From NCBI GenBank assembly GCA_014874415.1, contig JACWAI010000084.1, positions 1 to 61,703 on the forward strand: DNA of 61,703 nucleotides. The letters run 5' to 3'. The notes beneath the pieces were generated by a model, which saw only the letters and a list, made by a program, of their open reading frames with translations, was not told where the DNA came from and did no database searches. The stretch comes from Nitrososphaerales archaeon. GTDB lineage: Archaea > Thermoproteota > Nitrososphaeria > Nitrososphaerales > Gagatemarchaeaceae. Below, piece by piece: positions 1 through 61,703 of this stretch (its first letter is position 1; each line of letters starts with the position of its first letter). The translations under genes and the position numbers were made by a program.

Positions 1-1
1 C

Positions 2-1156
2 GACTACTACGGGACCCAGGCCCTCCCCATGGCGAAGGGGGCGATACTCACGGCGTTCCTCATCACGCTGATAATCGCGTTCGGGAACTTCGACCTCCCC
101 TACATCCTGAACGGGGGCCTCTCCTACTCGATGGCGACCCTGCCCTTCATAGTGTGGTTCTACATCTTCTTCCAGGGGTTCGTCTCGCAGGGCCTGGCGG
201 CGGGGATAATCCTCGCGGCGATGGTGAGCATATTCGCTATCCTTCTCATCAGGGTGAACTCGAGGAGGGGGAAGGCTGGTAGGCGGATCCCGTTTCCGAG
301 GATACCCAACCGGGTCTTCAAGCTCGTGATCTACGTCGTCTCGTTCGCCACCCTGATCTTCGAGGCGTTCCCTGTGTACTGGATGTTCTTGGTGGCGTTC
401 AGACCGCAGGCGCTCGACTTCACGACCCCTCCGATAATAATCCCCACCAAGATCAACGTCGATGGGTTCCTTACGACCGCGGCCCAGGCTGCGCCCTACC
501 TCATCACGACATTCGCCGTGGCGGCCGTGGCCATGGTGGTAACCGTCTTCGTGGCTGCACCCGCAGCCTACTCCGTGTCAAGGCACGGGAGGAAGTGGCT
601 CCTCGTCCTTTCGATATACCTGTACAGCCTCCCCTCCACGACGTTCGTCTTCGGCGTCTTCTACCTCATCTTCCACTTGGGGCTCTTGAACACGTGGCTC
701 GCCCTCTTCCTCGTCTACCCCGTCTTCACCATCCCCTTCACTATATGGACGATGTCTAACTTCTACGACTCGCTTCCTCGCCACTTCGAGGAGGCGGCCA
801 TGGTCGATGGCTACTCCCCAATCAGGTCGTTCTATGAAATAGTCATGCCCCTGGCCAGGCCCGGGCTCTTCGCCACGGCTCTGATCTCGTTCATAATCTC
901 CTGGCACCTGCTGCTGTTCCCGCTCGTGCTTTCGCAGACTCCATACAACTACAACTTCCCGCCGACCGGCTCGTTCACGGTGACGTTGTTCGCCGCGAAC
1001 TTCGACCCGCAGAGCCTCGGCGCGTCTGTGGGCTACAACATATGGGTGCAGCTCGCGTCGGCCGGGATTATACTCAGCATACCGGTGATCCTGCTTTCGC
1101 TCTACACCCAGAGCTATCTCCTGAAGGGGCTCTACTCGGGCGGAAGCAAGGGATAG
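2..1156 (+). CDS. Fused MalF/MalG-type sugar ABC transporter permease, 5' end outside window
   Basis: The frame is open from the first bases, so the protein begins upstream. The visible first ~75 residues look like the last membrane segments of a MalF-type permease (GNFDLPYILNGG loop, then two hydrophobic helices). A short basic linker (NSRRGKAGRR) leads without a stop into a complete MalG-type permease with six membrane segments. The MalG half carries the EAA loop that docks on the ATPase (EEAAMVDGYSPIRSFYEIVM, near base 790-850). The two permease subunits of a carbohydrate importer therefore seem to be one polypeptide, which is unusual because they are normally separate genes. No ATPase or binding protein of this system is visible. 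The 3' end overlaps the convergent kinase gene by 25 bases. Confidence 0.85.
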   Translation, partial: DYYGTQALPMAKGAILTAFLITLIIAFGNFDLPYILNGGLSYSMATLPFIVWFYIFFQGFVSQGLAAGIILAAMVSIFAILLIRVNSRRGKAGRRIPFPRIPNRVFKLVIYVVSFATLIFEAFPVYWMFLVAFRPQALDFTTPPIIIPTKINVDGFLTTAAQAAPYLITTFAVAAVAMVVTVFVAAPAAYSVSRHGRKWLLVLSIYLYSLPSTTFVFGVFYLIFHLGLLNTWLALFLVYPVFTIPFTIWTMSNFYDSLPRHFEEAAMVDGYSPIRSFYEIVMPLARPGLFATALISFIISWHLLLFPLVLSQTPYNYNFPPTGSFTVTLFAANFDPQSLGASVGYNIWVQLASAGIILSIPVILLSLYTQSYLLKGLYSGGSKG

Positions 1157-1641
1157 GAGAGCGCCCTGGCGACGGCCTCAGCAGCCACTTCGGGCTCTGT
1201 GGTGGAACTGTCGACGGTCAACGCCTTCGACGGCGGCTCGAACGACGAGAAGATACTCCTCACTTTGTCCCGGGGGATGGCTGCGAGCCTCGCAGAGTTC
1301 CTCCGCAGCGCAGTCTCAAGGTCGCACTCGACGTGGACAAAATAGACGCTGGAGTAGTGTCCTTCGAGAACGGACAGAGTGGTTTCCCTGCGCCTCCTGC
1401 TCCCGAAGGTCCCGTCAAGAATCACCAGACGCCCCCTGTCCAGCGCTTCGCTTGCTGCCGCTGCGCTCGCCAAATAGACGAGCTCCGACTCGTCCAGGCT
1501 GAAGGTGGGCTCAGCGATCATACCTCTGACGGCGTCCGTCTGGATGTGGACGGCGCCAGGGACCTTCTTCGCCACGAGCCGTGCTATCGTCGTCTTCCCG
1601 CTGCCGGGGATACCGCAGAAGACAAGCAGCCTCCCTGGCAT
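1132..1641 (-). CDS. Small P-loop kinase (AAA_33 / zeta-like ATP-binding protein)
   Basis: This 169-residue protein has a clear Walker A motif GIPGSGKTT at residues 10-18. It is followed by an acidic and Asp-rich region typical of small P-loop kinases that phosphorylate metabolites or RNA-linked substrates (AAA_33, PSTK-like and zeta-toxin-like families). Length and architecture fit one compact kinase domain. The substrate cannot be read from sequence. It converges on the permease gene with a 25-base overlap and stands alone otherwise, so context gives no function. Confidence 0.75.
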   Translation of the reverse strand: MPGRLLVFCGIPGSGKTTIARLVAKKVPGAVHIQTDAVRGMIAEPTFSLDESELVYLASAAAASEALDRGRLVILDGTFGSRRRRETTLSVLEGHYSSVYFVHVECDLETALRRNSARLAAIPRDKVRSIFSSFEPPSKALTVDSSTTEPEVAAEAVARALSYPLLPPE

Positions 1642-1738
1642 GAAAGGCGCCGCCCGCGCCAGCGTATTAAAGCAGGACGCATCACGGCATGAACCATTTT
1701 GTTTCCGCGCGAATCAATAACGCCTTCGTTTGGTCCCG

Positions 1739-2689
1739 CTACGAAGGCTTTGGGATTGAATCGCTCACCTTGGAGGGTTCGCTGATCCCTGACATGATTC
1801 TCCGCTTACCCCTCGCCTTCAGCTGAACGATTGCGACCCCGAGGAGTACCAGGGCCATCCCCGCCGCCATCACGGGTGTTATCGTCTCGCCCAGGAACGC
1901 CAGGGCGAAGAGCGCGATTTCGACGAGCATCAGGTCCTGGAGCATGGTGAGCTCGTAGGCTGGGATGGCCCTGAGCACCCAGTTCCACATGAAGAATGCG
2001 AGCGCCGTGTTCGCCGTGGCCAGCCACACTATGATCAGTACCCCGCTCGTTGTCAGCGAGGCGTACTGCCCGGTGAGCACCGTCAGCGCTGCCATACCGG
2101 CGACGCCCACCCCCATGGTGACGGTCGTGAGCCGCAGTGAGCCCATGCTGCCTGACCTGTGGATTAGCCTCACCACCACGACATAGACCGCCCATCCCAC
2201 CCCTGAGATCAGGACTACCGCGACTCCGAACCACTGGCCGCCCCAGGACGCCCTTTCGCTGAAGAACGCCCAGGCCCCGGCAAGGGCAAGCGCGAGGCCG
2301 CCCAGCTGGGGGGCGGAGGCTCCTTCGCCTAGCAAGCCGAGCCCCAGGACGAGGACGAAGAACGGGTTGAAGTTGAGGAGGAAGCTCGTGGTCACAGCGG
2401 GGAGGTAGTACAAACCCACGAACTGGAACCCCTGGGCGAAAGTGTACCCCCCGATGCCGGCGACCACCAGGAGCACCACCTGCCGTTTCCCTGTCGCGCC
2501 GGTGGGCTGCTTCCGGGGGCCAACCGCCACGTCGGCGACCAGAAGGATTAGGAATGCGAGCGCGTACCTCAAGGTCGCGAAAAACAGAGGAGGGATGTCT
2601 GAGAGCCCCCATTTTATGAACACGTAAGAGGACGACCAGAGAAGTGTGGCTACGACCGCGACCATATATGGCGCCGCCCTCGAGCTCAA
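1739..2689 (-). CDS. DMT-superfamily transporter with two EamA domains
   Basis: This 316-residue protein is very hydrophobic, with about ten membrane segments in two homologous EamA halves. The first half begins VVATLLWSSSYVFIKWG, the classic EamA opening, and the second begins near residue 155. EamA proteins export or exchange small metabolites such as amino acids; the substrate is unknown. The TTG start at 2689 has a GGGGA sequence about seven bases upstream. An internal ATG at 2665 is the alternative. A possible A-box (CCTATAAC) lies near 2745, implying a short leader. Confidence 0.85.
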   Translation of the reverse strand: MSSRAAPYMVAVVATLLWSSSYVFIKWGLSDIPPLFFATLRYALAFLILLVADVAVGPRKQPTGATGKRQVVLLVVAGIGGYTFAQGFQFVGLYYLPAVTTSFLLNFNPFFVLVLGLGLLGEGASAPQLGGLALALAGAWAFFSERASWGGQWFGVAVVLISGVGWAVYVVVVRLIHRSGSMGSLRLTTVTMGVGVAGMAALTVLTGQYASLTTSGVLIIVWLATANTALAFFMWNWVLRAIPAYELTMLQDLMLVEIALFALAFLGETITPVMAAGMALVLLGVAIVQLKARGKRRIMSGISEPSKVSDSIPKPS

Positions 2690-2818
2690 CTCAAGTCCCC
2701 GTTTCTTCCCTCGACGCTTCTGGCGCTCAAACCTTGGCCGTTATAGGCTGTAACCAGTGAACGCGCGAGCCAAAGAAACTGAGCCCGGGGTTGGGGAGGA
2801 TTCGCTCTGACCTGAGTG

Positions 2819-2965
2819 CTACCTGAAGCCCAGGCCTGCTGAATCCATCGTCCTCACGCAGTCTTCGCACATGAGCCCCCTGGGAGTCCTGTAGAGGCGT
2901 TCGACCTTGCCGCATCTTGGACAAGCTCTTGGGAGCTTCTGAGACTGCTGGACGGCTTCTCCCAT
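2819..2965 (-). CDS. 48-residue zinc-ribbon protein
   Basis: A short frame starting at ATG 2965 encodes 48 residues with two knuckles, CPRC at 15-18 and CEDC at 33-36, separated by a basic loop. This spacing is that of a rubredoxin-like or ribosomal-type zinc ribbon. The protein is hydrophilic and has no other domain. It lies upstream of the DMT transporter on the same strand, with about 130 bases between them. Function unknown; nucleic-acid or protein binding is a guess from the fold. It is short enough to be missed by standard gene finders. Confidence 0.6.
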   Translation of the reverse strand: MGEAVQQSQKLPRACPRCGKVERLYRTPRGLMCEDCVRTMDSAGLGFR

Positions 2966-3195
2966 GAAGCTAGCGCCTTCGGGAGCGCCTGCGGAGCGAC
3001 TCCTGGTTGGCTATCTGAGCGCAGACAGGACAGACGGGGTGGTTGGACGTTCCATCTAATTGAAGCCTGATCCGGTGAGTTTGACACAACTCTGGCTGAA
3101 CTTGACTCATGGTGGTTTCCGCTTCTGGGCCCTATTAAAGCCATGTAATGCCCTGTCCAAACTCTAATAGACAGACTTCCAGGGTTCCGGGCGAA

Positions 3196-3603
3196 ATGGA
3201 GTCGCACGAAAGGGCCCACGACGCGAAGCTCAGGGGAATCTTCGCCGCATACAACGAGGCTTGGATGAAGTACTGGGATTCTTACATCAAGCTTCAGGAT
3301 GAGCTCTATGAGAGCCTGCGGGCCGGGAGGGAGGTCTCCTGGCTCGCCGCGACAGATGAAAGGAAGCTCAGCGAAATCAACCAGGTCCAGCGGGAGCTCT
3401 TCTCGAACATGCCACGCAGGCTGGACTACTCTCCCCTGGGGCAGGTAACGCAGGACCTGAACAGCGCGTCAAGCAAGATCAGAGACCTCGAAGCTGCCCT
3501 GACAGCGGAGGAGGAGGGGTGTAAGAGCCTCGAGGCGGCCATAGCGCTCATGAAGGAGAAAGTCGAGGTCATGAAGAAGGCCATGAGCGAAACCGGTCCC
3601 TGA
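3196..3603 (+). CDS. Coiled-coil protein of unknown function
   Basis: The start is taken as ATG 3196 (MESHERAHDAKL). This gives 135 residues; the same frame could begin further upstream at 3148, but that extension looks non-coding. The sequence is strongly charged and helical, with a long heptad-like C-terminal part (residues ~80-130, rich in E, K, A and L). No signal peptide, membrane segment or enzyme motif is visible. It is a single gene between divergent and convergent neighbours. I do not recognise the family. Confidence 0.6.
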   Translation: MESHERAHDAKLRGIFAAYNEAWMKYWDSYIKLQDELYESLRAGREVSWLAATDERKLSEINQVQRELFSNMPRRLDYSPLGQVTQDLNSASSKIRDLEAALTAEEEGCKSLEAAIALMKEKVEVMKKAMSETGP

Positions 3604-3649
3604 CCGGAGACCTCACGCGCACAGCAATGATGTGACAGATGTATCGAAC

Positions 3650-4132
3650 TTAGAGACCGGCCATGAACCGTTCCCACTCTTCCTCGTCGGAGACCTCGTC
3701 CTTTAGCAGGTCCTCGAAGAGTTCGTGGGTGACCATGTCCGTGGTGCGGTATTTCTCGGCCAGCCTGCTGTAGGATTTTATCGCGCAGGACTCCGCTTCC
3801 AGGACGTCCTGAATCACCCGTTTGAGGTCGGTCGGGTCCCCGGTGGGCTCTTTGAAGCCGCAGCCGCTCTTCTCTAGGAGATGAGCAGGATGTGCTACGG
3901 GCCGACCACCCAGCTGAAGTATCCTCTCGGCGATCTTCCCGGCATGACCCAGTTCGTCCGTGGACTGCTCCTCTAAGACAGGCTTCAGCGTGTCAGCGTC
4001 CAAACCCCTGATCCACTTTGCCATGAACCAGTATTGGAAGTGCGCGAGCCATTCGTCCGAGTATGCAGCGTTCAGGTCGTTCAGGACCTCGTTGATGTTC
4101 GCCTTTACAATCTCCTTCCCTGTCTTTCCCAT
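3650..4132 (-). CDS. Ferritin-like diiron protein (Dps/bacterioferritin type)
   Basis: With the ATG at 4132 (MGKTGKEIVKANI) the protein has 160 residues, the length of a ferritin-like four-helix bundle. Metal-ligand patterns are present: an acidic residue in SDEWLAHFQYW in helix A, E..DELGH in helix B (EEQSTDELGHAGKI), E in DVLEAESCAIKSY of helix C, and E..DEEEWERF in helix D. A likely role is iron storage or peroxide-coupled iron oxidation. An A-box-like CTTATAGC about 25-30 bases upstream of 4132 supports this start over the upstream one at 4165. Confidence 0.8.
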   Translation of the reverse strand: MGKTGKEIVKANINEVLNDLNAAYSDEWLAHFQYWFMAKWIRGLDADTLKPVLEEQSTDELGHAGKIAERILQLGGRPVAHPAHLLEKSGCGFKEPTGDPTDLKRVIQDVLEAESCAIKSYSRLAEKYRTTDMVTHELFEDLLKDEVSDEEEWERFMAGL

Positions 4133-4260
4133 GCCTCTCCCGACATGGCGACTCGCTATAAGCACCGGTGTCCTTTCCCATGCATGAGAACGGCGGAGGA
4201 CCGGATTACTTGCCGGGTGGGTAAGACCCTACGGAACCAAGACGAACGCCGCTGTCAGCC

Positions 4261-5034
4261 TCATATCTCCTTCAGTTCCTTGCGGCTGTAGGCGATGAAG
4301 CAGATGGCCCACGAGACGATGATGTAGCCCACCATGATGCCCATCCCCTCGATCGGGGTCGGAGTGGGGTTGCCTGGTGCGGAGGTCGGGTAGGGGACGG
4401 TCACTATGTTTGTGATTATCTGCGAGGCGTAGGTGAGCAGGAACCAGGGCTCGACGCCCGCGACCTCCAGAAGGGCGGTGAATATCGTCGCACCAATGAA
4501 TAGAAAGAATGCCACAGCCACTATCGCGATGGCCGGGTTCCTGAACAGGGCGCTGAACATCATCACGAAGGCGACGACGGGAGCGATGTAGAATACAGAG
4601 AAGGCGACCATCTCCCAATAGTTGGCGATGAGGCCGTCGCCGAAGGCTTCGCTGAAGGCCGCGCTCGCGAGAAGGAAGAAAAGTATCAGTCCGACGTTCA
4701 CCACCAGCGCCGCAAGGTATCTGCTCGTCATGATCCTGAGCCTCCCCAGAGGTTGAGAAAGAGTGAAGAGACCTTGACGGCTAAAGTCCTGTGAAAGCGC
4801 GTCCCCTGCCAGCATTGCGGTCAGCAGGGTACCCAGGATCGGGGACGTGCCGACCGCGAGGTTGAGGTACTGCCCTGGAGGAGGATTGGACGCGACCTTG
4901 GTTATTATGAGCAGGGGTTCCGCGAAGAGAACGAGCAGATAGATCGCGAGCGCCGCATAGAACCTCTTCGTCTGGAAGTAGAATCTGGTATAGGTCTTGA
5001 ACAGGATGCCCGTGAGGGACGAGCCGAGTTTCAG
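4261..5034 (-). CDS. ABC-2 type transporter permease, probable CTG start
   Basis: The frame encodes about 257 residues with six hydrophobic segments and the layout of an ABC-2 export permease. The N-terminal part (LKLGSSLTGILFKTYTRFYF, then a first membrane helix) has no ATG, GTG or TTG in frame; the first ATG would delete the first helix. A CTG at 5034-5032 overlaps the ATPase gene stop as CTGA, the same 4-base overlap seen elsewhere here as ATGA, GTGA and TTGA. I therefore infer a CTG start. Its ATPase partner is the interrupted gene just upstream. Confidence 0.75.
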   Translation of the reverse strand: MKLGSSLTGILFKTYTRFYFQTKRFYAALAIYLLVLFAEPLLIITKVASNPPPGQYLNLAVGTSPILGTLLTAMLAGDALSQDFSRQGLFTLSQPLGRLRIMTSRYLAALVVNVGLILFFLLASAAFSEAFGDGLIANYWEMVAFSVFYIAPVVAFVMMFSALFRNPAIAIVAVAFFLFIGATIFTALLEVAGVEPWFLLTYASQIITNIVTVPYPTSAPGNPTPTPIEGMGIMVGYIIVSWAICFIAYSRKELKEI

Positions 5035-5351
5035 CTGGGTTCCCCCACGAGTTCCATGAAGGCCTGCTCTAGGCCCAGGACCATATCCTGGATGCTCCGT
5101 AGCCCCATGCTGTAGCAGGCGTCGACGATCAGCTTCCTGGTCTCTTCGGTGCCGTCGAAGTCCAGGAGGTACGCCCGCTCGCTCTCTATCCTGTAGCCGG
5201 TGAGCGTCCCTTCGGTCTGCAGCCTCTTGATGGCGCCTTCTGCCACCGGTGCCGTGAACTCGACCCTGAGGGTCTTGGAGGCGAATCTGCGGTTCAGGTC
5301 CTCCACCCTTCCGCTCTGGACGATCCTGCCTTTGTTGATGAACGTGACCAC
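5031..5351 (-). CDS. ABC transporter ATPase, C-terminal fragment after an in-frame stop
   Basis: This 106-residue frame begins FINKGRIVQSGRVEDLNRRF, which is the normal continuation of an ABC-2 ATPase after the H-loop, followed by the usual C-terminal regulatory region. It is in the same frame as the N-terminal fragment and is separated from it only by TGA 5357-5355 and one Lys codon. A GTG at 5351 could serve as an internal start, but an isolated C-terminal fragment would lack the nucleotide site. It overlaps the permease start by four bases. Confidence 0.7.
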   Translation of the reverse strand: MVTFINKGRIVQSGRVEDLNRRFASKTLRVEFTAPVAEGAIKRLQTEGTLTGYRIESERAYLLDFDGTEETRKLIVDACYSMGLRSIQDMVLGLEQAFMELVGEPS

Positions 5352-5354
5352 TTT

Positions 5355-5936
5355 TCAGAGCTGCGTGACCTCGTAGAGGAGGTGGGATGAAAAGAAGACG
5401 AGCTTCTCCTTCTTCAGCTCGGCGATCAGGTTCCGGAAGAGCACTGACTCCGCCGGGTCGAGGCCGACGGTGGGCTCATCCAAAATCAGGACTTCGGGGT
5501 CCTGGGCCATCACGGCCGCTAGGAAGACCCGCCGCTTCTGTCCCTTGGACAGCCGGTTGCACTTCTTCTCCAGCGGAGGGAGGTCGAGCTTCTTCTTGAG
5601 CTCCTCCATTGGGGGCCTTTCTATCCCTCTGATCCTGGCCGCGAAGCTGATGAACTGCTCTCCCGTCATGAAAGAGTACGGCTCAGGGTCCTCGACCAGT
5701 GCGCCGACGAACTTCATCGCGCCGACTGGATCCTTGGCGACGTCGACGCCGTTGATGCTGGCCTTCCCCATGTCTGGCCTGATGAGAGAGGTGAGGACCT
5801 TCATGGAAGTGGTCTTCCCCGCCCCGTTGGGCCCCAGGTATCCGAAGCAACCTTTGCCTTCGAGCCTCATGGAGACCTTGTCCAGGACCAGGCTGCTCCC
5901 GAACTTCTTCGAGACCTCGTCGAGGACTATGTCCAC
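5355..5936 (-). CDS. ABC transporter ATPase (ABC-2 exporter), N-terminal fragment ending at in-frame TGA
   Basis: This 193-residue piece holds all catalytic motifs of an ABC ATPase: Walker A GPNGAGKTTS, signature LSKGQKRRV, Walker B LILDEPTVGLDP and the H-loop FSSHLLYE. It stops at TGA after VTQL. In relatives the next residue is commonly Cys (pattern LCD/LCT), and the downstream frame then continues normally, so the TGA replaces about one residue of an otherwise intact gene. Readthrough, a real nonsense mutation or a base error are all possible. The GTG start is at 5936. Partner: the ABC-2 permease. Confidence 0.8.
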   Translation of the reverse strand: MDIVLDEVSKKFGSSLVLDKVSMRLEGKGCFGYLGPNGAGKTTSMKVLTSLIRPDMGKASINGVDVAKDPVGAMKFVGALVEDPEPYSFMTGEQFISFAARIRGIERPPMEELKKKLDLPPLEKKCNRLSKGQKRRVFLAAVMAQDPEVLILDEPTVGLDPAESVLFRNLIAELKKEKLVFFSSHLLYEVTQL

Positions 5937-5964
5937 GGCCGCACGTTATTGTGGGACGGGCCAC

Positions 5965-5976
5965 ATATTGGTTTCC
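5965..5976 (-). promoter_or_regulatory. Putative promoter element of the ABC ATPase gene (shared 12-mer)
   Basis: On the minus strand this reads GGAAACCAATAT, 29-40 bases upstream of the GTG at 5936. The same 12 bases recur at 6812-6823, at similar distance from the start at 6778. The placement and AT-rich end fit a BRE plus A-box pair. Confidence 0.4.
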
Positions 5977-6074
5977 ATGAACCCAGGCCCATCGACAACG
6001 ATATGCCGCCAGGTCTAGAGCCAAAGTCCCAATCTAGCTTATAGGGAAGAACACCCGAGCGAGCTTGAAACGAG

Positions 6075-6251
6075 ATGAGAGAGTCAACCAAGTTGGACAA
6101 AACGAAGCTTCCCGGAGACACCTATGAGAAGTGGCTGGGGACGAACAAGGAACGGTCCAAGAAGACCAGAGGTTCGGAGACGCCCGCTCCAGATTCATAC
6201 GAGACCTGGATCGGCAAGCGGGTCGAGACCAAGCTGAAGGAACAGGACTGA
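6075..6251 (+). CDS. 58-residue protein with two DxYExWxG repeats
   Basis: ATG 6075 opens a 58-residue, highly charged frame. It contains two copies of a short motif: DTYEKWLG at residues 15-22 and DSYETWIG at 40-47, joined by a Lys/Arg/Thr-rich linker. A CTTATAG A-box lies at 6038-6044, about 31-37 bases upstream, consistent with a leaderless mRNA. The internal repeat and promoter argue that this is a real gene. No known family recognised; a small binding or scaffold protein is conceivable. Confidence 0.55.
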   Translation: MRESTKLDKTKLPGDTYEKWLGTNKERSKKTRGSETPAPDSYETWIGKRVETKLKEQD

Positions 6252-6358
6252 GGGGCACAGGCCCTTCACGCTGCGGAATGCTTGGGTGCGTTCTATCCAA
6301 TAAACGGTTGACTTTTTGTTGCCTCTCGATAAAATGAGAGGGGGCGGTCCCGCGCTAT

Positions 6359-6778
6359 CTACTCGTTATGGAAGCTAGTCCCGCGGAATTCGCCCTCTGC
6401 CTGGTCTCCTGTCCCTTCGATGCGATATGAGTTCTCGCTGAGCGGTGCCAGCTTCGGTGACTGGCTCGTGAATTCGACGTCTCCTTCCCAGGTCGTGTTG
6501 GTTGGACTGATTGCCTTGCCCGTGCCCCTGCCCCGGATGGTGACGACCTCCCCCTTGGGAGTGGTCACGAACCCCTTCTGCTCGTATTGCGACGAGCCGT
6601 CGTGTTTCAAGTGGATGGTGACGGTGGAGAAACCGGCGCCTTCGAATTCCCCTTCCGCCTCCAGGGTGGAGTTCTGTTCGAGTACGATGCCCAGATGGGA
6701 GATGTCCCTGATGGTGGTGCTGACGTTCTTGCCTCGGATGCTGAGTACCTGTTCCCTCTTCTCTTCTTGTTCTTGCAT
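6359..6778 (-). CDS. Hypothetical beta-rich protein
   Basis: This 139-residue protein lacks membrane segments and Cys. It is rich in alternating polar/hydrophobic stretches and Thr/Gly/Glu (for example VVTIRGRGTGKAIS and SYRIEGTGDQAEG), suggesting an antiparallel beta barrel, possibly a lipocalin-like or calycin-like fold. I cannot assign a family. The start is the ATG at 6778 (MQEQEEKREQ); the shared 12-mer promoter element lies at 6812-6823. Confidence 0.65.
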   Translation of the reverse strand: MQEQEEKREQVLSIRGKNVSTTIRDISHLGIVLEQNSTLEAEGEFEGAGFSTVTIHLKHDGSSQYEQKGFVTTPKGEVVTIRGRGTGKAISPTNTTWEGDVEFTSQSPKLAPLSENSYRIEGTGDQAEGEFRGTSFHNE

Positions 6779-6811
6779 AAGGCTTCGATGCTATGGGGCG
6801 GGAGCCGGGCG

Positions 6812-6823
6812 ATATTGGTTTCC
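6812..6823 (-). promoter_or_regulatory. Putative promoter element of the 6359-6778 gene (second copy of the shared 12-mer)
   Basis: The minus strand reads GGAAACCAATAT, 34-45 bases upstream of ATG 6778. It is identical to the element at 5965-5976. Confidence 0.4.
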
Positions 6824-6901
6824 GAAGGATAAACAAGAACCGACAGAGCCTGCCGTAAAGTATTGGGCAACCTTACGCCCGGTGAAGACGGAGCGGCCAG
6901 C

Positions 6902-7075
6902 TCAGCCTCTTATCGCTGAGCTGACTTTCTGCGCAAGGTCTGGAGTTATCGTTGTGATGTTGTGGGTCACTCTCGCGTGGACCTGGGCGATCTGCATGAC
7001 CTCGTCCTTCGAGGAGGCGCCCTTGACTTCGAAGCCGCACTTCATTCCTATGTCTTTGCACTTGAACTCTGCCAA
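6902..7075 (-). CDS. DUF1059 small metal-binding protein
   Basis: From TTG 7075 the frame encodes 57 residues: AEFKCKDIGMKCGFEVKG, then KDEVMQIAQVHARVTH and ITPDLAQKV. This is the full layout of DUF1059 proteins (two N-terminal Cys, a central HA.VTH segment, length about 55-60). An upstream extension of the same frame does not resemble the family, so the TTG start is preferred. Function unknown; these proteins are often found near stress genes. It is divergent from the OsmC gene with 124 bases between. Confidence 0.75.
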   Translation of the reverse strand: MAEFKCKDIGMKCGFEVKGASSKDEVMQIAQVHARVTHNITTITPDLAQKVSSAIRG

Positions 7076-7163
7076 ATCTGATTTCTCACCTCGCAGCAGG
7101 TTCGTGGCCCCGTCGTCATATGAGCATTCAGCCGGCCCCTGCCGGCGGCGACCGGTGCAGAGC

Positions 7164-7170
7164 GTTAATA
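7164..7170 (+). promoter_or_regulatory. A-box of the OsmC gene
   Basis: GTTAATA lies 30-36 bases upstream of ATG 7200, the expected spacing for a leaderless archaeal transcript. Confidence 0.4.
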
Positions 7171-7199
7171 GTTCGGAGTTACGAGCGATAGCCACCAAG

Positions 7200-7631
7200 A
7201 TGTCAACGACCGAACCCAAGGTCAGAGTGAAGCTCCTCGAAGGTTACAAGTTCATGGTCACCTTTCCCGGCACGGCAAGCAAGGGGTTCATCATGGATGA
7301 GCCCGAACCGCTCGGAGATCTGACCGGTCCGAACGCCTCGCGAGTGCTGGCCGCTTCCGTCGCCAACTGCCTGAGCGCGTCACTTCTTTTCTGTCTGAAG
7401 AAATCTAAGGTCGATGTGGAGGACATCGAGACCGAAGCCGAACCCACTGTGGAGAGGAACGAAGAGGGCTACTGGAGGGTCAAGCGGGTAGACGTCTCCA
7501 TAAAGGCGAGGCTCCGCCAGCCTACTGACAAAACGCGGGTGGACCGGTGCCTCGAGCTGTTCGAGAAGTACTGCGTGGTGACCGGAGCAGTGAGAAGCGG
7601 AGTTCCCGTAGAAGTAAGAGTGGACCTCTGA
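7200..7631 (+). CDS. OsmC/Ohr-family protein
   Basis: The 143-residue product from ATG 7200 has the OsmC pattern: an N-terminal beta region, then SVANCLSASLLFCL with the likely peroxidatic Cys57, a three-stranded sheet (VKRVDVSIKARL) and EKYCVVTGAV with the second Cys125. OsmC proteins reduce organic or lipid hydroperoxides in the cytoplasm. The frame runs open far upstream, but that part antisenses other genes; ATG 7200 with its A-box is the natural start. A second OsmC-like gene lies at 27732. Confidence 0.85.
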   Translation: MSTTEPKVRVKLLEGYKFMVTFPGTASKGFIMDEPEPLGDLTGPNASRVLAASVANCLSASLLFCLKKSKVDVEDIETEAEPTVERNEEGYWRVKRVDVSIKARLRQPTDKTRVDRCLELFEKYCVVTGAVRSGVPVEVRVDL

Positions 7632-7643
7632 ACTGCTGCGACC

Positions 7644-8333
7644 TTACTGTGTCAGGCTTCTGCTCTTTACTGCACGCAGACAAACGAAGCCGTAGCGGCT
7701 GAAAGCGTCTTGGTTTTCGGGTTTGAACTTGGTTGCCTTCTCCACCCGCGGTTCCTCTGTTGGCCCGAAGCTGACTGATCCAAAGGCACTTTCGGTGGCA
7801 AACCCGGACTTGGACAGGAGAGAAAGCGTCTCCCCTAGAGTGAAGAACCTAGCCCTACTGTAGAAGGGATGCCCTCTCTTCCCTTCAGCGGAGTAGAGGC
7901 GCCCCCACTTCGAGTCCAGGGTTATCTCGCCCAGTATCAGTATGCCCTTGCTGTTGAGGATTCGGAACGCTTCCTTCAGCATCCCCAGGACGTCGTCGAC
8001 GAAGCAGATCGTGAACGAGACCACAACTGTGTCGAGCGCGCCGTCCCTGAACGGGAGGCTCTTCGCGTCAGCCTGGATGACCTGTAGCCCACGTTTCCTG
8101 CTCAGCTCGAGCATCTTCCTCGAGACGTCGACTCCCAGACTGGCTCCGAGCCGATGGGCGAAGACCCCCGACCCCACGCCGACGTCGAGGACTCGTCCCC
8201 TGGGTCCGGCCGCCCGCAGTGCGTTCAGCTCGGAGAGGTAAATCTTCCTATTCTCTCCGAACCAGGCGTCGAACTCCTCGGCATGGCTGTCGAAGACGCC
8301 TCTGACCAGAATCGTGCTCACGCTGATTCGCAC
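7644..8333 (-). CDS. Class I SAM-dependent methyltransferase (Methyltransf_11)
   Basis: The 229-residue product has motif I VLDVGVGSGVFAHRLG, followed by GVDVSRKML (motif II), QADAKSLPF (motif III) and LDTVVVSFTICFV (motif IV). This is the UbiE/MenG-like class I fold that uses S-adenosylmethionine. The acceptor is not evident; small molecules are most likely. The GTG start at 8333 is supported only by frame; an A-box-like GTTATAGA sits about 20 bases upstream. Confidence 0.8.
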   Translation of the reverse strand: MRISVSTILVRGVFDSHAEEFDAWFGENRKIYLSELNALRAAGPRGRVLDVGVGSGVFAHRLGASLGVDVSRKMLELSRKRGLQVIQADAKSLPFRDGALDTVVVSFTICFVDDVLGMLKEAFRILNSKGILILGEITLDSKWGRLYSAEGKRGHPFYSRARFFTLGETLSLLSKSGFATESAFGSVSFGPTEEPRVEKATKFKPENQDAFSRYGFVCLRAVKSRSLTQ

Positions 8334-8410
8334 GTCCGCAGGCGATGAGGCTCTATAACTCCATCTCGCTTACTAGCTAATTACGGGAGGGGGCCAGGCG
8401 GCCGTGGTCC

Positions 8411-8602
8411 CTACTTGCTCGATTCTGCGAGCCTTGCTTCGATTTCCTTGAGCCTCTGTTCTAGGATTCTCTTCTCTTCCGCGAGATATTCGCGCCTTTC
8501 CGCTGGAGCCGGCTCTTCGTAGTACCTCCACCTCGGGTCATAGTGTCCTGGATAGTGGTACCCGCCGCCGCAACCCCAGTCGTCATGGCAGTAGTGACAC
8601 AT
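8411..8602 (-). CDS. 63-residue Cys/His-rich protein with C-terminal coiled coil
   Basis: From ATG 8602 the protein begins MCHYCHDDWGCGGGYHYPGH, a Cys, His and aromatic rich metal-site-like head. It ends in a charged helix (EYLAEEKRILEQRLKEIEARL) of coiled-coil character. It resembles the small proteins often paired with PadR regulators in archaea (DUF5320-like), and indeed it is divergent from a PadR gene and shares its operator region. It may be a metal or redox effector under PadR control; this is inference. Confidence 0.65.
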   Translation of the reverse strand: MCHYCHDDWGCGGGYHYPGHYDPRWRYYEEPAPAERREYLAEEKRILEQRLKEIEARLAESSK

Positions 8603-8690
8603 TCTCTTTCTTTCACCTCTGTAGGCTCTTCGAGAACGCGTCGGATTCTTAACGTGAGACGTCGTTTTCCGTTTACGAGAATCGTCTGAT

Positions 8691-8729
8691 ATATGTAATA
8701 ACATATCTACAGACATATCAGCGACATAT
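8691..8729. promoter_or_regulatory. Probable PadR operator: inverted repeat plus three ACATAT direct repeats
   Basis: ATATGT-AATA-ACATAT at 8691-8706 is a perfect 6+4+6 inverted repeat. It contains the ATGT...ACAT core known from PadR operators. ACATAT recurs at 8701, 8713 and 8724, about one helical turn apart, ending two bases before the PadR TTG start. It sits between the divergent PadR and Cys/His-rich genes, so autoregulation and shared control are likely. Confidence 0.6.
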
Positions 8730-8730
8730 T

Positions 8731-9243
8731 TTGTGGGAACATGGACCGCATCATCACGGACCCCCCTTCGGCCGAGGACCGATGGGCGAAGGACCCGGCA
8801 GGGGGTACGGCGTCAGACGGGGTGAGTTTCGCTTTCTCGTCTTAATCGCCCTGAGCGAGAGGCCGATGCATGGATACGCCCTGATCCAGGAGATCGGGAA
8901 GACGTACCAGCGTCCTGTCAGCGCCGGCCTGATGTATCCGACCCTTCAGGAGCTCGAAGACTTGGGTTTCGTCTCCTCCAAGGAAGAGAACGGAAAGAAG
9001 GTCTATTCGATAACGGCCGAAGGTCAGAGACACCTGGGAGAGAACGCGGAGGTCGTCGAGAGGCTGAAGGCGGGGCAAGAGTACGCCGGGAAGATCGGGC
9101 AGTTCAGCTTCGTAAAAGACATCCGCGATATCCAGGGGATGCTCATGATGAACGCGGAGTACATCGACGCGGAGAAGATGGCGAAGATACAGGACGCCGT
9201 CGCGGAAGCCAAGAAGAAGGTGGCTTCCATTGTCTTTGGGTGA
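8731..9243 (+). CDS. PadR-family transcriptional regulator
   Basis: This 170-residue protein has a His/Gly-rich head (EHGPHHHGPPFGRGPMGEG), then the PadR winged helix: FLVLIALSERPMHGYALIQEI, GLMYPTLQELEDLGFVSS and the wing GKKVYSITAEGQRHL. A C-terminal helix would give dimerisation. The poly-His head may bind metal, which is my inference. The TTG start at 8731 directly follows the operator; an internal ATG near residue 18 is an alternative. Its stop overlaps the TrmO-like gene by three bases (GTGA). Confidence 0.85.
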   Translation: MWEHGPHHHGPPFGRGPMGEGPGRGYGVRRGEFRFLVLIALSERPMHGYALIQEIGKTYQRPVSAGLMYPTLQELEDLGFVSSKEENGKKVYSITAEGQRHLGENAEVVERLKAGQEYAGKIGQFSFVKDIRDIQGMLMMNAEYIDAEKMAKIQDAVAEAKKKVASIVFG

Positions 9244-9749
9244 GCGACTTGGCATCGGCTCCGCGGGAAGATGTCAGGATGCGACCGGTAGGGGTCATAC
9301 ACACCAGGATATCGCAGGACGAGATAAGAGAGCATCGCAAGGGGTCGTCATCAGAGATCGAGATATTCCCGGAATTCGAAGACGCCCTTGACGGCATCGA
9401 AGGGTTCTCCCACGTCATCGTAGTCGCTTGGTTGAACCAGCTCAGGCCCGAACAGATTGGGCGGTTGAAAGTCAAGCCGAGGGGGTTGCTGAGGCACGGC
9501 CTGAGCCTTGACGAGCTGCCTTTGGTGGGCGTGTTCTCGCTTGATTCACCCACGCGGCCAAACCCGATAGGCCTCTCCCTCGTTCCGCTCCTACGCAGGG
9601 AAGGCAGAGTGTTGACCGTTTCCGATTTGGACTATTTCGATGGCACGCCTGTGCTGGACCTGAAGCCGTACCAGTCAAGCTATCGGGCAGACAGCTACAA
9701 GGTGCCCGACTGGCATGAAAGACTCCTCAGGAAAGCGGGCCACGTGTGA
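9240..9749 (+). CDS. TrmO-like tRNA methyltransferase (TsaA/UPF0066 domain)
   Basis: The protein shows the TsaA-domain signature: RPVGVIHTRISQ, EIEIFPEFEDALDGIEGFSH, DSPTRPNPIGLS and LDYFDGTPVLDLKPY. Bacterial TrmO uses SAM to N6-methylate t6A37 in tRNA(Thr); archaeal members are presumed similar. The GTG at 9240 overlaps the PadR stop; ATG 9279 (MRPVGVIHT) could be the real start because the conserved domain begins there. Coupling to PadR may be only physical. Confidence 0.85.
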   Translation: MSDLASAPREDVRMRPVGVIHTRISQDEIREHRKGSSSEIEIFPEFEDALDGIEGFSHVIVVAWLNQLRPEQIGRLKVKPRGLLRHGLSLDELPLVGVFSLDSPTRPNPIGLSLVPLLRREGRVLTVSDLDYFDGTPVLDLKPYQSSYRADSYKVPDWHERLLRKAGHV

Positions 9750-9787
9750 AGGCCGGTCTTATTAGACGGGGAGAATGACGCACTACC

Positions 9788-10279
9788 ATGATTACCGGTA
9801 GCAGCGAAGAAGAAGCTCTCAAGAAGATGGACCTGACAGTGAAGGAAATAATGCGCTCCAACCCTGTCACGGTTTCGGACGGCGCCACCGTCCTCCAGGC
9901 GGCCAAGGCGATGGAGAAGCAGGACGCCTCCTGCGTGTTTGTAAAGTCGAAGAAGGGGATAGTGGGAATCGTCACCGAACGCGACATCGCCAGGAGGGTC
10001 GTGGGGAAGGGCTCCACCCCCAGCAAGGTGAAGGTCCAGTCCGTGATGACCTCGCCCATGATAGTGGTGTCGCCCGACGCGAAGGTCGAAGTGGCGCTGG
10101 ACATGATGACAAAGAACAAGGTGAGGCTGCTGCCTGTCATCGACGAGAAGGGGGACCTTGCTGGTCTGGTGAGCGTGTCAGATATTGCGAAGGCGCTGGC
10201 TGAGAAGTCAGGCTACACGTCCTCCCTGATAACGGCGATGACGAAGGAGAGTCCGCCTCGAAGCGGCGTCTACGGATGA
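9788..10279 (+). CDS. Paired CBS-domain protein
   Basis: This 163-residue protein consists of two CBS motifs: IMRSNPVTVSDGATVLQAAK...GIVTERDIARRVV and VMTSPMIVVSPDAKVEVALDMM...GLVSVSDIAKAL. CBS pairs bind adenosyl ligands (AMP, ATP, SAM) and usually regulate a partner. No effector domain is attached, so the partner must be another protein. It is a single gene, and the start at ATG 9788 fits. A distantly similar CBS-zinc-finger protein is coupled to sat at 45886. Confidence 0.85.
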   Translation: MITGSSEEEALKKMDLTVKEIMRSNPVTVSDGATVLQAAKAMEKQDASCVFVKSKKGIVGIVTERDIARRVVGKGSTPSKVKVQSVMTSPMIVVSPDAKVEVALDMMTKNKVRLLPVIDEKGDLAGLVSVSDIAKALAEKSGYTSSLITAMTKESPPRSGVYG

Positions 10280-10318
10280 TTATGTATCCTAGGAGACATT
10301 GCGGCCGCGGCCCTGCGT

Positions 10319-11377
10319 CTAGGGCTTGAGGGTGTTCCCGCCGGTTATCACCGCGACGCTCTTCCCTTCCACTTTGCTCTTCCTGAACGCTGCCAGTGAT
10401 GCGACACCTGCCATTTCGACCTGCAGGCCGTACTCTCTATAGAATGCCTTCCGCTCCTCGTCCATCTCCTTGTCAGTCACATCCACGGCCGTGCCTCCGG
10501 TCGCCTTGATGCCTTCGATGGCCTGGTCCCCGTAGGTGGGATAACCGACCGCTATCGCTCCTGCATCGGTACGCGGTTTCTGATACCTGACCTTCCCGTT
10601 CCTCTGCAGTGCGACGGTGAGAGGATTCGTCAACGACGCCTGCACGGCGATTAGGCGGGGGGTCCCTCCCAGCTGCCCCAGAGCTCTGAGCTCCTTTAAC
10701 GCCTTGTAGGATGCACTGAACAAAGTAGCGTTGCCCACGGGGATGAAGATGTTTCTGACGTCGGGGAGCTCGGCGACGATTTCGTAAAGTATGGTCTTCT
10801 GGCCCTCTTTTCTGTAGCCGTAGTCACCCACCAGGAAGGCTTCGTTCCTTTCCGAATACCTGATGGCCCTCCTCTGCGCCTCGGTGAAGTCCCCGTTCAC
10901 CCTGATTGTCTTGGCGTCCCTGGTCTCCCTGATGTTTCTGATTTTGAGCCAGCTGGCGTTCCTGCTCACGAAGATCGTGGCCTTCAGGCCTCCCAGCTTG
11001 GCGTAGTAGGCAACGGAGTATGCCATGTTTCCCGTTGACGCGCAGACGACTTCGTCGTACCCATACTCGAGCGCTTTCGCAATCTCTACCACCGAACCCC
11101 TGTCCTTGAATGACTTCGTCGGGTTCTCCGTCTCCAGCTTGAGGAATAGCCCCTCCTCTGTCGCCGGGAGGAGCGTCGTGTTTCCGAGCTTGTAATGCTT
11201 GTACTCGCTGTCAGGGAAGAAAGGCTCGTAGCTCCAGAAGTCCTTTTTCAGCGGCTCCGCCTTTCTGCGGCCGAGGTATGTGACTTCGAGTATCCCGCCG
11301 CATTCGTCGCAGAGTTGTCTCGTGAAGTACATCGGATACTGCTTCCCGCACTTCAGACAGACCAGCTCGTAGCGCAT
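10319..11377 (-). CDS. Threonine synthase-like PLP enzyme
   Basis: This 352-residue protein has an N-terminal zinc ribbon (CLKC at 7-10, CDEC at 23-26) and a type II PLP fold. The Schiff-base lysine is Lys91 in SFKDRG, and the phosphate-binding and substrate loop ASTGNMAYSVAYYAK follows. IPVGNATLFSASYKAL and ITGGN near the end are the other conserved PLP-contact segments. It fits archaeal threonine synthase or a close homologue (threonine dehydratase, cysteate synthase-like). No thr operon is present, so the substrate is unproven. An A-box-like TTTAAG lies about 25 bases upstream. Confidence 0.8.
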   Translation of the reverse strand: MRYELVCLKCGKQYPMYFTRQLCDECGGILEVTYLGRRKAEPLKKDFWSYEPFFPDSEYKHYKLGNTTLLPATEEGLFLKLETENPTKSFKDRGSVVEIAKALEYGYDEVVCASTGNMAYSVAYYAKLGGLKATIFVSRNASWLKIRNIRETRDAKTIRVNGDFTEAQRRAIRYSERNEAFLVGDYGYRKEGQKTILYEIVAELPDVRNIFIPVGNATLFSASYKALKELRALGQLGGTPRLIAVQASLTNPLTVALQRNGKVRYQKPRTDAGAIAVGYPTYGDQAIEGIKATGGTAVDVTDKEMDEERKAFYREYGLQVEMAGVASLAAFRKSKVEGKSVAVITGGNTLKP

Positions 11378-11444
11378 GGCAACCCCGCTGGATGGCTGGC
11401 TTAAAGCCGGAGGGATAATCGGTCGACTTGGCTGACTTGGCCGC

Positions 11445-12098
11445 TCATCTCAGCAACGGCGAGCGGAATGTTTGAAGGATTTCCCTTGGCGGAAACGAGA
11501 TGGCTTTGGATGGGCACTTGCCCTCACAGGAGTTGCATCCGATTAGGCAATTGAACGGATTGGCCACTTCGGCCCGCGGGGGAGCCCCGCTCAGCCTCAG
11601 CACGTCATTCTGACAAAATTCGACGCACTTGGCACAACCGTCACACCCTCCAAGGTCGATTATCGGAAACCATGGTATCTGTTCCCTCGGGACACCATAC
11701 CACATTGCCGGGCTCCGTGTCTGGCCGTTCCTGGCTCCTGTCGCCAGGAGTTTGGCTATGGGCTCTTCCCAACCAACGCCTAATACCTCCCCCATCTTCT
11801 TTGAAACCGCTGCGGCTTGGTCGCGGCCGACGTTCCACTTGAGCACCCATCGGCCGTTCTCCCCGGGGCCGGAGGAGGACTGGGTTGCGATCACTTCCAG
11901 GGCGCCTCCAACCGCGGTTCTCAGCTCCGAAGCGATGGCGCTCGCATAGAGCTCAAAGGCGAAAACCCCACCTACAGGGTCCCATCTTATGACGAAGTAA
12001 GACACTTCTGGAAGAGGGTCTTTCCAGAACACACCCCTGAGTTCCGGGCCATTTTTCCCCTCCGCAATGTCTGGCCGACTGATTTTCAATGATTGCAT
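11445..12098 (-). CDS. Ferredoxin-domain protein with two C-terminal [4Fe-4S] sites
   Basis: This 217-residue protein has a ~140-residue N-terminal domain I do not recognise. The C-terminal ferredoxin domain has motifs CDGCAKCVEFC and CLIGCNSCEGKCP. The second motif has a non-standard spacing but keeps four Cys and the following Pro. It probably passes electrons to or from an unknown partner. It lies upstream of the TauE/TDT/BASS transporter run on the same strand, 23 bases after the TauE stop, so it may belong with oxyanion metabolism. Confidence 0.75.
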   Translation of the reverse strand: MQSLKISRPDIAEGKNGPELRGVFWKDPLPEVSYFVIRWDPVGGVFAFELYASAIASELRTAVGGALEVIATQSSSGPGENGRWVLKWNVGRDQAAAVSKKMGEVLGVGWEEPIAKLLATGARNGQTRSPAMWYGVPREQIPWFPIIDLGGCDGCAKCVEFCQNDVLRLSGAPPRAEVANPFNCLIGCNSCEGKCPSKAISFPPREILQTFRSPLLR

Positions 12099-12121
12099 GA
12101 GTGTCCTCTCTCATCCTGCAC

Positions 12122-12841
12122 CTAGCCTAGGAGCTTCAAAACCAGCTGAATGGCGAAGACCAGCATCAGGAGTCCAAAACCCGCTTTTATCCATCTGGCA
12201 CCCGTGCGGATCATGAACCGGGCTCCTATCGCTCCGCCTGCCGCCACGGCCAGGACGGTCGATAGAATCAGGAGGTAGTCCAGTTGCCCGAAAGTGGAAT
12301 GGCCCAAGACCCCGAATGCGGAAGAAAAGATCACCACGAACATGGACGTCCCGGCCGCCGCCTTCGTCGGAATCCTGTACGCGAAAACCAGAAATGGAAG
12401 AATCAGTATTCCTCCACCTATGCCCAGGAGGCCTGACAGAATGCCAACCCCAAAGCTGAACAGCGCAACGACGATGTAGGTCGACGGGGACGGGCGTTTC
12501 CGACTGACCTGGGTCGCGGGCGTCCTCTCCCAATAGGTGTACACCATTCTTGCTCCCGCCCCGACGAGGAAGGCAACAAAGAGCCACAGAAGCAGCTTGG
12601 TATCGACGAAGTTTCCCTCTGCGCCACCAAGGAACGAACCTGCTATGATTCCCGGAATGAAGGCCAGAGCAAGACGTAGTTCAACCAGCCTGGAGCGGAA
12701 GTACATTACAGTCGCAAACAGTGCGGTGATCATGTTGAGGAAGAGTGACGTGGATATGGATGCCAGGGTCGAGTAGCCGAGAAAGATCAGCAGAGGAGTG
12801 TAGAGCAGACCTCCCCCTTGGCCGAACATGGAAAAGACCAA
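12122..12841 (-). CDS. TauE/SafE-family anion (sulfite/sulfoacetate-type) exporter, N-terminus uncertain
   Basis: The 239 residues contain the two-fold TauE/SafE repeat, with FGQGGGLLYTPLLIFLG in the first half and LGIGGGILILPFLVF in the second, and about eight membrane segments. The TTG at 12841 cuts into the first helix. The frame is open back to 12973 (VPVIAVASVFLIS precedes) but without ATG, GTG or TTG, and then meets TAA 12976-12974. Beyond that stop the same frame opens at ATGATG 13009-13004, overlapping the TDT gene end. Either the gene is disrupted at that TAA or it uses a non-standard start (CTG 12943 is one candidate). Confidence 0.75.
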   Translation of the reverse strand: MVFSMFGQGGGLLYTPLLIFLGYSTLASISTSLFLNMITALFATVMYFRSRLVELRLALAFIPGIIAGSFLGGAEGNFVDTKLLLWLFVAFLVGAGARMVYTYWERTPATQVSRKRPSPSTYIVVALFSFGVGILSGLLGIGGGILILPFLVFAYRIPTKAAAGTSMFVVIFSSAFGVLGHSTFGQLDYLLILSTVLAVAAGGAIGARFMIRTGARWIKAGFGLLMLVFAIQLVLKLLG

Positions 12842-12912
12842 GGAGATGAGGAAGACAGATGCGACCGCTATTACCGGGACTAGGTCCGTGAAGCCCGACC
12901 TCCCGTTTTCCG

Positions 12913-12999
12913 TGTGTTCAAGTGTCGAGATGCGATTGAACAGGACTTGGTTTCCGTCTCGTTCGTTGGGACGTTACGCAGAGAATTTGTGTTCAAGTG
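12913..12999. repeat. 12-bp direct repeat pair flanking the TauE/TDT junction
   Basis: TGTGTTCAAGTG occurs at 12913-12924 and again at 12988-12999, 75 bases apart. On the minus strand it encodes LEH in the broken TauE N-terminal frame at both places. A small duplication or a regulatory repeat are both possible. Confidence 0.35.
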
Positions 13000-14024
13000 G
13001 ATTCATCATTACGCTTGGAGCCCACCATCGCGTTCGTTGGTTTCTTCGGCTCGGCTATGGCAGACTTCAGCCAATGCCTCAAAGACCCCAGTGAAACTGC
13101 TACCCAGATGGCTACAAGACAAAGGTACAGGATCTGGGAAACCAGGCCGAACGGTGCGAGGTATTTGGAAAGTGAGATTGTTCCGAGGGTGAACGCCGCC
13201 GTGGGGAAGACGTAGCTCCACCAGCCAATGTGAAATGGAAACCCCGTTCTCGCATACCTCCTCAGTAAGAGCAAGTTCACGAGAACGGCCCAGATGCCGA
13301 AACCCCACAGGCTGGCCCCCACCAAAGTGGCTATCGGTGTCAGGTTCATCCCAAGGAAGGCAGCAGATGCGTTCGAGACCTGGAGGACGTCAACTATGAG
13401 AATCCCGATTGGAGCCAGCAAGATGTAGTTCGTCGGTGCGAGTTCAATGGGTGGAAGGCTGTGGCTGAGGAGCCTGAAGAAAAGCACGCTCAATACGAGC
13501 AGGAAGAGCATGGTCCCTATGCCAAGATAGAGGAGCGAAACGGCCAGACCCAGCTCGCTGACAGGATACAGGAGGATGGCATTCGTGACGAGTATGGTCG
13601 CGACGGGTGTGATGAACCATCCCCCATGCAACTGGGAGAACTCCACGTTCATGTTCGAGAAGAAGTGGTAAGGGAGATAGACGGACAAGACGAGGATGAG
13701 GGCGCCACCGTAGACGAGCAGCCCCACATCAATCGGAGAGGGAAAGAGCTTCCTGTACAGTATCGCGAGAATGACAGCCGAAATCGGCTGAAGAGCGTAG
13801 AAGTTGCCTGGCAGAGGGTGCTGCAACTCGGCCTTGACTGTTGCGGGATATCTGATGGCTTTAGCGGCCAGTAACGCCGTGAACAGCGCGAAGAGTGCGC
13901 TTAGAAAGTAGGTCAGAAGCGTTGTGAGAGGAGGCACGAAAAGCTGAGAGGCGAGGGCCACGCCCCCCGTCCCCAGAATCACGCCAAACGAGGTGATGGG
14001 AAAATTCTTGATTTCCAATAGCAC
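12993..14024 (-). CDS. TDT-family (SLAC1/TehA/Ssu1-like) anion channel-transporter
   Basis: The 343-residue protein has about ten membrane helices and the TDT pattern: FPITSFGVILGTGGVALA at the N-terminus, the central HGGWFITPVATILVTNA, and GFGIWAVLVNLLLL. TDT members export sulfite (Ssu1), tellurite-linked anions or C4-dicarboxylates. Neighbouring TauE and the distant sulfur island make sulfite plausible, but the substrate is inferred. The C-terminal tail (KKPTNAMVGSKRNDEST) is polar and overlaps the possible TauE start. Confidence 0.85.
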   Translation of the reverse strand: MLLEIKNFPITSFGVILGTGGVALASQLFVPPLTTLLTYFLSALFALFTALLAAKAIRYPATVKAELQHPLPGNFYALQPISAVILAILYRKLFPSPIDVGLLVYGGALILVLSVYLPYHFFSNMNVEFSQLHGGWFITPVATILVTNAILLYPVSELGLAVSLLYLGIGTMLFLLVLSVLFFRLLSHSLPPIELAPTNYILLAPIGILIVDVLQVSNASAAFLGMNLTPIATLVGASLWGFGIWAVLVNLLLLRRYARTGFPFHIGWWSYVFPTAAFTLGTISLSKYLAPFGLVSQILYLCLVAIWVAVSLGSLRHWLKSAIAEPKKPTNAMVGSKRNDEST

Positions 14025-14034
14025 CCACTGACCG

Positions 14035-15147
14035 TCATGTTGACGGAGGCGACGAAGACTTTTCCTGCTTCGAACCGTTCGCCGGCGCAGTCACTTCGCG
14101 TTCAGTAGGGGAGGGTATCGCCGCCCTGTCGTCCTGCAATGCAAAGAGCTTCCTGACGGGCTTCTCGAGATTGATGTAGATGATGGCCAGGACCGGCTGT
14201 ATCATTGGAATTATCGCGGGAGCAATCGCAGATACCGGGTTGAGGGCCATGGTCGCTATGGCCGCGGCGACGCTCTGATTCTTCGTCACTGAAATGAAGG
14301 CCACGGCCTGGTGGTCCTCGTATGACAGGTGCATGGCTCTGCTGACCAGTATGGAGACGATCAGGATTCCGACTATGATCGCCGTCTGATATCCGATGAT
14401 GTATCCGACGGTCTGAGGCTTCGCCACCATCACCGGGGCTTCCTTGTCCACGAGCACGAAGATTAGCGCGAACATGGAGAGCATCGTGGCCAGCGACAGG
14501 TACGGCCTGATGGACCTGTTGACGAAGGGCGGTCCCTTCTTCCTAAGCAGGGGGTACCTCGTCAGCTGCCCCGCTATGAAGGGGAGTACGAGTATGTACA
14601 GCACCGATATCAATACGGGGGTTATCGGCACCGTGGTCGAGGCCTGGCTGCCGTAGAGGCTCAGAAAGAACGGGATTGCGGGAATCGCGATGACGAAACT
14701 CAACACAGCGAGCGCAGTCGCGAGCTCGATGCTGCCTCCCGCGATGAGGACGTAACCAAGGGATGCGCTGGATGCGGGGACGATGTTCGCGGTGACGAAG
14801 CCTATCCCTATCTGGCCGTTGCCGAACGTCGGAGCGAGCCCGAACGCGATTATGGGAGAGAGCACGAACACGTAGACCAGCGAAACGAGCATCGGTCTCC
14901 ACGATTTGAGTGAATGGGCGAGACCCTCGGTCTTGAGCTGTATCATGGAGGGGTAGATCGTCAGAATCGCGAAGAGTATGACCAAGTTCGAAAATAGGTC
15001 CTTGTTGGTCGCCGTGAACCCGCTCGAGTAGTAACCAATCGGCAGAGCGAGGGCAATGGAGAGGACAGTGTAGACGATGAGATACTTCCTCACATGCTCC
15101 GAGGCTAGCTGCAGCCTACCTGGATGGTGCGGCTCGAGGGACGCCAA
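14035..15147 (-). CDS. BASS-superfamily (bile acid/Na+ symporter, SBF/Acr3-like) transporter
   Basis: The 370-residue protein has ten hydrophobic segments and the SBF hallmarks: PASSASLGYVLIAGG in the first crossover and the TKNQSVAAAIATMALNP motif in the second, corresponding to the two broken helices of BASS proteins. It differs from the true Acr3 at 17030, which has the [10 protein letters not shown] motif, so an organic or sulfur anion may be the substrate. It lies 10 bases upstream of the TDT gene on the same strand and probably shares its mRNA. Confidence 0.8.
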   Translation of the reverse strand: MASLEPHHPGRLQLASEHVRKYLIVYTVLSIALALPIGYYSSGFTATNKDLFSNLVILFAILTIYPSMIQLKTEGLAHSLKSWRPMLVSLVYVFVLSPIIAFGLAPTFGNGQIGIGFVTANIVPASSASLGYVLIAGGSIELATALAVLSFVIAIPAIPFFLSLYGSQASTTVPITPVLISVLYILVLPFIAGQLTRYPLLRKKGPPFVNRSIRPYLSLATMLSMFALIFVLVDKEAPVMVAKPQTVGYIIGYQTAIIVGILIVSILVSRAMHLSYEDHQAVAFISVTKNQSVAAAIATMALNPVSAIAPAIIPMIQPVLAIIYINLEKPVRKLFALQDDRAAIPSPTEREVTAPANGSKQEKSSSPPST

Positions 15148-15164
15148 CTGCGCGGCTCACTTCC

Positions 15165-15800
15165 TTACAGCCCGCCTTTCGGAACATTGAGTTGCGATTC
15201 GACGAAACCTGAGCATGGGATGCAGAGCGTCTTCCCTTCCACCTGGCGCGCGTACCGCTCGAAGAGATACTCGCCGCACTTCGAGCATCTTGCACGGTTG
15301 AAACGAGCCGCCGGCCTTTCGAATCTGAAGCCGGGCACCCGTTCTACCTTGAACATTTCGCTGTCCGGTGCTTTCAGGACTATCTCTACGATAGCGTCGG
15401 CTACACCGGGCGGGATCTCCGAGGGCTCCACCCCGCTCTTGCGCAGGCTGGAGAATTCGTGCTTGGCGACCACATCAATAAAATCCGGTTTGACCGACAC
15501 CCTGATGGCGCCCTTTCCCGGCTTGTAGAGCACGAAGGCGAACTTACCGTAGCTGAGTCTCTCCATGAGAAGCTTGCCATAAGTGCAGCCCGTCGACGCT
15601 TGTATCCCGTCGTTCATGCATGTGTTCGGGTGCCCTTCCCCCATTTCTGTTAGCGCGAACATCCTATGGTTCTTCTCCCTCTCCACTCCGAGCTCCTTCA
15701 TCGCCACCAGGCCCATCCTGTAACCCATCGGCATGAACGGGCACCTATGGCCGTGGAACTCCCAGGTCCAATCAGGCAGGATTCCGCTCGTTAACCCCAA
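15165..15800 (-). CDS. FmdE-like protein with C-terminal zinc ribbon
   Basis: The 211-residue protein begins with the FmdE (formylmethanofuran dehydrogenase subunit E) signature FHGHRCPFMPMGYRMG, then NTCMNDGIQASTGCTYGKLL, which carries Cys residues placed as in FmdE. A CSKC...CIPC zinc ribbon closes the protein. Stand-alone FmdE proteins occur in non-methanogens with unknown function, some as metal or molybdenum-cofactor related factors. No other Fmd/Fwd subunit is nearby. It lies 17 bases from the BASS gene on the same strand. Confidence 0.8.
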   Translation of the reverse strand: MGLTSGILPDWTWEFHGHRCPFMPMGYRMGLVAMKELGVEREKNHRMFALTEMGEGHPNTCMNDGIQASTGCTYGKLLMERLSYGKFAFVLYKPGKGAIRVSVKPDFIDVVAKHEFSSLRKSGVEPSEIPPGVADAIVEIVLKAPDSEMFKVERVPGFRFERPAARFNRARCSKCGEYLFERYARQVEGKTLCIPCSGFVESQLNVPKGGL

Positions 15801-15823
15801 TTGTGTTCACTTCTTGTGAAAGA

Positions 15824-16015
15824 TTACGGCGACGGAACCTGGATCGCCGGGTTGTGCGATGCCCTCTGGCAGTCCTTGCAGACGAATACGAAACCGGCAG
15901 TAACGTGGCCAAAGTTGACCGTAGTGGTGCCATGTTCCTTGCAGCTGGCACGGCCGCACTCCTGACAGATAGCTCGGGCCTCTTCGTCACAGTAGAAGCA
16001 CTTCATACTCATCAC
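15824..16015 (-). CDS. Small zinc-finger protein (DUF2180-like)
   Basis: This 63-residue protein has MKCFYCDEEARAICQECGR, then CKEHG and FVCKDCQRASH: four Cys pairs plus His in a B-box-like arrangement, the DUF2180 pattern. It presumably binds two zinc ions. The start is MMSMKCFYC at 16015; an A-box-like CATAAATAAT at about 16041-16050 on this strand supports it. It is divergent from the ArsR gene and might be co-regulated with it. Confidence 0.7.
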   Translation of the reverse strand: MMSMKCFYCDEEARAICQECGRASCKEHGTTTVNFGHVTAGFVFVCKDCQRASHNPAIQVPSP

Positions 16016-16090
16016 ATTCCTCGAAAGGGTGCAGTCCAGCCGGATTATTTATGCCAAGAAGACGATTTTCAACCATGAGAACTACTTATG

Positions 16091-16104
16091 ATATATTAAT
16101 ATAT
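16091..16104. promoter_or_regulatory. Palindromic A-box/ArsR operator candidate
   Basis: ATATATTAATATAT is a perfect 14-bp palindrome, 21-34 bases upstream of the arsR GTG. It doubles as the A-box, so ArsR binding there would block transcription of the ars genes. Confidence 0.5.
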
Positions 16105-16124
16105 GTCAATGCTTCTCTGCCTTC

Positions 16125-16502
16125 GTGGTGAAGAAAAATAGCGCCTCGGTTCAGCGACTCATCGAGCTCAAAATTTGCCAGCCCTCGGACATCAGGCAGG
16201 CCAGAGTAGATGCGGAGAAGCTTGCGACTCCAGAATACGCAGCGAAGCTGAGAACGACTGAAAAGCTCCTCGGGGCAATCGGCGATCCCACCAGGATCAA
16301 GATTCTGCTGCTTCTTTCCAGACGAGAGATGTGCGTCTGCGAACTCGAGTCTGCCCTTGAGTTACCACAACCAACAGTGTCTCACCACCTTGGGCTCCTG
16401 GAACAGGCAAACCTGCTCGAGAGGAGTAAGAAGGCGAGGTGGGTGTTCTACAAAGTGCGTGACTCTCCAGTCTTGGACCTGGTCAAGGGACTGATGTTGT
16501 AG
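16125..16502 (+). CDS. arsR: ArsR-family arsenic-responsive repressor
   Basis: The 125-residue protein has the ArsR winged helix: AIGDPTRIKILLLLSRREMCVCELESALE, LPQPTVSHHLGLLEQANLL and the wing RSKKARWVFYKV. The CVC motif (Cys70, Cys72) in the alpha3 helix is the classical As(III)/Sb(III) site (ELCVCDL type). Metalloid binding should release DNA. It leads an operon with arsC, which starts two bases after its stop, and Acr3. The tandem GTG-GTG at 16125 is the start. Confidence 0.9.
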   Translation: MVKKNSASVQRLIELKICQPSDIRQARVDAEKLATPEYAAKLRTTEKLLGAIGDPTRIKILLLLSRREMCVCELESALELPQPTVSHHLGLLEQANLLERSKKARWVFYKVRDSPVLDLVKGLML

Positions 16503-16504
16503 GT

Positions 16505-16981
16505 ATGCCTAATCCCAGCCCCAAGATCTTGTTCGTCTGCGTGGAGAACGCCGGGCGGAGCCAGATGGCGGAGGCGTTCGCGAGGAGGAAGGGTCTCCAG
16601 GCGTCGAGCGCCGGGACCATGCCCGCCGCTCAGGTCAATCCGGCGGTCGTACAGGCCATGTCAGAAAAGGCGTTCGTATTCAACATGAAGAAGCCGAAGA
16701 TGCTCACCACGGAGATGATCGACGCGGCTGATCTTGTCGTCACCATGGGTTGTTCCATCGAGAAGGTGTGCCCGAGGCCCATGCTCGAAAAGATGAACAA
16801 GAAGCTCGTCGACTGGAACCTCGAAGACCCGAAGGGAATGCCGCTCCCCGAAGTGAGGAAGATCAGGAACGAGATTGAGAAAAGGGTCGAAGAGCTTGCA
16901 AAGAACCAACAGTGTCGACTTCGCCTAGTGGCGCGTTTTGAAGTAGCTGAACGGATACTCCCCAATGCCCGAGTCCGATAG
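16505..16981 (+). CDS. arsC: Arsenate reductase, LMW-phosphatase type, with aberrant C-terminus
   Basis: The 158-residue protein has the catalytic loop FVCVENAGRSQMAEAF with Cys12-X5-Arg18. Cys83 and Cys89 (MGCSIEKVC) complete the thioredoxin-coupled triad that reduces arsenate to arsenite. About the first 136 residues match the family length. The last ~22 residues (from CRLRLVARF on) look unlike ArsC; their DNA is the antisense of a fragment of arsM. The true 3' end appears replaced. Thioredoxin and thioredoxin reductase genes 6-8 kb downstream could supply electrons. Confidence 0.88.
   Translation: MPNPSPKILFVCVENAGRSQMAEAFARRKGLQASSAGTMPAAQVNPAVVQAMSEKAFVFNMKKPKMLTTEMIDAADLVVTMGCSIEKVCPRPMLEKMNKKLVDWNLEDPKGMPLPEVRKIRNEIEKRVEELAKNQQCRLRLVARFEVAERILPNARVR
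16925..16978 (-). pseudogene. Remnant of a second arsM 3' end, antisense within arsC
   Basis: The minus strand encodes SDSGIGEYPFSYF, then KTRH and a stop. The intact ArsM at 18142-18897 has SDSNIGEYPFSYF in its C-terminus. At DNA level 16941-16980 matches 18197-18236 at 32 of 40 bases. The homology stops on both sides, so this is a fossil of a deleted arsM copy fused to the arsC 3' end. Confidence 0.7.
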
Positions 16982-17029
16982 GTTCTCTGTTGATTGCAAA
17001 AAGATGAAGGTTGAGGAAGAAAAATCGCC

Positions 17030-18127
17030 ATGGCCGTAAGCTCGAGGGGCCGTCTCTCCTTTCTTACCAGATTCCTGACTGTTTGGATCTTCTCCGCGAT
17101 GGCCGTTGGGGTGGCCGCTGGCTACGCCTACCCCAACCTCTCTGGCGTCATCAACTCATTCAGCGTTGGCACCACTTCAATCCCGATAGCTCTGGGCCTC
17201 ATCTGGATGATGTATCCTCCCCTGGCACGTGTCCGCTATGAAGACCTTGGGAAGATAGTCAGCGCAAGGGGCTCTAAGACGATGCTTTCCGCCTCGCTGG
17301 TTCTGAACTGGCTGGTCGGGCCCCTCCTTATGTTCGCGCTGGCCTGGGTATTCCTGGCGAACTATCCAGACTTGAGGAATGGGTTGATCGTGATAGGACT
17401 GGCAAGGTGTATCGCCATGGTGATAGTGTGGAACGGCCTTGCAGAGGGGGACAGCGAGTGGGCAGCGATTCTAGTTGCCCTCAACTCTGTTTTCCAGATT
17501 ATCTTCTACAGCGTGTTGGCCTACTTCTATGTGACACTCGCCAGCTCTTGGATTTCGGGACAGGGAACGGTAGTCAACATCTCTCTCCTTGAGGTTGCCC
17601 AGTCGGTGGCAATCTACCTCGGCATCCCCTTCTTCGGAGGTATGGCAACGAGGTTCTACTTCCTGAGAGTGAAGGGCAAGTCGTGGTACGAAGGTGTCCT
17701 CATACCCAAGCTGGCTCCGACCTCCCTGGTCGCGCTTCTGTTCACAATAGTCGTGATGTTCTCGCTGAAGGGGCAATACATTGTCAGCCTCCCCTTGGAC
17801 GTCCTGAGGGTGGCCATCCCGTTGCTCGTCTATTTTCTCATCATGTTCTTCACGTCCTTTGGACTGGGTGTGTATTCGAAGATGGACTACGGAAGAACAG
17901 TGACTCTGGCCTTCACAGCGGCCAGCAACAACTTTGAGCTTGCCATAGCCGTTGCAATCTCGGTCTTCGGTCTCGCCTCCCAAGAAGCGTTTGCTACAGT
18001 AATAGGCCCACTCATCGAGGTCCCTGTGATGATCAGTCTCGTGAACGTTGCTTTATGGCTGAGGAAGAAATACTTCCCTCAGATTGAGAATGTTGCCAAT
18101 CGCAGACTTGTGAATGACCAGGGGTGA
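17030..18127 (+). CDS. acr3: Arsenite efflux permease Acr3
   Basis: The 365-residue protein has ten membrane helices and the Acr3 hallmarks: [19 protein letters not shown] with the essential Cys in the fourth helix, and the [19 protein letters not shown] broken-helix motif. It exports As(III), driven by the proton gradient. It follows arsC by 48 bases in the same orientation, completing the resistance operon arsR-arsC-acr3. The ATG at 17030 is the natural start. Confidence 0.92.
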
Positions 18128-18141
18128 AATCAGAAGGCGAG

Positions 18142-18897
18142 TTATGGAGCTCTCAAGGAATTGGCAGAGGGCTTCCTTGCCTTGATGTGCGAGCTAAAGT
18201 AACTGAATGGATATTCACCGATGTTCGAGTCCGACACGTGGTCAATCTTTATGTCTTGGAATCCCGCGCTCGTGAGTAGCCTCTCGTATTCCGAGTCCGT
18301 GAGGGCTCCTGCGATGCAAGCTGACCACGAGTCCATGTCCTTCCTGGCGGCGTCAGGAATCTCCTTCTGGAGGGTGACGTCGGCCACCGCAAAGACGCCG
18401 TCCTCCTTCAGCACGCGGAAGGACTCTCTGAATACTGCGAGTTTGTCGGGAGAGAGATTAATCACGCAGTTCGATATGACGTAGTCGACGGCGTTCGACT
18501 CGATCGGAAGATATTCGATCTCCCCGAGCCTGAACTCTGTGTTCGCATACTTGTCTCCATACGTGGATTTCGTCTCCCTGGCCCTCCAGATCATCTCTGG
18601 CGTGGCGTCGACGCCGATCGCTTTACCGCTCGTGCCGACCAGCTGGGAGGCCCTGAAGATGTCTATCCCGCCCCCGCTGCCGAGGTCGAGGACCACGTCC
18701 CCCTCCCTCGGGTTAATCAGGAGCAGAGGAGAGCCGCATCCGGCGTTCACCGCTGATGCCTCGACTGGAACAGTCACACTCGAAGTGGCAAGGTTGACGT
18801 CGCCACAGTCTTCCCCAGCACAGCAGCTCGAATCGGAAGAGAGCGCTATCTTGGCATACCTTTCCTTGACCGCCTTCCTGATTTCAAGCTCTGACAT
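18142..18897 (-). CDS. arsM: Arsenite S-adenosylmethionine methyltransferase
   Basis: From ATG 18897 the protein has 251 residues. It shows SSCCAGEDCG, NAGCGSPLLLINPREGDVVLDLGSGGG (SAM motif I, broken here only for description) and ISNCVINLSPDK, whose Cys are the conserved As(III) ligands. It methylates arsenite to volatile or less toxic species. An A-box-like CAATAAATAC about 25-30 bases upstream of 18897 supports this start over the longer frame. It is convergent with acr3 (14-base gap). Confidence 0.92.
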   Translation of the reverse strand: MSELEIRKAVKERYAKIALSSDSSCCAGEDCGDVNLATSSVTVPVEASAVNAGCGSPLLLINPREGDVVLDLGSGGGIDIFRASQLVGTSGKAIGVDATPEMIWRARETKSTYGDKYANTEFRLGEIEYLPIESNAVDYVISNCVINLSPDKLAVFRESFRVLKEDGVFAVADVTLQKEIPDAARKDMDSWSACIAGALTDSEYERLLTSAGFQDIKIDHVSDSNIGEYPFSYFSSHIKARKPSANSLRAP

Positions 18898-19055
18898 GTT
18901 CTCGTGTTGCTTGTTCTGTGGGGTATTTATTGACCGAGCCTGGCTCGTGGCAGGTTTCTTGCTGGGCTCGAGGACCCTGAACGACACCCCTTCGGGCGTT
19001 GCATAAGCAGTGGCGCATGCATAAATAACAAGATGCCCGCGAATGCTGCCGGAGA

Positions 19056-19550
19056 ATGGGGACCGTCACAGCTGCCCTCGCAATACTCCATGTCGTCTTT
19101 GGAATGAACTTCCTGGGCGCCGTCTTTGTCCTCAATCTGGTCTTGGGCCCCATCGTGCTGTTGCTTTCTCCCCAGACGGTGAGGGAATTCTTCTCAAAGT
19201 TCTGGCCGGCCATGGCGAGGTTCCTTCACATCTCGATAGGCGGAACAGCTTTGTTTGGGATTCTACTTTACGTCTCCGGCAGCTTCAGTTCCTCCTCTGG
19301 GACACCGGAAATCTACCTTGACGCCGGAATTGTCCTTGGGATTCTCGCGATCATCGAAGGGGAGGCGCTTCAGGTTCCAGCCGTCAACAAACTGACCAAG
19401 CAGATTTCAGCAGAAGGGAGCTCGACGGGGCAGCAAGGGTTCACTCCCGACCAGCTGAAGGTCTTCAACAGGGTGAAAGTGGGAGGAATAATCGGTGTAT
19501 TGACAATCACTCTTTCGGTGATCTTCATGGTCGCCGCAGCCTGGGCCTGA
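19056..19550 (+). CDS. Four-helix membrane protein, unknown function
   Basis: The 164-residue protein has four hydrophobic segments (about 5-30, 50-75, 87-105 and 140-163) and a polar loop QISAEGSSTGQQGFTPDQL between the last two. The layout recalls DUF2269-like or copper-resistance-type small membrane proteins, but I see no diagnostic motif. A GCATAAATAAC A-box lies at 19018-19028 and CCGGAGA precedes ATG 19056. It is divergent from arsM, so a role in metalloid stress is possible but unsupported. Confidence 0.7.
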   Translation: MGTVTAALAILHVVFGMNFLGAVFVLNLVLGPIVLLLSPQTVREFFSKFWPAMARFLHISIGGTALFGILLYVSGSFSSSSGTPEIYLDAGIVLGILAIIEGEALQVPAVNKLTKQISAEGSSTGQQGFTPDQLKVFNRVKVGGIIGVLTITLSVIFMVAAAWA

Positions 19551-19599
19551 CTGAATTAGCTGAGGTACCCTAACCACTAGTCCGGGGCGCCAAACGGGC

Positions 19600-19613
19600 A
19601 CTTCCGCGGAAGT
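19600..19613. promoter_or_regulatory. Perfect 14-bp palindrome upstream of the hydrolase gene
   Basis: ACTTCCGCGGAAGT immediately precedes an AT-rich CATTTAA stretch and lies 31 bases before ATG 19644. It is a candidate operator at or next to the A-box. Confidence 0.35.
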
Positions 19614-19643
19614 CATTTAACCCAAGGGACTGGGAACGAAGTC

Positions 19644-20417
19644 ATGGGCACTTACACCACCGGCATGTACGAAGGGATGCTCTCGGAAACCGTGATGATT
19701 GACGGGCACAAGAGTCTGAGGACTAATGCGTACTTCTCGCGCCCCCTGGGCGCAGGCCCGTTCCCAGGGGTCGTCTTGGTCCATCACAGGCCGGGATGGG
19801 ATGGGTGGTACAAGGAGGCGACCAGGAGGTTCGCTTACCATGGGTACCTGGCCATCTGCCCAAACCTCTACTTCGGCTTCGGTCACGGGACGCCAGAGGA
19901 AGTGACTGAGAAGATGCGGGCCGCGGGAGGGGTTCACGATGACGACGTCGTCGCAGATATATCGAGCGCCGCAGCTTACCTGAAGTCTTTACCTATCAGC
20001 AGCGGCAGGGTGGCCGGGTTCGGTTCATGCTCGGGAGGACGCCACGTCTTCCTTGTCGCGTGCAGGACCAGGGCGCTCGACGCGGCCGTAGACTGTTGGG
20101 GAGGGTCCGTGGTGATGAAGAAAGAGGACCTGACCCCGAACGCGCCGGTATCTCCCCTGGATTACACAAGAGACCTGTCGTGCCCGTTGTTGGGACTCTT
20201 CGGGGAGGAGGACAGGAACCCCGGCCCCGAACAGGTCGCACAGATCGAGGCGGAGTTGAAGAGGCTGGGCAAGACATACGAGTTCCACAGCTATCCGAAC
20301 GCCGGCCACGGTTTCTTCTACTATCACACTCCGGCGTACAGGCAGGAGCAGGCAGTCGACGGATGGAACAAGATATGGTCGTTCCTTGACAGAAACCTAG
20401 GCGGGCCGTCCGGCTAG
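19644..20417 (+). CDS. Dienelactone hydrolase-family protein
   Basis: The 257-residue alpha/beta hydrolase has the catalytic triad Cys129 in GFGSCSGGRH, Asp190 in GEEDRNPGP and His222 in NAGHGFFYY. A Cys nucleophile in GxCxGG is specific to the dienelactone hydrolase family (carboxymethylenebutenolidase-like), which opens lactones or cleaves related esters. The N-terminal PGVVLVHHRPGWDGWYKE forms the oxyanion region. It is a single gene, and the physiological substrate is not evident. Confidence 0.85.
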   Translation: MGTYTTGMYEGMLSETVMIDGHKSLRTNAYFSRPLGAGPFPGVVLVHHRPGWDGWYKEATRRFAYHGYLAICPNLYFGFGHGTPEEVTEKMRAAGGVHDDDVVADISSAAAYLKSLPISSGRVAGFGSCSGGRHVFLVACRTRALDAAVDCWGGSVVMKKEDLTPNAPVSPLDYTRDLSCPLLGLFGEEDRNPGPEQVAQIEAELKRLGKTYEFHSYPNAGHGFFYYHTPAYRQEQAVDGWNKIWSFLDRNLGGPSG

Positions 20418-20583
20418 CCGCTCATTTCTTGGACCCATGGGAGGCCCTTCCTTGGTCAATGCCACAGGCTGATGCGCTCGAGGACGAGACCAGGGAGTTT
20501 TGAATCCTTTCAGGCATATTGGGAGGAGTGCCGGCGAACTTCGGTAGCAGGCTAATATCCCACAGGACTTCCTGGTAAGTAGA

Positions 20584-21522
20584 ATGCGCCTCGTACTAGG
20601 CCCGACTGGATCCATTAGCAGCGCGACCGTCAACGAGCTGACGTCGGCCGGAAAACCGGTCAGGGCCCTGGTGCGAAATCCCGCGAAGGCAAGGAAGGTC
20701 CTGGCCAGCCCAGACAGGGTGGAGTTCGTCGAAGGTTCGGTCGAAGACGTTCAGACGCTGAAGAAGGCGTTCGATGGAGTCGACGTCTTCTACAACTGCA
20801 TCAACGTGCCATACCAGCAGTGGTCCCGTCTGGCAGAGATCCACGGTAGAATCACCGACGCTGCGAGGAAAGGCAAGGCGCGCATGGTGTTTCCAGGAAA
20901 TGTGTACATCTACGGTCACCCCCAGACGCCCAAGGTTAGGGAAGACCACCCGAGGAATCCCATCTCAAGAAAGGGACGGATAAGAGTCGGGCTGGAGGAG
21001 AAATTCATGCGGCTTTCCCGGATCGGGGAAGTCCCCTCCGTCATCGTCCGCTTCCCGGATTACTACGGCCCGAACGCGGCCTCCATTGCGGAGGAGATAT
21101 TCCATTCAGCACTCGAAAACAAGACCGCCCGCTGGTACGGAAGGCTCGATGTGGCACATGAGTTCATCTTCGTTTCCGACGCGGCGAAGGCCATGGTGAT
21201 CGCCTCGGAACGGCCCGACGCGGTGAGTCAGGACTTCAATGTCCCGGGTCCCGAGCCGATTATCGTTCGTGAGTGGATTCGCCTCGTTTACAAACAGGCT
21301 GGCTTCGAGCCGAAGATGAAAGGTACCAGCCCGGCACTTGTACGCCTGACGGGTTTGTTCAACAGCCTGGCCAGGGAGTACGTCGAGATGCAGTACCTAG
21401 CGCAGGAGCCACTCGTTCTGGACGGTACCAAGTTCGACCAGTTCTTCGGTACCAAGTACCCGGCGAGGAGCTACGAAGGCGGGATAAGAGAAACGCTGGC
21501 GTGGATGAAACGGAGCGCATGA
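20584..21522 (+). CDS. NAD(P)-binding SDR/epimerase-like protein
   Basis: This 312-residue protein has an N-terminal Rossmann region (LVLGPTGSISSATVNELTSAG), ALVRNP, VEFVEGSVEDV and later FPGNVYIYG, where an SDR Tyr would sit in YIYG. It then reads RFPDYYGPNA, the extended-SDR pattern for nucleotide-sugar epimerases or atypical NmrA-like reductases. The nucleotide motif is GxTGxIS rather than GxxGxxG. Function unknown. It is preceded by 166 bases in which I see no gene. Confidence 0.8.
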   Translation: MRLVLGPTGSISSATVNELTSAGKPVRALVRNPAKARKVLASPDRVEFVEGSVEDVQTLKKAFDGVDVFYNCINVPYQQWSRLAEIHGRITDAARKGKARMVFPGNVYIYGHPQTPKVREDHPRNPISRKGRIRVGLEEKFMRLSRIGEVPSVIVRFPDYYGPNAASIAEEIFHSALENKTARWYGRLDVAHEFIFVSDAAKAMVIASERPDAVSQDFNVPGPEPIIVREWIRLVYKQAGFEPKMKGTSPALVRLTGLFNSLAREYVEMQYLAQEPLVLDGTKFDQFFGTKYPARSYEGGIRETLAWMKRSA

Positions 21523-21601
21523 ACTAGACCATTCGACAAGCGAAACTCACGTTCGCGCCGCCGGGTTCTTATAGGCCCCCGGGCGCCTGAAATCGAGAAA
21601 T

Positions 21602-21988
21602 ATGGTATCAGAGAAAATCCTTCGATTCCAGAACAAAGGCAAGGATCCAGCTCAGGTAGCCCAGCAAATCGAGCAGCAACTCAAGGCAGATGGCTACAAG
21701 ACCCAGTCTACGACAGCACCAGTAGGCAACGTAATCCAGGCGCAGAAGGCGGGCATACTGCGCGACCTCGTCGCCGCGGACAGGTGCTTCACGATTATGA
21801 CCAGCGGCCAGCCAAACGACTTCACGGTCCACGTAGGGATCGGGAAGTGGTTCCAGAACATCGGAGTCGCCGCCGCAGAGACTCTGCTCTTATCTGGGCT
21901 CTTCCTCGCCGTCGATGTCCCAGAGATGCTCTGGACGACGCACGTCGAGGGACAGCTCTCCAAGCAGATTCAATCCATCGTGGGCTGA
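21602..21988 (+). CDS. Hypothetical protein with one hydrophobic segment
   Basis: This 128-residue protein has a charged N-terminal part (KILRFQNKGKDPAQVAQQIEQ), a beta-rich middle and one hydrophobic stretch near residues 86-108 (VAAAETLLLSGLFLAVDVPE). The layout, lipid-binding-like head plus one helix, recalls SHOCT or DUF-type proteins, but I cannot name it. An A-box-like TTCTTATA lies about 30 bases upstream, favouring ATG 21602. Confidence 0.6.
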   Translation: MVSEKILRFQNKGKDPAQVAQQIEQQLKADGYKTQSTTAPVGNVIQAQKAGILRDLVAADRCFTIMTSGQPNDFTVHVGIGKWFQNIGVAAAETLLLSGLFLAVDVPEMLWTTHVEGQLSKQIQSIVG

Positions 21989-22107
21989 ACGCAGCCCCCG
22001 ACCCTCTCTTTTTGGGCCCAAGCAGGCGCTTCGAACAGGGCGATCTGCTTGCTTCCGCATGCGTCGACCGGGTCTGTTGACTGCCACTTCCATTCTGACC
22101 TGGAAGA

Positions 22108-22419
22108 TTAGACTATGAATTTGGGGCGCTTGGCGGCCGACGGACGGCTCGGCAGCGGGAACTCGCGCTCTAGCTTCCTGTAGAATTCGTCCCCGCAGAA
22201 CCATGGGAAGTCGGGAACCCCGACCACCTTTATCCTACCGTCTATGATGATGGTCGGCACCGCGCTGACGCCGTACCGCTTGATTGCCCTTCTGTTCTTG
22301 GGGTCACCAACGGCCAGAGTTTGCATCTCACAGTCCTTGCACTTTCCGACCTCCACTGCATCCACGGCCTCCCTGCAGAGGTCGCAACCTCCAGTGAATA
22401 CTTGGATTCTATGCGGCAT
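22108..22419 (-). CDS. Thioredoxin-like/glutaredoxin-like protein with CDLC
   Basis: The 103-residue protein opens MPHRIQVFTGGCDLCREAVD with Cys12 and Cys15. It then has a second Cys pair (KCKDCEM) and the cis-proline loop YGVSAVPTIIIDGR typical of the thioredoxin fold. It resembles the small archaeal thioredoxin-like MTH895 type. A role as a disulfide or sulfur/metal reductant is likely. It is the last gene of the leftward redox group, after the Cys-rich mini-protein. Confidence 0.8.
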   Translation of the reverse strand: MPHRIQVFTGGCDLCREAVDAVEVGKCKDCEMQTLAVGDPKNRRAIKRYGVSAVPTIIIDGRIKVVGVPDFPWFCGDEFYRKLEREFPLPSRPSAAKRPKFIV

Positions 22420-22446
22420 AAGGGGTCGTTCTGCACTCGGTGGAGA

Positions 22447-22578
22447 TTAAGCCTTCCCATGGACTGTCGGCCAGCAACAGCAAGAGTTCAGCGTGCACTC
22501 CGGGCATTCGTTTGCCGACTTGCTGACTCGACAATCGCGAGGGTCGCAGACGCAATCAGCGCATCTCACGGCAGCCAT
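22447..22578 (-). CDS. 43-residue Cys-rich, metallothionein-like protein
   Basis: ATG 22578 opens a 43-residue frame with nine Cys (6, 9, 11, 16, 25, 28, 33, 34, 35) in the order CxxCxC, C, CxxC and a terminal CCC. No other reading frame here is coding. It lies 27 bases upstream of the thioredoxin-like gene on the same strand, and 74 bases after the membrane zinc-finger gene. A metal-buffering or zinc/copper-binding role is inferred from composition only. The start codon is not backed by a clear ribosome site. Confidence 0.6.
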   Translation of the reverse strand: MAAVRCADCVCDPRDCRVSKSANECPECTLNSCCCWPTVHGKA

Positions 22579-22652
22579 CTCCGATTAGCCCGTTCAAAAT
22601 CGAAAAAGGTGGAGGAGGCATTGGGACGTGCCATCCTGGATTGCCTCCCTTT

Positions 22653-23276
22653 CTACATCGGGTGTGCCTTCGCCTTGTGTTCCATCAGCTCTTGCTGACT
22701 TGCGAAGGATGCGCCGCATGCAGGACACTTGAATTGCTGTGGTGTTGCTGACATGTGATTCTTGCCGTGCTCCTTGAGTTCGCTCTCGGTCGCGAATGTG
22801 GCTCCGCACGCCGGGCATTTGTATGACGAACCGCTCTTCGGGACAGCCAGCGATGTCACGCCGCCCAGGACCAACCCGAAGATGACGTGAGCCACGAAGC
22901 TCCCGCCGACCATCGAACCCATCCCCATGAGAGAGGGCATCAGCACAGCCATCATCGGGAGGAAGAAGACGACCCAGACGACCACCCCCGCGACACCGCC
23001 GAGAACCAAAGCCCTGCCTGTGTTCTTCAGGTGCAAGACCGAGACCGAGGCTACGAGAGCACCGAAGATCGCCCCTGCGGCGAGTCCGGTGATTATGTGT
23101 AGCATCCATCCCGCTACCCATGACATCGAGCCCACTCCCATCTGCATCGCCGCAGCGACGAAGAATGGAGCTCCTCCAGTCATCGGGACCGGCATCATGT
23201 AGGCGATGGCGCCCATGACGAGCGCGCCGACGAATCCTCCGAGGATAGCGAAGGAGACTGTCCTAGACTTCGACAA
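22653..23276 (-). CDS. Membrane protein with two C-terminal C2H2 zinc fingers
   Basis: With TTG 23276 the protein has 207 residues. A GGAGGG ribosome site sits a few bases upstream in the trxA 3' end and supports this start. Four to five membrane helices span about residues 8-150. The tail carries two C2H2 fingers: YKCPACGATFATESELKEHGKNH and FKCPACGASFASQQELMEHKAKAH (described by their C..C..H..H ligands). Finger domains on a membrane anchor are unusual in archaea. It directly follows trxA, so a redox or zinc-sensing role is possible. Confidence 0.75.
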   Translation of the reverse strand: MSKSRTVSFAILGGFVGALVMGAIAYMMPVPMTGGAPFFVAAAMQMGVGSMSWVAGWMLHIITGLAAGAIFGALVASVSVLHLKNTGRALVLGGVAGVVVWVVFFLPMMAVLMPSLMGMGSMVGGSFVAHVIFGLVLGGVTSLAVPKSGSSYKCPACGATFATESELKEHGKNHMSATPQQFKCPACGASFASQQELMEHKAKAHPM

Positions 23277-23277
23277 T

Positions 23278-23622
23278 CTAGTTCCCTCCGAGAGCCGCGT
23301 CAATCTTCTCCCTGTAGACTTGCGCAGGGACGGCCCCGATGACCTTGTCCACGATGCGCCCGTCCTTGAAGATCATCACGGTCGGGATGCTCATGATCTG
23401 GTAGCGAAGTGCGAGGCTCTGGTTGGCGTCCGTGTCGACCTTGGCGAAGTTGACCCGGCCGCTGTATTCCTTCGAGAGGGACTCGATGACCGGGCCGACC
23501 ATTCTGCATGGACCGCACCAGTCAGCGAAGAAGTCCACCACGGTGGGTGTCGAAGACTTGAGCACGAAGCGCTCGAAGTCAGCTTGTTTGAGGTGATGTA
23601 TTCCGTTGTTGCTTTCTGACAT
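23278..23622 (-). CDS. trxA: Thioredoxin
   Basis: This 114-residue classical thioredoxin has the active site FFADWCGPCRMVGPVIESL, KVDTDAN and the cis-proline SIPTVMIFKDGR. It reduces protein disulfides and probably ArsC. It leads a leftward group with the zinc-finger membrane protein, whose start lies 1 base beyond its stop. It is divergent from the CARF-like regulator (130-base intergenic region), which could control both. Confidence 0.93.
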   Translation of the reverse strand: MSESNNGIHHLKQADFERFVLKSSTPTVVDFFADWCGPCRMVGPVIESLSKEYSGRVNFAKVDTDANQSLALRYQIMSIPTVMIFKDGRIVDKVIGAVPAQVYREKIDAALGGN

Positions 23623-23752
23623 GTTTCTCGAGTATTGCGGGCGGCGAGCGAAAGATAACTTTGTGTTGCAAGGATTAAATCAGAGATTTAAGTGAAGTTT
23701 AGCTCTTCAAGCCAAGTATAAGATTATAAGGAGTGGGCTGTTGCTCGTCTCA

Positions 23753-24412
23753 ATGAAGTACAACATAGTCGCGCCGCTTGGCGACAATCTCGAGTCGCTT
23801 TATGCGGTCGTCAGGGAGTTTCCAACCGAGAAGATCTTTCTGATTTCGACCGGGAAGCACAGAGAAAGAATAGACGAGCTGAAGGCAGTGGCGGACAAGC
23901 TCCGGATAGACGTCCAAGTCGTGGACCTCAAAGGAGGGCTCCTGGAGGGTATGTTCAAGACATTCGCCCAGATCAGGTCTGCCGTGAACGAAGACAGCAT
24001 CCTTGTCGATGTCTCGACGGGGGACAATCTCGAGAATTGCGCGGCGCTTTCAGCGTCGTACGTGAACGGCCTGAAGGCCCTCGCCATGATGGAGGACAAG
24101 CTGATGATGCTCCCAGTCCTGAAGTTCTCCTACTACCGGCTCCTGCCGGAAAGGAAACTGGCAATCTTGAACTTTCTGAAGACGCAGCCGGACTGCTGCA
24201 GCTCTCTGGAGGACTTGGCGGGAAGGACCAAGATGAGCCTCCCCCTCATATCCTACCATGTCAACGGGAACGCGAAGGCGGAAGGTCTGTTGACCATGGG
24301 GCTCGTCGAGACTCATGTGGGGCCCAGGGGCAAGACCCAAGTCATGTTGACAGAGCTCGGCCGCCTTATCGCGGAAGGTGCCATAGAACCGATGCAGGCT
24401 ACCGCCAAGTAG
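23753..24412 (+). CDS. CARF-like winged-helix transcriptional regulator (HFX_2341/Csa3-like)
   Basis: From ATG 23753 the protein has 219 residues. The N-terminal ~120 form an alpha/beta ligand fold: KYNIVAPLGDN..ESLYAVVREFP, KIFLISTGK and the loop VDVSTGDNLENCAALSASYV, which corresponds to the CARF nucleotide-binding loop. The C-terminal ~90 form a winged helix (LKTQPDCCSSLEDLAGRTKM...ISYHVN). No CRISPR array or cas gene is nearby, so it is an orphan, as in the HFX_2341/DUF6293 family. An A-box-like AGATTATAAGG lies at 23721-23731. A CC pair sits in the helix-turn-helix, a possible redox or metal switch. Confidence 0.75.
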   Translation: MKYNIVAPLGDNLESLYAVVREFPTEKIFLISTGKHRERIDELKAVADKLRIDVQVVDLKGGLLEGMFKTFAQIRSAVNEDSILVDVSTGDNLENCAALSASYVNGLKALAMMEDKLMMLPVLKFSYYRLLPERKLAILNFLKTQPDCCSSLEDLAGRTKMSLPLISYHVNGNAKAEGLLTMGLVETHVGPRGKTQVMLTELGRLIAEGAIEPMQATAK

Positions 24413-24525
24413 CGAGTAAGTTTCGATTCAGCGATGTGGTGAAGCATGCCTATGGGTTAAAGCGGAAGTTTTACTGTTAAGCTCAACCTGTTAATACGAT
24501 AACCTGGCTTTCGTGGACGACAATC

Positions 24526-24714
24526 ATGCCAGAATTCAAGTGTCAGGCGTGCGGTGCGGCATTCCCGTCCCAAGAAGCCCTGATGCAGCATGGCAGCGTT
24601 GCTCACGCGCGGCCCCAGGCTCCGGCTCAGCGATTCGCATGTCAAGCATGCAGCGTCGAGTTCGGGACCCAGGCCGAGCTCACAGCGCACAACCAGGCTG
24701 CGCATAGGATGTAG
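24526..24714 (+). CDS. 62-residue protein with two C2H2 zinc fingers
   Basis: The product is almost entirely two C2H2 fingers: FKCQACGAAFPSQEALMQHG, which ends SVAH, and FACQACSVEFGTQAELTAHN, which ends QAAH. A Pro/Ala/Gln linker joins them. The two fingers resemble those in the membrane protein at 22653. Nucleic-acid or protein binding is expected. It sits between the CARF-like regulator and the thioredoxin reductase and may be a partner of either. Confidence 0.75.
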   Translation: MPEFKCQACGAAFPSQEALMQHGSVAHARPQAPAQRFACQACSVEFGTQAELTAHNQAAHRM

Positions 24715-24842
24715 ATGGGACGAATGCACCAAGTAATAGGAGTCGGCCAGGCGAATAGTCGCTCGGTTCCGGCCCCTCCCCATTTTGTGATTTGCAGGCC
24801 GAATTCGACGGCGCAGGGATGGAATAGCTGACATGGACTGAC

Positions 24843-25835
24843 ATGGACGATTTGTACGATGTCATCGTGGTAGGGGGCTCGGCCGCGGGTCTGACGGCCG
24901 CGATGTACTCGGCCAGGCAGGGTCTCAGAACGCTCGTGGTGACAAAGGACATAGGAGGTCAGATGCTGCTTACCAACGACATCCAGAATTACCCAGGGTA
25001 CCAGAGCATAAGCGGCTTCGAACTCTCGACCAAACTCAAGGAGCAGGCTGAACTCTACGGAGCTCAGTTCGCCTACGAAGAGGTGACAGGGGTGGAGGAG
25101 AACAAGGAGTGCCCCGGCCTCTGCTTCACGGTAAGGGCTGATGGCGGAGGATATTCCGGGACCACGGTGATACTCGCCTTCGGTAAGACACCGAGGAACC
25201 TGGGGGTTCCCGGAGAGAAAGAACTCGGCGGCAAGGGCGTCTCCTACTGCGCGGTGTGCGACGGGCCTCTGTTCAGGGGGAAGACGGTGACGGTTGTGGG
25301 GACAGGAGATCAGGCCCTCGACGCGGTCAACTATCTTGCCGGCGTGGTCAAGTCCGTCTATCTGGTGCACCAGTATGACAAGCCAATCGGGAGCGAGGAG
25401 TACATCTCTCAGGTGTTGGCTCTCCCCAATGTCAAGACCATGCCCAACTCGAGGGTGGTCGAGCTCCGAGGGGATAGCAGGCTCGAGTCAATCGTCCTGG
25501 AGGACACGGTATCTAAACAGAGAATGGATTTGACCAGCGATGGGATTTTCGTGGAGATAGGATACGTCGCCAGGACAGGCCTCGTGGAGAGGCTCGTCCG
25601 GTTGAACGGGAAGGAGATAACAGTTGACAGGGACGGCGCAACTTCCACTCCAGGCGTCTTCGCGGCTGGCGATGTCACGGACAGTTCGTTCAAGCAGGCT
25701 GTCATATCTGCCGCCCAGGGGGCTTCGGCCGCCCTTTCGGCGTACAACTATGTCCAGAGAATGAGAGGAAAGACAGCGGCGAGGGCAGACTGGCGCTCGG
25801 TGAAGCCGGTCATCAAGACAGGAGGAAGACCTTAG
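24843..25835 (+). CDS. Thioredoxin reductase-like flavoprotein with altered pyridine-nucleotide site
   Basis: This 330-residue TrxR-fold protein has the FAD motif VVGGSAAGLTAA, the redox pair CAVC (Cys136, Cys139) and the C-terminal FAVAGDV-type loop (GVFAAGDVTDSSFKQAV). The second Rossmann motif is VVGTGDQALDAV instead of GGGDSA. The NADPH 2'-phosphate motif HRRxxxR is absent (VYLVHQYDKPIGSEEY). It therefore probably does not use NADPH; Thermoplasma-type TrxR, which also lacks it, is a precedent. It overlaps nothing, and the PAC2 gene follows at once. Confidence 0.85.
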   Translation: MDDLYDVIVVGGSAAGLTAAMYSARQGLRTLVVTKDIGGQMLLTNDIQNYPGYQSISGFELSTKLKEQAELYGAQFAYEEVTGVEENKECPGLCFTVRADGGGYSGTTVILAFGKTPRNLGVPGEKELGGKGVSYCAVCDGPLFRGKTVTVVGTGDQALDAVNYLAGVVKSVYLVHQYDKPIGSEEYISQVLALPNVKTMPNSRVVELRGDSRLESIVLEDTVSKQRMDLTSDGIFVEIGYVARTGLVERLVRLNGKEITVDRDGATSTPGVFAAGDVTDSSFKQAVISAAQGASAALSAYNYVQRMRGKTAARADWRSVKPVIKTGGRP

Positions 25836-26567
25836 TTGACGGCGGAAGAATCCAGGGACGTCGCACGAATCAAGTCCAGCGGCGAACCGGAGAAACTCCC
25901 AGGAGGCGTGGTGATAGAGGGCTTTCCTGAATCGGGGCTCGCCGGCACCATCGCTTCTACATGCCTAGTTTCGTCCCTGAAACTGGCCATGGTGGGGGAG
26001 CTATTCTCTGACTATTTCCCGCCGGTCGCCACGGTGTTGAACGGAAATCTGCAGGCTCCGGCGAGAATCTATGCAGACCCAGAGCGAAACGTCGCGGTAA
26101 TCATGGGGGATTTCAGTCCGGGGCTGCGAGCTTCGCACCTGCTCGCGAAGACGATTATCGGGTGGGCCAAATCAAAGGGAGCGGCCTTCGTACTGACTTC
26201 GTTCAGCACGCCCATGGAAGGCGGGGCTGAAGAGCACGTCGTGTCGGCCGTGGTGAACGGCCGGGAAGCGAAGGCGACAGCAGAAAAGGTGTCCATCCCC
26301 CTCGCCGAACTTGCGGCGGTAGGAGGGGTGGCCGGAAGCCTGCTCCTCGAGGGGAGGGAGGCCGGAGTCCCCGTCGTGGCGCTGCTGATCAAGACGCACA
26401 AGGGGATTCAGGATTACGAGAGCGGTCTCAAACTGGCTGAAGCGATAATGAGCTTGGCGCCGTCAGCACGTTGCGACCTGGCAGGAATAAGGGAGGAAGC
26501 GGAAAGGACAGAGAAGAGCCTGAGACGCGTGTTGAATCAGACCGCCCCTGCCGGCATCTACGGCTAA
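25836..26567 (+). CDS. PAC2-family proteasome assembly chaperone-like protein
   Basis: This 243-residue protein has the PAC2 pattern: GGVVIEGFPESGLAGTIASTCL, then VATVLNGNLQAPARIY, VIMGDFSPG and TSFSTPMEGG, and a helical tail. PAC2 proteins are archaeal and eukaryotic proteasome-assembly chaperones; the archaeal ones are poorly known. TTG 25836 directly follows the TrxR stop, so the two are co-transcribed. Association with a redox gene is unexplained. Confidence 0.82.
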   Translation: MTAEESRDVARIKSSGEPEKLPGGVVIEGFPESGLAGTIASTCLVSSLKLAMVGELFSDYFPPVATVLNGNLQAPARIYADPERNVAVIMGDFSPGLRASHLLAKTIIGWAKSKGAAFVLTSFSTPMEGGAEEHVVSAVVNGREAKATAEKVSIPLAELAAVGGVAGSLLLEGREAGVPVVALLIKTHKGIQDYESGLKLAEAIMSLAPSARCDLAGIREEAERTEKSLRRVLNQTAPAGIYG

Positions 26568-26617
26568 GTTGGGACGCATTGCCTTTGAGGTCCCGTTAAC
26601 AGGGCGAGCCTCGCGCT

Positions 26618-27523
26618 TTGATCGAGTGGCTCGTCTACTGGTTCATGTTCCCTGCGTGCACAGGAATAGTTTCTCTTGCGATGATGCTCGGGATAGACGG
26701 GACGGCGATCCTCACCCCTGCGGTCATCCTTGTCTTTCCGCTGCTCAACATCCCGTCGGTCTCGCCGGCCGCTGCTGTGACCGTGGGACTCTTCACCGAG
26801 TTCTTCGGTTTCCTTTCGGGCTTGGCCGGGTACAGGAGGCAGGGACTCGTCGACGTGAAGATTGGCCTCCGGCTGGCCGCCTTCGCCGTCCCAGTCATCA
26901 TAGTGTCTTCGCTGTTGGCTCAGATTTCACCCGCCCTGTTCCTGAAGCTGGCATTCGGGATTCTGATGGTCGGGCTTTCGGCCTACCTGATTTTGACAGC
27001 TAAATCCACGGTGAGGAACGCAAAGCTCGAGGCCCCGCCGCCTTCGGTCGACCGCATCCCGAGGAAAGACGAATCGCCTGACGAGACCGTAATCAGGACG
27101 AAAGCCGGGCGAGAATACCGGTACAAGGTGTGCGACAGGCGGAGGGGGGAGATCGTCTGCGCAGTCGGATCGGCCTTCGAAGGCATGATTTCGGTCGGAC
27201 TCGGGGAGCTCGTGATGCCTGATTTGGTGCGACGTTGTAAGATTCCGATAGCCGTCTCCGCCGCGACGTCTGTTTTTGTGATGACGCTGGGTGTATTCGC
27301 GGGCTCGGTGACGGGAATTGCCAGCCTTGTGGTCAGGGGAGGAACCGACGCCGTGCCCTGGAACCTGCTGCTCTTCACGATCCCCGGCGCGGTAATCGGG
27401 GGTCAGATCGGATCGAAAGCCCAAGGGGCGCTGTCCTCCATCACGATGGAACGCCTAATCGTGATCATCTTCGCCATAATCGGCGTCAGCTTCCTCTATG
27501 TCAGCGCCGTCGGCCTGTTATGA
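26618..27523 (+). CDS. TauE/SafE-family sulfite-type exporter with a soluble insert
   Basis: This 301-residue protein has two TauE/SafE halves (first: GIDGTAILTPAVILVFPLLN; second: GMISVGLGELVMPDLVRRC), about eight membrane segments and TTG start 26618. Between the halves there is a charged ~45-residue insert (PRKDESPDETVIRTKAGREYRYKVCDRRRGE) that reads like a small soluble domain. Substrate inferred to be an anion such as sulfite. It is 50 bases after PAC2 on the same strand and may belong to the same mRNA. Confidence 0.82.
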   Translation: MIEWLVYWFMFPACTGIVSLAMMLGIDGTAILTPAVILVFPLLNIPSVSPAAAVTVGLFTEFFGFLSGLAGYRRQGLVDVKIGLRLAAFAVPVIIVSSLLAQISPALFLKLAFGILMVGLSAYLILTAKSTVRNAKLEAPPPSVDRIPRKDESPDETVIRTKAGREYRYKVCDRRRGEIVCAVGSAFEGMISVGLGELVMPDLVRRCKIPIAVSAATSVFVMTLGVFAGSVTGIASLVVRGGTDAVPWNLLLFTIPGAVIGGQIGSKAQGALSSITMERLIVIIFAIIGVSFLYVSAVGLL

Positions 27524-27604
27524 CATACGTCGCAAGAGTCCCGGATACGATGGTCAAAAGGAGATTTCTTAATCGTCGAGCATCGGATTGGAACAAAGGG
27601 TAGG

Positions 27605-27661
27605 TATCCACTCACGGTGTGCGGGACAGGGTTCCCTACGGAGGAGGCGCTCCTGGCCCAC
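27605..27661 (+). pseudogene. Degenerate C2H2 zinc-finger fragment
   Basis: The frame reads YPLTVCGTGFPTEEALLAH. It keeps one Cys and one His at finger spacing, but the first Cys is Leu and the second His is missing. It resembles the fingers at 22653 and 24526. The frame has no convincing start and runs into the OsmC start region. I read it as a decayed finger, with modest confidence. Confidence 0.3.
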
Positions 27662-27731
27662 GTCGGCGAAGTCCCCCGTGAAACCAAGGAAGAAAAGAAA
27701 TATCCCAGGGTAGCTGTGAGACGGAGTTTCG

Positions 27732-28271
27732 ATGGTCGAGTTCCCTGTCCAAGTGAAGGACGCTGCCGCCAAGGCTTACAACGAATGGGCCGAAGCCGAA
27801 GGGTTAAGCGAGGATGAAAAGAAGCACAAGTTCGGCCGTGCGGTGAGGGTCTCGGCGAGGTACCTTCCAGAGCTGAGGAAGGAAGTCCGCTCGGGGGACC
27901 TCGTTTGGTACAGCGACCCACCGAAATTGGGTGGTGGGAAGGGGGAACACCCCGGCGCGCTACAGCACTTCGTGGCCGGCTTACCTCTCTGTCAGTTAAC
28001 TCACTATGCCGAACGCGCGTCCGTCTGGGGGATGAACATCCAGGATATCGAGGTGAGCGCAACCGGCCGCTTTCTGGGAATGAGCGGTCGTGGTTTCGAC
28101 AGCATCGAGTACGAGGTGAGGATAACGAGCGAGGAGCCGGCGGACAAGATCAAGGAATTGGCAGCGGCTGCGGCGAGCGACTGCTACGTGACCAACACCC
28201 TGAAGCGCTCGTGCAAGGTCACCGGGAAGGTATTCCTGAACGGCCAGAGCCTGATGGAACTCGGGCATTGA
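27732..28271 (+). CDS. Second OsmC-like protein
   Basis: This 179-residue protein has a long N-terminal helix-rich part. The OsmC core is FVAGLPLCQLTHYAERASVWGMN with Cys in LPLC, then VSATGRFLGM and SDCYVTNTLKRSCKVTGKVFLNG with the second redox Cys. It is therefore a peroxide or thiol protein in the OsmC superfamily, distinct from 7200. It precedes a metallopeptidase-like frame by about 20 bases. Confidence 0.75.
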   Translation: MVEFPVQVKDAAAKAYNEWAEAEGLSEDEKKHKFGRAVRVSARYLPELRKEVRSGDLVWYSDPPKLGGGKGEHPGALQHFVAGLPLCQLTHYAERASVWGMNIQDIEVSATGRFLGMSGRGFDSIEYEVRITSEEPADKIKELAAAAASDCYVTNTLKRSCKVTGKVFLNGQSLMELGH

Positions 28272-28426
28272 CAGCGCCCGGTCTCGCGGGATGATTTTCC
28301 ACGCCTGAGTATCGCTTCAGCAGGGTTTTCGCCAACGCGAAGCTGGAACCGTCTGGTGAAAGGTTCGCCTTTCTACTGCAGAAGGCGCTTGAACTCTTCC
28401 CTGCGGGCGTTGAGAAGCTGAAAACC

Positions 28427-28750
28427 GTGACCAGGGTGCGGATGAGAAAGAGAGGCGAGATGAAGGGGCTCGTAGGGCTGACCACGTACTGCTGCGTACA
28501 GACGGAAAAGGGCTCGAGTCCGAAGAGGGCCCCGACACAGAAGATAACGTTCTACAGCGACCTGCTAGACGAAATCTCGGATAGATCAGCCATAGGCGTG
28601 ATCGCCCACGAGCTCGCTCATGCATGGCTCAATGAGCACGTCAAGCCTGACGGCTCGGCGGAGAGGGAGAAGGAAGCGGATGACCTGGCGAGGAAGTGGG
28701 GGTACGGAGAGTACCTCGACGCCCTGGCTGCTGAGACCGAACCTCCCTGA
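28427..28750 (+). CDS. Small HExxH metallopeptidase-like protein, 5' end shifted
   Basis: The 107 residues contain GVIAHELAHAWLNEH, a zinc-metallopeptidase HExxH motif, with downstream E...E.EADDLA (third ligand region). The frame is open and coding-like back to 28295 (TPEYRFSRVFANAKLEPSGE), where TGA 28292-28294 stops it. One extra T in the TTTT run at 28295-28298 would explain this: without it ATG 28291 would open a ~152-residue protein. GTG 28427 is listed as the first ordinary start in this frame. SprT-like or DUF-type peptidase; substrate unknown. Confidence 0.6.
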   Translation: MTRVRMRKRGEMKGLVGLTTYCCVQTEKGSSPKRAPTQKITFYSDLLDEISDRSAIGVIAHELAHAWLNEHVKPDGSAEREKEADDLARKWGYGEYLDALAAETEPP

Positions 28751-28775
28751 AGAGATCATGAATCGCTGTCTTGAT

Positions 28776-28895
28776 CTAACCACACGAGCAACTTGCTTCC
28801 GGCTCGTGTTCCTCCAAATGCTCCCTGTATGAGGAATTGTCCTCGAAGGTCAGCCCGCAGCACTGCTTCGTTACCTGCTTTGTCAACTCATTCAC
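28776..28895 (-). CDS. 39-residue C2H2-like zinc-finger mini-protein
   Basis: GTG 28895 opens NELTKQVTKQCCGLTFEDNS...YREHLEEHE, ending with SCSCG. This has the Cys, Phe, His, His spacing of a single C2H2-like finger, plus a short Cys tail. It is on the strand opposite its neighbours, with an AT-rich upstream stretch (TCGTAAATGC near 28922). Standard gene finders would miss it. Function unknown. Confidence 0.45.
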   Translation of the reverse strand: MNELTKQVTKQCCGLTFEDNSSYREHLEEHEPEASCSCG

Positions 28896-28974
28896 CTCTG
28901 GAAGTGACCGACTTCGGTCGCATTTACGAATGCCATTGAACGCTTAAACAAACCGTTGAAGTCGTGCCGCGCAG

Positions 28975-29649
28975 GTGAGGATTGGAATGGCGCTGCGGTC
29001 GTCGTATGATGTAGTTGTGGTAGGTTCAGGCGCGAGCGGGCTTACGGCCGCGCTGGCCGCGTCTTATACGGGGGCTGAAGTCGCGGTGTTGGAGAAAGGA
29101 AGGAAGTTCGGAGGTTCTTCGGCGCTCTCCGGAGGACAGCTCTGGATACCCAACAACCGGTTCCAGAAACGGGCACAGGTCAAGGACTCGGCCGCGATGG
29201 CGGTGAAATACCTGACACGACTTGCGAGGGGGAGAGTGGACCCGCGGCTCATCGATGCGTTCGTCAACAACTCCTCGGCAGCCCTTGACTTCATCGAAAA
29301 GACCCCGCTCCGACCGGCTCTCAGGGAGAACCTTCCGGACTACCATCCGGAATGGGAAGGAGGTCTGAAAGGAGGACGCACCATTGATCCGGGTCTGTTT
29401 GACGGGAGCTCACTGGGGGGAGAATACAAGACGATTCTCCACAACCCTCAGTACCATCTCCCAGGAGGGCTGCACACTACTTCCCTCGAGTTCGAGATGA
29501 TGATGCGCGGAGAGGATGTCCCCGGGTTGAAAGAGAGGAAACCGAGCACGCTGGCCCTGGGGGAAGCCCTGGTAGGGGGGCTAAGGAAGGGGCTCATCGA
29601 CGCGAGGGTTCCGCTGTTCCTTTCTCATAGGGTCGTCAGGCTCCTCTAG
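28975..29649 (+). CDS. FAD-dependent dehydrogenase (KstD/fumarate-reductase type), N-terminal part before a frameshift
   Basis: The 224 residues begin with YDVVVVGSGASGLTAALAAS (FAD ADP site) and EKGRKFGGSSALSGG. Late in this part come MMMRGEDVPGL and LSHRVVRLL, where a stop follows. The downstream frame continues LDGRRVSGVEV, so the intact protein would be about 536 residues like ketosteroid dehydrogenases or flavoprotein reductases. GTG 28975 or ATG 28987 are the possible starts. Confidence 0.75.
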   Translation: MRIGMALRSSYDVVVVGSGASGLTAALAASYTGAEVAVLEKGRKFGGSSALSGGQLWIPNNRFQKRAQVKDSAAMAVKYLTRLARGRVDPRLIDAFVNNSSAALDFIEKTPLRPALRENLPDYHPEWEGGLKGGRTIDPGLFDGSSLGGEYKTILHNPQYHLPGGLHTTSLEFEMMMRGEDVPGLKERKPSTLALGEALVGGLRKGLIDARVPLFLSHRVVRLL

Positions 29650-29660
29650 ACGGGAGGAGA

Positions 29661-30584
29661 GTGTCGGGGGTCGAAGTCCAAACCGGGACGGGGAGGAAGC
29701 GGGTGCGCGCCAAGATGGGGGTCATCCTCGCCGCCGGGGGGTTCGAATGGAACCCTAGGATGAAGCGGATGTACTTGTCGGCACCCTCGGAGAACTCGGC
29801 AGGGTGCACCACGAACACCGGGGATGGAGTATCCATGGGGACCGGTGTCGGAGCCGCCACCTCCCTGATGGACGAAGCCTGGTGGTTCACGCTCATACTG
29901 AAGCCGGGAGAAAAGCAGGGATGGCTGGTCACGAGCGAGCGGACGCTGCCAGGGTCGATCATGGTCGATCAGAAGGGGATGCGCTTCGCAGACGAGGCCA
30001 TGAACTACGTCGACCTGACACGCGCGATGCTTGCGTTTAACCCGACGACGTATGCCTTGGAGAACGTGCCTGCGTATCTGATATTCGACTCGAGATACCT
30101 CTCGAAATATCCGGTCGCCGGAGAAGGCAAGGAGAAGGCCGTAAGGTGGCTCGAGAAGGGAGAAAGCCTCGCAGCACTTGCGACCAGGCTTGGCATCGAC
30201 AGCTCGAACTTTGTGGCCACGGTCGCTGAGTTCAACAGGAACGCACAGTCTGGGACCGACCCGCTGTTCCACAGAGGCGAGAGCGCCTACGACAGGCACT
30301 GGGGGGATCCCTCGGCTCCCAACCCGACCCTGGGTGCGCTGAACGAGCCTCCCTTCTATGGAGTGAGAATCCTGGCGGGGGACATCGGGACGAAGGGAGG
30401 CGTAGCCACCGATGGCTCGGGTCGGGCGATTGACCCCGAGGGGAGGCCCATCCCCGGGCTCTTCGCGGTAGGTAACAACGCTGCTAGTGTGATGGATCCT
30501 GGTTACGCGGGGTCGGGAGCAACCCTTGGGCCCTGCGTCACGTTCGGGTACCTTGCAGGCAGGAACTGCGCCCTCGGTAACTAA
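29661..30584 (+). CDS. FAD-dependent dehydrogenase, C-terminal part after the frameshift
   Basis: The 307 residues hold the rest of the flavoprotein: VILAAGGFEWNPRMK, ALENVPAYLIFDSRYLSKYP and the closing FAD motif LFAVGNNAASVMDPGYAGSG, followed by GPCVTFGYLAGRNC. It lies in another frame than the N-terminal part. A single-base loss near 29643-29648 (CTCCTCTAG; an added C would give CTCCTCCTAG) restores one frame. As written the locus is a split gene. Confidence 0.75.
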   Translation: MSGVEVQTGTGRKRVRAKMGVILAAGGFEWNPRMKRMYLSAPSENSAGCTTNTGDGVSMGTGVGAATSLMDEAWWFTLILKPGEKQGWLVTSERTLPGSIMVDQKGMRFADEAMNYVDLTRAMLAFNPTTYALENVPAYLIFDSRYLSKYPVAGEGKEKAVRWLEKGESLAALATRLGIDSSNFVATVAEFNRNAQSGTDPLFHRGESAYDRHWGDPSAPNPTLGALNEPPFYGVRILAGDIGTKGGVATDGSGRAIDPEGRPIPGLFAVGNNAASVMDPGYAGSGATLGPCVTFGYLAGRNCALGN

Positions 30585-30616
30585 CCGGCCCCCTGGACGG
30601 GCAAGATTCTAAAGCG

Positions 30617-31561
30617 ATGGTTCTTCGCGCGCAACCTGATTTGGCAAGCGGACTTGACTGCGACTCCCTCACAAAGGTGTACAGCGGCTCAAAGGGCAGG
30701 AGGGCTCTGGACGGCGTCAGCTTCAATCTTCCATCGAAAGGAGTCTTCTCCCTCATAGGGATGAACGGCGCCGGAAAGACCACCCTGGTGAGAATCCTCG
30801 CGACCCAGCTGCAGCCGACGGCTGGAAGGGCTTCGATAGACGGTCTGGACGTGATGAAGGACGCGAAGAAACTGAGGGACCGCATCGCCTGCGTCCCGCA
30901 AGAAGCCAGGACTGCCCCCTTCATGACAGCGAAGCAGACGGTCCTCTCTTACCTGCTCTGGAGGGGGGTCGGCTACAGGGAAGCAAGCACGAAGGCTGTG
31001 GAAGCTCTTTCGATGGTCGGGCTCCAGAACCAGGTGAACGAGCTCAACAGAAAGCTGTCGGGCGGGACCAGGCGTAAGGTGCTTGTGGCCACCGTCCTCT
31101 CCTCCGATGCTGACATAATCTTCCTTGACGAGCCGACTACAGGGCTCGACCCGATTTCACGCAGGGAGCTGTGGAAGCTGCTCACCAATCTCGCAAGAGA
31201 CCGCTTTCTGATTTTGACGACCCATTACCTGGAAGAAGCAGAGGAGCTGGCGAACGCCATAGGTATACTCCACAGGGGGAAGCTCGTTGGCCTCGGGACC
31301 CTCGACCAACTCCGCGCTTCGGTAAGATATCAGTACAGCCTGATGCTCTCTCCTGGGCAGGAACCCCCTCCGGTCAGGGAGGGAGAGGTGACCACAGGAG
31401 GCGCAGGCCAAACGCAGATCCTGACGAACGAGACCGAAGCCCAGGAGATTTCGAAGTCCCTCCTCGAAAAGGGGACCCGGTTCTCCTTGAGCAGGGTCTC
31501 TCTCGACGACATCTTCTTCCACATCGTACACGGCGGGAGCGAGGAGGACAGTCAGCCATGA
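30617..31561 (+). CDS. ABC-2 exporter ATPase
   Basis: This 314-residue protein has a full ATPase motif set: Walker A GMNGAGKTTLVRI, signature KLSGGTRRKVLV, Walker B IIFLDEPTTGLDP and H-loop LTTHYLEEAEELA. It has the extended C-terminal domain of the CcmA/DrrA type. It is the partner of the permease that starts in its stop codon (ATGA overlap at 31558). It exports an unknown substrate. Confidence 0.9.
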   Translation: MVLRAQPDLASGLDCDSLTKVYSGSKGRRALDGVSFNLPSKGVFSLIGMNGAGKTTLVRILATQLQPTAGRASIDGLDVMKDAKKLRDRIACVPQEARTAPFMTAKQTVLSYLLWRGVGYREASTKAVEALSMVGLQNQVNELNRKLSGGTRRKVLVATVLSSDADIIFLDEPTTGLDPISRRELWKLLTNLARDRFLILTTHYLEEAEELANAIGILHRGKLVGLGTLDQLRASVRYQYSLMLSPGQEPPPVREGEVTTGGAGQTQILTNETEAQEISKSLLEKGTRFSLSRVSLDDIFFHIVHGGSEEDSQP

Positions 31562-32298
31562 GGCCCAGCGGGTGGCAGGTCATGGCCGGGATTCTCATGA
31601 ACTCGATCTATGCGATGAAGAACTATCCGATGGTGATGGTGAACACCGTGCTCTCCCCCCTGTCTTTCCTCACCGTCATCACATTCGTAAGCAAAGGACA
31701 GCTGATTGGGGAGGCCATCGAAGGGGGCTTCATCATGAGCATGTTCCAGGCAGGGATGTCCCTCCAGGGGGACCTCTCTCACTTCAAGAACGACTTCAAG
31801 CTGCAAGACATGGTGGTCAGCTCTCCGTCCAGCCCGGTCGCCTATGTCGCGGGCATGGCCATCGGCGAGGTCATTTACTCTGTTCCGGCTCTTGCCGTGC
31901 TGGTGGTGCTCGCCGAAATCTACCTTAACCCTGGATTGGTCGGCGCCCTGGAGCTCCTGGCCGTCCTGCTCCTGATGTTCCTTACGTCTGTCACCCTTGG
32001 ATTCACCCTGTCCACCTTTTCGAGCGACATCATCCAGAGCTTCGCCTTCTCGAGGCTGATTTCCACGCTCTTCTCCACCCTCCCGCCGGTCTACTACCCG
32101 ATTTCATACGTCCCCCTTCCATTCCGTTATTTCGCCTATCTTTCTCCCACCACGTATGCGGCCGAGATCGCCCAGAACGCGACGGGCCTGGTCCAGCTTT
32201 CCTCCGAGACCCTCGCCACCGCGTGGATAGTGCTTGGCGCTGTGAGTATTAGCCTCCTTTTGATTTCGATAAAGAAAGCAAGATGGAGGGACGTCTGA
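31558..32298 (+). CDS. ABC-2 exporter permease
   Basis: From ATG 31558 this 246-residue membrane protein has six hydrophobic segments and the ABC-2 motif LSPTTYAAEIAQNATG near the C-terminus, characteristic of drug/lipid exporters. The 4-base overlap with the ATPase gene couples their translation. The frame opens upstream as well, but that part is antisense or out-of-frame with the ATPase and was rejected. Confidence 0.88.
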   Translation: MRPSGWQVMAGILMNSIYAMKNYPMVMVNTVLSPLSFLTVITFVSKGQLIGEAIEGGFIMSMFQAGMSLQGDLSHFKNDFKLQDMVVSSPSSPVAYVAGMAIGEVIYSVPALAVLVVLAEIYLNPGLVGALELLAVLLLMFLTSVTLGFTLSTFSSDIIQSFAFSRLISTLFSTLPPVYYPISYVPLPFRYFAYLSPTTYAAEIAQNATGLVQLSSETLATAWIVLGAVSISLLLISIKKARWRDV

Positions 32299-32475
32299 AG
32301 CTCAGACCTGGATAACATCTACACGTCCATGCCACTCAGCCTCGCTGAAATGGTGCGAGGAAGGCAATGCAGTGGCGATGCTCGATCCCGGTGGCTCGGT
32401 TCATTCGCGACTAGTGGAGGAAATTCGGCTTCCGTACCAGAGTTCTTAGTAGCCCTGGACAGCATGTTCCCAAGC

Positions 32476-32886
32476 TCAGGCATTGAATATCGGGATGAAG
32501 GGCGTCACAATGATGCTGAAGAGGAGCAGGATCAGGACGACCAGCGTAATCTTGACGTATGCCGTGTCCCTCTCGGCAGCGAAGAGGAAAATCGAGCAGA
32601 GCACCCTCGATACGGGAGTCGCGAGGAGGACGATGACCCCCAGCTCGATGATGGCGAAGGGGTCGAGCGTCGCGATCCCCTGAGGTATCGCAGAGAGGCT
32701 CACGACGACCGAGCTGTGCGGTATCTGGTTCGGGGTATATGTCACGAAGTCGGAGGAGTTGGCTGAACTGTAATTGGCTATCAGGAGTGCCGTCCCGAAT
32801 ATCAGGATGGCGGCCGCGATCAGGACCCCGAATCGGAGGACTCGGCTGAGGATGCCGTTCATCGCATCGGGATCTCTGAGATTCAT
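32476..32886 (-). CDS. DUF1634 membrane protein
   Basis: This 136-residue protein has three membrane helices and the DUF1634 look: ILSRVLRFGVLIAAAILIFG, then IIELGVIVLLATPVSRVLCSIFLFAAERD and a final helix. DUF1634 genes are regularly next to TauE/SafE genes, as here: the TauE gene ends-to-start with only 7 bases between. They probably form one export unit. Confidence 0.8.
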   Translation of the reverse strand: MNLRDPDAMNGILSRVLRFGVLIAAAILIFGTALLIANYSSANSSDFVTYTPNQIPHSSVVVSLSAIPQGIATLDPFAIIELGVIVLLATPVSRVLCSIFLFAAERDTAYVKITLVVLILLLFSIIVTPFIPIFNA

Positions 32887-32893
32887 TTTGGAG

Positions 32894-33730
32894 TCATACT
32901 CCGAAGGCCCTGAGTATCATCTCGACCGCGGTGACGGCTAGGACGAGCGCGAAGACCTTCCTGACCGTGGGGTTCCTGGCCCTCAGGAGGAGCCTGGTTC
33001 CGATGAAGGCGCCGATGAGGATTCCTATTGCCACTGGCGCCACTATGAAGGGGTCGACGTCTCCCCTGGCGAAATAGATCCCGGCGCTGGCGGCAGCGGT
33101 GACGCCGATCATGAAGTTCGAGGTTGTCGTCGAGACCTTCATGGGGAGTTTCATGGCGAGGTCCATGGACAGCACCTTGAAGGTCCCGCTCCCGATTCCG
33201 AGGAGACCAGAAATCAGGCCGGCGGCGAACATGCCGACGAGACCGCGCTTGGGACCGGTCGCGTTGTAATCAACGACCGTGCCGTCTGTTTCGGTGTATG
33301 AGCCGCGGAGGGACAGTCGCTTCGCCAGCCCTTGCAGCTCAGGCTTGGGGGGGATGTCCTCACCTAACTGCCTTACCAGGGGCAGCAGAGACACCAGAAG
33401 GATGCCCCCGAAGACGAGCTCCAGGAAGAAAGAGTTGGCGTAGGCGGCCACGGCAGCCCCAAAGATCGCCCCGGCCGTCGTCGCCAGCTCCAGGAACATG
33501 CCTATGCGAAGGTTGGTCATCTTGTCCTTGACGTAGGTCGCAGCCGCTCCGCTCGAAGTCGCGATGACAGAGACGATGCTCGCACCGATTGCCAGGTGGA
33601 TGTCCACCCCGAGCAGGATTGTCAGGATGGGGATGATTATCACACCACCTCCCAGGCCAACTATGGAACCTAGCGCCCCGGCCAGAATCGAAGTGAAGAA
33701 GAGGACTAGGAGGAATTCGCTGCCAAGCAT
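32894..33730 (-). CDS. TauE/SafE-family sulfite exporter
   Basis: This 278-residue protein has two TauE/SafE halves (GSIVGLGGGVIIIPILTILLG and GMFAAGLISGLLGIGSGTFKVL), eight predicted helices, and a short soluble loop between the halves. It is followed by DUF1634 in the same operon. It lies next to the sulfur-oxidation genes, which supports sulfite as its cargo: the Hdr-like system makes sulfite in the cytoplasm. An A-box-like GGGATAAGC lies just upstream of ATG 33730. Confidence 0.85.
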   Translation of the reverse strand: MLGSEFLLVLFFTSILAGALGSIVGLGGGVIIIPILTILLGVDIHLAIGASIVSVIATSSGAAATYVKDKMTNLRIGMFLELATTAGAIFGAAVAAYANSFFLELVFGGILLVSLLPLVRQLGEDIPPKPELQGLAKRLSLRGSYTETDGTVVDYNATGPKRGLVGMFAAGLISGLLGIGSGTFKVLSMDLAMKLPMKVSTTTSNFMIGVTAAASAGIYFARGDVDPFIVAPVAIGILIGAFIGTRLLLRARNPTVRKVFALVLAVTAVEMILRAFGV

Positions 33731-33836
33731 GAAGCTTATCCCAACCCTGATGCCGGAGAACGTTGATCAGAGCGTCGAGGGGAGACGACCGACCCTCTCC
33801 CTCTCTTGCATGCAAAATGTGTGAACGTGGAGATGA

Positions 33837-34193
33837 TCAACCCTGTTCGTGAATCATCCTTTGTAGCTGGTCGACGAGAAGAGTAAGCCGTTCGTCTGCC
33901 TGGGCGCTCTGGTCGGTCGAATGGAAGAGTTTCGCGTCCACCACCACACCTACCTCCCCAACCTGAGTTGCCTTGAGCCAGGCCGTCAGCCCTTCCCCGA
34001 AGGGAGCGATGGCCGTGTACACCGCCATCCCTCCGATCTCCTCTAGGGCGTCCTCCACCTGTCCGCCTTGGGCTGCGAGGATAGATTTCACCTGAGGGAT
34101 CACGCCCTGAAGATCCACTCCTTCAAAGTGCCTCACGACCCCGACGTGGTCGAGGGTGAAGAAGCGCTCTTCCGCGCGTGCTGCGAAGGTCAT
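33837..34193 (-). CDS. Unknown 118-residue protein ending the hdr operon
   Basis: With ATG 34193 the protein has 118 residues, starting TFAARAEERFFTLDHVGVV. It has no Cys, no membrane helix and mixed alpha/beta prediction. It has no recognisable motif. The gap to the membrane-anchor gene is only 7 bases, so it is the last gene of the leftward Hdr-like operon. The longer frame to 34328 antisenses nothing useful and was not used. Possibly a small accessory subunit of the complex. Confidence 0.6.
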   Translation of the reverse strand: MTFAARAEERFFTLDHVGVVRHFEGVDLQGVIPQVKSILAAQGGQVEDALEEIGGMAVYTAIAPFGEGLTAWLKATQVGEVGVVVDAKLFHSTDQSAQADERLTLLVDQLQRMIHEQG

Positions 34194-34200
34194 CGCTTTG

Positions 34201-35040
34201 TCATCTGAATTGGGCGCTGAGCCTTGAGTAGACAACCCATGACGGCCTCCATACGGCGTGGACGAACTTCGTCCAGGGAGCGGCGACAAGCAGCAGTGAG
34301 ATGAAAGCAAGGTGAACCGGATAGGCAACCCAAGTTCCCGTCAGATTTGACGTGTCGGCGAAGGCCTGCACCATGAAACCGGTGAGCGCTGTGCCGTAGA
34401 TCGAAACCAGGAACGCCCAGTCTCCAGCCCTGCTCGCGGACCTCACGTCGGTGTGCACCAGCCTGCGCGTGATGGAAATAGTCAGTCCGGCTATGAGTAT
34501 GATGCCTGTGGCATTGCCGAGCAGACGGATCGGACTCGTTATGAGTAACGGGGTGGCCGCGGAGTTGAAAATCGCGTCGAGCGTGGTAGTGACGGCGAGT
34601 CCGATGAACCCCCACATGGTGAGGAAATGGCTCAGCCACTGCTGGAAGTCCTCACATTCGCCCATCTTCCCGAGGAGGAGGACGTCCTTGAACACCACAG
34701 AGAGCACCTTCCCCCAGCCTTTCGATTCGTTCTTGCTCGCGTCGACCTCGTCGGAGTTGTTGCCCACCGCGTGCAGGATTTCCTGGATGAGGAGTGGGAT
34801 GCTCTTGTTCCGCGTCCTGAAGATGACGCCGACCGCCACCACCGCGGCCGCGGCCAGACCCGAGTAGTCGATTATCGTCTTGTTGAGTACGACGTTCCTG
34901 TTCACCTGGGTCGTCGCCCCGGTGGCGATGGAGTTGAGGTTGACGAAGTAGAGCTGGACCCATACGTATAGGAGGATAGCGACTGAAACGATGGTCACGA
35001 CCCATGGGAGCGCGCTCCGGGAGGGGGTACCGGCCGTCAG
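34201..35040 (-). CDS. Membrane anchor (QmoC/HdrE-like cytochrome b-type) of the Hdr-like complex, CTG start
   Basis: From the CTG at 35040-35038 the protein has 279 residues. The CTG overlaps the stop of the preceding HdrC-like gene as CTGA and gives TAGTPSRSALPWVVTIVSVA, a normal first helix after a basic head. No ATG, GTG or TTG exists upstream of GTG 34998, which would cut the helix. Five to six helices follow, with His pairs (LSHFLTMWGF, VHLAFISLL) able to hold heme. It resembles the membrane part of QmoC, here a separate gene. Confidence 0.75.
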   Translation of the reverse strand: MTAGTPSRSALPWVVTIVSVAILLYVWVQLYFVNLNSIATGATTQVNRNVVLNKTIIDYSGLAAAAVVAVGVIFRTRNKSIPLLIQEILHAVGNNSDEVDASKNESKGWGKVLSVVFKDVLLLGKMGECEDFQQWLSHFLTMWGFIGLAVTTTLDAIFNSAATPLLITSPIRLLGNATGIILIAGLTISITRRLVHTDVRSASRAGDWAFLVSIYGTALTGFMVQAFADTSNLTGTWVAYPVHLAFISLLLVAAPWTKFVHAVWRPSWVVYSRLSAQFR

Positions 35041-35390
35041 CCGCGCCCCTTCCTGATCATGGTCCCTATCGCCTCCATCACACCGCTGGGGTCGACCCCC
35101 TTGGGGCAGACCTCAGTGCAGCGGCCGCAGCTGGTGCAGAGGTAGATGCTGTCCTTCATCTTCTTCACCTCCTGCTCGTAGCCCATCTTCGCGGCGTAGA
35201 TGAAATAGCGGGGGTTGAACGCCGGGTTCTTCTCAGCTACGGGGCACGCGGCGGTGCAGTTCCCGCACTGCCAGCACTTCCCGATGTTGTTCCCCTTGGG
35301 GTGCTCCTTCACCATCTCCAGGAGAGAGTGGTCGAAGTCGCCTATGGTGCGGGGGAGAACGATGAGGCCCCAGCGGCCCGACATGTCCAC
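35037..35390 (-). CDS. Short HdrC-like iron-sulfur protein (QmoC N-terminal-like)
   Basis: From GTG 35390 the protein has 117 residues with two [4Fe-4S] motifs: Cys39, 42, 45, 49 (CWQCGNCTAACP) and Cys85, 88, 91, 95 (CTSCGRCTEVCP), the HdrC/QmoC ferredoxin domain. The frame upstream to 35513 is open and looks coding (KGKFIIERRYIDDDRIIEPE) but holds no ATG, GTG or TTG, so the real start may be further up and non-standard, or the 5' end is disturbed. It is followed by the membrane anchor: together they equal a split QmoC. Confidence 0.8.
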   Translation of the reverse strand: MDMSGRWGLIVLPRTIGDFDHSLLEMVKEHPKGNNIGKCWQCGNCTAACPVAEKNPAFNPRYFIYAAKMGYEQEVKKMKDSIYLCTSCGRCTEVCPKGVDPSGVMEAIGTMIRKGRG

Positions 35391-35508
35391 CCCGCCTGAT
35401 TCGAGCTTCTCAGGCTCGATGATGCGGTCGTCGTCGATGTACCGCCTTTCGATTATGAACTTCCCTTTCTCGTCCTTCTTCTTGGGTCTCTCTTCCTCCG
35501 GCGAGAAG

Positions 35509-36567
35509 CTACACCTCTAGTTTCGGCGCGAGCCTTCTTCCGAACTTGACTGCGGCCATGGCAGCGGCGGAACCCTCTGCCAGCGACTCTTCGATGGACA
35601 TGGGGGTCACGCAGCACCCTGCGAGGAAGATCCCCTCCTTCGTCGACTCCGTGTGGATGTTCGGGTGCATCGGCGCGAGGAAGCCGTTCTCGTTCAACTG
35701 CAAGCCCAGGGTGCCTGCGATCTTTTTGGTACCGGGGCCAGGCTCGATGCCCACGGCGAGGACGACCATGTCGAAGAGCACCTCGAAGGGACCGCGCACC
35801 AGCGTGTCCTCCCCCTTGACCAGGAGCTTCTCGCCTGTGAAGTAGACCTCGGCGACCCTTCCCCGGATGTAGTTGATTCCGTACTTCTCCATGCTGTCCC
35901 AGTAGAGCTTCTCCCACTGGCCTGTGGTCCTGATGTCCATGTAGATCATGTAGAGTTGGACGTCCTTGATCAGCTCCTTCATCTCGATGGCCTGCTTGAT
36001 GCTGACCCCGCAGCAGACTGTGCAGCACCAGGGGTTGGTCGCCTTGTCGCGAGAGCCGACGCAGAATATGAAGGCGACGCGCTTGGGGACCTTCCCGTCG
36101 TGCCCCACCACCCTCCCCTCCTTCAGCATGCCCTCGAGCTCGTTGATGCCGATGACGTTTGGCGCCCTGCCGTAGCTGTACCGCGGGTCCACGCGTGCGT
36201 CGAAGTGCTCGAAGCCCGTCGCCACGATTATTGACGAAGCCCGCTTCTCGACGAATGCGCCGCCGTCGTTGCGCCCTATCACCACCCGGAAGTTCCCCGG
36301 GGGGCCGTCGCAGACGTCGACAAAGGCGTCCTTGTGGACTGCTATCAGCGGGTTCGATCCGACGGATGAAAGCAGAGGGCCCATGACCTCCTCGGCCGGC
36401 CTGAGCTCGGGTGCGAGCAGCTTGTACTTCCAGCGAATGGGGGCCCCGCCCAGTTCGTTCCTCTTCTCAACGAGAATCACCTTGGTGCCGAACTCCGCCA
36501 GGTCGACGGCTGCCCTGAGCCCCGACGGGCCGGCGCCGACGACGAGGACTGGAAGGTCTTCAGCCAC
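35509..36567 (-). CDS. HdrA-like FAD/iron-sulfur subunit
   Basis: From GTG 36567 (MAEDLPVLVVGAGPSGLRAA) the protein has 352 residues. It has the FAD-binding fold, EKRNELGGAP, and the Cys cluster FIFCVGSRDK...CCTVCCGVSIKQA, a HdrA-type [4Fe-4S] site. The short length without extra ferredoxin domains fits sHdrA/QmoA-like proteins rather than methanogen HdrA. The GTG is 3 bases after the HdrB stop. It is the electron-entry or bifurcation subunit of the complex. Confidence 0.88.
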   Translation of the reverse strand: MAEDLPVLVVGAGPSGLRAAVDLAEFGTKVILVEKRNELGGAPIRWKYKLLAPELRPAEEVMGPLLSSVGSNPLIAVHKDAFVDVCDGPPGNFRVVIGRNDGGAFVEKRASSIIVATGFEHFDARVDPRYSYGRAPNVIGINELEGMLKEGRVVGHDGKVPKRVAFIFCVGSRDKATNPWCCTVCCGVSIKQAIEMKELIKDVQLYMIYMDIRTTGQWEKLYWDSMEKYGINYIRGRVAEVYFTGEKLLVKGEDTLVRGPFEVLFDMVVLAVGIEPGPGTKKIAGTLGLQLNENGFLAPMHPNIHTESTKEGIFLAGCCVTPMSIEESLAEGSAAAMAAVKFGRRLAPKLEV

Positions 36568-36569
36568 GA

Positions 36570-37862
36570 CTACGTTCCCCCTTCCGGCACTCTCACCCTG
36601 GGCTGAAGCCTGCGCTTCGGCGGGGTGATGTAGACTGGCTTCATCCCCTCCTTGAGTTTCTGCACGTAGTCCTTGTACTCGGTCTCGGCAGTCTGCCAGT
36701 CGATTCCCATCTTGTCTAGGAGGCCCTTCCATTCCGCCAGGTGCCAGTGGAGCTGGCAGATCTTGAAGGGGTGGGCGCCCATGGCAAGGGCTGCGAATTG
36801 GGCGTCGGAGAGGACCGGCACAGTCTCCTTGTATCCGTGGGCCAGGGTCACGACCTGGCTCTTGTCAAGGGTAGTCACGCATCCGGTGTCGTGGACTAAG
36901 AGGACGTCGGCTTTGGTCTCCCTGACTATAGGCTGTATCTTCCTGAAGTAAGCGAAGGACCTACTGATCTCCCTCTCGGTGAGGATGTGCCTGAAGCCGA
37001 AGCCGCAGCAGTCGGACCAGGTGCTGTACTCCTTGACGTCGACTCCCAGGGCCATGGCGACGCTCGTCGTGGGTGCAGGCCGCATTCCCCCCATGATGGT
37101 TGAATCGTAGGTGAAGTCCTCGGCCATCAGCTTGTAGGTGTGGCATGCGGCGTGGACGGCAGCTTTAATGTTGGAGACATCGATCTTCTTCTTCTCCGCG
37201 ATGTCGTTCCTCTTGACGTGCATCCATTCGCTGTAGTGGACGAGCTCCTCAGGCAGGACGAGGTCCCTGTCTATCTTCTTCAGAATCGCCTTGACCTGGT
37301 CCCGAACTTCCCTGCTCATGACCATCAGATACCGAACTTCCTTGTAGTCCCCGTAGCTGGTACCACAGTGGATCAGCGGGTAGGCGTTCTTCTCGTAGGC
37401 GGCGTGCATGTTCCTGGCGAAGACCGCCGAGAGGGCCACCGGGTTTGAGGTGCCTGAGCCGTAGTAGTTCCAGGCTGTGCACGACGTCTGGTTGGTGTCG
37501 TCGACGTATGGAATCTTGAGTTCGGCCATTATCCAGTAGAGGGCCGAGATGTACCCTGGGATGTGCCCGCACTGGCCGCAGGACTTGTGCTGCCACAGCT
37601 CTACTGTTGGAATCTTCTTGTCCCTCCCGCTGAGCGTCTTGACCGTCGCCGGCTCGTATTCATCCCCTGCATGATGGACCATGATGTCGCCGGACCGCTC
37701 GAGATCCTTCATCTTCTGGAGCATCAGGAGGTAATCCTCCACCTTGCCGTAGGCAAGCGTGGCCTTCCTGTCCATGGAGAGCTTCTCGAGGTACTTCAGG
37801 TCCACGGTCTTGACCTCGGCATCTTCGCCCTTGCCCAGGTTCAGGATCTGACTGTCTGACAA
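36570..37862 (-). CDS. HdrB-like subunit with CCG domains
   Basis: This 430-residue protein has Cys-rich catalytic-type motifs: SCGQCGHIPGY, TSCTAWNYYG, HAACHTYKLM and SDCCGFGFRH, then HDTGCVTTL. The last three are the CCG-domain ligands that bind the non-cubane 4Fe-4S cluster in HdrB. It is longer than methanogen HdrB (about 290) and fits the long HdrB2 type of the sulfur-oxidising complex. It abuts the HdrC gene end (stop at 37863, start 37862) in one operon. Confidence 0.88.
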   Translation of the reverse strand: MSDSQILNLGKGEDAEVKTVDLKYLEKLSMDRKATLAYGKVEDYLLMLQKMKDLERSGDIMVHHAGDEYEPATVKTLSGRDKKIPTVELWQHKSCGQCGHIPGYISALYWIMAELKIPYVDDTNQTSCTAWNYYGSGTSNPVALSAVFARNMHAAYEKNAYPLIHCGTSYGDYKEVRYLMVMSREVRDQVKAILKKIDRDLVLPEELVHYSEWMHVKRNDIAEKKKIDVSNIKAAVHAACHTYKLMAEDFTYDSTIMGGMRPAPTTSVAMALGVDVKEYSTWSDCCGFGFRHILTEREISRSFAYFRKIQPIVRETKADVLLVHDTGCVTTLDKSQVVTLAHGYKETVPVLSDAQFAALAMGAHPFKICQLHWHLAEWKGLLDKMGIDWQTAETEYKDYVQKLKEGMKPVYITPPKRRLQPRVRVPEGGT

Positions 37863-38639
37863 CTACTTCTGCACCCCCAGCTCTTCGCCGGCCTCCTCTA
37901 CCATCTCGGCCACGTCCTTGAGCGTCTGCTTCACCATGTCGGTGACGCCCGACTCTTTCTCAATCGTGATAAGCTCCTGCATTGTCCTCTCGGGGACGTC
38001 CCAGCTCTTGTCGATGACCCCCGCCAGGGTCTCGACAGGGACAGCCGCTCTTTCTTCCCTAAGGTGCTTTGCAAGGTCCGCCTTTCCTCCTCCCCAGTCC
38101 CTGAAGGGTGCGTTGGAGCTGTGCATGTCAGGGGTAATCTGGGTCCCAGTCGTCATCACCTTGTAGAGGATCTTGCTGTAAGGCTCGAGGGACCGCTTCG
38201 CGGAGCTGAGCCCGTGCTTGACGGCACTTTCCTTGAGCATGGCCACGAGCCCTCCGGGATTGTTCTTCGCCGGGCACACCTCCCAGCAGGAATAGCACTG
38301 GAAGCACGACCAGATGTATTGGTCCATCATCTGGTAGAGAAGCTCGGGCTCGTCCTTGGCGTGCATCACCTTCTGGACCACGATCCTAGGGGCGAAGTCT
38401 ACGAGCTTGAACGGCGGGCAAACCGACGTGCAGTTCCCGCAGTTGATGCATGCGTGGTAGAAGTCTTCGTAGCGGGGGTCGGTCGTGACCTCTTCGACGA
38501 TCCTCTTCATGATCTTCCTGTCCCCGGTGCGCGCGTTCTCCGCCTCCCAGTGGAGGCCCGGGAGCCCGCTGTAGTGCCAGCCGTCCTCGTTCAGCTTACC
38601 AAGCCGTGATGCCACCTTCACGGTTTTGGTGACATACAT
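37863..38639 (-). CDS. HdrC-like iron-sulfur subunit, first gene of the operon
   Basis: This 258-residue protein has ferredoxin motifs Cys64, 67, 70, 74 (CINCGNCTSVCPP) and Cys112, 115, 118, 122 (CFQCYSCWEVCP), as in HdrC. It carries a ~130-residue helical tail. It transfers electrons between HdrB and HdrA. The ATG at 38639 lies 24-35 bases downstream of the TATATATA-rich promoter at 38663-38674, so it is likely leaderless. It heads the leftward operon C-B-A-C'-membrane-unknown. Confidence 0.88.
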   Translation of the reverse strand: MYVTKTVKVASRLGKLNEDGWHYSGLPGLHWEAENARTGDRKIMKRIVEEVTTDPRYEDFYHACINCGNCTSVCPPFKLVDFAPRIVVQKVMHAKDEPELLYQMMDQYIWSCFQCYSCWEVCPAKNNPGGLVAMLKESAVKHGLSSAKRSLEPYSKILYKVMTTGTQITPDMHSSNAPFRDWGGGKADLAKHLREERAAVPVETLAGVIDKSWDVPERTMQELITIEKESGVTDMVKQTLKDVAEMVEEAGEELGVQK

Positions 38640-38662
38640 TCAAGAATCATAATATCCGAAGT

Positions 38663-38674
38663 GATTATATATAG
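38663..38674. promoter_or_regulatory. AT-rich divergent promoter of the two sulfur operons
   Basis: GATTATATATAG lies between hdrC (start 38639) and dsrE (start 38735). On the minus strand it is at the right distance for a leaderless hdrC mRNA. For dsrE it would give a leader of about 35 bases. AATCA (38645) and TGATT (38662) around it form a short inverted repeat that could be an operator. Confidence 0.5.
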
Positions 38675-38734
38675 TTTGGGAGGTTCCCTTACTGATTAGG
38701 GATGTGACTTTCAACGGTCACTGGCTGACAGGAT

Positions 38735-39109
38735 TTGGCTGACAAAAAGTACCTTTTCGTCGTGAGCACGGGGATGGCAGAGCCGAAGAAGGCGTTTTCT
38801 CCATTCTACTACGCGAACGCCAGTGCGGCCATGGGGTTCGACACGACGATGTTCTTCCTCGCAGAGGGACCTTCCTTGATCAAGAAGGGGGTGGCGGAGA
38901 GCCTGAGGACCACCGGCGACGGGGAGCCACTGAGGAAGGTGATCGACATTTCCGTGCGCAGCGGGGTCAAGATGCTATGCTGCAGCACGGCAGCCAAGGT
39001 GATTTGGAAGATGAAAGACGACGATCTGATCGAAGGGGTCAGCTTTGCCGGGGCTGCGACCCTCCTGGAAATGACCGCGGACCCCGAAACTGTGGTGCTC
39101 TACTTCTGA
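38735..39109 (+). CDS. DsrE-family sulfur-transfer protein
   Basis: From TTG 38735 the 124-residue protein shows the DsrE fold: KYLFVVSTGM, AASAAMGFDTTMFFLAEGPSLIKKGV and the C-terminal Cys region SGVKMLCCSTA. The Cys pair in that loop is where DsrE3-type proteins carry persulfide sulfur. It starts the rightward operon and would donate or accept sulfane sulfur with TusA and the lipoate-binding protein. Confidence 0.82.
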   Translation: MADKKYLFVVSTGMAEPKKAFSPFYYANASAAMGFDTTMFFLAEGPSLIKKGVAESLRTTGDGEPLRKVIDISVRSGVKMLCCSTAAKVIWKMKDDDLIEGVSFAGAATLLEMTADPETVVLYF

Positions 39110-39122
39110 TTCCAAGGAGACC

Positions 39123-39563
39123 GTGAGCTTGCCCTACAGAGGGTGCAGAGTCCCCGAAGACCTGCTGTATGACGTGGGCTTCCATGTGTGGGCCAGGGTG
39201 GAAGGTCGGGTGGCCACTGTCGGGGCCACTGAACCCGCCCAGGCGTATGCGGGAGAAGTCATATTCATCAAAGCGAAGCCCGTCGGGACCAAAATCGAAC
39301 GAGGGGCAATCCTGGCGACCATTGAGAGCGCCAAGTTCATGGGGCCCATGAGGGCGCCCCTGACCGGGACCGTGGCCGAGGTCAACTCCGAGGTGATATC
39401 CAAGCCTTCCCTGATGAACAGCGACTCGTACGCAAACTGGGTTGTGAAGCTCACGGCGGAGAAGCTTGACGACGAGTTGAAACTCCTGATCCCGGGCAAA
39501 GAAGCGGCCGAAAAGTACAAGCCCATCATCGATGAATGGGGAGTCGACTGCGGAAAAACCTGA
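39123..39563 (+). CDS. Lipoate-binding GcvH-like protein (LbpA)
   Basis: The 146-residue protein is a GcvH fold: DLLYDVGFHVWARVEGRVATVG, then TIESAKFMGPMRAPLTGTV, with the likely lipoylated Lys71 in ESAK, and NSDSYANWVVKL at the end. No other glycine-cleavage gene is present, and the context (hdr, dsrE, tusA, lipoate ligase) matches LbpA of the sHdr pathway, where the lipoate carries sulfur during oxidation to sulfite. GTG 39123 starts 13 bases after dsrE; its 3' end overlaps the ligase gene by 28 bases. Confidence 0.87.
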   Translation: MSLPYRGCRVPEDLLYDVGFHVWARVEGRVATVGATEPAQAYAGEVIFIKAKPVGTKIERGAILATIESAKFMGPMRAPLTGTVAEVNSEVISKPSLMNSDSYANWVVKLTAEKLDDELKLLIPGKEAAEKYKPIIDEWGVDCGKT

Positions 39564-40252
39564 AAACACGACTGTTCGACGCTCAGTCACTCTTGTCCAG
39601 CAGGGAGGTGGTAGTCTTCTTCGACAAGGGCACGGACCCGACGGAAAACCTGGCGCGGGAGGAAAGAATCTTCGACCGCGTCGATGGTGGCTCCCTTCCC
39701 GAGCTAGTCCGCTTCTGGGTGAATTCCGAGTGCCTCGTCAGGGGAAGGGCAAAGAGCGCAAAGTACGGCTGGTATAACGAAGAGCTCGCGCAGCAGATGA
39801 AGGTCCCGGTCATAGAAAGGGAAACGGGAGGCGGGGTGGTCTACCACGACGAAGGCAACCTGAACTGGAGTTTCTTCCTGAAGACTTCAGGGGCGTTCAT
39901 GTCGCCGACTGCGGCCTTCGATCTGGGTTCGAAATATGTGATAAGGGCTCTCGAGAGCCTCGGCGTCAAGGCCAGGTTCTCCCCGCCGAACAGAATCGAC
40001 GTCCTGAGCCGCAAGGTCTCAGGGATGGCCGCCAGGTCCACGGTCCGCACATTGTTGGTTCATGGGACGCTACTCTTGCACTCCGACCTGCAGAAGCTGA
40101 ACCTCCTATGCATCCCACCAGCCGGCTGCCCCCCGGTTTCAAACATTAGCGAGTGGAGGAGGGATATCGATACGGCGGGTGTGGTACGAGCTGTCGTGGA
40201 GGTCCTCGAAGATTCTGGGTTCCAGGTCAGAATGAAGGACTCGGTCGAATGA
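39536..40252 (+). CDS. Lipoate-protein ligase-like enzyme (BPL/LplA/LipB family)
   Basis: The 238-residue protein has the family signature ERETGGGVVYHDEGNLNWSF (RxxGGGxxxHD) and GMAARSTVRTLLVHGTLLL with the catalytic region. It should attach lipoate or octanoate to Lys71 of the LbpA protein directly upstream. The 28-base overlap of the two genes implies coupled translation and a dedicated pair. ATG 39536 is the annotated start; one further in at about 39566 is possible but would shorten the N-terminus. Confidence 0.83.
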   Translation: MGSRLRKNLKTRLFDAQSLLSSREVVVFFDKGTDPTENLAREERIFDRVDGGSLPELVRFWVNSECLVRGRAKSAKYGWYNEELAQQMKVPVIERETGGGVVYHDEGNLNWSFFLKTSGAFMSPTAAFDLGSKYVIRALESLGVKARFSPPNRIDVLSRKVSGMAARSTVRTLLVHGTLLLHSDLQKLNLLCIPPAGCPPVSNISEWRRDIDTAGVVRAVVEVLEDSGFQVRMKDSVE

Positions 40253-40344
40253 GGAATCTTCTGCGGGAGAGGAGCAAAATCGGCTCGGAAGACCTTCGCC
40301 TGTGTGCGATTCACACCGGTTCTAAGGTTTAAATATTCGACTAT

Positions 40345-40358
40345 CCTAATATGTTAGG
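40345..40358. promoter_or_regulatory. Inverted repeat at the tusA transcription/start region
   Basis: CCTAA-TATG-TTAGG is a perfect 5+4+5 inverted repeat overlapping the possible ATG at 40351. An AT-rich TTTAAATATT A-box sits at 40328-40337. The repeat would lie at the likely transcription start, a good place for a repressor, perhaps the ArsR-type protein at 41205. Confidence 0.45.
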
Positions 40359-40620
40359 GACGAGTTTGGCGACAACCGATGCCAAGCCGGCGATGGTTCT
40401 TGATACGAAAGGACTTCTATGCCCCGCTCCGGTAGTGAAGACGAGCCAGGCTGTCAAACAGATTCAGGTCGGGGATGTCCTGCAGGTTCTGGCCACCGAC
40501 CCTGGTTCGAAGCCGGATCTCACTTCTTGGAGCAGGATGACGGGCAACGAACTCTTGAGCGTCACAGAGGATGGAGGTTCTCCGAAGGTGTACACGTTTC
40601 TCATAAGGAGGATGAAGTAG
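40351..40620 (+). CDS. tusA: TusA-family sulfur carrier
   Basis: The 89-residue frame from ATG 40351 contains LDTKGLLCPAPVVKTSQAVK with the CPxP motif (Cys24-Pro27). VGDVLQVLATDPGSKPDLTSW follows, the TusA fold and length. TusA carries persulfide sulfur to the Hdr-like system. TTG 40366 (MATTDAKPAM) is an equally good start, since ATG 40351 sits inside the inverted repeat. Downstream dsrE-like starts 5 bases after the stop. Confidence 0.88.
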   Translation: MLGTSLATTDAKPAMVLDTKGLLCPAPVVKTSQAVKQIQVGDVLQVLATDPGSKPDLTSWSRMTGNELLSVTEDGGSPKVYTFLIRRMK

Positions 40621-40624
40621 CAAG

Positions 40625-41131
40625 TTGACCCTGACGACGCAACAGTCGAAGGAAGCGGAAATCGGGAAAAAGGCCAACCATCTGGTCCTGGTAGTGACCA
40701 ACGACACCATAGACAAGGTCTACCCGCCGATGATCCTCGCGACCACGGGCGCGGCGTCGGGGATGGACGTCGACATCTACTTCACTTTCTGGGGACTGAA
40801 GCTGCTCGACAAGAAAGGCCAGACCCAGACGAAGATAGCGTCCGTGGGCAACCCCGCCCTCCCGATGCCTAACATCATGGGGATGCTTCCGGGGATGACC
40901 GCCATGGCCACGAAGATGATGAAGGGCAAGATCAAGAAGTACTGGCCGACGATTCCTGAGATGATGCAACAGGCCAAGGACATGGGAGTAAGGTTCCACG
41001 CCTGCTCCCCGACCATGGGGCTCATGGGGATGACAGACAAGGACCTGATACCGCTCACCGATTCAATCTGCGGCGCGTCGACCTTCCTCGACTGGGCGAC
41101 CGACCCGAACTCGGTTACCATATTCACCTAG
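40625..41131 (+). CDS. DsrE/DsrF-like (DrsE_2) sulfur-transfer protein
   Basis: From TTG 40625 the 168-residue protein has HLVLVVTNDTIDKVYPPMILATTGAASGMDVDIYFTFWGL and a C-terminal FHACSPTMGLMG and DSICGASTFL (each stretch cited only by its core). The two Cys are at the positions used by DsrE-type proteins for persulfide. The mid-part is Met-rich. It is a second, longer DsrE-type partner to 38735, next to tusA. Confidence 0.8.
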   Translation: MTLTTQQSKEAEIGKKANHLVLVVTNDTIDKVYPPMILATTGAASGMDVDIYFTFWGLKLLDKKGQTQTKIASVGNPALPMPNIMGMLPGMTAMATKMMKGKIKKYWPTIPEMMQQAKDMGVRFHACSPTMGLMGMTDKDLIPLTDSICGASTFLDWATDPNSVTIFT

Positions 41132-41162
41132 GCACAAGTCGTTTCGAGCTCGGCGCCGGCTT

Positions 41163-41186
41163 AATTCTTCCTCGGGAGAATTTTGC
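41163..41186. terminator. Hairpin with T-run between convergent genes
   Basis: AATTCT...AGAATT (41163-41168 with 41177-41182) forms a small stem with a G/C-rich loop. It is followed by TTTT. It lies between the convergent dsrE-like and ArsR-type genes and could end both transcripts. Confidence 0.4.
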
Positions 41187-41204
41187 CCAGATCAGGCCAA
41201 AGGC

Positions 41205-41528
41205 CTAGGCGAGTATCTTGGCCTGGCCCATCCTGGTCTCGCGGACGACCGCATCGACCAAGTCGTAGGCCTTCAGGACCCTTTGGTCCACCAGTTTGTA
41301 GTACACTAGCCTTCCCTCTCGTCTGGTGCGCACTATGCCGAGCTTCCGCAGGAGCGAAAGCTGCTGCGAGACCGTGGATTGCGTCGCCCCCGTCTCGCTC
41401 ACCAGCCTAGAGACCGTCTTCTCCCCTTCCCTGAAGCCGTCCAGGATTGCGAGCCTCACTGGGTGGGAGAAAGTCTTGCAGAACTCGGCGTGAGCCTGAT
41501 AGATTTCCCAGGCCCGGTGATTCCTCAT
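41205..41528 (-). CDS. ArsR-family repressor, sHdrR-like
   Basis: This 107-residue winged-helix protein has AEFCKTFSHPVRLAILDGFREG, SETGATQSTVSQQLSLLRKLG and the wing RTRREGRLVYYK. It has one Cys (Cys17) and no CVC arsenic site. Bacterial shdr loci are controlled by an ArsR-type protein (sHdrR) that senses sulfane sulfur, so its position between the two sulfur operons suggests the same role. ATG 41528 lies downstream of the inverted repeat at 41555-41588, so it is probably autoregulated. Confidence 0.83.
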   Translation of the reverse strand: MRNHRAWEIYQAHAEFCKTFSHPVRLAILDGFREGEKTVSRLVSETGATQSTVSQQLSLLRKLGIVRTRREGRLVYYKLVDQRVLKAYDLVDAVVRETRMGQAKILA

Positions 41529-41554
41529 CCGTTAGGAGAGCGTCAGCTCTTCTT

Positions 41555-41588
41555 AATAATCGTTCTCCAAGGGTAAGAAGCGATTATT
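41555..41588. promoter_or_regulatory. Operator-like inverted repeat between the ArsR-type regulator and the apr operon
   Basis: AATAATCG at 41555-41562 and CGATTATT at 41581-41588 form an 8-base inverted repeat with an 18-base spacer. One arm overlaps the A-box of the regulator gene (minus strand, 27-34 bases from its ATG), the other the AT-rich box for the rightward apr promoter. Binding would repress both. Confidence 0.55.
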
Positions 41589-41674
41589 AATTCGAATATT
41601 CAGATATCTGCTCAGATGGAGCGGTCGCCCACACCGACCCGAAATGCCGGCAACTTTTCGAGAGGAGGCGCAGA

Positions 41675-42433
41675 GTAGGAACGCCAGCGATTGGTCTCCC
41701 CATAGCGAACGAGGTCATCGACATCGGAAGCTTCGTCATCCTGGCGTTCGTTGTCGTTGGAGTCTACTACAGGGTCAGGAACGGAGCGATTCATCACTTC
41801 GACCGATGGCAGTTGCTTCGGCCCCCGGCGGAACTGGCCGGGAAGGTGTCTTCGACAGGGACTACTGCCAGGAGCTTCTTCGTGGTCCTGCTGAGAGACG
41901 TATTCGCCACGAAAGTCCTCGGCACCTGCAGCAGGCTGAAGCGTGCGTCCCATCTGGCACTCTTCTGGGGCTTCGCTTTCCTTGGGATTTCCACGACGCT
42001 CGCGTTCATAACCGACCCCTCGAACACCGTGCTGTCTCTGACAGATCCCGTCAAATTGTTCGGGAACTCGGGAGGGATCCTGGTGGTCGTCGGTTTCATC
42101 CTGATGTTCTACGTCCGCTACAGGGAACAGGTTCCGATCTGGCGCCTGACCCGCTCCGACGTGTTCATGGTCACCCTCTTCCTCACCGTCATCACTGGCT
42201 TCGTCACGCAACAGGCTGTCTACTCCGCCAACGGCTCTGACCTGGTCTCGGACACCTTCTGGCTGCACATGGCCTTCGTGATAGTGCTGCTCGCGACGGC
42301 GCCGTTCACGAAGTTCTTCCACGCGATTTCGAAGCCAGTCTCGATACTCCATGAAGAGGTGGACGCCAAGCTCGGCAAGGAGCCGCTGCTGCCGATGGGG
42401 CCGGGAAACGCGAGGGAAACGGAGGGGAGCTGA
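41675..42433 (+). CDS. Second QmoC-like membrane subunit, 5' end probably shifted by one base
   Basis: The ~250-residue frame has five to six hydrophobic segments (first: VIDIGSFVILAFVVVGVYYR) and His/Arg positions like nitrate-reductase gamma and QmoC membrane subunits. The frame 41675 onward has no ATG, GTG or TTG before 41813 (TTG), which would drop the first helix. Just upstream, ATG 41616 opens 20 residues (ERSPTPTRNAGNFSRGGAE) and stops at TAG 41676; one missing G there would join the two into a single protein from ATG 41616. The stop overlaps the AprB start (TGATG). Confidence 0.65.
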   Translation, partial: VGTPAIGLPIANEVIDIGSFVILAFVVVGVYYRVRNGAIHHFDRWQLLRPPAELAGKVSSTGTTARSFFVVLLRDVFATKVLGTCSRLKRASHLALFWGFAFLGISTTLAFITDPSNTVLSLTDPVKLFGNSGGILVVVGFILMFYVRYREQVPIWRLTRSDVFMVTLFLTVITGFVTQQAVYSANGSDLVSDTFWLHMAFVIVLLATAPFTKFFHAISKPVSILHEEVDAKLGKEPLLPMGPGNARETEGS

Positions 42434-42885
42434 TGCCGACCTTCGTCGACCCAAACAAGTGCGACGGCTGCGGCAAGTGCGTCGACATCTGCCCCAGCGA
42501 CATCATGCACCTTTCCAACAGCATCGTCAGCGGGAGGAAGGCGTTCAACATAGAACCGAACTACTGTTGGGAGTGCTACTCTTGCGTGAAGGAGTGCCCC
42601 CAGCACGCCATCGACATGAGAGGGTACGCTGATTTCGCTCCGCTGAACCACAAGCTTACCGTCCTGAGGGACAAGGAGAAGAACGTGGTGAGCTGGAAGA
42701 TCAAGTACAGGAACGACATGAAGAACGAGTTCCAGTTCCCCATCCGCACCACCGCCTGGGGGTCCATATCGCCTCCTCAGAGCTTCCAGAATCCCTCCGA
42801 TGAAGAATTCAGGTCACAGCTGCTCGCACATGAGCCCGGATACCTGAAATCGGAGAGGGGGCTCGCAACGGCGACCAAGCCATGA
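42433..42885 (+). CDS. aprB: Adenylylsulfate reductase beta subunit
   Basis: This 150-residue protein has two [4Fe-4S] sites: Cys10, 13, 16, 20 (CDGCGKCVDICP) and Cys45, 48, 51, 55 (CWECYSCVKECP). The conserved tail ...AWGSISPP and length fit AprB. It transfers electrons between the alpha FAD and the membrane. It overlaps the previous membrane gene by one base and the alpha gene by four (ATGA), so the three are coupled. Confidence 0.93.
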   Translation: MPTFVDPNKCDGCGKCVDICPSDIMHLSNSIVSGRKAFNIEPNYCWECYSCVKECPQHAIDMRGYADFAPLNHKLTVLRDKEKNVVSWKIKYRNDMKNEFQFPIRTTAWGSISPPQSFQNPSDEEFRSQLLAHEPGYLKSERGLATATKP

Positions 42886-44714
42886 AGACCAAGACAGTCG
42901 ACTGCGACGTCCTGGTAGTCGGGGGAGGGATGGCAGGATGCGGCGCCGCCTACGAAGCCAGGTACTGGGGCCGGGACCTCAAGATCGTGGTGGTGGAGAA
43001 GGGGCACATCGAGAGGAGCGGGGCGGTCGCCATGGGTCTGTCGGCAATCAACTGTTACATGGGGATGCGCTGGAACGAGAACACCCCCGAGGACTTCGTG
43101 AAGTACACTAGGAACGACCTGATGGGACTCGTCAGGGAAGACCTGGTCTACGACATAGCTAGGCACGTCGATTCCACGGTGCACATGTTCGAGGAGTGGG
43201 GGCTCCCGATAATCTACGACGAGCAGACGAAGAGGTACAAGCGCGAAGGGAGGTGGCAGATACTGATACACGGAGAGTCGTATAAGCCCATAGTGGCAGA
43301 AGCCGCGACGAAGGCGGCCGACCAGGTCTACAACAGGGTGATGATTACCCACCTGTTGACCGACGCCGAGGACAGCAACAGGATAGCGGGGGCCGCCGGG
43401 ATAGGGGTGAGGGACGGTGCGCTCTACGTCTTCCGCGCCAAGGCTGTGATAGTCTCTGCGGGAGGCGCCACGCATGTGTTCAGGCCGAGGTCGGTGGGAG
43501 AAGGCGCTGGGAGGACCTGGTACTCTCCCTGGAGCACCGGCTCAGCCTATGCCCTGCTCATCGGGGTCGGAGCCGAGATGACGCAGATGGAGAACAAATT
43601 GGTGGTCACCCGGTTCAAGGACGGATACGGCCCGGTGGGGGCGTGGTTCCTGGCGTTGAAGGCGACGGCCTCCAACGCCTACGGCGAGGACTACGAACTG
43701 AAGTACAAGGAAGAGCAGCGCGCGCTCTATGGAAACTACGTCGACGCGAAGCCCTTCCCGACCTGCCTGAGGAACGACGCCATGCTCAGGGAGATCAAGG
43801 CAGGCCGAAGTCCCATATTCATTCATACAGAGAAGGTCCTCGACACCAGAGAGAAAGAAGAGCTGGGGCATGAAGACTTCCTCGACATGACCATGAGCCA
43901 GACAATCGTGTGGGCTTCCCAGAACATAGACCCGAAGAAGAGGCCCTCCGAGCTTCAGCCTTCCGAACCGTACATAATGGGCTCCCACGCGACCTGTTCG
44001 GGCGCCTGGGCGAGCGGCCCGTCGGACCTCTCGTCCAAGGACTACTTCTGGGGGTACAACAGGATGACGACTGTCCAGGGGCTCTTCGGAGCGGGGGACA
44101 CGATCGGCGGCTCCGCCCACAAGTTCTCGTCGGGATCTTTCACCGAGGGGAGACTAGCAGGCAAGGCGGCCGTCGCCTACATCAGGGAGAAGGCAGCGGA
44201 CAGGAGCCCGTCCCTGGCCGATGGAAAGACGGAGTCTTTGAAGGAGGAGATCTTCAAGCCCATGGAGACGTACAGGCTCGGGAAGAACATGATCACGGGG
44301 GGGACGGTGTCCCCGTTCTACCTGTACGCCGACCAGGGGGTCGTTCGCCTGGAGAAGATCATGGATGAGTACGTCGGCGGCTGGGGGTCGTTCTACATGA
44401 CCAACGAGGTGCTCCTGAACAGGGGGCTGGAGCTGCTGGGGATGCTGAAGGAGGACCTGGGCCAGCTCGGTGCGGAGAACCTTCACCAGCTGCAGAGGGC
44501 CTGGGAGCTGCACCACAGGGTCATGACCGCAGAGGCCGTCCTGCGCCACACCCTCTACAGGAAGGAGACGAGGTGGCCGGGCTACTGCTACAGGTCGGAC
44601 TACCCTGGTCTCGACGACAAGAACTGGCACGTCTTCGTCAACTCGAGGTATGACCCACGCACAGGCGAATGGTCGCTCTTCACCAGGCCCTACGTCCAAC
44701 TCATTGGCGGGTGA
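42882..44714 (+). CDS. aprA: Adenylylsulfate reductase alpha subunit
   Basis: This 610-residue flavoprotein has the FAD motif VLVVGGGMAGCGAAYEA, then ERSGAVAMGLSAINCYMG and ENKLVVTRFKDGYGPVGAWF, which carries the substrate-binding Arg, and GSHATCSGAWASGP and LFGAGDTIGGSAHKF. Length and motifs fit AprA. In the oxidising direction it joins sulfite and AMP to APS. It directly follows aprB and precedes sat with a 4-base GTGA overlap, so substrate channelling to Sat is likely. Confidence 0.95.
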   Translation: MKTKTVDCDVLVVGGGMAGCGAAYEARYWGRDLKIVVVEKGHIERSGAVAMGLSAINCYMGMRWNENTPEDFVKYTRNDLMGLVREDLVYDIARHVDSTVHMFEEWGLPIIYDEQTKRYKREGRWQILIHGESYKPIVAEAATKAADQVYNRVMITHLLTDAEDSNRIAGAAGIGVRDGALYVFRAKAVIVSAGGATHVFRPRSVGEGAGRTWYSPWSTGSAYALLIGVGAEMTQMENKLVVTRFKDGYGPVGAWFLALKATASNAYGEDYELKYKEEQRALYGNYVDAKPFPTCLRNDAMLREIKAGRSPIFIHTEKVLDTREKEELGHEDFLDMTMSQTIVWASQNIDPKKRPSELQPSEPYIMGSHATCSGAWASGPSDLSSKDYFWGYNRMTTVQGLFGAGDTIGGSAHKFSSGSFTEGRLAGKAAVAYIREKAADRSPSLADGKTESLKEEIFKPMETYRLGKNMITGGTVSPFYLYADQGVVRLEKIMDEYVGGWGSFYMTNEVLLNRGLELLGMLKEDLGQLGAENLHQLQRAWELHHRVMTAEAVLRHTLYRKETRWPGYCYRSDYPGLDDKNWHVFVNSRYDPRTGEWSLFTRPYVQLIGG

Positions 44715-45889
44715 AAGCAGTGGAAAACGTGTCGGCGCCAGGGGAACCCTACGGAGGCAGGCTGGTTGACCTCGCGGTACCAGCGGGCGTAGCCGAAGCA
44801 AAGCTGAAAGAAGCGGAAGAGCTGCCGAAGATTTCTCCATTCGTCGACTTCGTATATGACACGGAGAAGATCGCCATTGGCGCCTACTCGCCGCTGGAGG
44901 GGTTCATGGACTCGGCAACATTCCATTCCGTCACCCATGAGAGCCGGCTTCCGAAGGGCCTCCCCTGGACGATGCCAATTGTAATGGCGATTCCGAAGGA
45001 ACAGCTCATGGGTGCGAGTGAGGGGGACACTGTTTCTCTCGCCGACTGGAACGGCGAAATCTTCGCGATGCTGTCGCTGACCGAGATCTACGACCTCCCC
45101 AGGGAAGAGTTCGCCATGGGCGCCTATGGCACAACTGACCCGAACCATCCTAACGTCGGGGACGTCTTCAACAGCTATGGGGACAAGGCGGTCGCAGGGA
45201 AGGTGAGCCTCCTAAGGAGGCTGGAGCTCCCCACCGTCAGCAGCGAGATGACGCCCAAGGAGACGCGCGAGCTCTTCAGGGCCAAGGGGTGGAAGAACGT
45301 CGTCGCTTACCAGTGCAGGAACCCTCCTCACACAGCTCACGAGTACATCCAGAAGGTCTCCCTCGAAAGCTCGGACATCGATGGGCTCCTAGTTCATCCT
45401 GTCATCGGCCGCCTGAAGAAGGGAGACTACAGACCTGGCGTGATAATGGAAGCGTATCGCAAGGTGGTGGACGGATACTACCCGAAGGACAAAGTCGTGC
45501 TTACCTCCCTTTCCATAACCATGCGCTACGCAGGGCCCAAGGCTGCGCTCTTCCTTGCCATCGTACGCAAGAACTACGGGGCGACGCACTACATCGTCGG
45601 AAGGGACCAGGCGGGGGTCGGCAAGTACTACGAGCCCTACGCCTGCCACAGGATCTTCGACCAGTTCAACATAGGCATCACTCCTATGAAGTATCTTGAG
45701 ACGTTCTACTGCAGGGTCTGCCGGGCCATGGCCACCTCGAAGACGTGTCCGCACCCCGAAGCAGACCACCTAGCGGTTAGCCAGACGAGGATGAGACAGC
45801 TGCTGGCCGAAGGCAAAGAGCTCCCTACTGAAATCCTCAGACCTGAGGTCATCGAAGTCCTGAAGAGAGGAGATGTGGTGCTGACTTGA
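44711..45889 (+). CDS. sat: Sulfate adenylyltransferase (ATP sulfurylase)
   Basis: From GTG 44711 the protein has 392 residues. It has YQCRNPPHTAHEYIQKVSLE, the QxRNPxHxxH catalytic motif, and IVGRDQAGVGKYYEPYAC, the GRDHAG loop with His replaced by Gln. In sulfur oxidisers Sat runs APS + PPi to ATP + sulfate. The C-terminal Cys cluster ...FYCRVCRAMATSKTCPH could hold zinc as in some archaeal Sat. The next gene starts in its stop (TTGA). Confidence 0.93.
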   Translation: MKAVENVSAPGEPYGGRLVDLAVPAGVAEAKLKEAEELPKISPFVDFVYDTEKIAIGAYSPLEGFMDSATFHSVTHESRLPKGLPWTMPIVMAIPKEQLMGASEGDTVSLADWNGEIFAMLSLTEIYDLPREEFAMGAYGTTDPNHPNVGDVFNSYGDKAVAGKVSLLRRLELPTVSSEMTPKETRELFRAKGWKNVVAYQCRNPPHTAHEYIQKVSLESSDIDGLLVHPVIGRLKKGDYRPGVIMEAYRKVVDGYYPKDKVVLTSLSITMRYAGPKAALFLAIVRKNYGATHYIVGRDQAGVGKYYEPYACHRIFDQFNIGITPMKYLETFYCRVCRAMATSKTCPHPEADHLAVSQTRMRQLLAEGKELPTEILRPEVIEVLKRGDVVLT

Positions 45890-46440
45890 GGGGGCCCGGC
45901 GTGCCGGAGAATCTGGACGCACTCCTGGACGAGCCGATTGACACCTTCGTCTCCAGGACGTTCTTGAAGGTCCCTTCAGCCGAGACGGTCTCAAGCGCCG
46001 CAAGAAAGATGCAGATGCTGGGTTCCACGGAGGCGGTGGTGGTTCGAGCCGGAGTGCCGATTGGGATTCTTACCGAGCGGGACATCCTCTATGATGTGGT
46101 GGCGGCAGGCTTGGACCCCTCATCCACGAAGGTCGTTGATGTGATGTCGTCCCCCCTCGAGAGCGTCGAGTTCGGGAGCAAGATAAGAGACGCGATAGCA
46201 AAGATGATCGAAATGGGCGCGCGACGGCTGGGGGTGATCAGGAACGGAAAGCTCGTAGGTCTGGTGGTCCAGAAGAGCATCGTCTCGGGAGTCCTTCACG
46301 AGCATGTCCCCCTCGCCGAGCTTGCTTCGCCCGGAGAACTGCGGTGCCCCTATTGCGGAAATGGGTATGGCGAAGGCAGGGCGCTTTCCCGGCACATGGC
46401 CCTTGTACACCTCGGCCTGACCCAGGACGAGAAAACATGA
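45886..46440 (+). CDS. CBS-pair protein with C-terminal C2H2 zinc finger
   Basis: From TTG 45886 the 184-residue protein has two CBS motifs (FLKVPSAETVSSAARKMQ...GILTERDILYDVV and SSPLESVEFGSKIRDAIAKM...GLVVQKSIVSGV). The tail finger LRCPYCGNGYGEGRALSRHM ends ALVH. CBS pairs bind AMP/ATP, both of which are ligands or products of AprA and Sat. Translational coupling to sat by a 4-base overlap suggests an energy or AMP sensor regulating this pathway, through DNA or protein contact by the finger. That role is my inference. Confidence 0.8.
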   Translation: MRGPGVPENLDALLDEPIDTFVSRTFLKVPSAETVSSAARKMQMLGSTEAVVVRAGVPIGILTERDILYDVVAAGLDPSSTKVVDVMSSPLESVEFGSKIRDAIAKMIEMGARRLGVIRNGKLVGLVVQKSIVSGVLHEHVPLAELASPGELRCPYCGNGYGEGRALSRHMALVHLGLTQDEKT

Positions 46441-47718
46441 ATGACGACACTTCCTGACTTCGAACGTTTACAAACTCAGGATCGGCCAAGGCCGATCGTG
46501 TCGAGTTCAGGAGAAGGCAAGGCTCCTACCCCGTGGCTCACCAAGGATGTTCTGCTGATCTGTTTCTCGGCGTTCTTTGCCGACATGGGGTACCAGGCCG
46601 TGACGGCCATCTTCCCGTTGCTGATAGTGATCGACCTTGGCCAGCCCGCGTATGTCTACGGATTGCTTCTCGCTTTGAGCTACGGCGTGGGGTCGCTCTT
46701 CTCGCTGGTGGGCGGGAGGTTGGGAGACCGGCACGGGAGGAAGCCGATAGCCCTGCTCGGGAACCTGCTGATACCCCTCATGTCTGTGAGCGTCCTCTTC
46801 CCCGACGTCCTGGTGATCGGGGCTCTTTTCATCCTGGGATGGTGGGCGAGGTACTTCCGAACCCCGGCCAGGAGGGCCTGGCTCGTGGAGGTCTCGGACC
46901 CGGCCCAGAGATCCAGGATTTTCGGCTTCCTTCACGCCCTTGACGTGGGGGGAGGCATGATCGCGGTAGTTTACTCCGTGATCTTCGTTCTAGTCGGAGT
47001 GCCCCTGAGGGAGATAGTGCTCGTTACGGCGATTCCACTGCTTGTTTCCAGCGCGGCCCTTGTCCTCGCGGGGACGGAACCGAACAAAGAGTTCCTGGCT
47101 GCGACTTCGGCATCAGATGTGGGCGTCAAAAATCAGGAAGACGAAACGGAGAAGACGAACAGGTCCGTGTTCAGATGGATGCTGCTGTCCGCGACACTTT
47201 TCGGCTTCAGTTACTACGCGCTGGGGTTCCCAATCGTGACAGTCGCTCAGTCGCAAGGGAGCGCGGTGCTTGGGATAATCACATTCGGGATATACCTCGG
47301 CGTCTCGGCCGTCGCAGGATATCTCCTCGGCTCAATCCGGGCCAAGCGGCCCTTCAGGACCCTCTGGTCCTTCGGATATCTGGTCGCCGCCGCCTCCTCG
47401 TTTGTGATCGGTCTGTCCTATGCCTTCGGCTTCGGCCTGGGCGTGTATTACATCGGCGCGGCCGGGCTCGGCTTCGCCACCGGATCGGTCGAGACGTTCG
47501 AGCCTGTGCTGACATCGACGCTAGTAAAATCGAAGCAGCTGTCGACCGGGATGGGCTGGCTGAGCTCTAGCAGGGCGGTCGGGCTCTTCACCTCTAACAT
47601 CGTGATGGGGGCGCTTTTCACCTTTAGTGAATTCGGATCGTATCTCTACGCCGCAGCCACAGCTTTCGCCGCGGCGATGATCCTGCTGGCGGTCGAACTC
47701 AGGAAGAAAGTGCGCTAG
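46441..47718 (+). CDS. MFS-family transporter
   Basis: This 425-residue protein has twelve membrane helices. The A-motif GGRLGDRHGRKP follows helix 2, and a charged ~35-residue central loop (ATSASDVGVKNQEDETEKTN) separates the two halves. The substrate is unknown. It starts right after the stop of the CBS-finger gene, so it may be in the apr-sat operon and could handle a sulfur compound or an end product. Confidence 0.85.
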   Translation: MTTLPDFERLQTQDRPRPIVSSSGEGKAPTPWLTKDVLLICFSAFFADMGYQAVTAIFPLLIVIDLGQPAYVYGLLLALSYGVGSLFSLVGGRLGDRHGRKPIALLGNLLIPLMSVSVLFPDVLVIGALFILGWWARYFRTPARRAWLVEVSDPAQRSRIFGFLHALDVGGGMIAVVYSVIFVLVGVPLREIVLVTAIPLLVSSAALVLAGTEPNKEFLAATSASDVGVKNQEDETEKTNRSVFRWMLLSATLFGFSYYALGFPIVTVAQSQGSAVLGIITFGIYLGVSAVAGYLLGSIRAKRPFRTLWSFGYLVAAASSFVIGLSYAFGFGLGVYYIGAAGLGFATGSVETFEPVLTSTLVKSKQLSTGMGWLSSSRAVGLFTSNIVMGALFTFSEFGSYLYAAATAFAAAMILLAVELRKKVR

Positions 47719-47774
47719 GCGAACCGGCGCTCGCCGGCAGAATTCTTTTGTCCCCACCTGGGAGGTTCAGCCCC

Positions 47775-48137
47775 ATGAAGGTAGCAGTGGTGACAGACGA
47801 CGGTGTGACCGTTTCTCCTCACTTCGGCATGGCAAGGCATTATCTTGTCTACGAATTGGTCGGAGGATCAGTGAAGGGAAAGGAGAGCAGAGACAAGGCT
47901 GGGCACGTCCTCGGCGGAGGGCACGGACATGCGCAGGAGATGGCGACGCATAACACTATGCTCTCCAATGTAAGCGACTGCCAAGTCGTGATTGCAAGAG
48001 GGATGGGGAGACCGATGTACGAAGCGATCAGGAGTTCGGGCAAGGAAGCGTTCATTACGCGAATCCAGAGCGCCGACGACGCAGTCAAGTCTCTTGCTGA
48101 GGGGAGCCTAGACAACCACACCGAACTGCTGCACTAG
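47775..48137 (+). CDS. NifX/NafY-like (dinitrogenase Fe-Mo cofactor biosynthesis domain) protein
   Basis: From ATG 47775 the 120-residue protein opens KVAVVTDDGVTVSPHFGMARHYLVYEL and continues with a His/Gly loop GHVLGGGHGHAQEMATHN, then VIARGMGRPMYEAI. This is the single-domain NifX-like family found in archaea without nitrogenase, where it may bind metal cofactors. A His-rich loop could coordinate metal. It is a single gene with nothing nif around. Confidence 0.8.
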   Translation: MKVAVVTDDGVTVSPHFGMARHYLVYELVGGSVKGKESRDKAGHVLGGGHGHAQEMATHNTMLSNVSDCQVVIARGMGRPMYEAIRSSGKEAFITRIQSADDAVKSLAEGSLDNHTELLH

Positions 48138-48234
48138 AGACTGGGTACTCTGCTGCGTTGCTTCCTGCCCTCGAAGCAAACGGCGTCTGAGTGTATCTTT
48201 TAGTCACATTCTCCAGGCAGTAGCGGCCATCGCG

Positions 48235-50376
48235 TTGTCCAATGATCGAATGCGCGGGATGCAGAGTTTCTTTGAGCCGAAGAGCATCGCCGTCGCAGGG
48301 GTCTCGACCGACCCCAACAAACTTGGGTCGATAATCTTCGCGAACCTCGTCGAGAACTCCGAGAAAGGCCTGCTCAAGGCATCGGTGTACGCGCTCAACC
48401 CCGCGCACGACAGGATAGGGGACCAGCCCTGTTATCCTTCAATCGGAGCGCTCCCCGAGGTGCCCGAGCTACTTATCGTGGCCGTCCCCGAGTCCCAGAC
48501 GGTCCCCCTGATCGATGCCGCGGCGAAATCTAGGGTAAGGGCGGCAGTGATGATCACGGGGGGCTATGCAGAAGCGGGAAGGGGGGACGTGGAGAAGAAG
48601 ATTGGGACGATTGCGGCGAAGCACGGAATGAGGATACTCGGGCCCAACACCATCGGCCTTGTCGACACAATGTCTGGAGTAGATTCGCTCTTCCTCCGCC
48701 CCACCAAGCCCCTCCCCGACGGGAGCCAGGTCGTCTCGATGCTCAAGCCTCTCCCCGGAGGGGTCGCGATAATCACACAGAGCGGGCACCTTGGAGAGAC
48801 CGTGTCGGAGGAGCTAGCGGCCCAGGGGGTCGGGATAAGGGCGCTGGTCGGGACAGGGAACCAGCTCGACGTATCTCTTGAAGACGCGGTGCGGTACTTC
48901 GCCGGGGATTCAAAGACCAAGGTGATCGTGGCCTACCTCGAGGGGCTCCGCAACGGGAGGGAGTTCATGCGTGTCGCGGCCGCGGCCGCAAGGAAGAAGC
49001 CCCTGGTCGTCCTGAAGGTGGGCAAGACGAAGGTCGGCGCGAGGGCGGCTCTCACCCATACCGCATCCCTGGTGGGAGACTATCAGGTGTACCGGGCCGC
49101 CTTCAAGCAGTCAGGGGTGGTCGAAGCCCAGGGCCTCCAGGGACTCGTGGACGCTGCGATCTCGCTCTCCATGCTGCCGCAGGTCAAAGGGAAGAGGCTC
49201 GCAATAATCACGAATGCAGGCGGGGTAGGCGCCATCGCAGCGGACGAGGCGGAGACATCTGGACTGGTGGTCGAACCTCTGGGGGAAGCCGTCGCACGCA
49301 AGCTCCGCTCGGAATTCGCCGGGTCCAGCTTCATCTCGAACGCGTCATTGGCGGACCCCGTCGACCTGACGGCGTCCGTGACCTCCGATGATTTCGTGAG
49401 GGTGACGGAATGGGTCCTCGCTCTCCCGCAGGTCGACCTGGCCGTGCTTTTGCCCACCCACCAAGCGCCAGGGATGGCCACAGACGTCGCAGAGCGGCTC
49501 AGCGAAGTCGTCAGGAGGTCGAAGAAGCCGGTTGCGGTGGGCGTCATGGGTGAGTCGCCGCTCGCAGGGAGGATCCATGGAGAGCTCATGTCCAACGGCA
49601 TCCCGAGCTTCCCTACCCCTGAGAGGGCCGTCCAGGCACTGGCGGCCATGGCGTCGTACGTGGATTTGAGGGAAAAAGCCCGAGGACCGGCCGACGCTCG
49701 ACAAACGTCTGCACGCCGCTTCAGTCGTGGCGAGGGGGCGCTGCCTCCTTCGGGTGTGTCCCGGCTCTTGAACGATTACGGAATGCGAGAGCCGAAATCA
49801 GCGCTGGTTCGCTCCCCCAAGGAATTCCGATCGTTGGAGGCAGCCCGCTATCCGGTCGCCTGCAAGCTCGTCTCGAGAAATCTTCTCCACAAGACGGAGG
49901 CGGGGGGCGTAGTCGTAGGCGTGCCCGACGTCGCCAAGGCGAAGGAGGTCTTTTCGCATTTCCAGTCAATCGCCAGAAGAAGAAGGATACCCTTCGACGG
50001 GATGCTGGTCCAGGAGATGGTGAAGGGGATCGAGCTTCTGCTCGGCGGGACACGCGACCCGACTTTCGGACCTGTGGTGGTCGTCGGTCTGGGTGGGACA
50101 TACGCAGAGCTGGAGCAAGACTACTCGCTCGCCATAGCGCCGGTGAATCTAGAGGAAGCCAAGATGATGCTTGGACGCGGAAGGTTGGGCCGCGTCATCG
50201 AGGGCTACCGGGGAGGCCCGAAAGTGCGAATCGGACGTCTCGCGAAGGTCGTCTCTAGCTTCTCGAGGATAATGGCCGAGAATCCGCGGATAGAACAGAT
50301 CGAGGTCAACCCGCTGACTGCAGCCGGGGACGCAATTCTCTCTGTCGACGCGAGGGTTCTGCTCAGGCGGGGTTGA
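48235..50376 (+). CDS. ADP-forming acyl-CoA synthetase, fused alpha-beta
   Basis: This 713-residue protein has the CoA-binding alpha part (FFEPKSIAVAGVSTDPNKLG, ILGPNTIGLVD) and ITQSGHLGETVSEEL. The catalytic His region is AALTHTASLVGDYQVY. The C-terminal beta part has an ATP-grasp fold (YPVACKLVSRNLLHKTEAGG, LVQEMVKGIELLLGGTRDPTFGPVVVVGLGG). It makes acyl-CoA from acid plus ATP giving ADP, or the reverse. Related archaeal enzymes include acetyl-CoA synthetase (ADP-forming) and 3-/4-hydroxyacyl-CoA synthetases; the acid here is unknown. TTG 48235 start. Confidence 0.88.
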   Translation: MSNDRMRGMQSFFEPKSIAVAGVSTDPNKLGSIIFANLVENSEKGLLKASVYALNPAHDRIGDQPCYPSIGALPEVPELLIVAVPESQTVPLIDAAAKSRVRAAVMITGGYAEAGRGDVEKKIGTIAAKHGMRILGPNTIGLVDTMSGVDSLFLRPTKPLPDGSQVVSMLKPLPGGVAIITQSGHLGETVSEELAAQGVGIRALVGTGNQLDVSLEDAVRYFAGDSKTKVIVAYLEGLRNGREFMRVAAAAARKKPLVVLKVGKTKVGARAALTHTASLVGDYQVYRAAFKQSGVVEAQGLQGLVDAAISLSMLPQVKGKRLAIITNAGGVGAIAADEAETSGLVVEPLGEAVARKLRSEFAGSSFISNASLADPVDLTASVTSDDFVRVTEWVLALPQVDLAVLLPTHQAPGMATDVAERLSEVVRRSKKPVAVGVMGESPLAGRIHGELMSNGIPSFPTPERAVQALAAMASYVDLREKARGPADARQTSARRFSRGEGALPPSGVSRLLNDYGMREPKSALVRSPKEFRSLEAARYPVACKLVSRNLLHKTEAGGVVVGVPDVAKAKEVFSHFQSIARRRRIPFDGMLVQEMVKGIELLLGGTRDPTFGPVVVVGLGGTYAELEQDYSLAIAPVNLEEAKMMLGRGRLGRVIEGYRGGPKVRIGRLAKVVSSFSRIMAENPRIEQIEVNPLTAAGDAILSVDARVLLRRG

Positions 50377-51202
50377 GACCAGCCGCGGGGCGGGAGCTCA
50401 AAGGCAGGGTTTTCCCCTCACCGAAGGACTCCATCAGGTCTGTCCTGTAATCACGAACGAACTTCAGATACTTCGAAGTGCGAGACCGCCGGAGCTCGAG
50501 GATTGCCTTCCGTTTGGACTCGATCCGGTTCCCCTCGAGATATGCGATCGCGACATCGAGGTCGTGTATCGAGCCCAGAGCATCCTGCCAATTGGTCAGG
50601 GAAGGGAGCTCGGAAGGGCTCCCGTCGGCCAGTTCCAGCAGATAGCGCATCCTCTTGACCTCCTTCCTCAGGGAGTGCAGCTCCTCGACTTTTGATTCGT
50701 CGGTCAATACGGCCGCCATGAGCCCGGAGGCCGAGCCCCTGCTCTTGCGGACCCGCTTCCTCAATCGCTTGGTCAGCCGCCTGCTCTTCAGCTGTGAAGT
50801 CTCGAAGTCTGGAGCTGGCGCCTCTGCGAGCACTTCGGTCGCTGCCTTGGCGCGGGCAGCGGCGTCGCTCCTTTGGTTCTCCAGGGCGACGAAGAGCTCG
50901 CCGGGGAGATTCCGTTTCTGCGATTCGAGGGTGTCCATGAGCGTGTCGAGGTCTCTGAGTTGCGATGTCGCACGGAGCACCGACCTCAGTGCGAAGCCGA
51001 ATCTCTTGAAACCCTGCGGCCCCCTGACCAGTCTGGGGAGGAGCTTACTCAACATCTGAAGGCGTCGGGCCGTCACCCTAAGGTCGTGAATCTGGTCGGG
51101 ATTGGGGCGCGAGGGGAGGTCCACTGCGAACTCGAGGAGCGCCTTGGCCCTGTCTCGATACCGTCCCTCGAGAGACCTGCGCCTGACGCGAAGGGTTGCC
51201 AT
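50363..51202 (-). CDS. CHAD-domain polyphosphate-associated protein
   Basis: About 279 residues from ATG 51202 (a TTG at 51217 is the alternative). The all-helical CHAD pattern is clear: HDLRVTARRLQMLSKLLPRLVRG, LRDLDTLMDTLES, ELHSLRKEVKRMRYLLEL and LGSIHDLDVAIAYLEG, with conserved His/Arg/Lys that bind polyphosphate. CHAD proteins attach to polyP granules. It is divergent from SixA and overlaps the convergent acyl-CoA synthetase by 14 bases. Confidence 0.88.
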   Translation of the reverse strand: MATLRVRRRSLEGRYRDRAKALLEFAVDLPSRPNPDQIHDLRVTARRLQMLSKLLPRLVRGPQGFKRFGFALRSVLRATSQLRDLDTLMDTLESQKRNLPGELFVALENQRSDAAARAKAATEVLAEAPAPDFETSQLKSRRLTKRLRKRVRKSRGSASGLMAAVLTDESKVEELHSLRKEVKRMRYLLELADGSPSELPSLTNWQDALGSIHDLDVAIAYLEGNRIESKRKAILELRRSRTSKYLKFVRDYRTDLMESFGEGKTLPLSSRPAAGLNPA

Positions 51203-51401
51203 CGTTGGGCGTAACAACCACTAGGAGAAAAGCCGATTGCTTCCCCGAACGGAGTCCGTAAGCCCACACTAGTTGCGCGTCCGTTCAATATAGGCACATG
51301 TGGTCACAATATCGTCGATGGTTCCTCCTGAAATACCGTCGAGACAGGGAGGAAACTTCATGTGTCCGCTTGGCGGTCGAGGAGGGAGGGCGACGACCTG
51401 A

Positions 51402-51911
51402 GTGGAAGTGTATCTTCTGAGGCATGGCGAGGCAGGCAAGAGGACCTCCCTGGTCTCGAAGGACAATGAAAGGTCGCTGACGGCGGCGGGGAGGCAGGAG
51501 ACCGAAGGGGTGGGGGAGGCGCTGGCGGCGCTCGGATTCGAGTTCGATTATGTGGTGACGAGCCCTCTGAAGCGGGCTGAGGAGACGGCCATCATCGTGA
51601 ACAAGGCGTTGAAGAGGAAGGGCCAGGTGGAAGGATGGCCTGAGCTCAGCCCCGAAGGGAACAGGAACGCGTTCTACAGGAGGCTGGGAAAGCTGAAGGC
51701 TGGTTCCAGAGTACTCTGCGTCGGTCATGAGCCGTATCTCACCACGACCATCGGGGACGTCGCCGGGAGGGGAGGGGAGGCGTCACCGGGGTTCAGAATT
51801 TCATTGAAGAAGGGAGGACTGGCCAAGCTGCTGGTGACAGGATTCAATCCGCGGGTAACAGGCGAGCTGCGCTGGCTCCTGACACCAAAGCAGATCAGGA
51901 AGATGGCCTAG
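51402..51911 (+). CDS. SixA-like phosphohistidine phosphatase (histidine-phosphatase superfamily)
   Basis: This 169-residue protein begins EVYLLRHGEAGKRTS with the RHG motif (Arg7, His8) and has the second catalytic His109 in VLCVGHEPYL. SixA removes phosphate from phosphohistidine; the superfamily has other phospho-substrates too. It sits between CHAD and Ppx, so a phospho or polyphosphate role is implied. GTG 51402 follows TGA directly, and the upstream region has a possible A-box. Confidence 0.85.
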   Translation: MEVYLLRHGEAGKRTSLVSKDNERSLTAAGRQETEGVGEALAALGFEFDYVVTSPLKRAEETAIIVNKALKRKGQVEGWPELSPEGNRNAFYRRLGKLKAGSRVLCVGHEPYLTTTIGDVAGRGGEASPGFRISLKKGGLAKLLVTGFNPRVTGELRWLLTPKQIRKMA

Positions 51912-51964
51912 CTGAGCGTGCTGAGTGAAACTATTAAGCGGCGTCGGGAGGCAATGGACGGAAA

Positions 51965-53479
51965 ATGAAAGTGGCTGTAATTGATGTGGGGTTCAACTCC
52001 CTAAAAATGGTCAGGTACAAGGTGGAGCCCGACGGGTCCGCAAAATCCTACGGGCAGCTCGGCGCCATGGCCAAGCTGGGGGAAGGATTGGAGCGGACGG
52101 GATACCTCGGAAACGAGCCCATATCGCGGACTGTCGACGCCATCAGGCTCTGCCGCGAGACAGCGTCCCTTGAATCGGTGAAGCACGTCCTCCTGATAGG
52201 GACGAGCCCGGTCAGGGAGGCAGCCAACAGGGAAGAGTTCCTGAAGCGGGTGCAGGAGCAAACGGGGCTGAAAATGAGGGTCTTGACTGGAAACGAAGAG
52301 GCGCTCTACGGGCTGCTGGGAGCCATCAGGTCGATCGATGCGACCAACGTCCTGTTCTTCGACCTGGGAGGGGGGAGCCTTGAGCTGAGCTACATCGAAA
52401 AGCTCAGGGTCAGGAGGATCCTTTCCCTTCCCCTCGGGTCGCTGAAACTGACGTCCGCCTACGCCGGGAAAGACGGCACGTTTTCGAAGAAGAGCAGGAG
52501 CAGGATGGCGAAGCAAATAGCCCAGCAGCTGCCATCCCGGAGGGAACTCGGGCTCGACAAGGAGACTGTGCTCGTCGGGACTGGGGGCACTGTCAGGGCA
52601 ATGGCGAGATACGCCCAAGACGCGGCCGACTACCCGTTCGACAAGGTGCACAGCTACAGGATTGGCTCCCGTTCGGTCCAGCAGATGAGCAGGGAGTTCT
52701 TCAGGCTCAAGCTCCCGGAGTTGAACAGGATAGAAGCCATCGGGGAGGGGAGGTCGGAGACCATCGCGGCAGGGGCTCTTGTGGTAAGAACTCTGATGAA
52801 GCGCCTGGGCTTCAAGCAGGTCCTGGCGAGCACCCACGGCCTGAGGGACGGCATACTGACAGAGTTTCTTGAGGGCGGGGTCAGGAACTCGGACGGTGTC
52901 GCGCAGAGGGAGGACGTGGAACGCCTACTTGCACGCAGGGACTTGGCCCCCGGCTTGGTGGACCATGCCGAGCTGCTCGAGTGCCTGTTCAGGAACGGGC
53001 TTGTGGACGAGAGAGAGAAGAAGATCCTCCTGACCGCTGCCTGGAGGGGGATGGCCCCCGACTGTGCAGAGGCTGACCCCGACGCAGTCTTCGGGACGCT
53101 GATGAGCGAGGACCTGCCCATGAGCCACGAGGACCAGCTCCTGATGGCAATCTCCGTCGTCAGGGCCAGGCGGCCGCGGACCGCCAACTGGTTCGTGCGC
53201 AGGTACGCCTCGGTGCTCGCCCATGACGCGAAGCAGGTGAAGAAGCTCGGATCCTGCCTGAGGCTGATGGAGGTGCTGGATCGCTCTAAGGCACAGTTCA
53301 GGGTGGCCTACTCTGGAGGTCTGAGGATCAGCGTCATCCAGAACGAGGGGCCGTTCCCGCTGGAGCTAGCCAGGATGGCGGCGCTGACCTTCTCCTCGGC
53401 CATCAAGAGGCCGGTCACGATATTCGTCAGCGTAAAGGAGAGGGAGCGCCACGCCGGGCTCGTGAAGGTGGGAAGCTAG
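51965..53479 (+). CDS. Ppx/GppA exopolyphosphatase-family phosphatase with C-terminal HD-like domain
   Basis: This 504-residue protein has an ASKHA fold: VAVIDVGFNSLKMVRY (phosphate 1), LFFDLGGGSLELSY (phosphate 2) and LVGTGGTVRAMARYA (adenosine region). A helical C-terminal domain (about 300-504, REKKILLTAAWRGM) follows, as in Ppx/GppA. It hydrolyses polyphosphate or ppGpp-like phosphates. With CHAD and SixA it forms a polyP module. ATG 51965 has an A-box-like ACTATTAAG about 30 bases upstream. Confidence 0.9.
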   Translation: MKVAVIDVGFNSLKMVRYKVEPDGSAKSYGQLGAMAKLGEGLERTGYLGNEPISRTVDAIRLCRETASLESVKHVLLIGTSPVREAANREEFLKRVQEQTGLKMRVLTGNEEALYGLLGAIRSIDATNVLFFDLGGGSLELSYIEKLRVRRILSLPLGSLKLTSAYAGKDGTFSKKSRSRMAKQIAQQLPSRRELGLDKETVLVGTGGTVRAMARYAQDAADYPFDKVHSYRIGSRSVQQMSREFFRLKLPELNRIEAIGEGRSETIAAGALVVRTLMKRLGFKQVLASTHGLRDGILTEFLEGGVRNSDGVAQREDVERLLARRDLAPGLVDHAELLECLFRNGLVDEREKKILLTAAWRGMAPDCAEADPDAVFGTLMSEDLPMSHEDQLLMAISVVRARRPRTANWFVRRYASVLAHDAKQVKKLGSCLRLMEVLDRSKAQFRVAYSGGLRISVIQNEGPFPLELARMAALTFSSAIKRPVTIFVSVKERERHAGLVKVGS

Positions 53480-53480
53480 G

Positions 53481-54206
53481 ATGCCTAGGAACGTAATGAA
53501 GACCGTGACGGGACGGGGACACAGGGGCAAGCTGATCGTAGTGGAGGGGATAGACGGCTCGGGTAAGTCCACCCAGCTGCACCTCCTTGACAAATGGCTC
53601 AGGAGCCTGGGCCTGAACGTATTCTTCACGGAGTGGAACTCGTCGGACGTGGTGAAAGAGATCACCTCCAAGGGGAAGAAGAAGGCGCTCCTCACCCCCA
53701 CGACCTTCAGTCTCCTGCACGCCACCGACTTCGCAGACAGGTATGAGAGGAACATCTCCCCGCTGCTGGAGGCTGGTTACTTCGTCCTCGCCGACAGGTA
53801 CATCTACACCGCGCTGGCCCGGGACGTCGTCAGAGGGTGCACCCCGGCCTGGGTCAGGAAGGTCTACTCTTTCGCAGACACGCCTGACGTCACCTTCTAC
53901 TTCCGCGTCCCCCCTGACATAGCCATGGACAGGATACTCGAAGGCCGCCCCAAGCTGAAATACTACGAAGCGGGGATGGACCTCAACCTCAGCAACGACG
54001 AATATGAGAGCTACAGGATATTCCAGACTAGGATAGTCGAGCAATACGAAGGCATGGCACAGAAGGATGGATTTGCCGTGATCGACGGGACGCTCGATAT
54101 AGAAGAGCAGCAGGACCTGATGAGGCGGCACGTTTCCAAGTTCCTTCCGCCGAGGCCGAAGCCGCCCCTCGACCTGAACCAGAAGCAGGAGACGAAGCTG
54201 GTTTGA
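53481..54206 (+). CDS. Thymidylate kinase-like P-loop kinase
   Basis: This 241-residue Tmk-fold protein has a canonical Walker A VVEGIDGSGKSTQLHLLDKWL (Gly23 to Ser30, Lys29) and the DRYIYTALARDVVRG segment that in Tmk binds the nucleotide (DRY). The usual Tmk LID and FTREPG motifs are weak (TEWNSSDVVKEI replaces FTREP). It may phosphorylate a nucleotide or another phosphoryl acceptor. It starts 1 base after Ppx, so it is part of the polyP cluster rather than a stand-alone Tmk. Confidence 0.85.
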   Translation: MPRNVMKTVTGRGHRGKLIVVEGIDGSGKSTQLHLLDKWLRSLGLNVFFTEWNSSDVVKEITSKGKKKALLTPTTFSLLHATDFADRYERNISPLLEAGYFVLADRYIYTALARDVVRGCTPAWVRKVYSFADTPDVTFYFRVPPDIAMDRILEGRPKLKYYEAGMDLNLSNDEYESYRIFQTRIVEQYEGMAQKDGFAVIDGTLDIEEQQDLMRRHVSKFLPPRPKPPLDLNQKQETKLV

Positions 54207-54916
54207 CGCAGCAGATAGCCGCGAGGCCCCTGAAGTTCTACGGGGAGGGAATCTCATATCTGAAGCCCCTCGAGTCGAAGGGGAGCCTCATCGTCATAGA
54301 GGGGCCCGACGGCTCGGGAAGGAGCAGCCAGATCGACCTCATCACAACGCACCTGGAAGCAGCGGGGCACGCGGTCATCACGACAGGGCTCAAGCGTTCC
54401 GAGCTCATCGGGGCAGGGATACTGGAGGCGAAGCACAAGCTGCCGCTGGGCAAGAAGACGCTGGCCCTCTTCTACGCAGCTGACTTCGCCGACCAGCTGG
54501 AGCACAAGATAATCCCCGCCCTCCACGCAGGATACGTGGTCCTGGCCGACCGGTACATCTACACCCTCATGGCGAGGAGCAACGTCAGAGGGATCGGCAG
54601 GTCCTGGTCCCACGACCTCTTCGGTTTCGCTGTGAAGCCGGACCTGGTCTTCTACCTCGACGTCCCCCCCGAGGAACTTTTCCACAGGGTCTTCCAGAAG
54701 TACGGATCGCTCGACTACTACGAGTCAGGGGCTGACATGGGGCTTTCAGACGACCTCTTCGAGTCGTTCGTGCTCTACCAGAGGAGCATAGCGAAGGAGT
54801 TCAAGGTGATGGAGACCAGGTATGGCATAGTGCGCATAGACGGAGGGAAGGCGATCCCCGAGGTTAACGTGGACCTGCAGAAGAGAATCGATGGGTACCT
54901 GGGAAGCCTGCGCTGA
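54203..54916 (+). CDS. Second Tmk-like protein, Walker A lysine replaced by arginine
   Basis: This 237-residue paralogue of the previous gene begins with a ~27-residue extension. Its P-loop is IEGPDGSGRSSQIDLITTHL: the Walker Lys is Arg40. DRYIYTLMARSNVRG matches the partner gene. GxxGSGR is rare and usually weakens ATP binding, so it may be a regulatory or non-ATP partner of the other kinase. TTG 54203 overlaps the previous stop by four bases (TTGA). The two probably form a heterodimer; this is inferred. Confidence 0.83.
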   Translation: MTQQIAARPLKFYGEGISYLKPLESKGSLIVIEGPDGSGRSSQIDLITTHLEAAGHAVITTGLKRSELIGAGILEAKHKLPLGKKTLALFYAADFADQLEHKIIPALHAGYVVLADRYIYTLMARSNVRGIGRSWSHDLFGFAVKPDLVFYLDVPPEELFHRVFQKYGSLDYYESGADMGLSDDLFESFVLYQRSIAKEFKVMETRYGIVRIDGGKAIPEVNVDLQKRIDGYLGSLR

Positions 54917-54930
54917 AGCGCGTTAATTGA

Positions 54931-56214
54931 TCATTGGATGTCTGAGACCCTGGCGACCGCAAGTGGGATGGTCATCTCGGCTCTTGTCATGCCCCCGTGG
55001 TGCCCCCTTAGGTCGAGGGCGTCCCCCTTCTTGTATCTGTACCAGACCGTCCTGTTCCCGTGAGGGAGGACCATCAGGTTGCCGATCCTCCTTCTGAATT
55101 TCCTGCTCGGCCTGTTGACGCCGAACAGCCCCTGCGCTATCGCGTCCTCGGTCGTCATGACCGAAGCCACTCCATCGAGCTTCCCCTGCAGGTATTCCAT
55201 TATGCCCGGAAGCTTGTCTTCTTCGACCCTCATGTAGGCGTCCCTGGCGCTCCCCCAGGGCGGTATCCGGACCCCCGATGGCGCCTTCTCCAGGGCGTTG
55301 GCGAACTTCCTGAACCGGTTCATGTAGAGGGTCTTCTCTGGTTCCACCTGGAGCTGACCGTGGTCAGCGGTTACGATGATCAGCGTCTTCTTCGCCGCTT
55401 CCCTGCTCAGCTTGGAAAGGAACCCTTCCTGGAAGGCGTGGGAGATGAGGGATGTCTCGACCTCTGCCTCGTCGGTGTTCGGTCCGTAGATGTGCTCGAT
55501 GGTGTCCACGTACGACCAGTAGGCGTAGAAGAGGTTCGGGCCCCTGGACTTCTCTACCAGGCGCCTTAGCGACACCGTCAAGTCGGAAGCGGTATTATAC
55601 GCCGTGATCTCCGAGCCGATTCTGGAGACGCTGCTGTAGGCAGTCCAGGCCAGAGCCCTGTTCATGAACGAGGTGCTGCGGATTCCCTTCTCCGCCAGCT
55701 GCTGAAAGATCGTATGGCCGTCGAAGAGCGACTTCGGGTTGAGAGTCCCCACCAGCGAGTCCCTCCTCGGGTCCCCTACCCTGGTGAACGGGAGCGTGGT
55801 TATGACCTCTCCGAGCTCCTCCATGTAGACGAACCACTCGGGAAGGCCATGCTCCTGTGGGGTGAGCCCGGTGCTGACGGTGGTCAGGGCTGCGGCCGTC
55901 GTGGAGGGGAACACCGTCGTGATCGGCCTGACGCTCCCCTTCGACATCGCCCCGATGAAGCCCTTGTCGCTCTGCCTCTTCCATTGGTCGTACCCCAGGC
56001 CGTCGCACAGTAGAAGGATGACGTTCTCCACGCCTGAAGTGTCGATGTCTCCGAAGGCGTCCTTGGGGAGCGTAGGCCCCGTCCCTCTGACGCCGAACAC
56101 GGAGAGAATCGTCGAAGGAACATTGGAAAGGCAGTACCCATCGTAGTCCGGTTTGACCGCTCCTGGAGGAAGCACCGGCCGGCTTCCTTTGCCGGCCCTG
56201 ATATGCCTTCTCAA
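54931..56214 (-). CDS. Alkaline phosphatase-superfamily phosphodiesterase (nucleotide pyrophosphatase type)
   Basis: From TTG 56214 the protein has 427 residues. LLLCDGLGYDQWKRQ binds metal, the nucleophile is in the ITTVFPSTTAAALTTVSTGL stretch, and later metal ligands are in VTADHGQLQVEP and LRGHHGGMTRAEM. This is the type I phosphodiesterase/nucleotide-pyrophosphatase set that cleaves phosphoesters. The longer frame upstream antisenses the Nudix gene and was rejected. It is convergent with the Tmk-like genes. Confidence 0.85.
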   Translation of the reverse strand: MRRHIRAGKGSRPVLPPGAVKPDYDGYCLSNVPSTILSVFGVRGTGPTLPKDAFGDIDTSGVENVILLLCDGLGYDQWKRQSDKGFIGAMSKGSVRPITTVFPSTTAAALTTVSTGLTPQEHGLPEWFVYMEELGEVITTLPFTRVGDPRRDSLVGTLNPKSLFDGHTIFQQLAEKGIRSTSFMNRALAWTAYSSVSRIGSEITAYNTASDLTVSLRRLVEKSRGPNLFYAYWSYVDTIEHIYGPNTDEAEVETSLISHAFQEGFLSKLSREAAKKTLIIVTADHGQLQVEPEKTLYMNRFRKFANALEKAPSGVRIPPWGSARDAYMRVEEDKLPGIMEYLQGKLDGVASVMTTEDAIAQGLFGVNRPSRKFRRRIGNLMVLPHGNRTVWYRYKKGDALDLRGHHGGMTRAEMTIPLAVARVSDIQ

Positions 56215-56236
56215 CGAAAGGCGAATTGTTCGCTCG

Positions 56237-56731
56237 TCATGGCTCCTCTGTCCCCGGCCTGAGCAGACGCCAGCCGTCGCGTAGCCAGGGAGTGGGGTTG
56301 CCTGTAGCGACCAGAGAGTCGACGCTGGGGTCGGCCAGGAATTCGAATCCCTCTGATTCTGTAGGGTCGATTTTGATGTCCTGGTCGCTTGTGCATTGGT
56401 ACACCGCCACCATTTCATGCTCCGGAGGGTCGTTGTGCTCGAACTTTCCGATGAGGCGGATGGGGGCAGAGATTCCTGTTTCCTCGAGTAGCTCTCTCCT
56501 TGCTGCGGAATCGTACTCTTCTCCATATTTCACATGGAATGCCACCGACGAGTCCACGCATCCGGGGAACGTCTCCTTCGACCTGCTCCTGTGCTGGATG
56601 AGCACCCTTCCGTCGGAACGCCTGACGAAGATCATCCCAGACCGGTGCAGCAACCCGCCCATATGCGCCTTCCGCCTCTCAACGGGCCCGATCACGTTGT
56701 CGTCCTCGTCCACATGGCAGAGAAGCTCCAT
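56237..56731 (-). CDS. Nudix hydrolase (IPP isomerase-like)
   Basis: From ATG 56731 the protein has 164 residues. Its Nudix box is YGEEYDSAARRELLEETGI, keeping the GE...RELLEETG core of the family. The N-terminal HVDEDDNVIGPVERRKAH and RVLIQHRSRSKETFPG recall isopentenyl-diphosphate isomerases. Either a nucleotide-diphosphate hydrolase or an isomerase is possible. The start lies 25-35 bases downstream of an AT-rich box (AATTAAAC). It is followed closely by the phosphodiesterase. Confidence 0.8.
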   Translation of the reverse strand: MELLCHVDEDDNVIGPVERRKAHMGGLLHRSGMIFVRRSDGRVLIQHRSRSKETFPGCVDSSVAFHVKYGEEYDSAARRELLEETGISAPIRLIGKFEHNDPPEHEMVAVYQCTSDQDIKIDPTESEGFEFLADPSVDSLVATGNPTPWLRDGWRLLRPGTEEP

Positions 56732-56858
56732 TCCCTGTGAGCACAATACCCCAGGAATTAAACGATGACAGGAGATGTGACTGCTATTGATTTTATGGTG
56801 ACCATACGAAGTCATGCCGCAAAGGTCTATATCACTCTCAGACCTCCTCAATACGAAG

Positions 56859-58652
56859 ATGAAGACGCGAAACGGCGTGACAACAGGTCAAGCCGCCCTC
56901 GCGGTAGTAGTAGTCATCCTACTCGCAGCAGTCGCATTCTACGCTGTGACAAGCACTTCAGGTTCTTCAACGACTCCGTCGACATCCACCACTCCGACTT
57001 CAAGCAGCACTTCTACGACCGGTACCACTTCCAGTACAAGCACAACTTCGACAAGCACAACTTCGGCCCAGGCGGTGACCCCTCAGACCATCGTCGTCCA
57101 GAGGAACGCTTGGTCCCCCGACATGGACCCGAGAGAGACGTCCACCATCGACGTGGTCCAAAACATGTATGAAACGCTGACCTACACGGCTCCCAACGGA
57201 ACGGTGCTGCCCGGCCTGGCCACGAGCTGGACCCACTCCGCAGACTACATCACTTGGACCTACACCCTCAGGCAGGGAGTGACATTCCATGACGGGACCC
57301 CCTTCAACTCGACCGCGGTCGTCTACTCGATCAACGAGATAGTCAAGTATGGAGGCGGAGACGCTCCTGACGTCTGGGACACCTTCAAGAGCGTGGCAGC
57401 CAACGGGCCATACTCCGTCATAATCACCAACACACAAGCCACCAACGAGCCTGTCGTGACCGCGGCAGCCTATGCGGCGTTCATGTTCAGCCCCAACATC
57501 GTGAAATACTCAGGTGCGGCCAACGACACCGTAGGCCTTCACAGCTGGTTCCTGACTCTCCACGACGACGGTTCGGGACCATACATGATCAATTCCACAG
57601 GCTCAAGCATATCCCAGCAGACCATCGAACTCAGCGCCTACAAGAACTACTGGGGAGGCTGGCACCACGGCCAGATCACCAGCATAATCGTCGAGACAGT
57701 CTCCAACGTCAACACGGCTGTCCAATATGCGCAGAAGGGGCAGCTCGACGTGATCGGTATCTCGGGGCAGTATCAGTACATCCCCCAGCTCCTCTCGGCC
57801 GGCCTCCAGGTGAAGTCGGGCCCATCGTTCTCGGCCGTATGGCTCCTCTTCAACAACCAACACCAGTACCTAAACAACCAGCTCGTCAGGGAGGCTCTCC
57901 TCACAGCCATCAACTACCAGCAGGTAGTCAACCAGGCCTACTTCGGCTACGGGTCCATGTTCCCGGGCATCATCAACCCAGGCAAGCCCTTTTACAATTC
58001 CAACGCACCAACCTATCCTAACGCAGGCAACAAGACCGAGGCCCTGGCGCTGTTGAGGGAGGCAGGTTATCCAGGAGGACTCAACGTCACCTGGACGGTC
58101 ACCTACTCCACCGGCAGCCCCTTCCTGGGGACAGCCTGCCAGATCATTCAGACCTACTGGGCCCCTCTCAAGGTCACCCTCAACTGCCAGGGTGAAGGCT
58201 TCGCCCAGGTAACAAAGCAGGCAGGGTACTTCAACCAGACAACAGGCGCAGTCTTCGAGCCAGGTCCCATCAGCTACGCGTCGACGCCTTCGGCACAGGA
58301 CATCGTCCTCTTGAACTGGGTCGGAGCCACCGCGGACCCGTGGCTCGTCCCCGACGAACTCTTCGCCATCCAAGGCGCGCCATATCAGAACGACATCCTC
58401 TTCAACTGGTCCTACTTCAGAAACTCCACATTCACCAACCTGCTCAACCAAGCAAGGCTCGACGAGTCGAACCCAACCGTTGCACAGGCCGAGTGGAACA
58501 AGCTGAACCTCATGTTCTACCAGGCAGCGCCCGGCTGGGGCCTCTTCGCGGAGAACCAGGTCTGGGTGCTAAGTCCGCACCTACAAGGATACGTGCCTAA
58601 CCCCTACTACGGCTTCGACTACATCTTCTACTACCAGCTAACGTACAGTTAG
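56859..58652 (+). CDS. Peptide/oligosaccharide ABC transporter substrate-binding lipoprotein-like protein
   Basis: From ATG 56859 the protein has 597 residues. It has a N-terminal membrane anchor (AALAVVVVILLAAVAFYAV) and a ~45-residue Ser/Thr-rich linker, likely O-glycosylated, as in archaeal binding proteins. Then comes the SBP_bac_5 fold (DMDPRETSTIDVVQNMYETL, TYTLRQGVTFHDGTPFNST). It captures peptides or sugars outside the cell. An A-box-like TCTATATC lies at 56826-56833. It leads the dpp-type operon. Confidence 0.9.
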   Translation: MKTRNGVTTGQAALAVVVVILLAAVAFYAVTSTSGSSTTPSTSTTPTSSSTSTTGTTSSTSTTSTSTTSAQAVTPQTIVVQRNAWSPDMDPRETSTIDVVQNMYETLTYTAPNGTVLPGLATSWTHSADYITWTYTLRQGVTFHDGTPFNSTAVVYSINEIVKYGGGDAPDVWDTFKSVAANGPYSVIITNTQATNEPVVTAAAYAAFMFSPNIVKYSGAANDTVGLHSWFLTLHDDGSGPYMINSTGSSISQQTIELSAYKNYWGGWHHGQITSIIVETVSNVNTAVQYAQKGQLDVIGISGQYQYIPQLLSAGLQVKSGPSFSAVWLLFNNQHQYLNNQLVREALLTAINYQQVVNQAYFGYGSMFPGIINPGKPFYNSNAPTYPNAGNKTEALALLREAGYPGGLNVTWTVTYSTGSPFLGTACQIIQTYWAPLKVTLNCQGEGFAQVTKQAGYFNQTTGAVFEPGPISYASTPSAQDIVLLNWVGATADPWLVPDELFAIQGAPYQNDILFNWSYFRNSTFTNLLNQARLDESNPTVAQAEWNKLNLMFYQAAPGWGLFAENQVWVLSPHLQGYVPNPYYGFDYIFYYQLTYS

Positions 58653-59716
58653 TGGGCGGATTGAACATAGGGGCTTACGTCATACGACGGGCCCTCCTGA
58701 TGGTGGTGGTCCTGGTTGGGACCATCACCGTCACATTTTTTCTGTCGCATCTGGTCCCTTCTAACCCTGCGATATTTTTCGGAGGACAGAATCCAACCCC
58801 TCAGGAGATTCAGCGCATAACGCAGGAATACGGCTTCAACACCCCGCTGTACAACCAGTTCTACATCTATCTCAGAGACGTCCTGACAGGCAACCTGGGC
58901 ATGTCGCTCTCGTTTCAGCTTCCCGTCCTTGCGCTCATCCTGGAGGGGCTTCCGAACACCCTCACCCTGGCCGCCATTTCGACGGCCATCGCCCTTCTCA
59001 TAGGCATCCCCCTGGGGATAGAGGCCGCCCGCCACGCGGGCAAGAGGGTCGATTCCCTTCTGAGGGTGTTCTCCGTCGGTTTCGTCGGCCTCCCCCAGTT
59101 CTGGCTGGGCATAATCCTCCAGCTGGTGTTCGCGATCTGGTGGGGGATCCTCCCCATAGGCTCCTACGGAGGGACCCTGACGTATCTCAGCTTCCACCCC
59201 ATCAAGACCATCACAGGCTCCTATCTCGTCGACGCGCTGCTCTCGGGCAACATGGGGGGATTCGCGGCCATAGCCGAGAGCATGATCCTTCCGGTGATCA
59301 CCCTGTCGCTTTACCCGCTGGGGATCATCGTCAGGCACACCAGGGCCTCAATGCTCGCCACCCTGAACCAAGACTACGTCAGGACGGCGAGGGCCTACGG
59401 CATCCCAGAACGGGAAATCAACTACGGCCTGGCATTCAGGAACGCGCTCCCCCCCGTCCTCATCTACGCGGGACTGATTTTCGCCGGGTCCATAATCGGC
59501 GTCATCTATGTGGAGGACGTGTTCAACCTGATCCCGGGGATCGGCTACTTGGTGATCTACGGGACAGGGACCGGAATATCTTCGTCAGGCATCAGCGGCA
59601 GCGTAGACACCCCCCTCATCCTGGGGGTGGCGATCGTCACAGCGATAATCTACGCCCTATCGAACTTCGCCGTTGACTTGGTTCAGATTTACTACGACCG
59701 CAGAATAATCAAGTGA
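58652..59716 (+). CDS. dppB: Dipeptide-type ABC permease DppB
   Basis: This 354-residue protein has six membrane helices and the permease cores ISTAIALLIGIPLGIEAAR and RTARAYGIPEREINYGLAFRNAL, where EAA-loop residues contact the ATPase. It is the DppB/OppB half of the importer. GTG 58652 overlaps the stop of the binding-protein gene by one base, so expression is coupled. Confidence 0.92.
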   Translation: MGGLNIGAYVIRRALLMVVVLVGTITVTFFLSHLVPSNPAIFFGGQNPTPQEIQRITQEYGFNTPLYNQFYIYLRDVLTGNLGMSLSFQLPVLALILEGLPNTLTLAAISTAIALLIGIPLGIEAARHAGKRVDSLLRVFSVGFVGLPQFWLGIILQLVFAIWWGILPIGSYGGTLTYLSFHPIKTITGSYLVDALLSGNMGGFAAIAESMILPVITLSLYPLGIIVRHTRASMLATLNQDYVRTARAYGIPEREINYGLAFRNALPPVLIYAGLIFAGSIIGVIYVEDVFNLIPGIGYLVIYGTGTGISSSGISGSVDTPLILGVAIVTAIIYALSNFAVDLVQIYYDRRIIK

Positions 59717-59722
59717 TCCGCG

Positions 59723-60640
59723 GTGGATGTCTCGAGGCGCCCGGCAAGTTCGTTACGCAGGCTGGGAAGGACCATCAGGACGCTGTCGCGGGACAGGCTG
59801 TTCTTCGTCGGCGTCGTGATCGTCGTGTTCCTTGCCGTCATCGGAATCTTCGCGCCCTGGCTGACCCCCTATGGAGACCAGGGAGCTGGGCTGGCCGCGA
59901 CCCCTGTTCCGAGCTGCCCCGGAGTGCCCACGGAGATAGCGGGGCTCTGCCCTCCCACCCTCGCACACCCATTCGGGACCGAAGAGCTTGGGAGGGATCT
60001 GATGGCGCGCGTCTTCTTCGGAGTCAGGACTTCGCTCACCATCGGTCTCTATGTGGTCGTGCTTGCGACTCTGATCGGACTGGCCGTGGGACTCACAGCG
60101 GCATTCTTCGGAGGGTGGGTGGACGAGATCCTGATGCGTGTGACTGACATATTCTTGTCTTTCCCTCACATCGTGCTCGCCCTGGTCATAGTCGCAATAA
60201 TAGGAGCCAGCTTCTATGGGGTCTTCATCGCCCTGGGCGTGGTATGGTGGCCCGCATTCGCCAGGTTGGCCAGAGGCAAAGCCCTGGTCGTCAAGACGCA
60301 GAATTTTGTCCTCGCCGCCAAGGCAGCGGGCATGGGGAACGGCGGGATAATCGTGAGGCATATACTCCCCAACTCCCTTGCCCCCCTGGTCGTCCAGATG
60401 GCTTTGGACATGGGGTTCGCGATCCTTGCGGAGGCGGGGCTCAGCTTCCTGGGGCTCGGCGTGCGCCCCCCCACGGCGGACCTTGGCGTCATGATATTCG
60501 AGTCAAGGTTCTACCTTACCACGGCGTGGTGGTTCGCACTGTTCCCGGGAATCTTCCTCTTTCTGCTCGTCCTTTCATTCAACCTCATCGGAGACAGGGT
60601 GACCCAGTACCTGGACCCGAGACAGTCGGGGCTCCGCTGA
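59723..60640 (+). CDS. dppC: Dipeptide-type ABC permease DppC
   Basis: This 305-residue protein opens with a N-terminal OppC-type segment (LFFVGVVIVVFLAVIGIFAPWL) and a loop with HPFGTEELGRDLMARVFFG, the DppC/OppC signature. The EAA loop is LAAKAAGMGNGGIIVRHILPNS. It is 6 bases after dppB and its stop overlaps dppD by one base (TGATG). Confidence 0.92.
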   Translation: MDVSRRPASSLRRLGRTIRTLSRDRLFFVGVVIVVFLAVIGIFAPWLTPYGDQGAGLAATPVPSCPGVPTEIAGLCPPTLAHPFGTEELGRDLMARVFFGVRTSLTIGLYVVVLATLIGLAVGLTAAFFGGWVDEILMRVTDIFLSFPHIVLALVIVAIIGASFYGVFIALGVVWWPAFARLARGKALVVKTQNFVLAAKAAGMGNGGIIVRHILPNSLAPLVVQMALDMGFAILAEAGLSFLGLGVRPPTADLGVMIFESRFYLTTAWWFALFPGIFLFLLVLSFNLIGDRVTQYLDPRQSGLR

Positions 60641-61623
60641 TGCTTGACCCTCTCCTGAGTGTAAGGGACCTGAAGCTCTCCTTCCAGACCGAGAGGGGAG
60701 AGCTTCGGCTCTTCCAGGGGCTGAACCTGGACGTAGGAAAGGGGGAGGTGCTCGGAGTCGTAGGAGAGAGCGGGTCGGGGAAATCCACCCTGGCGTACTC
60801 GATAATCAGGCTCCTCCCGCCCAACGCCCGTTTCGAAGGCGGCTCCGTCGTCCTGGGAGGGAAAGACCTGACCAAACTCAGCGAGAAGCAGATGAGGGAT
60901 GTGAGGGGACGGGACATCACCATGGTCTTTCAGGACCCGACGACGGCCCTCAACCCCGTGTTCAGAGTCAAGGACCAGATGCTCAAGGTGATCAAGGCCA
61001 ACATCGGCGTCGAAGGGGCCGAGGCGAGGGTGCTTGCCATGGGCATGCTCAGGAACGTCGAGCTCCCCGACGCCGCGGCCATCATGGGCTCCTTCCCCTA
61101 CGAGCTCTCCGGGGGGATGCAGCAGCGGGTGATGATCGCCATGGCTCTGACTTCCAACCCCCAGCTCCTGATCGCGGATGAGCCCACAAGCGCTGTAGAC
61201 GCGACCATCCAGGTCCAGATACTGAAGCTCCTCGACAGGCTCAGGCGGGAGAAGGGATTCTCTGTGCTGCTGATCACCCATTCGATCGCAGTGGCGAAGG
61301 AGGTCAGCGACAGGATCGCAGTGATGTATGCCGGGGATATCGTCGAAGAGGGGGAGGCAGAGAAGGTGGTGGACTCTTCGAAGCACCCCTACACACAGGG
61401 GTTGGTGAAGTGCATCCCCGCCCCCAGAGCGCGGCACGAGTCCAGGAGGGACCTGGCCACTGTCCCGGGGGAGGTCCCCGACCTGACCGATCCCCCGCCG
61501 GGATGCAGATTCCATCCGCGCTGCCCCTACGTCATGGACGTCTGCCGGAAGACGAAGCCCGGGTACTGGAAGGCAGGAGATTCGCACGCCCTCTGTTACC
61601 TGTACGAGGGAGGGAAGGCGTGA
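60640..61623 (+). CDS. dppD: Dipeptide-type ABC ATPase DppD
   Basis: This 327-residue ATPase has Walker A GESGSGKSTLAYSII, signature LSGGMQQRVMIAMAL and Walker B LLIADEPTSAVDATIQ. The C-terminal CxxxC-type cluster (CRFHPRCPYVMDVC), the oligopeptide-transporter iron-sulfur or Cys motif, follows. Full length, and the partner of the next truncated ATPase. ATG 60640 overlaps the dppC stop. Confidence 0.92.
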   Translation: MLDPLLSVRDLKLSFQTERGELRLFQGLNLDVGKGEVLGVVGESGSGKSTLAYSIIRLLPPNARFEGGSVVLGGKDLTKLSEKQMRDVRGRDITMVFQDPTTALNPVFRVKDQMLKVIKANIGVEGAEARVLAMGMLRNVELPDAAAIMGSFPYELSGGMQQRVMIAMALTSNPQLLIADEPTSAVDATIQVQILKLLDRLRREKGFSVLLITHSIAVAKEVSDRIAVMYAGDIVEEGEAEKVVDSSKHPYTQGLVKCIPAPRARHESRRDLATVPGEVPDLTDPPPGCRFHPRCPYVMDVCRKTKPGYWKAGDSHALCYLYEGGKA

Positions 61624-61703
61624 GCAGCAAGGTCCTTGAGGTCCGGGAACTGAGGAAGCATTTCCCCGTCAGGGGAGGGCTCCTCAATAGGGTGGACGGG
61701 TAC
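61620..61703 (+). CDS. dppF: Second ABC ATPase (DppF-type), truncated by window end
   Basis: GTG 61620 overlaps the dppD stop (GTGA) and opens SSKVLEVRELRKHFPVRGG, the N-terminus of an OppF/DppF ATPase. Only 27 codons are visible. Identity rests on this start and on gene order. Confidence 0.7.
   Translation, partial: MSSKVLEVRELRKHFPVRGGLLNRVDGY

Follow-up and report, generated by a model that had tools for sequence, protein, structure and literature searches.

An archaeal gene island joining sHdr-LbpA-type genes with a QmoC-like membrane anchor to aprMBA-sat

In the parts of PMC11323534 available, oxidation of elemental sulfur is said to be known among archaea in members of the Sulfolobaceae only, and to their Hdr-like (sHdr) complex NAD(P)+ reduction is assigned, the fate of the sulfite being called unknown. 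For APS reductase, excerpts of PMC2211403 propose that a loop of AprB docks Qmo and describe this loop as absent also from the reductive Caldivirga-Pyrobaculum type, and an excerpt of PMC3779200 places AprM in front of AprB in Allochromatium. The window analysed here, a stretch of 61,703 nucleotides from a Nitrososphaerales archaeon, carries an sHdr-type operon back to back with an LbpA and sulfur carrier block that runs on into AprMBA-Sat (Table 1). From its gene content we propose, with a probability of roughly 0.6, that the island may serve a two-stage sulfur oxidation, in which a membrane-anchored variant of sHdr would deliver electrons to quinone via its own anchor and AprMBA-Sat would follow.

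Table 1. Genes of the island and its left continuation, with window coordinates, strand and the matches on which each assignment rests
Feature	Coordinates	Strand	Evidence
TauE/SafE-family transporter	32894-33730	-	PF01925 162.5 bits; end of left operon
unkU, small conserved protein, ~119 aa	33837-34196; ORF 33837-34328, homology from ~34196	-	
MembA, NarI/QmoC-like membrane protein	34201-34998	-	QmoC profile 100.8 bits; PF02665
HdrC2s, half-length HdrC2	35037-35390	-	QmoC profile positions 14-91; two 4Fe-4S motifs
sHdrA-type flavoprotein	35509-36573, start uncertain; ORF to 36732	-	6tjr_A match
sHdrB1-type subunit with CCG domain	36570-37862	-	PF02754
HdrC1, two 4Fe-4S motifs	37863-38639	-	family matches and motifs
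DsrE-family sulfurtransferase	38735-39109	+	PF02635 49.2 bits
LbpA, lipoate-binding protein	39123-39563	+	PF01597; Lys71, Cys8, Cys143
LplA, single-domain lipoate:protein ligase, 238 aa, one catalytic domain	39536-40252	+	PF21948 128 bits
TusA sulfur carrier	40351-40620	+	PF01206 73.6 bits; CPAP motif
DsrE2-family protein	40625-41131	+	PF13686 117.3 bits
ArsR-family regulator	41205-41528	-	PF01022; NF033788 above cut-off
AprM, NarI/QmoC-like membrane subunit of APS reductase	41680-42433, start uncertain; ORF begins 41813	+	
AprB	42433-42885	+	TIGR02060 170.2 bits vs cut-off 135.65
AprA	42882-44714	+	TIGR02061 909.8 bits vs cut-off 641.75; tree
Sat, ATP sulfurylase	44669-45889	+	NF003166 and TIGR00339; 430.3 bits vs cut-off 387
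CBS-pair protein, C-terminal zinc-finger-like motif	45886-46440	+	PF00571

Open reading frames and family matches bear out the island genes that a sequence-only reading had named, and to that gene list the TauE gene is added as a continuation of the left operon. The same gene stands in the operon of the sister species (G013/WH2.bin77), in broken frames there, and its product is possibly an exporter of sulfite or of a sulfur compound; the CBS-pair protein is possibly a nucleotide sensor, tied to the pathway by gene order only. Since a single contig of the sister species holds these genes too, one block being inverted and the contig ending at AprA, and since G+C is even across 32-48 kb (57-61%), the locus is neither a chance arrangement nor a chimera of assembly.

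The HdrA of the left operon matches 6tjr_A (E 9.4e-80 across 341 of 349 residues) and so is of the short sulfur-oxidiser type, 6tjr being presumably the sHdrA of Hyphomicrobium, on which the entry name is silent. HdrC1 and HdrB1 are present and adjoin it, and HdrB matches Sulfolobaceae-like sequences at 50-53% and those of nine related loci at 70-90%. A methanogen-type HdrABC was rejected because the alignment of HdrA to the short 6tjr is near full length, while HdrB and HdrC match their methanogen counterparts weakly, HdrB distantly at 48 bits; HdrB groups beside Sulfolobaceae-like sHdrB1. Qmo was likewise set aside, the operon holding one short HdrA and not a paired QmoA and QmoB. A second, long HdrA elsewhere in the genome (G000, C70, 858 aa) has neighbours that, by eye, form a 2-oxoacid:ferredoxin oxidoreductase/HdrD-like cluster, and was assigned to another system.

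The set had been called complete. Read gene by gene the operon lacks Hyp and HdrB2, as do all nine related loci, and so it is not a standard complete sHdr; what it has instead is a half-length HdrC2, a membrane protein and unkU, which is small and conserved. HdrC2s matches the N-terminal half of Sulfolobaceae-like HdrC2 at about 35%, MembA spans positions 115-360 of the QmoC profile, and together they account for positions 14-360 of the profile, apart from a gap at 92-114. Three heme-type histidines are present in the MembA of the window, and the top seven PDB matches of its predicted structure are all NarI, at E 0.043 or weaker and from a model of middling quality. By sequence we propose that MembA stands in for HdrB2 and reduces quinone. 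The small protein unkU, found in all nine related loci, has no sequence match in Pfam, NCBIfam or PDB, and its predicted structure (pLDDT 94.5) gives weak SRPBCC/START-like matches.

Among the best 80 of 219 confirmed candidates, this membrane layout is shared by all 9 close loci of archaeal type and by 0 of 65 judgeable bacterial loci. Six of the 80 were set aside, two without a usable HdrA match (L103, L155) and four without HdrC2 (L097, L101, L134, L135), and the remaining 74 divide into 9 of membrane type and 65 labelled bacterial. A Hyp match occurs in 60 of the 65 and a separate HdrB2 match in one; the HdrC2 of L125 carries a fused CCG domain. In the HdrB tree the membrane-type sequences form one clade, beside Sulfolobaceae-like sHdrB1. 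The tree used 40 of 86 qualifying rows (bacterial loci at every third number, L089, the membrane-type loci and six Sulfolobaceae-like ones), L085 being left out for a stop in its sequence. The sister relation of the two groups has support 95/76 and is unsure because of a warning of long branches meeting between them.

Of the heme-type histidines in MembA, all three are kept in the window's branch, Caldarchaeum, Calditenuaceae and L085, and in five of the nine relatives two or more are missing, L079, L080, L081 and L083 having none and L084 one, so that quinone reduction via the histidine site cannot hold group-wide. These losses favour a MembA that is a mere tether, the Hdr part still oxidising sulfur but passing its electrons to a soluble carrier, NAD(P)+ or another. 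Counted for the same view was an Aquifex sHdr complex bound to the membrane, reportedly in print and known here by title, and in Sulfolobaceae the HDR complex is said to reduce NAD(P)+ (PMC11323534, in part). Against it stand the lineages that retain all three histidines, the end-to-end match of HdrC2s-MembA to QmoC, and the want of any NAD-linked partner gene within the island, and on balance we regard a simple tether as unlikely.

The lipoate-binding protein of the window has Lys71 at the lipoyl lysine position together with Cys8 and Cys143. In the alignment this position is lysine in 85 of 85 LbpA rows, with Cys8 in 71 and Cys143 in 70; the LbpA of the sister species is without Cys143. LipS1 and LipS2 are usual partners, found in 88.6% of sHdr archaea. 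A search for them, proposed earlier, gave no good match in G000, G013, G016, G009, G240 or G308, the genome of the window having one weak LipS2 match (E 1.3e-4); LipA was detected. The queries came from L108, where they were identified by motif and place only, and in the control genome G094 they returned E 4.8e-64 and 9.5e-65.

On the right of the island AprA, AprB and Sat all exceed curated family cut-offs. AprA was also placed in a tree of 23 rows that holds no proteobacterial reference and in which the row of L173 has one stop and an odd start. Frame and homology extend AprM upstream to about 41680; it covers positions 191-358 of the QmoC profile with three heme-type histidines, and precedes AprB also in G013, G016, G009, G018 and G029. 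Both of the QmoC-like anchors earlier placed at the two ends of the island are present, but they do not frame one complex, since one belongs to the Hdr operon and the other precedes AprB like the AprM of Allochromatium (PMC3779200, in part). With aprM ahead of aprBA and an AprB free of the Qmo-docking loop, the island shows two marks of AprM-linked APS reductase (SOB Apr lineage I).

AprB is without the loop proposed for Qmo docking, a pattern common to the reductive Caldivirga-Pyrobaculum type (PMC2211403, in part) and so a point for the opposite direction, in which Sat and AprBA would carry out the reduction of sulfate as far as sulfite, which the Hdr-like complex would use or reduce, with quinol as donor via both anchors. 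QmoC-like anchors do work in sulfate reducers (PMC10504309, PMC3779200), and MAGs of related Nitrososphaeria that have DsrAB, AprAB and Sat have been interpreted as such (PMC10833072), as far as the available parts of these papers go. What tells against reduction is first that the absence of DsrAB, earlier noticed in the window, extends to the genome (G000, 91.6% complete) and to G013, neither having a PF01077 match where G016 has two. Further, LbpA and HdrA belong to a system tied to sulfur oxidation by deletion in Hyphomicrobium (PMC6067878, in part), TusA and DsrE2 are present, COX1 is found in 7 of 7 genomes tested, and the aprM-aprB-aprA order with sat nearby is that of the oxidiser Allochromatium (PMC3779200, in part). 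A reductive island seems to us distinctly improbable.

Returning to two-stage oxidation, sulfane sulfur would be loaded by DsrE, TusA and DsrE2 onto LbpA at its dihydrolipoyl arm, and HdrC1-HdrB1-HdrA would convert the LbpA-bound sulfur to sulfite. Electrons would exit via HdrC2s to the cytochrome-b-type MembA, replacing HdrB2 and Hyp, and so to quinone. AprB-AprA would then make APS from sulfite and AMP, giving electrons to quinone via AprM, and Sat would yield sulfate and ATP; a haem-copper oxidase is a possible taker of the electrons. The claim of sulfur oxidation to sulfate with a gain of ATP stands as to its parts, namely the sHdr-type HdrA, the lysine and cysteines of LbpA, AprA, AprB and Sat over their cut-offs, no DsrAB match and a loopless AprB; from gene content, anchor type, conserved motifs and archaeal recurrence we infer the direction, the electron acceptor, the order of steps and the ATP gain.

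The whole island with Apr occurs in the window, the sister species, DRTY1, Marsarchaeota G1 and Centralia (AprA cut off there), and with three bacterial loci also holding the parts together its single-locus layout is not unique. In G016, a genome of the same genus, this TusA-DsrE2-ArsR-AprMBA-Sat block is preceded by DsrAB-DsrK, and in two lineages without detected AprA a molybdopterin oxidoreductase adjoins sHdr. Both arrangements support the oxidative direction. The molybdopterin proteins of L070 and L071 have dmsA/phsA-type NCBIfam matches far below cut-offs, so a label of sulfite dehydrogenase (Soe) goes further than these matches.

The modules do also occur apart, AprMBA being present without HdrB or DsrAB matches in G009, G018 (60% complete) and G029, with Sat seen in G009 and G029, and sHdr without detected AprA in G240 and G308. 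This, with the three TauE-family genes in the window, could speak for two separate neighbours, sHdr detoxifying sulfane sulfur and AprMBA-Sat handling external sulfite with no joint energy pathway. But both lie close together in the window, G013, DRTY1, Marsarchaeota G1 and Centralia despite internal rearrangements, which makes mere neighbourhood highly improbable.

If the two-stage oxidation is right, the Sulfolobaceae would be joined as sulfur oxidisers by uncultured archaea whose habitats, partly deduced from record names, are acid mine drainage, hot springs and the soil of Centralia, and Sat would supply these archaea with ATP at substrate level. An sHdr variant that brings its own anchor of quinone type would open the electron acceptor of the complex to a direct test. 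The exchange of Dsr for sHdr within one genus would be a natural experiment in which modules that make sulfite are interchanged, and it cautions against equating AprAB-Sat with sulfate reduction in such genomes. We see an even chance that several archaeal lineages have here a membrane-bound lipoate-sulfane:quinone oxidoreductase working via a split QmoC (HdrC2s-MembA), swapped in place in one genus with a Dsr module as the sulfite source for one AprMBA-Sat unit.

Among the matches listed in open-licence PMC papers, as far as their text was available, neither an sHdr with a QmoC-like anchor nor sHdr in Nitrososphaeria was met, and no word beginning with 'hdr' occurs in PMC10833072 or PMC10640624. 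The hdrC1B1A-hyp-hdrC2B2 systems with LbpA, Groups I and II in the available part of PMC6067878, have in common with the island HdrC1, HdrB1, a short HdrA, LbpA, a single-domain LplA, TusA and DsrE-type proteins. They differ in that the operon here is without Hyp and HdrB2, has HdrC2 at half length followed by MembA and unkU, and goes with LipA, LipS1/LipS2 not being found. Group III with EtfBA (same source), and L125, share the core and a likely electron route to the membrane, but have Hyp, a fused HdrC2-CCG, EtfB, EtfA and a 720-aa FeS-CCG protein where the window has its short HdrC2 with a NarI-like anchor. QmoABC is approached by HdrC2s and MembA, by profile a split QmoC, whereas one short sHdr-type HdrA takes the place of QmoA and QmoB, and HdrB1, HdrC1 and LbpA are added. 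With aprMBA-sat of Allochromatium vinosum, as the available part of PMC3779200 describes it, the island shares a membrane gene that immediately precedes aprB-aprA, a clustered sat (downstream here) and an AprB without the Qmo-docking loop; there AprM is said to have no similarity to known domains, whereas, compared by description, the AprM here has both a QmoC profile match and heme-type histidines. The Dsr-Apr island of G016 (L024) has the same TusA-DsrE2-ArsR-AprM-AprB-AprA-Sat block and an AprA 91% identical; where the window has sHdr-LbpA, it carries DsrA, DsrB, a DsrK with a Rieske-like domain attached, and a protein of CobB type.

The Hdr operon of the window is filed here as a membrane-anchored archaeal form of sHdr, the sulfur-oxidiser Hdr-like system. 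According to PMC6067878 the canonical cluster is hdrC1B1A-hyp-hdrC2B2. In six Sulfolobaceae-like loci (one family of the phylum) the ORFs after C1-B1-A measure about 250, 230 and 300-330 aa, which fits Hyp, HdrC2 and HdrB2; the HdrB query recovered HdrB2 in three of the six. Reading the genes of the window operon turned up neither Hyp nor HdrB2. Its half-length HdrC2 (HdrC2s, 117 aa) shares about 35% identity with the N-terminal half of HdrC2 from the Sulfolobaceae-like loci and is followed by a NarI/QmoC-like membrane subunit (MembA) and a small conserved protein (unkU). On the 360-position QmoC profile HdrC2s covers 14-91 and MembA 115-360, both scoring far under the whole-protein cut-off, and from their sequences the two look like a split QmoC. 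The sequence-only reading had called the island complete; its genes are as then stated and it would work like sHdr plus AprMBA-Sat (AprM being the APS reductase membrane subunit), but the Hdr part misses the standard features Hyp, HdrB2 and LipS1/S2. Curated cut-offs are exceeded by AprA, AprB and Sat. The host assembly (1.69 Mb in 114 contigs; completeness 91.6%, contamination 3.6%) would belong to a non-ammonia-oxidising lineage of Nitrososphaeria; records of related loci are named Nitrososphaeria or Thaumarchaeota.

Features of the island, the window and related loci
Feature	Location	Positions	Strand	Content
Island (ORF calling, family matches)	window	32894-46440		
Left operon	window		-	HdrC1, HdrB1, HdrA, HdrC2s, MembA, unkU, TauE
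Right arm, first block	window		+	DsrE, LbpA, LplA, TusA, DsrE2
ArsR regulator	window	41205-41528	-	between DsrE2 and AprM; one cysteine (residue 17), also in relatives compared
Right arm, second block	window		+	AprM, AprB, AprA, Sat, CBS/zinc-finger protein
Two further TauE-family genes	window (62 kb)	12125-14090; 26600-27520		three in all; one adjoins SLAC1-family anion channel
TauE of sister species	L028 (G013)	13709-14537		broken across several frames; perhaps low-coverage assembly error
sHdr-variant neighbourhood	L070	4951-9351		molybdopterin oxidoreductase, FeS(-NrfD) protein, TauE-like genes
sHdr-variant neighbourhood	L071	11109-19330		same gene types; also SQR/FCSD-like flavoprotein and YeeE-type Sulf_transp gene
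DsrK-like + Rieske-type frame	L024 (G016:C1:911000-930000)	7738-9894		719 aa; arsenite-oxidase small-subunit-like Rieske domain; beside DsrAB
Small zinc-finger-like protein	L125 (bacterial)	18615-18962		upstream of LbpA; recalls the finger ending the window CBS protein
Second HdrA	L188 (G000:C70:1-15000)	1854-4427		858 aa, two HdrA-like halves

Three NarI-heme-like histidine positions are common to MembA of the window, of the sister species WH2.bin77, of Caldarchaeum, of Calditenuaceae and of L085 (BP7.bin41); none is kept in four other membrane-type relatives (L079, L080, L081, L083) and one in L084. By sequence they would be heme ligands. The predicted MembA model (pLDDT 76.6) has NarI as all seven of its best PDB matches, with probabilities of 0.98-1.00 but E values of 0.043 or weaker. 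Because of the histidines and the NarI-like model, the window's branch is predicted to be able to carry heme and, plausibly, to reduce quinone, and MembA of the other branch may be a tether alone or use another electron route. A quinone route for the Hdr electrons is the most likely explanation. The model of unkU (pLDDT 94.5) gave weak SRPBCC/START-like matches.

The anchored arrangement is also found elsewhere. Named genomes were scanned with an alignment of four HdrB members, and of the 219 loci confirmed the best 80 were retained; in nine of these 80, HdrB shares 70-90% identity with that of the window (WH2.bin77, YF1.bin89, Marsarchaeota G2 ECH_B_1, Centralia_MAG_53, Caldarchaeum SZUA-1515, Nitrososphaeria DRTY1_bin.15, Marsarchaeota G1 BE_D, BP7.bin41 and Calditenuaceae SKYB46). 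All nine have unkU and an HdrA-to-HdrC2 gap of 115-171 nt, with no match to Hyp or HdrB2; the membrane subunit is matched in eight, the ninth (L080) having a divergent ORF at that place. Among the same best 80, the 65 bacterial loci whose HdrC2 could be read gave no match to MembA or unkU, and had Hyp in 60 cases and gaps of 706-1546 nt. The nine membrane-type rows cluster together in the HdrB tree (100/99), next to those of the Sulfolobaceae-like loci (95/76, with long branches). By family search one bacterial locus, L125, has an Etf arrangement. L085 carries the archaeal-type variant on a contig (JAJXZF010000060.1) binned as Deltaproteobacteria, with stop codons in HdrB and MembA and an LbpA without cysteines, and is either a mis-binned contig or a transferred copy in decay.

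AprA was not found in the Caldarchaeum and Calditenuaceae genomes (88% and 73% complete), where a molybdopterin oxidoreductase adjoins the sHdr operon, with TauE-like genes and an FeS protein (in L070 fused to NrfD) nearby; the oxidoreductase, which family models do not name, is read as a putative substitute for Apr in sulfite oxidation. Across 31 genomes of the genus, the host's own included, a clear AprA occurs in six (G000, the host; G013, the sister; G009, G016, G018 and G029), HdrB in the first two and DsrAB in G016. The lack of DsrAB noted earlier for the window extends to the whole host assembly and to the sister's, neither giving a match. In G016 the block TusA-DsrE2-ArsR-AprM-AprB-AprA-Sat is as in the window and is preceded by DsrA, DsrB and a DsrK fused with a Rieske-like domain, so that the sulfite-side module is exchanged at the same position. 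These DsrA and DsrB, which may be of oxidative or reductive type, score somewhat under the NCBIfam cut-offs, and the DsrK-Rieske fusion would give a Dsr system an uncommon route for its electrons. G009, G018 and G029 have AprMBA (Sat was seen in G009 and G029) and neither an sHdr nor a Dsr module was found in them; the Apr unit is thus not tied to either. G009, with 8% contamination, holds two distinct AprA copies (L029, L026; 90% and 84% to the window).

Compared with the two solved AprB chains, those of Archaeoglobus and Desulfovibrio, AprB of the window lacks a five-residue loop. In PMC2211403 that loop is proposed as the Qmo dock and is missing also from the Caldivirga-Pyrobaculum AprB type; its absence is therefore a point against a Qmo link and no proof of oxidation. 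The AprA tree, which has no proteobacterial reference, puts the window, its genus, DRTY1 and Marsarchaeota G1 in one clade (100/99) separate from two Thermoproteales-like families. COX1 was found in all seven genomes tested.

Window LbpA, the lipoate-binding protein, has Lys71 and both diagnostic cysteines; the second cysteine is absent from WH2.bin77, and both are absent from L085. LplA, the lipoate:protein ligase, is single-domain. LipS1/S2, for which the sequence-only reading proposed a genome search, were not found there. LipS1- and LipS2-like queries from bacterial locus L108, identified by motif and place, matched strongly in the Sulfolobaceae-like G094 and gave no good match in G000 (one weak LipS2-like match, E 1.3e-4), G013, G016, G009, or the two sHdr genomes without detected AprA, G240 and G308. 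LipA scores above its cut-off in G000, G013, G016, G009 and G240, and not in G308 or G094. LipS1/S2 are carried by 88.6% of sHdr archaea according to PMC10332631, whereas here LipA or an outside source may supply the lipoate of LbpA.

The second HdrA of the host genome neighbours oxoacid:ferredoxin oxidoreductase-like and HdrD-like genes, a cluster found also in G016. In three bacterial loci (L100, L127, L150) a single contig carries sHdr together with AprBA and two HdrA-like genes, and the partner of Apr in these loci looks Qmo-like. The joining of sHdr to Apr as such is thus also bacterial, and the novelty of the archaeal island lies in its anchored Hdr module.
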